From a virus: a stretch of 25,934 nucleotides of DNA. The DNA lies in IMG/VR virus record IMGVR_UViG_3300025057_000499, positions 1-25,934 of that record. One strand, 5' to 3'. The notes under the pieces are model-generated. The model did no database searches. It saw nothing but the letters and a program-made list of their open reading frames with translations, and was not told where the DNA came from. This document shows positions 1 to 25,934 of the stretch, piece by piece; positions within the stretch are counted from its first letter, which is position 1; every line of letters starts with the position of its first letter. A program made the position numbers and the translations under genes.

Positions 1-534
1 TGGTCTTACATACATTTTCTCGTAAGGATGTTCTTCCCTTTGTTTTGTATATAGCCTTACGTCTAGCCAACTATCAATATATTTATTATTTATTTTTAAA
101 TTATTTAAATCAACGCTTAAATAACCTTGCGCTAAATTTGGCAATGCATCTTCAAAGATTGCTGCCGACTCATAGACAGGATCTAATTCAGGAGCCATTG
201 CATCAATATCTCCCATATCCCAGTACAATTCTTCGGTATTTTGTTTTGTTGTACTTGCACATTGCCAGCCAGCTTCTTCAAAGCAAGCCTTTACATTATC
301 ACCAATAATGTTTAAATTGATTTTTATAAAATGGTTTTCCGCTCCAAATAATCCAACTGTATCTTCATACTTAAATGTAAACGGCACAATACTGCAGTTT
401 TGCAACGAAGGTTTCGTTATTGTTGCACCTTCAGCATAATTTAACTTTTTGCCAGATGCCAAACCTTGGGGCGCTGTGTAATCACTAGCACCATAAATAA
501 TATGATTACGGCGAATCTCTTGTGTAACGTCCAT
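1..534 (-). CDS. Unidentified protein, cut by the left edge
   Basis: An open frame of 178 codons runs from an ATG at 534 to base 1 with no stop, so the gene continues beyond the window. I do not recognise the product. It is a normally mixed, globular-looking sequence (start MDVTQEIRRNHIIYG, then KPSLQNCSIVPFTFKYED and later EEAGWQCAST), quite unlike the low-complexity proteins upstream. The gene starts 30 bases after the sigma factor stop and shares its direction, so it is probably in the same late transcript. A capsid or tail protein is possible from position, because no major capsid protein is seen elsewhere in the window, but nothing in the sequence proves it. Confidence 0.75.
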   Translation of the reverse strand, partial: MDVTQEIRRNHIIYGASDYTAPQGLASGKKLNYAEGATITKPSLQNCSIVPFTFKYEDTVGLFGAENHFIKINLNIIGDNVKACFEEAGWQCASTTKQNTEELYWDMGDIDAMAPELDPVYESAAIFEDALPNLAQGYLSVDLNNLKINNKYIDSWLDVRLYTKQREEHPYEKMYVRP

Positions 535-563
535 CAATACGCTGCATTCTTTTCTTTATTGTA

Positions 564-1505
564 TTAAAGTTGCTCGTTTATCAATGTAGATTTTTCACGC
601 ATAGTCTTAATTGCTTTGTGCTCAAGTGTACGTACACGATCACGGCTCATATTTAGCACTTGGCCAATAGCAGTCATAGACATTGGCTCAAGTACATCTT
701 CACCAACTGCATATCGCATACTAATTACTGCAGCCTGCATATCAGGTAATTCTTTGATAAGTTTTCGGATGTCATCTTTTATCATTTGTGCTTCCAGTAA
801 TTTATCTGGTAATTGACTTTCGTCTTCTAGTAAATCAATCAATGCTGTATCTTTGTTTTCACCTATTTTAATCTCAAGTGAAGTAGGTTGTCGTGCTTTG
901 CACATTAAATCTTTAATCTCTTCTACACTTAAGTCTAAGTAATCAGATAATTGAAAAACAGTCGGCATCTCACCATTAATTTGACTGAGTTCTCGTTGTG
1001 CTTTTTTGAGCTTGTTCAGATTTTCGGTTACGTGAATAGGTAACCTGATTGCACGTGATTTCTCAGCAATAGCTCGTGTGATGCCCTGTCTTATCCACCA
1101 GTACGCATAGGTACTGAATTTATAGCCACGTCCTGGGTCAAACTTTTCCACACCACGTACTAAGCCGATAGTGCCTTCTTGAATAATGTCAAGAAGTTCC
1201 ATATTCCGCTTTGTGTATTTTTTAGCAACACTAACGACAAGCCTAAGGTTTGCTTGAACCATCTTGTCTTTTGCACGCTCTCCTTCACGTATCTCACGTT
1301 TTAGCTGCTTTAGTGAAATGTCTAATACTTTGGCTAAATCTTCTTTAGTTGAAGTATTCAGTTCTTCCTCTAAATCTCTGATGTACATTAAGCGTTGTAC
1401 TTGACGACCAAGCAGAATTTCTTCATCGTGCTCCAGAAGTGGAATTCTTCCGATATCACGCAAATATGCTCGGACAGAATCTCCAGTGTGTTTTGTTTGT
1501 GACAT
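564..1505 (-). CDS. RNA polymerase sigma-70 factor, RpoD/SigA-like (cyanobacterial group 1/2 style)
   Basis: Directs host RNA polymerase to promoters. The 313 residues show region 1.2 (about 9-38, DSVRAYLRDIGRIPLL), region 2 (82-152, with NLRLVVSVAKKY, DIIQEG, KFDPGRGYKFSTYAYWWIRQ), region 3 (about 155-230) and region 4 (about 245-305). The -10 contact residues equivalent to E. coli Q437 and T440 are kept (Q140, T143 in WWIRQGITR). The -35 helix reads SRDRVRTLEHKA where housekeeping factors read TRERIRQIEAKA, so E585 becomes D and Q589 becomes T, while R584 is kept as R288. There is no long region 1.1, which fits group 2 factors. It lies inside the late block, downstream of small structural-type genes, so it may control late or neighbouring phage promoters. 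Identity as a sigma factor is secure; the promoter preference is inferred. Confidence 0.95.
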   Translation of the reverse strand: MSQTKHTGDSVRAYLRDIGRIPLLEHDEEILLGRQVQRLMYIRDLEEELNTSTKEDLAKVLDISLKQLKREIREGERAKDKMVQANLRLVVSVAKKYTKRNMELLDIIQEGTIGLVRGVEKFDPGRGYKFSTYAYWWIRQGITRAIAEKSRAIRLPIHVTENLNKLKKAQRELSQINGEMPTVFQLSDYLDLSVEEIKDLMCKARQPTSLEIKIGENKDTALIDLLEDESQLPDKLLEAQMIKDDIRKLIKELPDMQAAVISMRYAVGEDVLEPMSMTAIGQVLNMSRDRVRTLEHKAIKTMREKSTLINEQL

Positions 1506-1553
1506 ATAGTTCGCTTGGCTATATATTAATTATGGCCTTAATTCTAACTATTG

Positions 1554-1955
1554 TCAATAGATTCTCTGACCTTTCATATAAACTTCTGTCGGTCTTTCTC
1601 CTGACATTTGTTCTGCAATATCTGCAATACTTCGTCCGCTCATACCTTCATCTACTTCAAATTCATCACCGTAAATACGAGCAAATCGTAAGTTCTCAGA
1701 TGGTGGCTCTTCCCTACCTTCCATTGCTTCTACAGCCATTGCTTGTGCAGCTTCATCGCAAAAGCCTTTCTCTCTGTAGTTGTTGTAATAACGCTCGTAG
1801 GTTTCAATGGATGCATCAATATCGGTGCCATGCACCATCATTTCAGCTGCAAGTTGATTGGCAGCCTGATCAGGCATACCGTCAGATCTAAGGTGTTTCC
1901 AAATAGTTTGGAATACCTCAGGATCACACTTACACGCTTCGCCAGCTAAACGCAC
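1554..1955 (-). CDS. Hypothetical 133-aa protein with an internally duplicated helix motif
   Basis: Not recognised. The start is a GTG at 1955; the only upstream in-frame alternatives before a stop at about 1970 are non-standard codons. The protein is helix-rich and acidic and contains two related segments, GMPDQAANQLAAEMM (about residues 26-40) and GFCDEAAQAMAVEAM (about 64-78), suggesting a two-fold repeated helical unit. Three cysteines occur (CKC near the N terminus, FCD in the second unit). The C-terminal third is polar and ends in a basic tail. It sits 48 bases upstream of the sigma gene in the same direction and is probably co-transcribed; a partner or regulator of the sigma factor is a guess from position only. 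Confidence 0.75.
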   Translation of the reverse strand: MRLAGEACKCDPEVFQTIWKHLRSDGMPDQAANQLAAEMMVHGTDIDASIETYERYYNNYREKGFCDEAAQAMAVEAMEGREEPPSENLRFARIYGDEFEVDEGMSGRSIADIAEQMSGERPTEVYMKGQRIY

Positions 1956-2003
1956 AATATTAAGGTATTACAACTGTATTTATTCTACTGTTTATTGCAA
2001 TCT

Positions 2004-2498
2004 TTAGGCATTCATCATTTTCATCATTAATCCTAGCTCTGGTGCTTCACCAGCAGGCTCAGCCATAGTTTTACTTACGGCAATATCATTCACAAATTTT
2101 GCACCTTGAGGACCTTCCATAATGCTATTTAAAGTCATTAAACCAGCGCCACCAGTTTGACTTGCTTCAATTGCGTTAGCAAGGTTCTGATTCATATATT
2201 GCTGAGCACGTGCCTCTTGTGTTGATTGTGTACTTACTGAATTACGAGCTTGACCACGGACATCAGCTACTGCTTGCGTTTGAGCAGTAATTGCATTCTG
2301 CCTAAGGTTTTGCTGAGACAGAAGTGCATTACGCTGAATCTGTGCATTACTAAATGGATTACTAGTTTTACCGCCATCCATCATATTTGGCATACCTGGA
2401 TTAGGTTGTGTCATTGCACCTAATCCACGTTCAGTAGAAGATAAAGCTAAGATTTCTTCTGACGGATTAACCCTATAGTTGAAAATCGGTTGAGCCAT
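2004..2498 (-). CDS. Hypothetical virion-region protein, Gln/Asn/Ala/Met-rich (164 aa)
   Basis: Not recognised. The ATG at 2498 follows the scaffold gene after a 60-base gap that holds a perfect 7-bp hairpin. The N terminus is ordered-looking (AQPIFNYRVNPSEEILAL). The middle (about 45-115) is a helical Gln/Asn/Ala-rich stretch with few hydrophobics, like a coiled coil or an extended helix. The C terminus is Met-rich (GLMMKMMNA). Its position directly after portal and scaffold is where a capsid or decoration protein would lie in T7-like genomes, but it is too small and too biased in composition to be a major capsid protein. A minor head component is the best guess, with low certainty. Confidence 0.7.
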   Translation of the reverse strand: MAQPIFNYRVNPSEEILALSSTERGLGAMTQPNPGMPNMMDGGKTSNPFSNAQIQRNALLSQQNLRQNAITAQTQAVADVRGQARNSVSTQSTQEARAQQYMNQNLANAIEASQTGGAGLMTLNSIMEGPQGAKFVNDIAVSKTMAEPAGEAPELGLMMKMMNA

Positions 2499-2527
2499 TT
2501 TACTTTTTAATCTTTAATTATATTGTA

Positions 2528-2547
2528 GGGGATAAATTAATATCCCC
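2528..2547. repeat. Perfect 7-bp hairpin between scaffold and the 164-aa gene
   Basis: GGGGATA and TATCCCC pair perfectly around an AATTAA loop. On the minus strand the stem is not followed by a T run, so it is a poor intrinsic terminator. An RNA processing or mRNA-stabilising hairpin is more likely. Confidence 0.5.
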
Positions 2548-2558
2548 ATTCGTTTTAA

Positions 2559-3590
2559 TTAGAAATCTTGTACAAGCATTTTTGCTTGGAATGCGATCGG
2601 AGGTGCGCCAGACAGGAACTGCCAAGCTGATTCAGGATTGTTGTCCATAATCTTGCTGAAGTCACCCCAGAAGGTCCGACGTGCAGGCTCTTGACGACCA
2701 GGCGTTGGCATTGCTTGTTGAGGACGTTGGAAGCTAGGTGGTACTGCCCTACGTTCTTGTTGAGCAATTTCATTAGCAAACTGTTGTCTTGCTTGTTGTT
2801 GATTTAGTTGTTGTTCGTATGCTTCTAACCTGCGTGCCTCTTCATTAGTCAAGGTTGGATAAGGACCATCAGCACCAAAGAATCCATTGACATAATCTGC
2901 CAGAATATCTGGATCAGTCAACATAAGGTTCATTGCAGCACGCTCTTCGCTAGCAGCATCGAGCATTACATTCATAGACTGATTACGTCCTACCTGCTCA
3001 ATCAGTGCATCTTCTACTGCACAGGCATAATTATTAAGCAGTGCTGGTGCTTCTGAACCAAAGTGCTCAAGTACTTCTAATGAAACATCAGAAACTTGAC
3101 TTAGGTATGAATCAGGAGCGCCTCCGCCTTGTTGAATTTGTTGCAGAATCTGGGCCTGCTGCTGTCGTAGCAGCTGCTCCACTTCCGCCGTTGTATAGGC
3201 CTGGGTTGAAGCTTGCTGCGTATAAGTCGGCTGACCCTGGTTGGCCCATACCTGCTGAGGATGGGAAGCCCAACCCGCCTGGGTATTGGCCTGAGGCGTC
3301 GGTGTCTGATAAGCCGAGTACCGTGCCTGGGCTTGGGATGCCTGCGGCGTATTCAGGCTGGCGCTGAGAGCCTGAAACGCCTCCTGCCATGGATTCCCCG
3401 CCGAACCCTGCGGGGCCACCGCCTGCTGGTAAACCGGGGCCGCTGGGGCCTGGGCCGCCATTGCTGGCATCGGCTGCAAGGGTGACTGGCCGCTCGTCAC
3501 GAATTGGGAGGCCGAGCTTGGCGCGGCGGCGGTCGGCATCGCTGAGGGTGCTTGCGCGGTTGCCTGCATCGTCGGGACTGTACTTTCCAC
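2559..3590 (-). CDS. Probable capsid assembly scaffolding protein (N terminus overlaps portal gene)
   Basis: Scaffolds guide procapsid assembly and are usually lost before maturation. The protein is 343 aa if it starts at GTG 3590, or 336 aa from the in-frame ATG at 3569. Residues 1-160 are Ala/Gln/Pro-rich and probably disordered. Then comes a Gln-rich helix (AEVEQLLRQQQAQ), a helical core with LTDPDILADYVNGFFG and PYPTLTNEEARRLEAYEQQL (about 225-265), a Gln/Arg-rich linker and a C-terminal segment with WGDFSKIMDNNPE. Composition and position directly after the portal match scaffolds of T7-like phages; I did not align it to any. The first 479 bases lie inside the portal gene in another frame. 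A shorter form starting after the overlap is possible but would lose the Gln-rich helix. Confidence 0.65.
   Translation of the reverse strand: MESTVPTMQATAQAPSAMPTAAAPSSASQFVTSGQSPLQPMPAMAAQAPAAPVYQQAVAPQGSAGNPWQEAFQALSASLNTPQASQAQARYSAYQTPTPQANTQAGWASHPQQVWANQGQPTYTQQASTQAYTTAEVEQLLRQQQAQILQQIQQGGGAPDSYLSQVSDVSLEVLEHFGSEAPALLNNYACAVEDALIEQVGRNQSMNVMLDAASEERAAMNLMLTDPDILADYVNGFFGADGPYPTLTNEEARRLEAYEQQLNQQQARQQFANEIAQQERRAVPPSFQRPQQAMPTPGRQEPARRTFWGDFSKIMDNNPESAWQFLSGAPPIAFQAKMLVQDF
3112..3590 (-). other. 479-base two-frame overlap of portal and scaffold genes with a GC peak
   Basis: Both frames on the minus strand are open across the whole stretch; the scaffold frame begins one base after a portal codon start. 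By hand count the two lines 3361-3480 are about 70% G+C, against about 38-47% in lines on either side (2881-2940, 3661-3720). The portal frame encodes a Gly/Pro tail and the scaffold frame an Ala/Gln/Pro head. Confidence 0.7.
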
Positions 3591-5343
3591 TGTAACTTAA
3601 CTCCTTACGTAAAAACTCAAGTGATCTATATAAGAACCCTGTTATATCAAGGTTTGGATCAGCTGCTAACGGCTGATTTGGCATTTGTGGATGTGGCAGC
3701 TGATACAACTGACCTAACATTCCAATAAAAGTATTAAATGCTTGTTGTGACTGTTGAACCATCCTAAAAGGAAAGCCGGTCAACATAGCAGAGCGTTCTT
3801 CGTCTGTTTTGCTTGGAAAGAGATATTTAAGAGCTTCAATCGAATCGACACCTAATTCTTGCAGGTTTCTTACAACAATACTATTATTTAAAATGCCTTG
3901 CGAATCTTCTTCAAAAATGTCTCCGGTATAGCGCCAGTTTACTTTGCTATTACCATCAGGAATTAATCCAGTCACTCCCTGTGGGATTTGACCTGACTCC
4001 ATACTAGCATCAAATAAAGTCTTTCTCTGTTTGAGGTAGTCTTTCATTGCGACTTCATAAGTAGCTTGAGCATTTGAATACTCTTCAGGGGTTTCATAGT
4101 TTTCTTGAAGAGGAATTGTAGGTTTCTTCAATTCCATTGCTTGTGCAAATGATTCTTCAAACAAGTACTCTTCGTGTTGAACCATCATTGAAAGCAGTTT
4201 GCATAAACCAAAGTCAAATAATGCTTTTGCTTTTTTATCTGCTGTTGCTGAAACACGTCCATACAAAGACTTCATTTCATAAGCTGTAGATGCAGTTCCA
4301 ATATCAATGTCATCTACCCCACCAAGTGCAAGTCTAATTTCAGACCTGTATTGTTTGATGTATAAATTCTGATCACCACTAACTGCATCAGGTGTCATAT
4401 ATGAGACACGGTCAGTAGGTTCTAGGTTTGCAATTACCCTAGGTACTTTGATTTGACCATCAATACCAGCAGCACCAAAAGGTTGGCTAACACGTGTGCT
4501 TGGTCTTGAAGCAGGATCATAGAATCCAGCTTGCGAACTAATCGTTGGTTTAAATGCATTATCATCGCCACTATCAAGAATGTCGTGTTTTGGCCTGCTA
4601 GATACGAGCGTAGGATTACCAAAGAACTTCATATTCTTGCGAACATTTCGTACTAGTTCATCGTGATAAAGTATTTGATTTTGATATGCATCAAACTCAC
4701 CACTACCTGTTGCTTCTCCAGTACAGTCAAGATGGTTATAAACTTCAACAGCAGGAATAAATCCTAAGCTATTGGTCACTTCAGTTGTTTGCCCAGCTTG
4801 AGTTAAATTAGGCAACCCGTTGTGATTTTCAAATTCAATCTTTTCATCAGACAGTTGTTGCTCAATCCTGTCTTTATATACCTTTAGTCGTATATACTTT
4901 TTACGACCACCTCTTTTGTTTGGCTGACCAAACATATCCATCATACTTGGCTCTTTTACAGCAAAGCTATAGATAAGCTCAACGCTTGCTAAATTGCCAT
5001 TTTGATCTCTGTATGCACGGTAGCTGTCTTTAGGAAAATAGAATAATTGATAAATATCTCCTGATGGTCTGAAGTAGAATAAACCTTGACCGTCACATAA
5101 GAAGTAATCAATAATACTCTCAAGTTTCATCTCAAGCATATTATCTTCATATACTTTTTTTAGAAATTCTCCACGACCACCATAAGAATCTTGTTCACAA
5201 AAAAATTCAATCCCTCTTCGTAAAATAAACAAGCGCATCTGTGCTAAATGCGATTGCACGATCATTGTTTCTACAGGAGAATCTCCTCTCTTCTCCTTTG
5301 CAGAATCTAAAATTTCTTGAAATTGTGAGCTAACATTACTCAT
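3112..5343 (-). CDS. Portal protein (head-tail connector)
   Basis: The portal forms the ring at the capsid vertex through which DNA is packaged and ejected. This 743-aa product has a well-mixed globular body (about 1-580), including LESIIDYFLCDGQGLFYFRPSG (positions about 73-94), a putative clip/stem region near IRLALGGVDDIDIG (about 336-349) with the helical TAYEMKSLYGRVSATADKKAKALFD part following, and a C-terminal DADRRRAKLGLPIRDERP segment. The last 159 residues form a Gly/Pro/Ser-rich tail ending in RRRRS and overlap the scaffold gene. Length without the tail (about 585) is near usual portal sizes for short-tailed phages. Assignment rests on size, style and position between terminase and scaffold rather than on a diagnostic motif. 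Confidence 0.72.
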   Translation of the reverse strand: MSNVSSQFQEILDSAKEKRGDSPVETMIVQSHLAQMRLFILRRGIEFFCEQDSYGGRGEFLKKVYEDNMLEMKLESIIDYFLCDGQGLFYFRPSGDIYQLFYFPKDSYRAYRDQNGNLASVELIYSFAVKEPSMMDMFGQPNKRGGRKKYIRLKVYKDRIEQQLSDEKIEFENHNGLPNLTQAGQTTEVTNSLGFIPAVEVYNHLDCTGEATGSGEFDAYQNQILYHDELVRNVRKNMKFFGNPTLVSSRPKHDILDSGDDNAFKPTISSQAGFYDPASRPSTRVSQPFGAAGIDGQIKVPRVIANLEPTDRVSYMTPDAVSGDQNLYIKQYRSEIRLALGGVDDIDIGTASTAYEMKSLYGRVSATADKKAKALFDFGLCKLLSMMVQHEEYLFEESFAQAMELKKPTIPLQENYETPEEYSNAQATYEVAMKDYLKQRKTLFDASMESGQIPQGVTGLIPDGNSKVNWRYTGDIFEEDSQGILNNSIVVRNLQELGVDSIEALKYLFPSKTDEERSAMLTGFPFRMVQQSQQAFNTFIGMLGQLYQLPHPQMPNQPLAADPNLDITGFLYRSLEFLRKELSYSGKYSPDDAGNRASTLSDADRRRAKLGLPIRDERPVTLAADASNGGPGPSGPGLPAGGGPAGFGGESMAGGVSGSQRQPEYAAGIPSPGTVLGLSDTDASGQYPGGLGFPSSAGMGQPGSADLYAASFNPGLYNGGSGAAATTAAGPDSATNSTRRRRS

Positions 5344-5376
5344 TGCAAATACACTATTTCTTTTAGTCTAACGATA

Positions 5377-6549
5377 CTAACTAAATCTTAGACCAGCCAT
5401 TCTGCCTCTAGGAGTAAATGCTCCGTATCTGGCTTCTTTTTGACGATCTTCATCTAGTGCAGAACCGAATCTTCCGTTAACAATATTTCTAGAAAAGTTA
5501 TTGCCAATACTTGCGCCTGAACCAAATGTAGAACCAGAAATATTTACGTTTGTATCGCCACTATTGCCTACTACATTTTTTATGTCTCCAACTTTGATAT
5601 TGTCATCACCTAAAATATTGTCGTCACCTCTGACTAGGTTTCCGCTACCTGCACCACTATTTCCGCTACGGTTTCCGCTGTTAGTCACTTCAGCAGCACC
5701 AGACAACAGATCTAATGCTTCACTAAGATTTTCCATTGCAGGAGAATCTTTCATTCGTTCTTCTTTTGATCTTGCTGGTCTGAATGAAAAATCTACTTTA
5801 TTTTTACCTCTATCATTTCCGATTTGTGCGCCATCACCAAATGTAGTATCTTCTATATTTAGCAGGGTATCGCCTCTGTTACCGACTCTGTTTGTAATAT
5901 CACCGATGACTGTATTGCCTTTGCCTAAAATATTTCCATCACCTTCAACGACATTACCGCTACCGTTACCTGAATTGAAAGATCCATTAAAACTATCCCT
6001 GATTACAGGACCTTCAGCACCAGGCCTTGGCCTCACTGGCCTCACTGGTCTCACTGGTCTTGATGGCCTTTCGGGCCTTGTCGGTCTTGTTATTGGTCGT
6101 TCGTCTCTTGGCGGACGTACCGGTCTTGTTGGACGTGGGGGCCTTGTTGGGACGTTAGGGATTGTTGGCTCATCTTCGTCATCAACTGGTGTTGTCGGAC
6201 CCATAGCGTCGCCAGCTTTTCTTAACTTTCCATATAGATAATCTCTATATGCAACTTGACCACTACCGTATTTAGCTCTAACAGCTTCTTGATCTGCTTT
6301 CCAGGCAGCAAGAGTTTCATCGTCAAAGTTTTTATAATCAACCCAATTGTCGGTGCCTCCATACTTTGCTAGAAGGCTCCTTTGGGCATTAACAGCTTCT
6401 CTTTTAAAGTCATTATAGATATTGGCGTACTCACCCAAACCCTTCATTGAGTCAGTATAGTCTTTGTAAAAATCTTTAGGACCTAAATCACTATACTTTT
6501 CACGGTATAGTTCTTTAACTTCATCAGATTGTTGACCCCAGGTTTTCAT
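5377..6549 (-). CDS. Low-complexity virion-region protein with Pro-Arg linker and two Gly/Asn modules
   Basis: Not recognised as a family. The start at 6549 has a clear AAGGAG ribosome-binding site about 7 bases upstream. Residues 1-118 are charged and probably helical. Residues 127-182 form a Pro/Arg linker of repeated RPT/RPV units. Two copies of a roughly 65-residue module follow (about 190-252 and 290-359), with the pattern SGN..SGN, then D.NI.G..N, GDI.N..GN.GD and TFG.GA..GN. The same module occurs once in the neighbouring 649-aa protein. The C terminus ends in MAGLRFS. The regular Gly/Asn/Asp spacing suggests a short beta-solenoid. Position between terminase and portal points to a virion or packaging role, not shown directly. 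Confidence 0.75.
   Translation of the reverse strand: MKTWGQQSDEVKELYREKYSDLGPKDFYKDYTDSMKGLGEYANIYNDFKREAVNAQRSLLAKYGGTDNWVDYKNFDDETLAAWKADQEAVRAKYGSGQVAYRDYLYGKLRKAGDAMGPTTPVDDEDEPTIPNVPTRPPRPTRPVRPPRDERPITRPTRPERPSRPVRPVRPVRPRPGAEGPVIRDSFNGSFNSGNGSGNVVEGDGNILGKGNTVIGDITNRVGNRGDTLLNIEDTTFGDGAQIGNDRGKNKVDFSFRPARSKEERMKDSPAMENLSEALDLLSGAAEVTNSGNRSGNSGAGSGNLVRGDDNILGDDNIKVGDIKNVVGNSGDTNVNISGSTFGSGASIGNNFSRNIVNGRFGSALDEDRQKEARYGAFTPRGRMAGLRFS
5473..5679 (-). repeat. Gly/Asn module copy 2 of the 390-aa protein
   Basis: Residues 290-358. Key residues are NSGNRSGNSGAGSGN at the start, DDNILG, GDIKNVVGNSGD and STFGSGASIGNN at the end. It is closest to the copy in the 649-aa gene, with which it shares SGNSGAGSGN. 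Confidence 0.8.
5794..5982 (-). repeat. Gly/Asn module copy 1 of the 390-aa protein
   Basis: Residues 190-252. It keeps the pattern GNGSGNVVEGDGNILG, GDITNRVGNRGD and TTFGDGAQIGND. It is more diverged than the other two copies. Confidence 0.75.
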
Positions 6550-6560
6550 TCATCTACTCC

Positions 6561-8510
6561 TTAAAAGTTTGCTTGATTAGCAATTTGTTTTGTTTCATCT
6601 TTTGGTTTATTAGGTGAACCTGGGCTTGTAAAGTCAGGTGCTTGATAATTCCCATCAAACATATCGCCTAAGTAGTAGCCTTGCTGTGCTTGAGACATAT
6701 TCTGATAGTTTGCTGTGCTCATTCCGGCCATATTGTATGCATTCTGTGCAATCCCATTTGGCATCATATTGGCTTGTCCTGCCATTTGCATTGCACCAGC
6801 TGCGCTTGCATATCCATTCATTTGAGACTGAGATTGTGCAAACTGATTATTATTTAAAGCTTTGTAAGCTTCCATACCTTGCATATTTTCAAGAGCTGAA
6901 GATTGTCCAGGTCCGCTACCAAAGTTTTGAGCATTTATATTTACACCATAGTTGTTACCAAAGTTAGCACCAGGACCGAATGTACTGTTGTTGATGTCAA
7001 AGTTAAAGTCACCAGTATTGCCAAAACTATTATTTATATCTCCGTAACTCATATTGTTGTTACCAAAGATATTATTGTCGCTGTTTGTCAGTTGGTTACC
7101 TGAACCAGCACCACTATTGCCAGATTGGTTACCACTATTTGTCATAGTCGTATTATTGCTATTATTTGTACTATAATCTCTGTTGTCAGTTTGACTCAGA
7201 TTAGAATTCATTGAATTTGACATTGTATTGTCAATATTATTACTGTTGTTCATCGTAGAAGTCATATTATTACTATTAGAAGTAGTAACATTAGCACTTG
7301 TATTTCCGCTATTAGCGTAGGAAGTGTTATAGCTATCAGATGTATTTCCAGAATTAATCATATTGTTGCTGTCATTAGTACTTGCATCAGTGTTATAGCT
7401 ATCTGAAGTATTTGTGTTATAGCTATCATTAGTGCTCATATCAGTACTACTATTATCTGTATAGTATGAAGATGTATTCATACTGTCATTTATACTGTTG
7501 TCTGAATTGTCGTACTTGTTGTAGCTGTCAGTAGTAGTATTAGTCGTAGTATTCTGTGTATTTGTATTGAAGCTATCATCAATAGAACGCTGACTATTGT
7601 CGTTATAGCTATCTGTAACCCTATTATCACTTTGATCGTTATAGCTATTATTAGCATTCATACTATCGTTTATGCTTCTATTACTATTATCGTTATAGCT
7701 ATCATTAGTGCTTCTATTAGAGTTATCGTTTAAGCTATCAATAATTCTGTTGTCTGAATTGTCATTCAAGCTGTCGTTTATATTAGTGCTGTTATTACTA
7801 TTATCATTAGCACTATTGTTTAGGCTTGTATTGTAACTATCATTAACACTGTTATTGCTATTGTCATTAGCACTATTGTTTAGTGTTGTGTTTGTATTCA
7901 TACTATCGTTAATACTATTATTTGTATTCATACTGTCATTGATACTATTATTGCTGTTATCAGTGACTGTTGTATTGCCGCTGTTATTAATACTATTATT
8001 GTTATTGCTGTTATTGACGCTGTTATTGTTCATACTATCTTTTATAGACATTCTATATTGTGCTCTTTCTTTAGCTGCTTTTCTGACTTCTTCATCCTTA
8101 GATTTTCTATAAATTCTACCCCTTTTTACATTATTTTTCTTAAGAAATTGTTGTTGGTGGTATCCAACTTTATCGTCTCTTTTTGCCATATCTCGCGCAA
8201 TTTCATCAGCAGAGAATCCCATTCTCTGCAATTCACGCATATCTGCGACATTATACGTTTTACCAAAATCATAGTCGGCAATATTAGTTACCTGTTGACC
8301 TTTGATTACATCTTGACCTTTTTTCTGTACATTCTGACCAGTTTTTAAATATCGATCAGCTTGGTTTACTATCTGATTTGCTTTACGCTGATTAATAAGT
8401 GCTTTACCAGATATCCCCCCTTCAGAGTTTGCCATTCTATCAAACTTCTCTAATCGCTTTAAAGCCCGAGCTTTTTTCTTTTGGGCGTTCTTTTCACTTG
8501 TAAACTGCAT
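6561..8510 (-). CDS. Asn/Ser/Asp-rich repeat protein with one Gly/Asn module (649 aa)
   Basis: Not recognised. Residues 1-158 are basic and helical (KNAQKKKARALKRLEKF near the start; a GFSADEIARDMAKRDDKVGY segment at 98-117). Residues 159-457 are almost entirely Asn, Ser, Thr and Asp, arranged in degenerate units of about 12 residues such as NDNSNRSINDSM and NDNSNRSTNDSY. Residues 458-530 hold the Gly/Asn module (SGNQSGNSGAGSGN, GDINNSFGNTGD, STFGPGANFGNN). The C-terminal 120 residues are Gln/Met/Ala-rich. It lies directly after the large terminase, with only a 5-base gap. A fibrous or phase-separating virion component is a guess; ordered solenoid and disordered states both fit. No signal peptide is seen. 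Confidence 0.75.
   Translation of the reverse strand: MQFTSEKNAQKKKARALKRLEKFDRMANSEGGISGKALINQRKANQIVNQADRYLKTGQNVQKKGQDVIKGQQVTNIADYDFGKTYNVADMRELQRMGFSADEIARDMAKRDDKVGYHQQQFLKKNNVKRGRIYRKSKDEEVRKAAKERAQYRMSIKDSMNNNSVNNSNNNNSINNSGNTTVTDNSNNSINDSMNTNNSINDSMNTNTTLNNSANDNSNNSVNDSYNTSLNNSANDNSNNSTNINDSLNDNSDNRIIDSLNDNSNRSTNDSYNDNSNRSINDSMNANNSYNDQSDNRVTDSYNDNSQRSIDDSFNTNTQNTTTNTTTDSYNKYDNSDNSINDSMNTSSYYTDNSSTDMSTNDSYNTNTSDSYNTDASTNDSNNMINSGNTSDSYNTSYANSGNTSANVTTSNSNNMTSTMNNSNNIDNTMSNSMNSNLSQTDNRDYSTNNSNNTTMTNSGNQSGNSGAGSGNQLTNSDNNIFGNNNMSYGDINNSFGNTGDFNFDINNSTFGPGANFGNNYGVNINAQNFGSGPGQSSALENMQGMEAYKALNNNQFAQSQSQMNGYASAAGAMQMAGQANMMPNGIAQNAYNMAGMSTANYQNMSQAQQGYYLGDMFDGNYQAPDFTSPGSPNKPKDETKQIANQANF
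6921..7139 (-). repeat. Gly/Asn module in the 649-aa protein
   Basis: Residues 458-530. This is the third copy of the module found twice in the next gene downstream. The shared SGNQSGNSGAGSGN start and STFGPGANFGNN end are visible both in protein and partly in DNA. Confidence 0.8.
7140..8036 (-). repeat. Asn-rich repeat tract, about 12-residue units
   Basis: About 299 codons (residues 159-457) dominated by Asn, Ser, Thr and Asp. Repeats are degenerate, with unit lengths of mostly 11-12 and sometimes 18 residues. The DNA is about one third G+C (hand count of 7921-7980). Confidence 0.8.
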
Positions 8511-8515
8511 CGTAC

Positions 8516-10054
8516 TTAAAGGTGAAAACTATCTTGATTGTAATCTAATTGTAGCGAACCTCTACGCAATAGCCCTCCCATTGTTAATACCATACTATCT
8601 ACAGCGTCATCGTGAGGTGAATGACCAAAGTTAATTAGTTCGTCTTCTAAAATATTCCACTTCCGCCATTTGTTCCAAACAACTTTACCGTGCTCATACA
8701 AACCAAGCACTCCTCGTAATCGTGCTAACTTATCACCTTTAAATCCTTTTACTGGTGAACAGCTCAAGTTATATAGAGCACGGTTGTCAAACATTACTCG
8801 TTTAAAATCACCTTCAAATGATGACTGATAAGCAACTGCTTCTGGCCAAATAATGCAAGGTGACATTGTGGGAAAGTACTGGCCTTCATCGTTTTCTAAG
8901 ACAATATGCCAATCAGCTAACATTTCACATAATGTATCCATCTTCTCTAAATTGCCCATACTGCGTACACGCCTTTGGTCAATTAAATATATTTTTCCAT
9001 CTTTAATACCACCTAATGTAAATACAGTCCAGTCATTCTTTTCTGACAATCCTGCACTTAAGTCAATACCCACGCCTAAGCAGTCATACTCTTGTGGTAC
9101 TTCTCCTTTAATAATTAACTCTGGTGATATACCAACATCACTGGACTGTACTGCTGTATTTAGATACTGGTAAGCAAACGCAACACGGTCTTCCATCTTA
9201 CGTTCGTTTAAGTATTTCATCGACCAGAACTCTGGCCAATACGAACGTTGCCTACCTTCGGCGTCTGTTATGACTGCTTTCTGAATGATTTGTTTCCAAT
9301 TGTTTTTGGGGATAAATAAAGTTGCGTGGATGTCGTCGAAATGGAATCGGGTACCCAGACAGATGGCCCGTGCACCTTGGAACATAGTAGGTGCAATGAC
9401 ATTGGACCATGTCTGTTCCATCTCCCTTCTAATGTCAGGATTGTTGATGGATGCAGCGGATTTAATAGGGTCATCGATAAGCACCAATTGCGATCTTTTT
9501 GATGTAATTGCTCCCTTGAGACCTCCACATGCAATGGTGAAAGCTTCTTCACCCGCCGTATCAATGCCTGCAAAGTCATAGTCAATGCTCCAGTATTCAT
9601 CACTTCGTTTTATTTTTGACAGTCTAACCATAGGAAAGATTTCTCTATATTTATTAGATGTAAGAATTCCTTTAATTGTCGCAGACTTTGCTCGACTAAT
9701 GTCAACCATATACGCAATATATAGAATACGAAGCATCTGCTTTGCAGCTGTATGTCTACCAATCATCCAAGCGGCAAACAATCCAAGCACTGTTGATTTA
9801 GCAGAACCACGTGGTGCAAGGATTGCTGTATTAGGCCCGCCAATGCCCATTAAACATTCACTATCTTCTCCTGTACATAATTGACTGTGCCATTCCAACA
9901 TATGCTTTGCTGGCGGTTTACCCATCAATGTACAGAATGCTTGAAAGTTATCTCTTGCTTCTAATACTTCTGGCGAAGGTGCCTTGACAGTTACCTTTGT
10001 GGCTTTCATCAAAGCCGTGCGTTTATACGCAAGTGCAATACTTGGAACTGCCAT
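8516..10054 (-). CDS. terL: Terminase large subunit (packaging ATPase and nuclease)
   Basis: Pumps DNA into the procapsid through the portal and cuts concatemers. The 512 residues carry an N-terminal ATPase with Walker A LAPRGSAKST (79-88) and Walker B QLVLIDD (189-195), followed by the LGTRFHFDD coupling region (233-241). The C-terminal RNase H-like nuclease has GVGIDLSAG with D331 and the late acidic motif HDDAVD (481-486). All key acidic residues are present and the length is normal for TerL. The gene is followed after 5 bases by the 649-aa gene and preceded by a 93-base gap with an unusual repeat structure. The Walker A and nuclease motifs fit the T4/T7-type terminase superfamily; the packaging strategy cannot be read from sequence alone. 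Confidence 0.96.
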   Translation of the reverse strand: MAVPSIALAYKRTALMKATKVTVKAPSPEVLEARDNFQAFCTLMGKPPAKHMLEWHSQLCTGEDSECLMGIGGPNTAILAPRGSAKSTVLGLFAAWMIGRHTAAKQMLRILYIAYMVDISRAKSATIKGILTSNKYREIFPMVRLSKIKRSDEYWSIDYDFAGIDTAGEEAFTIACGGLKGAITSKRSQLVLIDDPIKSAASINNPDIRREMEQTWSNVIAPTMFQGARAICLGTRFHFDDIHATLFIPKNNWKQIIQKAVITDAEGRQRSYWPEFWSMKYLNERKMEDRVAFAYQYLNTAVQSSDVGISPELIIKGEVPQEYDCLGVGIDLSAGLSEKNDWTVFTLGGIKDGKIYLIDQRRVRSMGNLEKMDTLCEMLADWHIVLENDEGQYFPTMSPCIIWPEAVAYQSSFEGDFKRVMFDNRALYNLSCSPVKGFKGDKLARLRGVLGLYEHGKVVWNKWRKWNILEDELINFGHSPHDDAVDSMVLTMGGLLRRGSLQLDYNQDSFHL

Positions 10055-10078
10055 ATAACTATTATTTAGTGACTACAG

Positions 10079-10156
10079 TCTAACGCCAGTTTAATGTGGC
10101 CTTGAGACATCACAGAAGCGTATTATGTTGCCTGAAGGCCACACAATCTAACGCCA
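10079..10156. repeat. Direct repeat flanking an inverted repeat, upstream of terL
   Basis: TCTAACGCCA occurs at 10079-10088 and again at 10147-10156. Between them GTGGCCTT (10096-10103) and AAGGCCAC (10135-10142) form a perfect 8-bp inverted repeat around a 31-base loop. The right copy includes the stop codon of the 98-aa gene. Candidates are a packaging signal, an RNA hairpin or a small inserted element with a target duplication. Confidence 0.55.
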
Positions 10157-10444
10157 CCATGCACGCCGACGTTCTGCTAGTTTTTGTGCTCTTCTGTTCA
10201 TTTCCCCTGCACGCATAGCAGCTATTGCATTTTGTCTACGTGTTATTTCATATGCAATACGCATTGCTTCTGCAAATCTAGCCGCTTCTATTGCACGTGG
10301 ACTGTAGCCAAGTAAACTTTCAGTATTTATAGTTGGAAGCCCTGGAAGTTGTGGACGTGTAATTGCCTGTGCAGCATATGCACTTAGACTTTGGTCAATA
10401 ATTTCCGGTAATTCAGGTAAAGGAGGTGGCGGTGTAATAAACAT
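10148..10444 (-). CDS. Hypothetical 98-aa protein between terminase genes
   Basis: Not recognised. I place the start at ATG 10444, which overlaps the stop of the preceding gene as TAATG, rather than at the GTG at 10477, because the same coupling is used at other junctions of this block. The N terminus is Pro-rich (PPPPLPELPEI), the middle has PQLPGLPTINTESLLGY, and the C-terminal half is a basic, Ala/Arg-rich helix ending in RRRAWWR. The strongly basic helix could bind DNA or an acidic partner. Position between the possible small and the proven large terminase subunit suggests a packaging accessory, without direct evidence. Confidence 0.65.
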   Translation of the reverse strand: MFITPPPPLPELPEIIDQSLSAYAAQAITRPQLPGLPTINTESLLGYSPRAIEAARFAEAMRIAYEITRRQNAIAAMRAGEMNRRAQKLAERRRAWWR

Positions 10445-10977
10445 TAGGAGCTTACTTCGCTGTACACTTTTGCCCATACAGCAGACATTGCATTTTCAAT
10501 AGGCTCTGCAAACTGTGGGTCATCTTTAAATATATTAGTAAGTTCTCTCATCACACGATCTGCTCCAGCAAGAATTAATCCACGCTTATCAGTTGTTTTG
10601 TTTAAACGTTCTGAGACCTCGATATGTGACCTCAGTTCTTTCTCTAAAGCTGCTAGACGTGCTGCACCATTGTCACCTTTTATCTCACCGCTGGTGACAG
10701 CCATACGTAGATCTTGAATGTCTGAATGAAGTGCAGCAATTTCACTGTTTAAAATTTCTCGTCTGTTCAACTTCTTGAACTTCATCTTTACCCATCTAAC
10801 TAAATCGTTAAATGTTCCTGGATATTGCATAATGCCTGCATACACCCATATTTCAATAACTGATGGTGTGTATTCAGCAAACTCTTTAAACTGTTCGCTT
10901 TCAGATGCTGGTAATGTATCAAGCCACTCGTCTACATAATTTAAATAGACTTTACCTGTTTTAGTTGCAGTTTTCAT
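10444..10977 (-). CDS. Possible terminase small subunit
   Basis: Small terminase subunits recognise the viral DNA and hand it to TerL. This 177-aa protein has a mixed N-terminal domain (about 1-75, with YVDEWLDTLPASESEQF and a basic VRWVKMKFKKLNRRE helix), a charged helical hairpin or coiled coil (about 75-130), and a C-terminal helical part with GADRVMRELTNIF. Length and order (DNA-binding-like part, then oligomerisation helices) and its position two genes upstream of terL suit a small subunit. Both ends overlap neighbours as TAATG, showing translational coupling. No family motif clinches the call, so another head-assembly role is possible. Confidence 0.45.
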   Translation of the reverse strand: MKTATKTGKVYLNYVDEWLDTLPASESEQFKEFAEYTPSVIEIWVYAGIMQYPGTFNDLVRWVKMKFKKLNRREILNSEIAALHSDIQDLRMAVTSGEIKGDNGAARLAALEKELRSHIEVSERLNKTTDKRGLILAGADRVMRELTNIFKDDPQFAEPIENAMSAVWAKVYSEVSS

Positions 10978-13900
10978 TAGAACATTCCTGCCAGTCCTCT
11001 GGCGTACTTACTTTGTCTGCTAGCTGTCTTATCTTCTTCTTTAGTCTTCTGAATCATATTCTTGCGCTCTTCTGAACCTGTTGCACCAATTTGATCAAGG
11101 GCGTTCTTACTCTTCTTGTCTTGCAACTGTAAATCAATACCGCCTTGTGCCTGGATTTTGCTGACATCAACTTTACCTTGATCTCCAATCTGTTCTCTTG
11201 CTTGCACACCTTTAAGCTTCTGCAGTGCTTGATCAATTGCACCTTGTGCGCCAATCTGGCTTATTGCTCCTTTCTGCTTTATGTTTTCAATGCCTTTATC
11301 AATTTCACCCTGAGCTCCAATTTTATCGAGGTCTATTTGACCCTGATCTCTAATTTGATCAAGCGCTTGATTACCCTTTATTCCTTGAAGGATTTGATCC
11401 ATTGTCCCTTGTTCTTTAATCTGTTTAACTGCTTCTAGACCCTGTGCTCCAATTTGATTGAGCGCTCCACTTTCTTTCATTGCTTGCAGTGCTTTATCAA
11501 TATCACCTTGTTCAAGAATCTGATCAATTACACCTGCATCTTTTAACTCCTGTAGAGCTTGCTCGTTAATTCCAGACTCTTTAATCTGTTCAATTGCTTG
11601 CTTACCTTTGATACCTTGCAATTGTTGATCTAAATTACCTTGAGCTTTAATTTTTGCAATATCTACTGTACCTTGATTTCTAATCTGATCAAGTGCTTGT
11701 AATCCTTTTTCAGATTGTAGCCATTGATCAATTCCACCTTGTGCCAGTATCTGAGAAACTGCACCTTGGTCTTTTAGTGTTTGTAATTGTTGATCATTTA
11801 GTCCAGCAAGTCTTAACTGTTCAATAGCTTGTTGACCTTTGACACTTTGCAGGTCTTTATCAATACTGCCTTGTGCACCAATCTGCTGAAGTGCCTGTTC
11901 GCCTTTAATGCTCTGCAGCTGTTGATCTGAGGTACCCTGAGCTTTAATCTTGGAAATATCTACTGTGCCTTGGCCTCTAATCTGCTCAAGTGCTTGTAAA
12001 CCTTTTTCAGATTGTAGCCATTGATCAATTCCACCTTGTGCCAGTATCTGAGAAACTGCACCTTGGTCTTTTAGTGTTTGTAATTGTTGATCATTTAGTC
12101 CAGCAAGTCTTAACTGTTCAATAGCTTGTTGACCTTTGACACTTTGCAGGTCTTTATCAATACTGCCTTGTGCACCAATCTGTTCTAAGGCTTGTCCTCC
12201 TTTGATATTTTGTAACTGCTGGTCTAAGGCACCCTGAGCTTTAATCTTGGAAATATCTACTGTGCCTTGGCCTCTAATCTGCTCAAGTGCTTGTAAACCT
12301 TTTTCTGATTGCAGCCATTTGTCAATTCCACCTTGTGCCAATATCTGAGAAACTGCACCTTGATCTTTTAGTGTCTGTAATTGTCTGTCATTTAAACCAG
12401 CAAGCCTTAACTGTTCAATAGCTTGTTGTCCTTTTGCACTTTGTAAGTCTTTATCAATGCTGCCTTGTGCACCAATCTGTTCTAAGGCTTGTCCTCCTTT
12501 GATATTTTGTAACTGCTGGTCTAAGGCACCCTGAGCTTTAATCTTGGCAACATCTACTGTTCCTTGACTTTTAATCTGATCAAGAGCTTGTCTACCTTTC
12601 TCAGATTGCAGCCATTTCTCAATGCCGCCTTGAGCGATTATCTGTGAAATCGCACCTTGGTCTTTTAGTGTTTGTAATTGTTGGTCATTTAATCCACTTA
12701 GTTTTAACTGTTGAATTGCCTGTTGGCCTTTTACACTTTGCAGGTCTTTATCAATGCTGCCTTGCGCTCCAATTTGTTGCAACGCTTGTTGACCTTTCAT
12801 ACCTTGCAAGCTTGTATCAATCTGTCCTTGAGCAGTGATTTTTTGAATATCAATTTTGCCAGATGCACCAATTTGTTGCAGAGCTTGTTGGCCTTTCTCA
12901 GATTGCAACCATTTCTCAATGTTGCCTTGTGCACCAATTTGTTGTAGTGCCCCGCTGTCTTTTAACTTCTGCAAGTCTTGGTCATTTAATCCTGCGAGTT
13001 TTAGCTGATTCAATGCTTGCTGACCTTTAATACCTTGTAAGGTTTGGTCCAGCATTCCTTGCGCTTGAATTTTACTTAGGTCAATATTTCCTTGAGCACC
13101 AATCTGCTGAAGAGCCTGTTGTCCTTTCTCAGACTGCACCCACTTTTCAACACTACCTTGCTCTCTAATCTGTGCAATAGCTCCAGTATTTTTCAATGAT
13201 TGAAGCTGTTGATCATTTAATCCGGCTACTCTTAATTGTTCAAGAGCTTGGTCACCTTTAATGTCCTGTAGTTTTGCATCTACGCTACCTTGCGCTCCAA
13301 TCTGCTGCAGTGCTTGACTTCCTTTGATGTTCTGCAGATTAGCTTCTTGTGCTCCCTGAGCTCCAATCTGCGCAAGTGCTTGATTACCTTTTAGTCCTTG
13401 CAGTGCAGTATCTAGCTGACCTTGAGCTTTTAGTTTTGCTAGATCAACATTACCCTGACTTTGAATCTGAGCTAATGCCTGCTGACCTTTTTCAGTATTC
13501 AACCATTTCTCGATACTGCCTTGTGCACCAATCTGTGCAAGTGCTCCACTGTTTTTTAAGGTCTGAAGCTGTTGATCATTTAATCCGCTTGCCTTTAACT
13601 GTTGCAGCGCTTGCTGACCTTTTGTATCTTGCAGGCTTTTTTCAATTGAGCCTTGAGTAGCAATCTTATCTAGGTCAACTTTACCCTGTGCACCAATCTG
13701 CTGAAGAGCTTGTTGCCCTTTCTGGCCTTGCAGGAACTGTTCAACACCACCTTGAGCAGTAATCTGATCGAGCGCACCAATGTTCTTTAACTTCTGAATT
13801 TCAGTATCATTCAGACCTGATTGCTTTAACTGCTCAATTGCACCTTGATTTTTCTTGTCTTGTAATGATTGCTCTATTGCACCTTGCTCTTGTAGGTTAA

Positions 13901-14459
13901 GTCTATTTTGCTCACCTTCTAACTGAGTTTGGTTTTGTAAAATATCACCTTGGAATGCAAGTTTTGTTAGTTCTCTATTTGCATCATCTGTTGCGAATTT
14001 ACTTTGCAGATCATATTCTGTACCTAGTTTCGCCATTCCATAATTAAACTCTTGCTGCATAATGGATGATTGATTTCCCAGCTCCAAGGCAGCGGCCGTC
14101 ATCATCTGTTGATTAGATATTGCAGCATTGTCGTAGGCCAGTTCTTTGGCCATTTGATTATTAAAAATAGAAGACGCTAAATCAGCTTCAAACGCTCTTT
14201 TGATTTCAGTACCAGCAACATCATCAGCATCTGGTGTCCAGTTATAAAATCCCTCTAAGACACTAGCAGCATTAAATAGACCACTAGAAATTTGAGCATT
14301 GGTGCTCGTTCCATTAGCAGTTGGTGCAGGCGTTTGAGTCCCATTTGAGCCTTGTGCAGGCGGAGCCTGTGACAATTCTTGTACTTCAGGTTTTGCAAGA
14401 AGTTCGTTTACTTGCTCTGAACTAAGTGTTGTACCATCTGCTAATGTGACAGTCGCCAT
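10977..14459 (-). CDS. 1160-aa protein made of 85 tandem 11-residue repeats
   Basis: Not recognised as a known family. Residues 1-60 are polar and disordered; 61-190 are helical and Ala/Gln/Asn-rich. From 191 to 1125 the protein divides into 85 units of exactly 11 residues with no insertion or deletion. The usual pattern is x-[QK]-G-x-[ILQ]-[DA]-x-x-[LI]-x-x, for example AQGSIDKDLQS and VKGQQAIEQLR. A basic tail ends in GLAGMF. Eleven-residue periods fit hendecad coiled coils or long amphipathic helices, although a Gly in nearly every unit could also support a solenoid. The stop overlaps the next start as TAATG. A long rod, an internal core protein or a tail-length-like protein are guesses. 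Confidence 0.85.
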   Translation of the reverse strand: MATVTLADGTTLSSEQVNELLAKPEVQELSQAPPAQGSNGTQTPAPTANGTSTNAQISSGLFNAASVLEGFYNWTPDADDVAGTEIKRAFEADLASSIFNNQMAKELAYDNAAISNQQMMTAAALELGNQSSIMQQEFNYGMAKLGTEYDLQSKFATDDANRELTKLAFQGDILQNQTQLEGEQNRLNLQEQGAIEQSLQDKKNQGAIEQLKQSGLNDTEIQKLKNIGALDQITAQGGVEQFLQGQKGQQALQQIGAQGKVDLDKIATQGSIEKSLQDTKGQQALQQLKASGLNDQQLQTLKNSGALAQIGAQGSIEKWLNTEKGQQALAQIQSQGNVDLAKLKAQGQLDTALQGLKGNQALAQIGAQGAQEANLQNIKGSQALQQIGAQGSVDAKLQDIKGDQALEQLRVAGLNDQQLQSLKNTGAIAQIREQGSVEKWVQSEKGQQALQQIGAQGNIDLSKIQAQGMLDQTLQGIKGQQALNQLKLAGLNDQDLQKLKDSGALQQIGAQGNIEKWLQSEKGQQALQQIGASGKIDIQKITAQGQIDTSLQGMKGQQALQQIGAQGSIDKDLQSVKGQQAIQQLKLSGLNDQQLQTLKDQGAISQIIAQGGIEKWLQSEKGRQALDQIKSQGTVDVAKIKAQGALDQQLQNIKGGQALEQIGAQGSIDKDLQSAKGQQAIEQLRLAGLNDRQLQTLKDQGAVSQILAQGGIDKWLQSEKGLQALEQIRGQGTVDISKIKAQGALDQQLQNIKGGQALEQIGAQGSIDKDLQSVKGQQAIEQLRLAGLNDQQLQTLKDQGAVSQILAQGGIDQWLQSEKGLQALEQIRGQGTVDISKIKAQGTSDQQLQSIKGEQALQQIGAQGSIDKDLQSVKGQQAIEQLRLAGLNDQQLQTLKDQGAVSQILAQGGIDQWLQSEKGLQALDQIRNQGTVDIAKIKAQGNLDQQLQGIKGKQAIEQIKESGINEQALQELKDAGVIDQILEQGDIDKALQAMKESGALNQIGAQGLEAVKQIKEQGTMDQILQGIKGNQALDQIRDQGQIDLDKIGAQGEIDKGIENIKQKGAISQIGAQGAIDQALQKLKGVQAREQIGDQGKVDVSKIQAQGGIDLQLQDKKSKNALDQIGATGSEERKNMIQKTKEEDKTASRQSKYARGLAGMF
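11085..13889 (-). repeat. 85 in-phase 33-bp units encoding an undecapeptide repeat
   Basis: Codons 191-1125 of the 1160-aa gene. I wrote out all units by hand; the 11-residue register never breaks. Unit classes recur in order, such as [AQGGIDQWLQS], [EKGLQALEQIR], [GQGTVDISKIK]. Confidence 0.9.
11704..12891 (-). repeat. Four 297-bp higher-order periods (nine 11-mers each)
   Basis: The anchor coding QSEKG recurs at 11704, 12001, 12298, 12595 and 12892, exactly 297 bases apart. By eye the first 182 bases of the periods at 11704 and 12001 are identical, while their tails match other copies, a mosaic typical of recent duplication and conversion. Further out the spacing changes to 231 and 363 bases, still multiples of 33. 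Confidence 0.85.
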
Positions 14460-14501
14460 TTTTTCTACAACGCATTACTTATATTCTATAGTTTAGTGAG
14501 T

Positions 14502-14529
14502 TATTTAGAATAGAAGAAAGCTTAGTCAA
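14502..14529 (-). promoter_or_regulatory. Candidate sigma-70 promoter for the 1160-aa gene and downstream genes
   Basis: On the minus strand TTGACT (14529-14524), 16 bases, then TAAATA (14507-14502) lies about 43 bases before the ATG at 14459, in the only gap between divergent genes within the late block. This is a motif match only. Confidence 0.3.
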
Positions 14530-14534
14530 TTGAT

Positions 14535-15572
14535 ATGGCACCTAATGTTAATAACTGGGCTCGGGCTGCTCAAGTAGTCACTAGTCAAAATACAGCAATT
14601 AGAAAAAAGTTAGCTGATGATAAACCTAGGTACGATCGAATAGGTCAAGCGTCAGTTCAAGCTGCAGCTAAGAATGCAGTTAATGTTGCAGAAAATAATG
14701 CAAGTACTGCTGATACTGCTATCCAAGCAGAAGCTTTGATGCGTAAAACTAAAATTGGAATTGATGAAGATAAGAAAACTAGAGGTTTTGAAAAGAAATC
14801 AAAGATGACTGGAATGTTGGCAGGTGGTGCTGCACTAATTGGTTATGGCGCTATGAATTTAAATAAGAAAGAAGAAGCTGATCCTATGCTTGCGGCAGTT
14901 AAAAAACAAGTTGATATGTATGGAGACAGAATTAATAAGGCCAATGCAGATATTACTAAGGCTCAAGACTTAATTGATAGGCTTAAAAATACAAAAGCTG
15001 GTGACACTAGCTCAAATACACCTAGCTCAAATACACCTAGCTCAAATTCATCTACTGGTAAAAATTCGGACTCCAATCAAAGTTCCGGGTCTGGTCAATA
15101 TGCTGGATTGCAAGGAGGTGCCAAAACTCTTGCTGACGCTATTGCTAGATATGAGTCTGGTAGCTGGGGCTACGAAGCATTTAACCAAGGTGGCGCTGCT
15201 AGCGGCAGAAAAGTACTGGGCAAGAGTGGTTCCTATAAAGAACAGATGGGTGGTCGCAGTCTTACTGATTTGAGCTTAGGTGAAATCTTCGATAAACAGA
15301 ATACAAAAGCTAAAGGTATGTCAATGGATGAGCACATCAAATCAGGTGGGCTGCACGCTGTTGGTCGCTATCAATTTATTGGTAGCACTTTGCAAGACGA
15401 AGTTAGCAGAATGGGACTATCACTTGATACTAAATTTACTCCAGAAATCCAAGACAAGATATTTTTGAATCACATAAAACGTGTTGGTGATATAAGTCCT
15501 TGGGTCGGACCTTCCGATAACTATAGTGAATCAGAGAAAGCCAATTTCCGTAATATCATTCAAGGGCTTTAA
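14535..15572 (+). CDS. Virion-associated lysozyme/lytic transglycosylase-domain protein
   Basis: Probably cleaves peptidoglycan, at genome entry or at lysis. Residues 1-110 contain an Ala-rich helical domain with DDKPRYDRIG and NVAENNASTAD, then a hydrophobic Gly-rich segment (about 91-108). A helix (111-155) and a Ser/Asn/Thr linker made of a 15-bp repeat (about 159-173) follow. Residues 190-345 resemble lambda R-type lysozymes in order of motifs: AIARYESGSWGYEAFNQGG with candidate catalytic E207, GLHAVGRYQFIG (272-283) and FTPEIQDKIFLNHI (301-314). The N-terminal domain is shared with the 119-aa protein at 17542-17901. It is the only plus-strand gene in the late block, and its stop overlaps that of the convergent neighbour by 4 bases. 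Confidence 0.78.
   Translation: MAPNVNNWARAAQVVTSQNTAIRKKLADDKPRYDRIGQASVQAAAKNAVNVAENNASTADTAIQAEALMRKTKIGIDEDKKTRGFEKKSKMTGMLAGGAALIGYGAMNLNKKEEADPMLAAVKKQVDMYGDRINKANADITKAQDLIDRLKNTKAGDTSSNTPSSNTPSSNSSTGKNSDSNQSSGSGQYAGLQGGAKTLADAIARYESGSWGYEAFNQGGAASGRKVLGKSGSYKEQMGGRSLTDLSLGEIFDKQNTKAKGMSMDEHIKSGGLHAVGRYQFIGSTLQDEVSRMGLSLDTKFTPEIQDKIFLNHIKRVGDISPWVGPSDNYSESEKANFRNIIQGL
15007..15050 (+). repeat. Tandem 15-bp repeat, about three copies
   Basis: CTAGCTCAAATACAC repeats at 15007 and 15022, with a partly changed third copy from 15037. It encodes a Ser-Asn-Thr-Pro linker before the lysozyme domain. Confidence 0.85.
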
Positions 15573-16297
15573 ATAGTAAACGCAGCACCTAAGTTTCCTA
15601 AACCGTTCAATAAAGCTAATAAAGCTTTTTCTCTTTTGTCTTCTCTACGATATCTGTCGTTAGCAGCTAATTCAGCATACTTTAGCTGCAAATTCATTTG
15701 ATTTGTTTCTGCAGTAAGTCGTCTATTTTCAGCACGTTCTAAAGAAGCCCTAGCTTCCTTTTTTTCTTCTTTTAAATCTTGCTGATCAAGAAGGCCTTTA
15801 TTATATAACCTAGTTTCTTTTAGATCATCTTTTGATTCATCACGTCTTCTCTTATATTTTTTTTCTTCCTGCTCTCTTACTTGTCTTTGAGTTTCAGCAT
15901 AAATTGCTTCTGGTGTTGTAAATTTATTAGGATCAACAATCGCGCCTTGCTGTCCTGACGTTTGTAGCGCAGTCTTAATAGCTTGATACTTAGGTGTCAA
16001 TAAATTGACTGTCTGCTTCAGTTTATCGGCATTTGTATCTTTAGTAATTGTAGGTACATTTAACCCTGGTACAGTGCTAAGCTCTTTCAGCGTTGTACCG
16101 TATGTATTTTCTAGTTCGTCTACATATTGTTTCTCTACTTCCCTATCAATTGCAGCGCCTCTGCCTGTAATAAAATCTCCAAGATAATCTCCAAGATCTT
16201 TTTTACGTCCTCTTCCAGGCTTGTATTCAGAGAGTTCGCGTTCTGCGTTTTCTTCTACTGTTCCAAACAGCAAATTATTAATCATTTCTCTAGGCAT
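15569..16297 (-). CDS. Hypothetical coiled-coil protein with hydrophobic C terminus (242 aa)
   Basis: Not recognised. Residues 1-55 are basic and Gly-containing (KPGRGRKKDLGDYLGDFITGRGA). Residues 56-130 look globular. Residues about 130-222 are a long, highly charged helix rich in Glu, Lys, Arg and Gln (VREQEEKKYKRRRDESKDD and onwards), very likely a coiled coil. The last 20 residues turn hydrophobic (LLALLNGLGNLGAAFTI), like an amphipathic or membrane-touching helix. The start overlaps the upstream gene's stop as TGATG, while the stop overlaps the convergent lysozyme-domain gene. An internal or ejected virion protein is a reasonable guess. Confidence 0.75.
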   Translation of the reverse strand: MPREMINNLLFGTVEENAERELSEYKPGRGRKKDLGDYLGDFITGRGAAIDREVEKQYVDELENTYGTTLKELSTVPGLNVPTITKDTNADKLKQTVNLLTPKYQAIKTALQTSGQQGAIVDPNKFTTPEAIYAETQRQVREQEEKKYKRRRDESKDDLKETRLYNKGLLDQQDLKEEKKEARASLERAENRRLTAETNQMNLQLKYAELAANDRYRREDKREKALLALLNGLGNLGAAFTI

Positions 16298-16860
16298 CAG
16301 AACATTCCCCCACCTTGTAACTGTTGCAGCGCTAGTTCCATTTTACGTTGTTCTGGTGTTTTCTTATCACCAAACAACCACTGTGCGCCATCACTGACGG
16401 CTTTACCTAGACTTGCACCGGCAGCTATACCAATTGGGCCTCCAGCAGCTCCTAAGAAGCCACCAATTCCCATTGCTGCAGTATCCATTGCTTTGTTGCC
16501 AATACTGTCATCTCCAAGCACAATATCGCCTGCACTCAGTAGTGCACCAGCAGCACTCAAGCCTGGAACAACTCTAAGTGCTTGTCTTACTGGAGCACTG
16601 CTTGCAAATCTAAATGCAGAATTTTTAGCTACACCCGGAACCATAGATCCAAGTTTGCCTAGGCCTCTTTCTAGACCCATCTGAGTATTTCTGTCAGCTC
16701 CAAGCAAAACTCTTCCAATGCTGCCTGGTGCTTGGTTATAAGCAAAGCCGTTAATTGCATCACCAGCTGCTACACCATAACCAAGTAGGTTATCTAAAAT
16801 ATTAGGTCCCGGTTCTGGAGCTACGCTGTAATAACTTCTTGGTACTAATGATGAATTCAT
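16297..16860 (-). CDS. Gly/Ala-rich hydrophobic virion-type protein (187 aa)
   Basis: Not recognised. After a short N-terminal region with NILDNLLGYGVAAGDAINGF (20-39), residues 92-115 (RQALRVVPGLSAAGALLSAG) and about 126-152 (MDTAAMGIGGFLGAAGGPIG and on) form Gly/Ala-rich hydrophobic stretches with glycine spacing typical of packed or pore-forming transmembrane helices. A charged tail TPEQRKMELALQQLQ follows and the protein ends in GGGMF. The same ALRV-P-L start and a TP-charged helix end are seen in the 162-aa protein at 19136-19624, suggesting distant paralogy. The start overlaps the S74 gene stop (TAATG). A membrane-active protein used in DNA ejection is inferred, not shown. Confidence 0.7.
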   Translation of the reverse strand: MNSSLVPRSYYSVAPEPGPNILDNLLGYGVAAGDAINGFAYNQAPGSIGRVLLGADRNTQMGLERGLGKLGSMVPGVAKNSAFRFASSAPVRQALRVVPGLSAAGALLSAGDIVLGDDSIGNKAMDTAAMGIGGFLGAAGGPIGIAAGASLGKAVSDGAQWLFGDKKTPEQRKMELALQQLQGGGMF

Positions 16861-17516
16861 TACCGAACCTCTACTAATGCGTTTTTGGCTTCCATACGAG
16901 TAACCCTTGATTCAAGTTGTTGTACTCCTCGCACAAGTAGTGCGATTAGTTCGCCAGTGTCGATGCACAAACGGTCCAGGCTATCATCATAGTAAGTAGC
17001 AGCAGGTAGAACCTTCGCATATTCTTGAGCGATGAATCCGTTATGAATACGTTCTGGATTTGAACTATATTCTTCATTGTAATAGTAAGTGACTGGCTTT
17101 AATTGACGCAATGTTGAAAGTGCATCGTCAATATGTTCAATTGTATTTTTTGTACGCTCATCACTTAATAGAACTGAACCCAATAAGCCAACTCCTGCTT
17201 TAACAACACTTCCAAATTGTGATCCAGCCGCTTGTTCTCTTGCAGCTTGTACTCTTGCTTCTGCAGCAATTTCTGTTGCCTTTACATTAGCTGTTTGTGC
17301 AATTAATGAATTCCTGACTTTTGTATTTGCATCCCTAATTCCTCTTTCTTCATATCCTGCAGCATCAATATTAGTAGCTGCCATTCCACCCCAATCAGGC
17401 TTTTTTAATGCAGCAAATGTTTCTGCAAGTGTTGAGTTTCCAGCAGCCGCTGCTCCTCCTTGCATCTGTCTTGCATTTCTAAAATCAAACTCGCCTGTTG
17501 GCTGAAATGGTGCCAT
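16860..17516 (-). CDS. Small protein with C-terminal S74 intramolecular chaperone domain
   Basis: S74 domains trimerise phage fibre or spike proteins and then usually cut themselves off. Here residues 118-218 carry SDERTKNTIEHIDDAL, LKPVTYYY, NGFIAQEYAKVLP and a final coiled coil (LIALLVRGVQQLESRVTRME), a clear match to the family pattern. The Ser-Lys pair expected for self-cleavage is present as S118 and K123. The N-terminal 117 residues are unusually short: a polar start, KKPDWGGMA, an Ala-rich helix (60-97) and a hydrophobic Gly-rich segment (103-117, SVVKAGVGLLGSVLL) just before the predicted cut. This layout resembles the 119- and 345-aa proteins more than a fibre. The ribosome-binding site AGAGG lies before ATG 17516. 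Confidence 0.85.
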   Translation of the reverse strand: MAPFQPTGEFDFRNARQMQGGAAAAGNSTLAETFAALKKPDWGGMAATNIDAAGYEERGIRDANTKVRNSLIAQTANVKATEIAAEARVQAAREQAAGSQFGSVVKAGVGLLGSVLLSDERTKNTIEHIDDALSTLRQLKPVTYYYNEEYSSNPERIHNGFIAQEYAKVLPAATYYDDSLDRLCIDTGELIALLVRGVQQLESRVTRMEAKNALVEVR

Positions 17517-17541
17517 TTGTTTTAATCAACCTCTTTGTATT

Positions 17542-17901
17542 TTAACTAAAGGTATTGCGTGAATTCCAGAAATCATATCCAAAACCACCACTTGAAGTAC
17601 TTGATCTAAAGGCACTTCTAATGCTTGGGCCTAAACCACCGACAGCTCCAGCAATTCCTGAAACCGCACTTGTTTGACCTTGTAAGCTGCCAATTTCTCT
17701 TGCAGCATCCGCATTTGCTTCTGCCGATGCAATTGCTGCTTTGCCTCTTAGAACAGCATCGGCAGTTGAAGCATTATTTAAAGCCACGTTGACTTCATCT
17801 TGTGCGGCATTTATTCTTGATTTTATTCCAATCTTATCGAAAGAAGGTTTGTCGTCAAGAAAACCTGCAATGCTAGTCATTCTATCTGTAGCAAATCTCA
17901 T
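17542..17901 (-). CDS. Ala-rich helical protein sharing a domain with the lysozyme-domain protein (119 aa)
   Basis: Family not known to me, but residues 15-70 clearly match the N terminus of the 345-aa lysozyme-domain protein: DDKPSFDKIG here and DDKPRYDRIG there, VNVALNNASTADA here and VNVAENNASTADT there. After this comes an Ala-rich helix (GKAAIASAEANADAAREIG), a Gly-rich hydrophobic stretch (SGIAGAVGGLGPSI, about 81-94) and an aromatic end (FGYDFWNSRNTFS). It may be the stand-alone version of a virion-targeting or assembly domain. It lies 25 bases before the S74 gene and 29 bases after the 401-aa gene. Confidence 0.78.
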   Translation of the reverse strand: MRFATDRMTSIAGFLDDKPSFDKIGIKSRINAAQDEVNVALNNASTADAVLRGKAAIASAEANADAAREIGSLQGQTSAVSGIAGAVGGLGPSIRSAFRSSTSSGGFGYDFWNSRNTFS

Positions 17902-17930
17902 TTTGGTTTACTAGTAGTCCTTTTAGTTTA

Positions 17931-19136
17931 TCAATATTGAGTTCTATTTAATTCGTTTTCTTCTTGATTGCGACGTCTGCGTTCACCTTCAATTAAATTA
18001 CCGCCGATTTGTCCGACTGCTAATCCGCCAAGTCCTCTTATGATTCCTTGTTTAATTGGTCTATTTGTAGCAACTCCTGACATACCGCCAGCTAGTGCGG
18101 CACCGAACGGTACTAACCCTGTATACACAGGCAGACTACGACCTAAGAACTGTACCTCTGGTCCTAATATTCCTTCATTTGTGTACTTCAGAATACCAGC
18201 AGGTGCAACAACTTGGCCGTCGTCAAATGGATTTAAATCAAGACTATTGTCGTATTTAAATGCTTGATATGCTCTGTACTCTTGAGGGCTAACATCTGGC
18301 CTTACTTGACTAAATTCATCATATGGCAATAGATTGCCGGTTCTTCCTAAGAAATATTTTGAAGCTATTTCCGCAAGAACATTTTCAGTTTTAGTCGGGT
18401 CTTCTTCACTAGGTACTGCTGCTTTAAAACCTTCAGTACCACCAAACGGTGACATCAATCCTAAGCCTGTATTGATAGCTATACCAGTCGGAATCAATAA
18501 TGCTGCTTTATCACCTGGCTCAAAGTTTCTTTTAAATAGCGTACCATCGTCATCAAAGCTATATCCTTTTTTAGGCAGTAGTCTTTTACCACTTTGATTT
18601 ACATATTCAGAAGGTATGCTATCTGGATATCTGTAGTTGTATTTTTGACCTTCAGGGCCTATAACAGGGCTTCTACCATATAGCTCCTTAGGAGTTCCCT
18701 TTTGATTTTTATTTGCTAAAGCTAAGGCTGATTCAGCAATAACATTACCTGTCGCTTGCGCTGCATTAAGAAGCCAATAAAAGTTGCGCGTCACATCTTG
18801 TGTTAAGTCCGCAGCTACAGTTCCTGCAATTTGACCTGAACGAGCGGGTACACCTGTTTTGGGTCCAAGACCTAGGTCTCTCCTAATTTGCCTTTTTTGA
18901 CGAATTTCTTTAGACAGCTCTCTCCCGCTTATATCATCTACTAATTCTTTAAGCCTTACGCCCGTTGGATAAGCACCAGACATTTCATTTATTCTTGGTG
19001 CATCCTCTGACTTATTTAAAGACTTGCGACCTTCACGATATGAACGTGTCCATTCCTCACGGCCTTCACCGTACGCATCTTTGAATGCATCTTTAAATGC
19101 ATCAAATGCTCCAAGCTTTCCAGCTTTCTTGACCAT
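17931..19136 (-). CDS. Hypothetical 401-aa protein with several hydrophobic segments
   Basis: Not recognised. Residues 1-90 are highly charged, with a repeated AFKDAFKDAYGEGREEW helix. Residues about 100-142 form a helical, partly hydrophobic stretch (RNFYWLLNAAQATGNVIAES). A globular, Tyr/Pro-rich middle (150-205) contains YGRSPVIGPEGQKYNYRYPD. Further hydrophobic segments lie at about 208-228, 336-355 (VYTGLVPFGAALAGGMSG) and 364-382, before a basic end (EGERRRRNQEENELNRTQY). It probably touches or crosses a membrane at some stage, or forms a buried bundle in the capsid. The start is coupled to the 162-aa gene stop (TAATG). An ejection or internal core function is inferred from neighbours. 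Confidence 0.75.
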   Translation of the reverse strand: MVKKAGKLGAFDAFKDAFKDAYGEGREEWTRSYREGRKSLNKSEDAPRINEMSGAYPTGVRLKELVDDISGRELSKEIRQKRQIRRDLGLGPKTGVPARSGQIAGTVAADLTQDVTRNFYWLLNAAQATGNVIAESALALANKNQKGTPKELYGRSPVIGPEGQKYNYRYPDSIPSEYVNQSGKRLLPKKGYSFDDDGTLFKRNFEPGDKAALLIPTGIAINTGLGLMSPFGGTEGFKAAVPSEEDPTKTENVLAEIASKYFLGRTGNLLPYDEFSQVRPDVSPQEYRAYQAFKYDNSLDLNPFDDGQVVAPAGILKYTNEGILGPEVQFLGRSLPVYTGLVPFGAALAGGMSGVATNRPIKQGIIRGLGGLAVGQIGGNLIEGERRRRNQEENELNRTQY

Positions 19137-19624
19137 TACGCAACTCCCATACCTGTCGTTGGATCCATAACATATTGCTCACGTGTACCTGGTATTAATC
19201 CGTATTGAAAAAGCATTTCGTTTTTCATTTGTTCTGCAAGTTGTTGCTGTTGCTGAACACTCATCTTTTCATATGGTGTGAGTCCTTGACCTCCCATTAT
19301 TAAATCCTTTCCACGCATAATAGAATCACCTAGATACATTCCACCAAAGTCACCACCAATACTTCCTCCCATATCAGCTAAGTTCTGAAGTGCTGCATTC
19401 CCTCCCACTCTTTTTACTAGTCCAGCAGCAGCAGAACCTCCAATTAAAGAAGGCACTGCAGTAGTAAGACCTGCGATAGCTTTATCTCCAAAGTCTCCAG
19501 GTGTTTGTGCAGCAGCTAATCCACCAAACGCTAAGTCAGGAAGAACTCTCAGTGCAACTTCGGCCTTAGTAGAGCCCATATTGTTCTTCAAAAATTTGAG
19601 GGCATTCCCTGCTAATCTAATCAT
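19136..19624 (-). CDS. Gly/Ala-rich hydrophobic virion-type protein (162 aa)
   Basis: Not recognised. Residues 20-110 are Gly/Ala-rich and hydrophobic (ALRVLPDLAFGGLAAAQ, IAGLTTAVPSLIGGSAAAGL, MGGSIGGDFGGMYLGDS). A TPYEKMSVQQQQQLAEQ helix and a Gly/Pro/Met-containing tail follow. It resembles the 187-aa protein at 16297-16860 in the ALRV-P-L opening, a GDKA/GNKA motif about 20 residues later, and the charged Gln-rich helix beginning TP. The start overlaps the 123-aa gene stop as ATGA. Likely a second member of a set of hydrophobic internal virion proteins; the function is not demonstrated. Confidence 0.72.
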   Translation of the reverse strand: MIRLAGNALKFLKNNMGSTKAEVALRVLPDLAFGGLAAAQTPGDFGDKAIAGLTTAVPSLIGGSAAAGLVKRVGGNAALQNLADMGGSIGGDFGGMYLGDSIMRGKDLIMGGQGLTPYEKMSVQQQQQLAEQMKNEMLFQYGLIPGTREQYVMDPTTGMGVA

Positions 19625-19992
19625 TGCACTAATTCCTCTTGACTTTGTTTGTTTGAAGATAAGCTTTGTTCTTGTGGCTTTTTGTAAGCTTCAGCAGCTT
19701 TAGCTGCCAGCATTTGCTGTTGCTGTTTTGCTTTATAGAATTCAAATCCAGGATTTGTTTCTGCAAACTGCATACTAAACTCAGCTACTTTTTGTGCTAA
19801 CTCTGGGTCTTGTGCAATTGCCATCGCAAAAGCACCTCCAGGTCCAGCCATCCGTGTTTGAGTTCTTTTACCTTTTCCGCCCGCAGGTTCACTAAATGTT
19901 CCACCCGCTTCTGTTGAAAAAGTTGTAGGACTTTCTTGAGCTTCTCGCTTTATGCGATTGCCTTCTCTAATTTGTTTTGGATTAAAGTGCAT
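19621..19992 (-). CDS. Hypothetical 123-aa Gln/Ala-rich protein
   Basis: Not recognised. The N-terminal 50 residues are basic and Gly-rich (KQIREGNRIKREAQE, GGKGKRTQTRMAGPGG). Residues 52-80 look helical (AMAIAQDPELAQKVAEFSMQF). Residues 85-123 are a Gln/Lys/Ala-rich helix ending in ELVQ. It has no membrane segment and no Cys. It lies 4 bases after the 671-aa gene and overlaps the 162-aa gene by four bases, so it is part of the same translationally coupled run. Confidence 0.72.
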   Translation of the reverse strand: MHFNPKQIREGNRIKREAQESPTTFSTEAGGTFSEPAGGKGKRTQTRMAGPGGAFAMAIAQDPELAQKVAEFSMQFAETNPGFEFYKAKQQQQMLAAKAAEAYKKPQEQSLSSNKQSQEELVQ

Positions 19993-19996
19993 ATGT

Positions 19997-22012
19997 TTAT
20001 CCTCTTAACCTTGTCCTTCTTGCATTAGGCGGAAGCATAGAAATGATCTCACTCATTTGCTCAGCACGTCTACTATTATTACGCTTTTCACGTTCAGAGA
20101 CTAATGCTGCTTTTACTACTTTACCGCGCAATGCACTTTCATCCACAGGCTGCTGAGACTGAGGTCTTACAACTGCACGTGGGTCCTTACGTGCAGCGGT
20201 CTTTGCCCTCTTATATGCATACTCTTGTTCTTGCTCACGTAATGCACTTTCAATTCCTACTAAATCATCAGCGCCAGTTTTGTTATATCTAGTCTTATAT
20301 GCAGGGCCTGCATTACTTTCAAGTGAACGTCTACCAGTCGTAGGATCAATTTCTTCAACAGCACCGATAAATGGTTTTGCCGCATCTGGATCGCTTAAGC
20401 CACTCAGTGCGGTCTTAATGTCTCTGCCCTCAATCTTTTGACCTGGACTGATACGTGCTACTCGCGCTTGACCTTCACGTGGGTCAATTGCTTCAGGTGA
20501 ATCAAAGAACACCTGCGCTCCACCATTGGTTTCTGAGATCTTCATTCCAACTGGCGTCAATGTACCGTTAGGCCCTTGTCGTGTGAAATACTGTTGCTTA
20601 CCTTGCTGGTTAACTGTTGTTCCTCTAGCAACTTCCATTTGATACATAGCATTTGCTAGTGCCATCTCCTCGGCAGGTGTATAACGCATTGCACTCAGCA
20701 ATCCTCTGATATCAGGGTTAGCTTGTGGAGTACTCTTTAGCGTTACGTTGCCTTGTGCATCGGTTACTGGCTCACGTGTAGCAAAGCTAATATCATCGCG
20801 CCTTGATGCAATATCAACAGCACGCTGCATTTCATCAATACTTCTCACATTGTCTGAAATACCACCAAATCCTGGCATACCTCTCAAACGACTAGCAAAC
20901 AGTTGTGTTGCTCCTGAAATGTCTGCTTGTGGGTAGTTACCAAAACTACGCTCACTTTGATAATAGTCAGGTTGCTGGTTTACCATCCACGAACGTGTTG
21001 TTTGTGGTGCATTGAATTGTGCTGATTGATCAAGATTAGGTGACTGGAATTCTGGCCCTTGCACTGCAAGTGGGTTACCAGTGCTTGGATCTAAATACAC
21101 ACCGCCAGGTCCAGGTATTGCTTCAGGTAATGGCGTTTGATAACTACCTGCACCAATACGGTCAAGGTTCATATCACCAACCATTGCTGATGTCTCATAT
21201 CCAGGCCTTGGTGGCATATACAGTCGTTCACCAATCTGCTCTGCTTCAATCTGCCCTTTAATGTTGTTATAAGCACCACGTCTACCACTAAACCTTTCGT
21301 TATCACGTCGGACAAGTTCAGCAGCTAATGAGCGCTCTGCTCCACGTTGTTTAGGCCCATACTCAAGGCTATCTTCTAAACGACCTTCTACTCCAGCAGC
21401 ACCTGGAATACTTTCAGCTCCTCCTCCTAATACTCCGCCCATCATTGAAGAGAACCGCTGTTGGTCTTGATTGGCAGCTCTTAACTGGTTTAGTGCATCA
21501 CGTACACCAGCTTGTCCTGATTGAGGTCTTTGAACAGCGTCACCTCTTCTAATTCGCTCATCTTCGCTTAAATCATTACCGTCGATAAATCCAAGATTTA
21601 CCATTTCTTCCCTGGCTGCAGCAGCACCTTGACCACCTCCAAATTCTTGCAGTTCATCCTGCATTGCACCAAAGGGGTCTACCTCTGGCATCTCTCTATA
21701 TCGAACTCCTTGCAGCTCAGCACCACTACTGACGTCAGCCAAGCTATTAGCTGATTGTGCTAATTGACGTTCAGCGTCTTGTTGTGTGAAACTATCGTCC
21801 TTTCTTCTCTGGCGTCTTGTCATTCGAGACAACATAGATAATGTCTCTTCTTCAGACATACCTAACTTACGTCCAGCAGCAAATGCCTCTGCACTGGCAA
21901 TTAATTTACCATTAATGTCGTGCTTATGCTGCCTAAAGTCATTACTAGCAGATTGATTGCCAATTGCCGTAATAACTCTATTCTGTATGCGTTGATTATC
22001 TTCTAGAGCCAC
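19997..22012 (-). CDS. Large Gln/Arg-rich hypothetical virion-type protein (671 aa)
   Basis: Not recognised. The start is GTG at 22012. Residues 1-75 are charged and helical (EAFAAGRKLGMSEEETLSM). The following 350 residues are Gly, Gln, Arg and Pro-rich and probably mostly disordered, with ordered-looking islands such as PGGVYLDPSTGNPLAVQG. Residues about 390-560 look more globular (LLSAMRYTPAEEMALANAMYQ; GTLTPVGMKISETNGGAQVFFDSPEA). The C terminus is strongly basic (KRNNSRRAEQMSEI, RRTRLRG). Together with the 411-aa protein upstream it forms a long, flexible, charged pair. Position at the promoter-proximal end of the late block suits an abundant virion or assembly protein, but I see no catalytic motif. 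Confidence 0.78.
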   Translation of the reverse strand: MALEDNQRIQNRVITAIGNQSASNDFRQHKHDINGKLIASAEAFAAGRKLGMSEEETLSMLSRMTRRQRRKDDSFTQQDAERQLAQSANSLADVSSGAELQGVRYREMPEVDPFGAMQDELQEFGGGQGAAAAREEMVNLGFIDGNDLSEDERIRRGDAVQRPQSGQAGVRDALNQLRAANQDQQRFSSMMGGVLGGGAESIPGAAGVEGRLEDSLEYGPKQRGAERSLAAELVRRDNERFSGRRGAYNNIKGQIEAEQIGERLYMPPRPGYETSAMVGDMNLDRIGAGSYQTPLPEAIPGPGGVYLDPSTGNPLAVQGPEFQSPNLDQSAQFNAPQTTRSWMVNQQPDYYQSERSFGNYPQADISGATQLFASRLRGMPGFGGISDNVRSIDEMQRAVDIASRRDDISFATREPVTDAQGNVTLKSTPQANPDIRGLLSAMRYTPAEEMALANAMYQMEVARGTTVNQQGKQQYFTRQGPNGTLTPVGMKISETNGGAQVFFDSPEAIDPREGQARVARISPGQKIEGRDIKTALSGLSDPDAAKPFIGAVEEIDPTTGRRSLESNAGPAYKTRYNKTGADDLVGIESALREQEQEYAYKRAKTAARKDPRAVVRPQSQQPVDESALRGKVVKAALVSEREKRNNSRRAEQMSEIISMLPPNARRTRLRG

Positions 22013-22050
22013 TATCTTTATTGATAAACCTAAAACTATTGTAGATAGTT

Positions 22051-23286
22051 TTAATACATAAGTCTCATCATCTCTTCACGCTCTTTGAATTCATCTTCAG
22101 TCGGTAACCAACTCTTATTAGGCTCACCTGTTGGCTTTTGAGTGAAATAATCAGTGTCTGAATCAGCTAAACCAAATTGTGCAGGGTTGCCGGTAATAGC
22201 ACTTGCGTTTGGATTAAATGTTTCAGCTCTGTTGCTATCAGACGGTACATATAATGTACCTCCCATATTACTTTCAGCCATATCCACATAACTCTGTCTT
22301 GTAGCAGGTAAAGGGTTCCCAGAATCAGGACTTTGCTCTTGTGCTGCTGTTTTTACGACATATTTGAATTTATCTGCAAATTCTTGACTTGCTACTTGAT
22401 TGCGGTCGGCTTTTAAAGCCGCAGCACCTTCATCAGAAAGAGCTATCCAATTTCCATCTGAACCTTTTGCGTAAACCTTACCGTTTTGCTTAATTGTGTT
22501 TTGAGCAGCGTCAGCATTACGTAAAGCCAGCATACTGTCGTCTGGACCGTCTAAAAACGCTCTGCTACGTCGGTCAAGTCCTACATCAGCAGTTTCATAG
22601 ATATCATCAGGTCGTTCGTCATCTTTTACATATTTACTGGGATCAAACCGCAGTGAACTCATTTGATCGCCTACATCTGCTGCAGAACTTTCTCCACTTT
22701 GCGCACCTTGACTACCGGCAAAACCACCGGCCATTTCACCTCGAATAATCTTGTCAAAATCTGGATTATCGACTTTTACGTAATTACCTTCGTTTTGACC
22801 ATTTGTAATTCGTACAATATTGCCGCTACTAGTATCTGGTGCATTACCAGCGGTATTAGGCAGGGAATTTGACTGCATTCCCATCCGTCCTTGGCCAAAA
22901 TTGAAGCTAATTCCTCTACCTTCAAGTACTTTTTGAAAATCGTCGAAGTTTGCGGGTGTAGGGCTCAATTGTGTTCCAGAACTATTACCACGCCTGCTGT
23001 CACGCCCTGTCAGAGTTTCCTCTGAATTTCTAGCGGGTTGATAGTAGCTTCTATCAGCACTACCAGCATTTCCTGAGCCTGGAGTTACTTTTCCGTATGT
23101 AATCCCAGTTTCTGAAGATGTATTTGAAGAACTAGTACTTCCGCCGACTGGAACACTACGTCTACCAGCATTTGCGCGAGATCCTGCACCCCTTTTCATA
23201 GGTGCTTTACCTAAGCCAAATGATAATCCGTATTTTTCTCTTTCACGCCGTTCTTCCGGCGTCATAAATCTATTACGTGAGCTCAT
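22051..23286 (-). CDS. Hypothetical disordered Ser/Gly/Asp-rich protein (411 aa)
   Basis: Not recognised. The N terminus is basic (SSRNRFMTPEERREREKYG). A Ser/Gly/Arg-rich stretch runs to about 110. Short ordered-looking islands follow (DDFQKVLEGRGISFNFG; GNIVRITNGQNEGNYVKVDN; NTIKQNGKVYAKGSDGNWIALSDEG), the last resembling a small beta-hairpin substrate- or partner-binding piece. The C terminus is acidic (PTEDEFKEREEMMRLMY). No membrane segment, signal peptide or enzyme motif is visible. It starts 47 bases after the 83-aa gene and ends 38 bases before the 671-aa gene. Confidence 0.75.
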   Translation of the reverse strand: MSSRNRFMTPEERREREKYGLSFGLGKAPMKRGAGSRANAGRRSVPVGGSTSSSNTSSETGITYGKVTPGSGNAGSADRSYYQPARNSEETLTGRDSRRGNSSGTQLSPTPANFDDFQKVLEGRGISFNFGQGRMGMQSNSLPNTAGNAPDTSSGNIVRITNGQNEGNYVKVDNPDFDKIIRGEMAGGFAGSQGAQSGESSAADVGDQMSSLRFDPSKYVKDDERPDDIYETADVGLDRRSRAFLDGPDDSMLALRNADAAQNTIKQNGKVYAKGSDGNWIALSDEGAAALKADRNQVASQEFADKFKYVVKTAAQEQSPDSGNPLPATRQSYVDMAESNMGGTLYVPSDSNRAETFNPNASAITGNPAQFGLADSDTDYFTQKPTGEPNKSWLPTEDEFKEREEMMRLMY

Positions 23287-23333
23287 TTGGCTAATTCACT
23301 AATATATCTCTCAATATTCTACAAATATCAGCC

Positions 23334-23585
23334 TTATCCTTTAGATTTACGCATTGCAGCCTCTTTTGCGATAGCCATATTCGCTGAATTGCCCGAATTT
23401 CCGCCAGATTGGTCCATAATTGGCGCATTATTTGGAATTCCCATGGAATATGGGTTTCCAGGCAGGCATTTTTTTACATTTGGGTTGTAAAAATGGCCAG
23501 GTTTGCAGATTTTTTGGCTAATTGCCTCTAATTGGTCCCTTTCAGCACGGACAGAGCTGTATAAAAGTGGATTATCTTTGTTCAT
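23334..23585 (-). CDS. Small protein with a CxPG...CLPG motif (83 aa)
   Basis: Not recognised. I prefer the ATG at 23585; the longer frame begins with TTG at 23618 and adds only an AT-rich coded, unlikely leader. Residues 1-25 are a charged helix (SSVRAERDQLEAISQ). Then KICKPGHFYNPNVKKCLPG gives two cysteines in a compact loop, as in small disulfide or metal-bound knuckles. A Gly/Asn/Ser-rich part and a basic tail follow. It is the first gene of the leftward block, about 112 bases downstream of the candidate leftward promoter start. Confidence 0.7.
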   Translation of the reverse strand: MNKDNPLLYSSVRAERDQLEAISQKICKPGHFYNPNVKKCLPGNPYSMGIPNNAPIMDQSGGNSGNSANMAIAKEAAMRKSKG

Positions 23586-23623
23586 TTTTATCAAAATCTT
23601 TATTTCAATTGTAATCAACTACA

Positions 23624-23655
23624 AAACCACGCTTACCACACTACTTTCTATAAAC
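23624..23655 (+). promoter_or_regulatory. Rightward promoter-like element, arm 1 of inverted pair
   Basis: AAACCACG, 17 bases, then TATAAAC. Matches arm 2 on the opposite strand at both ends, while the spacer between them differs. That is the pattern expected of a -35/-10 promoter with a non-canonical -35. A transcript would start near 23662 and run toward the small-gene array. Confidence 0.5.
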
Positions 23656-23703
23656 TGCAAAATAAATGAACTAATAGAGAGGGGACAGGGAATACAAATA
23701 TAG

Positions 23704-23736
23704 GTTTATAGAAAACACGGTGGTTTACCGTGGTTT
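23704..23736 (-). promoter_or_regulatory. Leftward promoter-like element, arm 2 of inverted pair
   Basis: Read on the minus strand: AAACCACG, 18 bases, then TATAAAC. The eleven bases TTTCTATAAAC are identical to arm 1. A start near 23697 would give a leader of about 112 bases to the 83-aa gene and the whole late block. Confidence 0.5.
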
Positions 23737-23862
23737 GTGTGGTTTTTCTGCCCGATACCAAACAGGTACCCTGACGCCCATTTTTAACGCCTTTTCTGCG
23801 GCGTCTAGGACAGCCTGTAGCAATAGTGAAAGTTCTTAGACCTTATGACTACTATTGTCCAT

Positions 23863-23884
23863 AAAAAAGGCCCTATAGAGGGTC
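23863..23884 (-). terminator. Terminator-like hairpin for leftward transcripts
   Basis: On the minus strand a 6-bp stem (GACCCT/AGGGCC with one G-T pair, loop CTAT) is followed by TTTTTT. It would stop leftward read-through from the right before the late-block promoter region; no minus gene lies to its right in this window. Confidence 0.4.
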
Positions 23885-24067
23885 AAAATTGCTGCAAAAT
23901 TTTTGACACGTCTAATATACTACTATCCCGTGAGCCTGGCCGAACAAAAAAATATAGTGTGTACAACAGTTGTTCACTCGTTAACACTCGTTCACTTAAG
24001 TTTAATTGTTCGCCTTAACTCAAGCTACGCTTTCGTGTGGCTCACGTGATTCACCCGAGTAACTTCA

Positions 24068-24128
24068 GTTCACACTAATGAGAATGATTATCATTTGCAT
24101 TTAATTGTCTCTCATTTCGTGTGTGAAC
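24068..24128. repeat. Large imperfect inverted repeat in the array leader
   Basis: GTTCACAC, one base, AATGAGA at 24068-24083 pairs with TCTCATT, four bases, GTGTGAAC at 24110-24128: 15 paired bases each side around a 26-base centre. It lies 25 bases before the first ATG of the array. Confidence 0.65.
24080..24098. promoter_or_regulatory. Fur-box-like palindrome
   Basis: GAGAATGATTATCATTTGC matches 15 of 19 positions of the classical Fur consensus and has a perfect AATGAT-T-ATCATT dyad. It lies in the loop of the larger inverted repeat. Whether a host Fur-type protein binds is unknown. Confidence 0.3.
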
Positions 24129-24153
24129 TTCAGTTTCGTGTGCGCGTTTACAA

Positions 24154-24273
24154 ATGCTATCACCATTGTTTCAAGCTCAAGTTTTTCGCTTGTATAACGG
24201 TTGTTACATTTGTGTATATTCTTTAATGTTATTTGTTTTACAGTTAATATTTCTTCATTTGAACAGCATTTAA
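24154..24273 (+). CDS. Small hydrophobic protein, first of the array (39 aa)
   Basis: Not recognised. It reads MLSPLFQAQVFRLYNG and then a strongly hydrophobic run (about residues 17-36, CYICVYSLMLFVLQLIFLHL), a likely membrane helix, ending NSI. Support for being real comes from the junction: its TAA stop is the TAA of the TAACAGCC that also begins the first TAAC hairpin, the same arrangement as after the 60-aa gene at 25446. It has no Shine-Dalgarno sequence. A short frame could arise by chance, so certainty is moderate. Confidence 0.45.
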   Translation: MLSPLFQAQVFRLYNGCYICVYSLMLFVLQLIFLHLNSI

Positions 24274-24278
24274 CAGCC

Positions 24279-24294
24279 GCGAATTAACATTCGC
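24279..24294 (+). repeat. TAAC-loop hairpin 1
   Basis: Stem GCGAAT/ATTCGC, loop TAAC, preceded by TAACAGCC and followed by TTTTAGTCTTTGTG. The next ATG is 35 bases after the stem. Confidence 0.75.
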
Positions 24295-24329
24295 TTTTAG
24301 TCTTTGTGTAAATCAAGTTTTAAATCATA

Positions 24330-24392
24330 ATGTTTCTTCCAATTGCTTTCGCTCTTGTTCTTGCAGTTACAGCTGTGAGAATTTATTGCTGA
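24330..24392 (+). CDS. Candidate 20-aa membrane peptide
   Basis: Not recognised. The peptide MFLPIAFALVLAVTAVRIYC is a single hydrophobic helix ending in Arg, Tyr and Cys. Its start lies 35 bases after hairpin 1, the same distance as for well-supported genes of the array, which is the main reason to list it. The stop is followed by 69 bases before hairpin 2, longer than at other junctions, so a different or longer gene may be present here. Confidence 0.4.
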   Translation: MFLPIAFALVLAVTAVRIYC

Positions 24393-24461
24393 TATTTCTT
24401 CGCTTAATTGCTTGCACTTCTGTGTTTCTTTTAAGCGTTGCTTGTAACAGCCAACAACCTT

Positions 24462-24477
24462 GCGTTCTAACGAACGC
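24462..24477 (+). repeat. TAAC-loop hairpin 2
   Basis: Stem GCGTTC/GAACGC, loop TAAC, preceded at 24445 by TAACAGCC and followed by TGTAAGTCTTTTTGTTC. The next ATG is 38 bases after the stem. Confidence 0.75.
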
Positions 24478-24515
24478 TGTAAGTCTTTTTGTTCTATATC
24501 TAAATCTCATTTATT

Positions 24516-24671
24516 ATGAAAACTTTCAAGGTTACCCTTTCAAAGATGGATAATCCCGATAAACTCAAGTTCATCTTGGTTGAAGACTGCATTGATATGG
24601 ATGAATGTATTGAGCACGTTCATTCCACTGAGAAAGGATTTGTCATCAATGCCATCAAAGAGATGTCTTGA
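24516..24671 (+). CDS. Small acidic hypothetical protein (51 aa)
   Basis: Not recognised. It starts MKTFKVTLSKMDNPDK and continues KFILVEDCIDMDECIEHV, a probable beta strand, then an acidic helix, then GFVINAIKEMS: a small alpha/beta fold with two cysteines. There is no membrane segment. It lies between hairpins 2 and 3, and its stop is 8 bases before hairpin 3. It lacks a clear Shine-Dalgarno sequence. Early phage proteins of this size often bind a host enzyme, but nothing specific is visible. Confidence 0.7.
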   Translation: MKTFKVTLSKMDNPDKLKFILVEDCIDMDECIEHVHSTEKGFVINAIKEMS

Positions 24672-24679
24672 ACACACTT

Positions 24680-24697
24680 AGCCGCTTAACAGCGGCT
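24680..24697 (+). repeat. TAAC-loop hairpin 3
   Basis: Stem AGCCGCT/AGCGGCT, loop TAAC, then TTTACTTTTAGTGTTC. The next ATG is 32 bases after the stem. Confidence 0.85.
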
Positions 24698-24729
24698 TTT
24701 ACTTTTAGTGTTCTTTTTAGGTAATACCT

Positions 24730-24951
24730 ATGTTTTATTTAGTTCAAGCTATGGAAGATTACACGAGTGCTGTACTTCCCAGCTATACCAAATTATTCAG
24801 CAGCAAGGCAGCAGCTACTGCTTATGCCTCGCTAATCGTCGCCAACAAGTGTGGCTTTGATTTTGCTGAGATTACTGAGATTGAGGTTGAGAGTGATCCA
24901 CTCTCTGACCTCAGTGTTGAGGAGTATGAGCTTGCAACTACTCCTGTCTGA
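24730..24951 (+). CDS. Small hypothetical protein (73 aa)
   Basis: Not recognised. It begins MFYLVQAMEDYTSAVLP, with a strand-like start, then SYTKLFSSKAAATAYASLIVAN, an amphipathic helix, then FAEITEIEVESDPLSDLSVEEYEL, an acidic strand and tail. It looks like a compact soluble alpha/beta protein. The ATG follows AGGT at a distance of about 5 bases and a small TAGGT/ACCTA palindrome. It is bounded by hairpins 3 and 4, and its stop is 5 bases before hairpin 4. A host-takeover role is inferred only from size and position. Confidence 0.75.
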   Translation: MFYLVQAMEDYTSAVLPSYTKLFSSKAAATAYASLIVANKCGFDFAEITEIEVESDPLSDLSVEEYELATTPV

Positions 24952-24956
24952 ACCTT

Positions 24957-24974
24957 AGCCGCATAACTGCGGCT
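24957..24974 (+). repeat. TAAC-loop hairpin 4
   Basis: Stem AGCCGCA/TGCGGCT, loop TAAC, then TTAATTCTTAGTGTTC. The next ATG is 32 bases after the stem. The innermost pair is A-T, whereas in copy 3 it is T-A. Confidence 0.85.
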
Positions 24975-25006
24975 TTAATTCTTAGTGTTCAATAACTTTC
25001 TCACTA

Positions 25007-25204
25007 ATGCGTAACTTCTTCGCTTCTGCTCCTGCTGTCTTCATCAGCACCACGCTTCTAGCTCTTGCAACCATTGGCACTGGTGCAGTTGTTAACAGTC
25101 TTGAGACTGCTACTGCTAACCAGTGTGCCAATCACTTGTGGCCTGCTGATGCTCACGATGTCCACATTGAGTGGTGTCTTGATAACGGCTTTGAAGTCCG
25201 TTGA
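25007..25204 (+). CDS. Small exported or membrane-anchored protein (65 aa)
   Basis: Not recognised. The N terminus MRNFFASAPAVFISTT and the following LLALATIGTGAVV (about residues 5-29) look like a signal peptide or signal anchor with one Arg before the hydrophobic core. The remaining 36 residues (ETATANQCANHLWPADAHD, then EWCLDNGFEV) are polar and hold two cysteines 17 residues apart that could form a disulfide outside the membrane. The stop is TGA at 25202, 12 bases before hairpin 5. A role at the cell envelope early in infection is a guess. Confidence 0.72.
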   Translation: MRNFFASAPAVFISTTLLALATIGTGAVVNSLETATANQCANHLWPADAHDVHIEWCLDNGFEVR

Positions 25205-25216
25205 TAACAGCCTATG

Positions 25217-25232
25217 GCCGGCTAACGCCGGC
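25217..25232 (+). repeat. TAAC-loop hairpin 5
   Basis: Stem GCCGGC/GCCGGC, loop TAAC, preceded by TAACAGCCTATG and followed by TTTAAGTCCTGGCGTCC. The next ATG is 33 bases after the stem. Confidence 0.85.
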
Positions 25233-25265
25233 TTTAAGTCCTGGCGTCCTTTATATCTAACAACT

Positions 25266-25448
25266 ATGTTTACTATCCAGTATTGGAACCCCGTTGCTGC
25301 CGAATGGCGTGGCACCGGTTCAGGTTCAATCAGTGACTACGACGCTGCTCGTCAGCGTATGCGAGCTCTCGCTGAGCAATGCAATCATTGCTGCGACTTT
25401 CGCATTGAACCTACACCACCACGTGGTGGTTGTGTCGTAGGTGGCTAA
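25266..25448 (+). CDS. Small Cys-containing hypothetical protein (60 aa)
   Basis: Not recognised. It starts MFTIQYWNPVAAEWRGTG, likely a beta hairpin, followed by a helix (SDYDAARQRMRALAEQ), then CNHCCDFRIEPTPPRGGCVVGG. The CxxCC plus a later Cys could bind a metal or form disulfides. The stop TAA belongs to the TAACAGCC preceding hairpin 6. The gene is more G+C-rich (about 55% in 25321-25380 by hand count) than the late block. A longer frame starting at 25065 overlaps the previous gene and is not preferred. Confidence 0.72.
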   Translation: MFTIQYWNPVAAEWRGTGSGSISDYDAARQRMRALAEQCNHCCDFRIEPTPPRGGCVVGG

Positions 25449-25456
25449 CAGCCTTT

Positions 25457-25472
25457 GCCGCATAACTGCGGC
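25457..25472 (+). repeat. TAAC-loop hairpin 6
   Basis: Stem GCCGCA/TGCGGC, loop TAAC, preceded by TAACAGCCTTT and followed by TTTAACTCTCATTGTCC. The next ATG is 33 bases after the stem. Confidence 0.85.
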
Positions 25473-25505
25473 TTTAACTCTCATTGTCCTTTGAACAATT
25501 CAATT

Positions 25506-25796
25506 ATGAACATTATCGCTTCCTTGCGTAAGAACACGAAACAGGGTGTCTCCACCTGGACTTTCGTCGTAGATAACGAGATGAAAGTGTGCTACGCAGT
25601 TGGCGGGCTTGACCTAAAGGTCATCCCTGCTACTGACCGTAATCACCTTCGTGCTATTTATCAGAAGTTTATGACTTACGGCTACACACGTAAGTTGAGT
25701 GCTGCTCCTAAGAAGGAGCAATACATCTCGGACCCTTGGTCCTCAGAGCTCCCTGCTGCAATGCAGCAAGAGCTTGAAGCCTTGTCTGTAGCTTGA
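25506..25796 (+). CDS. Small hypothetical protein (96 aa)
   Basis: Not recognised. I chose ATG 25506, because the longer frame from 25455 would run through hairpin 6, and the 33-base hairpin-to-ATG distance matches the other junctions. The N-terminal half looks like an antiparallel sheet (NIIASLRKNTK, STWTFVVDNEMKVCYAVGG, LDLKVIPATD), followed by a helix (RNHLRAIYQKFMTYGY) and a Pro/Glu/Ser-containing tail with a final helix (PAAMQQELEAL). It is soluble, with one Cys. The function is unknown. Confidence 0.75.
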   Translation: MNIIASLRKNTKQGVSTWTFVVDNEMKVCYAVGGLDLKVIPATDRNHLRAIYQKFMTYGYTRKLSAAPKKEQYISDPWSSELPAAMQQELEALSVA

Positions 25797-25808
25797 CTAA
25801 CAGCCATT

Positions 25809-25826
25809 CGCCGCTTAACAGCGGCG
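25809..25826 (+). repeat. TAAC-loop hairpin 7
   Basis: Stem CGCCGCT/AGCGGCG, loop TAAC, preceded by TAACAGCCATT and followed by TTAAGGCTTCGTGCTC. The next ATG is 52 bases after the stem, longer than at other copies. Confidence 0.85.
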
Positions 25827-25878
25827 TTAAGGCTTCGTGCTCAATAAGAGCTTGTTCACTTACTTCAGTAAATTCACT

Positions 25879-25934
25879 ATGCGTATTCGTATCCCTGGTC
25901 AGCAAGTCAAAGTCCGCCTCTTCGAGCGTGTCGA
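25879..25934 (+). CDS. Start of another small-array gene, cut by the right edge
   Basis: Eighteen codons from an ATG following hairpin 7, reading MRIRIPGQQVKVRLFERV, and open at the edge. Too little is visible to identify it. The alternating hydrophobic and charged residues suggest a beta strand at the start. It follows the array pattern of hairpin, conserved 3' flank, AT-rich leader, ATG, and has no Shine-Dalgarno sequence. Confidence 0.55.
   Translation, partial: MRIRIPGQQVKVRLFERV

Follow-up and report, generated by a model that had tools for sequence, protein, structure and literature searches.

What does a phage protein do that is composed largely of eleven-residue repeats and was found without any family match? 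The window considered here, a stretch of 25,934 nucleotides (IMG/VR record IMGVR_UViG_3300025057_000499), is part of the genome of an S-EIV1-like (short-tailed) cyanophage, and the gene in question consists of the following parts.

10977..14459 (-), entire gene of the repeat protein, 1160 aa; nearly all of 105 loci have a homologous ORF in this position
14283..14459 (-), residues 1-59, N-terminal tail of low complexity, variable among relatives in both length and sequence
13890..14282 (-), residues 60-190, conserved N-terminal domain (G-x-FNF...FYNW...DD-AG...NRLN), from the family alignment and an iterated HMM
11085..13889 (-), residues 191-1125, 85 eleven-residue units with no indel, from the translation
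11583..12789 (-), super-repeat of nine units (297 nt, 99 aa) in four recent copies, found by TRF at 87% match
10980..11084 (-), residues 1126-1160, basic C-terminus with last residues YARGLAGMF; Arg-rich ends occur across the lineage
10977..10979 (-), stop codon, sharing a 1-nt overlap with the ATG of the next gene; 70 of 71 relatives are alike

The ORF at 10977-14459(-) is considered real because homologues occupy this position throughout the lineage, and its translation reproduced the 85 consecutive gap-free 11-mers at residues 191-1125 reported by the sequence-only reading; one extra unit, ATGSEERKNMI, follows them. The Gly that had been noticed at unit position 3 is present in 72 of the 85 units, compared with a best-phase maximum of 23 (mean 15.7) when the same residues were shuffled 2000 times and the best phase was scored, and the Fourier period of Gly in the repeat is exactly 11.00. 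Leu/Ile near positions 5 and 9, also claimed earlier, holds for some units (42% and 44%) and fails in the remainder. The units belong to two largely alternating types, AQGxI(D/E)xxLQx (hydrophobic at positions 1, 5, and 9) and xKGxQA(L/I)xQ(I/L)x (hydrophobic at 6/7 and 10), accompanied by other types such as LAGLNDQQLQT and GQGTVDISKIK. Nine units make up the 99-aa super-repeat, which in DNA forms an array of 4.1 copies. The 935-residue repeat region is devoid of Pro, Cys, His, and Tyr, contains 21% Gln and 12.5% Gly, and has a net charge near zero (96 K+R, 104 D+E), with Gln/Asn concentrated at unit positions 5, 9, and 2. Across the repeat-protein family, the unit consensus by position is A/T-Q-G-E/A/D-Q-D-R-L-N-I-x.

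Profile searches of Pfam, PHROGs, and PDB uphold the absence of a match between the window protein and any known fiber or tape-measure family; more generally, it has no Pfam, PDB, or isolate-phage match, and its PHROG matches are to low complexity only. The Pfam domains HlyD_D4, SapC, and AbiEi_4 and four small PHROGs were rejected as artefacts of repeat composition, and an ankyrin similarity in PDB (E 0.0019) was likewise rejected (33 = 3 x 11 plus common Gly spacing). PHROG 5158, a family of unknown function, matches the repeats of two distant relatives (L047, E 2.7e-14; L119, E 8.6e-11) but not the window protein, and these matches may be driven by composition. A tblastn search of 50,697 phage records with the protein, its N-terminal domain, several relatives, and the repeat block, in which BLAST low-complexity filtering may hide repeats, gave no match, except that the 82-aa protein of S-EIV1 matched S-EIV1 itself.

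The affiliation of the window is evident from its 743-aa structural protein, which has 45-47% identity to the counterpart in S-EIV1 (KJ410740); related genes were found on 27 further IMG/VR contigs with conserved gene order. S-EIV1 is listed as a podovirus (PMC9382816), and S-EIV1-like phages (gOTU G238) are estimated to contribute 3.3% of the ocean cyanophage signal (PMC5332604), although most of their virion is still without assigned proteins. Using the conserved 177-aa neighbor of the repeat gene, we collected 105 viral loci. In nearly all of them the ORF directly upstream of the 177-aa gene corresponds to the repeat gene and is usually 11-residue periodic; three contigs end before this place, and several other ORFs are truncated. 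The family set comprises 71 complete distinct ORFs of 170-1165 aa, a few of which (e.g., L094) may be N-terminally interrupted. The best self-match lag (tested from 4 to 30) equals 11 or 22 in 67 of the 71. The strict repeat phase first described for the window protein extends to about 71 relatives. The iterated HMM of the N-terminal domain matched all 71, and nearly all end in a short Arg-rich C-terminus, usually (Y)AR-x-x-A(R/G)-x-F or similar. The repeat gene is thus a lineage-wide hallmark of S-EIV1-like phages.

Length in this family changes in steps of 11. Raw whole-ORF lengths were uninformative because the N-terminal tails vary, and a near-invariant Arg of the N-terminal domain, present in 69 of 71 proteins, served as the anchor. 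The distance from this anchor to the C-terminus, ranging from 75 to 999 residues, equals 11n+9 in 39 of the 71 complete ORFs; counted by distinct lengths, this is 23 of 50 (binomial about 1e-10, a significance overstated by the relatedness of the rows). Other subclades keep a phase of their own, namely 5 mod 11 (10 proteins) and 1 mod 11 (7 proteins), and in the closest clade a single phase is kept by 18 of 18 sequences over 12 distinct lengths and with different anchors. The number of units per protein varies from about 6 to 90, and since both odd and even counts occur, the single 11-mer is favored as the unit over a 22-residue hairpin or coil; a beta-solenoid with 22-residue coils is disfavored on the same grounds. 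Turnover of length is very fast relative to the neighbor genes: relatives whose 177-aa genes are 94-98% identical at the nucleotide level have, for example, 19, 35, and 44 units. Such changes are explained by in-register recombination of 33-nt units, of which the 297-nt array in the window is an example. Off-phase indels are rare even where the repeats have diverged, which may point to selection for register, although the same recombination can partly conserve the phase without selection. A step fixed at 11 residues suggests a rod that has to keep its two ends in alignment. The family represents a natural experiment, with 71 natural proteins having fixed ends and about 6 to 90 same-length units between them. 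If the phase rule reflects rotational register, structure becomes readable from length alone, and the question is which virion dimension varies so widely within one lineage.

One family member (L131, NYTN01000033) lies on a contig binned in a metagenome-assembled genome of the alphaproteobacterial Rhodobiaceae; a GTDB scan for the N-terminal domain returned this contig only, which is probably a stray, misplaced phage contig.

At the place of the repeat gene, before the 177-aa homologue, S-EIV1 encodes a protein of only 82 aa (KJ410740 52823-53071) in which roughly two 11-mer-like units (ESGAQERETIG KGATEQRTSAE) can be recognized; its basic C-terminus reads YGQSQRAYRY, in contrast to YARGLAGMF in the window protein. 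A match to the N-terminal domain was sought in this 82-aa protein and not found; place and style suggest that it may be orthologous to the repeat gene. Just upstream of the 177-aa homologue, S-EIV1 has three tandem small ORFs (L002 12483-13072), apparently interrelated, and a tblastn query with the 82-aa ORF reaches all three.

Two AlphaFold2 models were run with family alignments. The helical nature considered earlier is weakly supported in that both models are all-helical, but their confidence is low (pLDDT 59 and 57). The N-terminal domain was modeled mostly as one long helix (model residues 22-154, pLDDT mostly 60-78, under 50 near model residues 120-134). In the second model, LND-type units are helices of about eight residues interrupted at Gly, and breaks at Gly occur in both models. 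A plain amphipathic 11-residue helix, whether LEA/synuclein-like or a one-seam hendecad, does not fit the hydrophobic moment, which is not raised at 95-100 degrees; hendecad coiled coils and LEA/synuclein-like helices had been named earlier as known cases of eleven-residue periods. In the window repeat it peaks at 120 degrees (z 14.8); in several simple relatives it is depleted at 100 degrees (z about -1 to -5) and peaks near 135 or 160. By the same test, the phiX174 H hendecads peak near 105 degrees and the LEA consensus at 100. LEA group 3 11-mers (and amphipathic helices such as alpha-synuclein) are likewise polar 11-residue repeats containing Gly, but the repeat-protein family does not share the 100-degree peak, a comparison that covers LEA only. 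Of the features of a canonical hendecad coiled coil, the strict indel-free phase is observed and the single seam at 11/3 residues per turn is not. Judged from sequence, the 160-degree peak may fit either a helix with two opposite faces (the second harmonic of 11/3) or beta alternation, and we favor the helix given the phase rule and composition. A straight helix of 935 residues would, by arithmetic only, span 140 nm.

A solenoid, formed either by a beta strand I-x-A-x-G-x-V with D-x-x-N turns or by one Gly-broken short helix per unit, would accommodate the 160-degree moment and the depletion at 100 in simple relatives, the short Gly-broken helices of the second model, and the weak ankyrin alignment. 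It is nevertheless improbable: an 11/3 helix with two opposite faces would likewise give the 160-degree signal, as its second harmonic, odd and even counts speak against two units per coil, the repeat composition favors helix, and the ankyrin match is of spurious grade, with no Pfam ankyrin match to the window protein.

The gene order conserved in relatives, which includes structural and packaging genes, supports the earlier placement of the gene in a phage structural region. It runs from small membrane-like proteins plus an S74 protein, through lysozyme (on the opposite strand in several relatives) and the repeat gene, to the 177-aa gene, large terminase (TerL), portal, and sigma factor. The main neighbors in the window are as follows.

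10444..10977 (-), next gene, 177 aa, about 77-91% identity across the lineage and 37% to S-EIV1
8516..10054 (-), large terminase TerL (phrog_38, E 8.7e-70)
3112..5343 (-), portal-like virion structural protein, the lineage marker (phrog_20475; S-EIV1 match 45-47%)
14535..15572 (+), lysozyme/endolysin-like gene, divergent neighbor (phrog_1200, E 9.4e-10)
15569..19624 (-), cassette with, among others, small Gly/Ala-rich proteins that resemble membrane proteins (187, 401, and 162 aa), by sequence inspection; order kept in relatives

Position alone makes the 177-aa protein a probable small terminase, as it has no PHROG match, and the portal identity of the 3112..5343 product is suggested by inspection of its sequence and place. 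The 187-, 401-, and 162-aa proteins of the cassette may be regarded as candidate injected or internal virion proteins.

From the conserved order, the 1-nt overlap, and the podovirus listing of S-EIV1, a rod at the packaging/delivery vertex is favored, and we tentatively propose that the repeat protein is a virion rod of this vertex with the 11-mers as length-adjusting spacers. The protein would be a mainly helical, virion-associated rod of S-EIV1-like short-tailed cyanophages, perhaps a continuous helix and an oligomer, whose conserved N-terminal domain and basic C-terminus would each bind a fixed partner, most probably at the vertex for DNA packaging/delivery. Each 11-residue unit would be a spacer of whole helical turns (11 residues = 3 turns), so that its gain or loss by recombination would alter reach without introducing twist between the two ends. 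The likeliest use would be as part of an internal or ejection apparatus carrying DNA through the cyanobacterial envelope. The place of the gene between the lysozyme and membrane-like cassette on one side and the packaging genes on the other agrees with such a rod, as do the conserved ends, the 11-residue phase kept between them, the lack of Pro and Cys in the repeat, the helical models, and the absence of an adhesin-type C-terminal globular domain. Against it stand the low AlphaFold2 confidence and a moment unlike that of a one-seam helix, at least as far as these predictions go, and the fact that a straight 140-nm rod would neither fit in nor sensibly reach from a small virion. Against the delivery role in particular, the gene is coupled to packaging genes and lies outside the ejection-like cassette.

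Known delivery proteins offer partial parallels. The DNA pilot protein H of phiX174 has Gln-rich hendecads and is part of a DNA-translocating helical tube (PMC7354561). Gln-rich 11-residue repeats in a phage protein are common to both, but H, from an unrelated ssDNA phage, has only three hendecads followed by heptads, and its moment near 105 degrees has no counterpart in the repeat protein; no match to H was found when the family profile and the repeat region were searched against PDB sequences. The H-type tube is decameric and helical with an amide-lined lumen; in the repeat protein, Gln/Asn are concentrated at unit positions 5, 9, and 2. It is hardly probable that a new class of two-faced 11-residue helix makes a tube or bundle that forms or lines the conduit for DNA delivery in a dsDNA phage, its length evolving in exact three-turn steps (about 6-90 units) while both ends keep their register. 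T7-type gp14, gp15, and gp16 are similar in the proposed role and in the lysozyme and membrane-like neighborhood, but no homology of the family to T7-like ejection proteins was found in PHROGs. Nor was 11-residue periodicity found in P-SSP7, Syn5, Pf-WMP4, HTVC010P, or HTVC019P (positive control, 59 of 71), and the ejection proteins of these five podoviruses therefore provide no precedent; the Syn5 horn proteins gp53, gp54, and gp58, checked for their near-terminase place, gave the same negative result.

The order of preference among the remaining readings puts delivery slightly ahead of packaging, with fiber and ruler behind. As a partner of the packaging machine, the protein would be co-translated with the 177-aa protein and would assemble or position the packaging complex, the repeats being a tolerated spacer; this reading is suited by the 1-nt stop/start overlap and by the fact that the 177-aa, TerL, and portal genes are always close neighbors of the repeat gene. 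It is unlikely, however, as overlapping genes are common in phages, the 177-aa protein is well conserved while the repeat protein varies up to sevenfold in length, and the terminase identity of the former comes from position, with no PHROG match. T4 fibritin and P22 gp26 exemplify coiled-coil shafts fixed at one end, and an external fiber, head whisker, or tail needle of this kind, with a variable shaft attached to the virion, would explain the fixed ends around a variable shaft and a length turnover very fast relative to neighbors. We give such a fiber little credence. No trimerization domain and no C-terminal receptor-binding or chaperone domain was found in the protein, in which 35 basic residues follow the repeats; these roughly 35 residues are conserved where a host-binding tip should vary; and the S74-type tail-fiber-like gene is separate.

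Eleven-residue repeats and length variation occur in some siphophage tape measures, including the Pfam TMP repeat, and a ruler, in which repeat number would set the length of a tail or tube, had been among the functions first suggested for the protein. Length in exact 11-residue quanta between conserved ends is what such a ruler would show, but the window protein matches no tape-measure family in Pfam or PHROGs, its units lack a conserved W/F, and no tail-tube gene was recognized nearby. A long-tail ruler is unlikely given that S-EIV1 is listed as a podovirus and has the 82-aa version only.

Several neighboring genes have features of their own. The lysozyme-like protein (14535-15572(+)) and a 119-aa protein (17542-17901(-)) have a common N-terminal motif (46% over 54 aa, E 2e-10), perhaps a virion-targeting or docking segment, to judge by its sequence. 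The Peptidase_S74 (endosialidase chaperone) domain resides on a very short protein of 218 aa (16860-17516(-)) and not on a long tail fiber. The S-EIV1 TerL (L002 14081-16621) contains an intein-like insertion, about 300 aa long and running from CLVGDTMVLTNHG to HNFIANGFNVLNC, that is absent from the window TerL. Between TerL and portal, the products of 5377-6549(-) and 6561-8510(-) have a common Gly/Asn-rich domain (58% identity over 73 aa), which is present in two copies in the 390-aa protein, and the 649-aa protein has an additional long Asn/Ser-rich (NNSINDSMNT-like) stretch. In relatives this is a second repeat-prone slot, where an ORF (L012 3-1277, L013 1988-3316) carries 14-residue AKKAERAKRVKASE-type repeats flanking Asn/Gly-rich domains. 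Finally, immediately downstream of the structural genes lies the gene for a full-length sigma-70-type factor (564-1505(-)), which is conserved in the lineage (63-88%).

Follow-up and report, generated by a model that had tools for sequence, protein, structure and literature searches.

Face-to-face promoter-like arms recurring at the heads of gene blocks in marine relatives of cyanophage S-EIV1

In an uncultured virus genome, the boundary between the late genes and an array of small genes carries two promoter-like arms that point at each other, which raises the question of what such an arrangement is for and whether it is peculiar to this locus. The stretch of DNA analysed here, the window, is the 25,934-base virus record IMGVR_UViG_3300025057_000499 (positions 1 to 25,934). 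It covers part of the genome of a marine phage related to cyanophage S-EIV1: its terminase (TerL) has 55 % identity to that of Synechococcus phage S-EIV1 (KJ410740), and up to 94 % identity to those of uncultured viral contigs. No phage record in the INPHARED collection contains a sigma factor with at least 60 % identity, so that this marine branch seems to be without an isolate in that collection. The locus is probably one instance of an obligate face-to-face promoter/operator module, usually present three times per genome, that heads the main gene blocks and would serve as a switch or insulator.

The paired element in the window

The first-pass annotation had described two inverted copies of AAACCACG-N17/18-TATAAAC situated 48 bp apart, and both occur as it described them. 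The search of the remaining sequence that it had suggested finds the exact bipartite motif only at these two places in the 25,934-base record, with 0 matches in a backwards-read control of the window; the looser pattern ACCACG-N12-24-TATAAA has two matches in the window versus 0.03 expected, a number reached by 0 of 100 shuffles. The element, its parts and the genes that matter for its interpretation are as follows.

23617..23746, unstranded: whole paired element, at site A (boundary of the late genes and the small-gene array); arm-HMM interval, summed score 53.3 bits
23624..23655, + strand: left arm, AAACCACG-N17-TATAAAC, directed toward the small-gene array; 29.5 bits
23626-23631 and 23649-23655, + strand: left-arm box ACCACG at the -35 position and TATAAAC, spacer 17, from the sequence
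23618..23639, + strand: left-arm direct repeats, three ACYAC units (starts 23618, 23626 and 23635), read from the sequence
23656..23703, unstranded: A+T-rich centre that separates the two arms and belongs to the island conserved in the site alignments
23704..23736, - strand: right arm, AAACCACG-N18-TATAAAC, directed toward the late structural genes; 23.8 bits
23734-23729 and 23710-23704, - strand: right-arm box ACCACG at the -35 position and TATAAAC, spacer 18, from the sequence
23720..23743, - strand: right-arm direct repeats, three ACCAC units (GTGGT at 23720, 23730 and 23739 on the + strand), read from the sequence
23334..23585, - strand: first late-block ORF after the right arm, 83 aa; weak homologues adjoin the same element in the relatives G002, G003 and G004
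24516..25796, + strand: start of the small-gene array, downstream of the left arm, from ORFs; the first ORF region is S-CAM7-like DNA
564..1505, - strand: sigma-70 family factor (regions 1.2, 2, 3 and 4 by Pfam), last gene of the late block

The ACCACG hexamer had been taken for a -35-like box. It is present and has a spacing of 17 or 18, but this description is too narrow, because it misses the TTTC before both TATAAAC boxes and the repeats: each arm contains three direct ACYAC repeats at ca. 9-10 bp, and with such an array the so-called -35 box is one of its units. If both arms are promoters, the A+T-rich centre would be transcribed from both of them; the proposed overlap of 35 bases between the 5′ ends of the late and array transcripts is a prediction only.

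Between the element and the first array gene there are ca. 770 bases (23740-24510) nearly free of ORFs and containing inverted GTGTGAACTTCAGTT repeats. The first array ORF region (24516-24659) shows 74 % DNA identity to the T4-like Synechococcus phage S-CAM7, and the small array genes are followed by hairpins of the type TAACAGCCGC...GCGGCTTT. Elsewhere in the window (5377-8510), late proteins contain long N/S-rich and GNSGDTNVNI-type repeats. A protein search with a short ORF neighbouring the element returned nothing useful.

Recurrence, pairing and location in related phages

Thirteen relatives (G001-G013) were read entire, save the last 569 bases of G006, and a fuzzy search plus inspection of these and of the window gave 23 paired elements, including the window's. 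An arm profile (HMM) trained on these 23 elements was then applied to 94 other records, which total 1.40 Mb and include nine whole contigs of 32-106 kb; the records, which comprise loci and genomes of related contigs, overlap in part. The result is a collection of 61 non-overlapping paired elements (window's included), 53 of them distinct, in 32 records, and genomes of the marine group usually hold three copies. The element is absent from 77 of 109 records, mostly short terminase-centred loci and with G011, G012 and S-EIV1 among them; G011 (33 kb) and G012 (32 kb), both of which carry the sigma gene, appear to end before site A.

Facing pairs hold 114 of the 115 strong arms, defined by scores of at least 12 bits; dinucleotide shuffles scored with the arm profile reached a maximum of 10.8 bits. 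The training elements contain 45 arms of at least 12 bits, plus one in a near-identical second copy at the other end of G004, and each arm of at least 9 bits in the 94 other records faces a partner, that of L285 excepted. This last is the sole strong arm without an HMM partner, and a degraded facing partner is visible by eye, for which reason the idea of solitary promoters was dropped. Neighbouring strong arms up to 200 bp apart were face-to-face in 53 cases, and divergent or tandem in none; a looser threshold also returned 5 divergent and 12 tandem combinations, none of them with both arms at 12 bits or more and non-overlapping. Likewise, loci fetched by a one-arm pattern had a facing partner in 8 of 8 cases (three of these contigs were already among those examined). 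The pair originally noticed in the window is real, and what had escaped attention is that pairing is near-obligate and that the element recurs at three places.

The consensus of 116 arms, derived from an earlier set of 60 "distinct" pairs that includes a few overlapping sub-hits and that was also used for the box counts and the pairing test, is AACtacAAAACTACGCTAACTACgCTAgTTtTCTATATAC. An arm consists of a run of RCYAC direct repeats, about three units with one at the -35 position, followed by a TATAWA -10. In the relatives, repeat units are spaced mostly 8-10 bp, with a mode of 9. Of 120 arms examined, 93 have their best RCYRCR box 17 or 18 bases from the -10 and eight have no box; among the 112 that pass the -35 criterion, the -10 hexamer reads TATATA in 62 arms and TATAAA in 25. 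The most conserved columns are T (98 %) and A (99 %) of the -10 and two C residues (98 % and 99 %) at the -35 position, whose unit is more conserved than the neighbouring repeat units. Outer distances between the -10 boxes were measured for 56 elements: 53 fall within 52-68, which corresponds to 40-56 bp between the -10 hexamers, and the remaining three (7, 39 and 41) are outliers.

An exact one-arm pattern compared with genomes of 84,980 species matched a single contig, from this phage group; since this sole genome match is misbinned, a host origin of the element was discarded. Contig L425 (NHEP01000030.1), filed as "bacterium TMED88", is a phage of this group and contains a facing pair at 6955-7087. 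The exact one-arm pattern picks out this phage group and so offers a practical signature for it; a broad pattern scan of viral contigs yielded for the most part chance matches. We recognised no publication as describing this element, and an earlier description may exist.

Marker genes assign 56 of the 61 elements to three syntenic places: 14 to site A, marked by the late block, 21 to site B, marked by DUF932, and 21 to site C, marked by HNH, in many cases with a tyrosine recombinase before it. One of the five elements outside this assignment is the end copy of G004. The marker genes at the three sites read away from the element, and the genomes compared share one site order. In G004, site A opens both the late block, which extends to C, and the array block, which extends to B; site B in turn opens a metabolism/replication block and site C an HNH/NblA block, the elements standing at the heads of the main gene blocks. 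As a consequence of this layout, one arm at B and C points back, antisense, into the final part of the block that terminates there. Both arms are nevertheless conserved at these sites, in an island with mostly 0.5-0.8 pairwise identity versus mostly 0.3-0.5 in the flanks; mean arm scores are 24.9 bits versus 21.0 for the back-pointing arm at site B, and 24.7 versus 20.2 at site C. Arm orientation and conservation were evaluated in 52 of the 61 elements, leaving aside L268, L271, the second copies in G004 and G024 and the unassigned ones. A plain promoter that points antisense, as at B and C, would be hard to account for, and because of these arms the first-pass account of late versus array transcripts, which fits site A, covers only one of the three sites.

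The marine phages also contain psbA, NblA-like, high-light-inducible protein, transaldolase and ribonucleotide reductase genes (G004 23280-24755, G002 69614-70702, and others). A homologue of translation initiation factor IF-1 (PF01176) is present in all six near-complete marine phages compared (L213:3547-3774, - strand, and relatives).

Possible readers of the arms and rival explanations

Measured against sigma-70-type promoters, the arms have a -10 near TATAAT and a box about 17 bp from it, but RCYACR occupies the place of a TTGACA-like -35, and a plain sigma-70 consensus scan calls no promoter at the element. The promoter reading of the first pass is supported in part, in that the spacing, the TATAWA and the block-head location recur. 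Three phased repeats per arm are also more than a sigma factor needs. Moreover, ordinary promoters should occur as solitary copies before other genes, and none was found, which counts against a promoter model.

The window's sigma factor is a candidate reader. The nearest PDB chains are SigA, and in the alignment its region 4.2 helix, MSRDRVRT, is identical in 14 of 14 phages and contrasts with VTRERIRQ of cyanobacterial-type SigA, bearing out the changes that had been noticed at two positions, which we take to be -35 contacts. A sigma-70 family protein is encoded in 14 of 14 first-set marine records and in 8 of 8 second-set records tested (22/22), being broken by stops and frame changes in G030, possibly through a sequencing fault, and split in two pieces in G024. 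It was found in 0 of 9 freshwater-type records, this term being a group label for S-EIV1 and its eight nearest long contigs and not a record-by-record habitat. The arm profile detected nothing in S-EIV1 and five freshwater relatives (best score 8.0 bits versus the shuffle maximum of 10.8), and the strict arm pattern had no match in eight freshwater-type records; a de novo paired-array finder recovered the true element in G006 only, of five marine test sequences, and is uninformative on freshwater phages. The co-occurrence of sigma factor and element is suggestive of the phage sigma as the reader, and clade membership would explain it equally well; its weight is small because the marine records look like one clade. 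Counting against a role of sigma, its gene is the last one of the same-strand late block in the window, remote from the element, and sits downstream of the promoter that it would supposedly read.

Other proteins could recognise the repeats. In an operator cluster, a host or phage repressor or activator would bind the phased direct repeats, the element being mainly a protein-binding or bridging site and its TATA boxes ordinary -10s read by the host. The architecture resembles that of promoters in which an activator replaces the -35, and three phased repeats per arm with a 9-bp mode agree with it, as does the drift of the repeat letters among phages (C/T and A/G changes) with the array itself persisting, while the sigma recognition helix is invariant. 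This drift had been entertained as proof against a sigma reading, and was abandoned as such given the near invariance of the two C residues at the -35 position. The stronger conservation of that unit speaks against an operator cluster too, as does the failure of the Pfam and PHROGs scans (one PHROGs batch covering the first 25 of 61 families) to reveal a candidate regulator, be it a repressor, excisionase or response regulator, among the matches listed; we regard this explanation as a minor possibility. A replication-origin module is improbable. On this view, the facing arms would give rise to short divergent transcripts, or act as inverted iterons for an initiator, and the A+T-rich centre would open to give bidirectional starts, three per genome. 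Paired arrays around a conserved A+T-rich centre and the lack of solitary arms would suit an origin, the group has a helicase/primase homologue, S-EIV1 has an annotated family A DNA polymerase, and the major gene blocks of G004 run outward from site A. Nevertheless, GC and AT skew track the gene strand and do not single out the sites, no initiator was found in the scans, three origins per 70-80 kb would be unusual, and the -35/-10 spacing and TATAWA are left unexplained.

Two further readings, an integrase site and an RNA hairpin, are disfavoured. It is very unlikely that the element is an att-like site for the tyrosine recombinase encoded beside site C. A PF00589-type recombinase gene occurs within 2.6 kb of 14 of the 21 site-C elements, often ending right there, and the att site of phage 186 has direct repeats with a helical-turn spacing (PMC7498355); however, no such gene was detected near the other seven site-C elements or near those of sites A and B, G005 has the gene with no element beside it, and the element of G001 is nearly the same as that of G002 in spite of a different recombinase-like protein. 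With the site order constant in the genomes compared, no rearrangement is seen either, and an attachment site was rejected because the element persists without a recombinase or with another one. At site C of G001 (35547-37130; L205), the usual recombinase of 259-268 aa is replaced by a tyrosine-recombinase-like protein of 527 aa, recognised by its motif by eye. Pairing of the inverted arms with each other, as an RNA hairpin or a DNA cruciform, is hardly credible. On either strand, the fold of the window element is stronger than those of shuffles (z of -4.1 and -4.2), but this strong fold did not withstand a comparison of own and foreign partners: pairing with the own partner averages -28.8 kcal/mol versus -31.4 with arms of other elements in the same record (45 elements, 15 records), and the own partner was best in 9 of 45 cases, with 15 expected by chance. 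Rfam contains no match for the element.

We thus return to the facing promoter/operator module. From the sequence, pairing, recurrence, location and both-arm conservation of the element we infer that its arms start transcription and have a switching or insulating role. Each arm would be a sigma-70-type promoter with a TATAWA -10 and with the consensus -35 replaced by an RCYACR repeat unit. One arm would drive the block leading away from the module (array, DUF932 or HNH block), and the opposed arm would serve the late genes at site A and read antisense into the end of the preceding block at B and C. The two start regions would overlap, so that the arms should interfere with or exclude each other, making the module a direction switch and/or an insulator against incoming transcription; arms would be selected by the phage sigma and/or a repeat-binding protein. 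A more ambitious version, which we consider doubtful, assigns the function to the pair and not to the single promoter. Each of the three pairs in a genome would be a compact module from which transcription starts in both directions, acting simultaneously as switch, insulator and possibly transcription-primed replication start; its reader would be a phage sigma dedicated to it, with an altered -35 helix, and sigma and module would have spread jointly through the marine branch. Throughout this set of uncultured marine cyanophages the facing arrangement is found where gene blocks begin, and at two of its three places an arm that points antisense is conserved. Should the arms prove active, the arrangement could be used to ask whether transcriptional interference is built into a whole genome as a rule of its layout, and whether a phage sigma and its own set of promoters are inherited together.

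Comparison with known systems

The S-EIV1 lineage is of the same phage kind, and the HNH gene and others are common to S-EIV1 and the marine group; it differs in that S-EIV1 and its eight freshwater relatives are without the sigma gene and in that arms are undetectable in S-EIV1 and five relatives. A divergent intergenic region of S-EIV1 (44139-44244; L003:4140-4245) contains one-sided direct repeats of ca. 10 bp on the minus strand (CCACTTAACACACTTAATACCACTTC), with no visible facing partner and in a genome without this sigma, and this run is possibly a distant counterpart of the element.

Sigma-70-type promoters of phage late and middle genes, read with a phage sigma, are a known kind. The arms resemble them in their 17-18 bp spacing, their TATAWA -10 and the presence of a phage sigma, and depart from them in having RCYACR instead of TTGACA, inside a repeat array, and no clear solitary copy in the data searched.

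Facing phage promoters are also known as lysis-lysogeny switches. According to PMC7498355, the lytic promoter of P2-like phages faces the lysogenic one at a distance of 40-60 bp, the Cox/Apl direct repeats are spaced by one helix turn, and the att site of phage 186 likewise has direct repeats with a helical-turn spacing. The likeness comprises two facing promoters (putative in our case), separated by 40-60 bp there and, in the present elements, by 40-56 bp between the -10 hexamers, direct repeats with a period of about one helical turn, and a factor of 186 that also acts at att beside int, one of the sites described here often adjoining a recombinase gene. The module differs in its usual three copies per genome, in the position of its repeats, which lie upstream of each -10 (about -45 to -20; mode 9 bp) where the Cox/Apl repeats of the P2/186 type lie between or over the promoters at 10-11 bp, in the single motif shared by both arms, and in blocks that are late, array and metabolic and not lytic versus lysogenic. 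Gene context and scanned proteins show no pair of one lytic and one lysogenic operon with an immunity repressor, and no immunity repressor, Cox-like or RDF gene is among the matches listed in the Pfam and PHROGs scans. Since the geometry is the same but copy number, repeat position and gene context are different, we do not file the element as a member of the P2/186 switches; judging from its sequence, it is best read as an element that would work like a facing promoter pair, in a variant arrangement of the P2/186 type.
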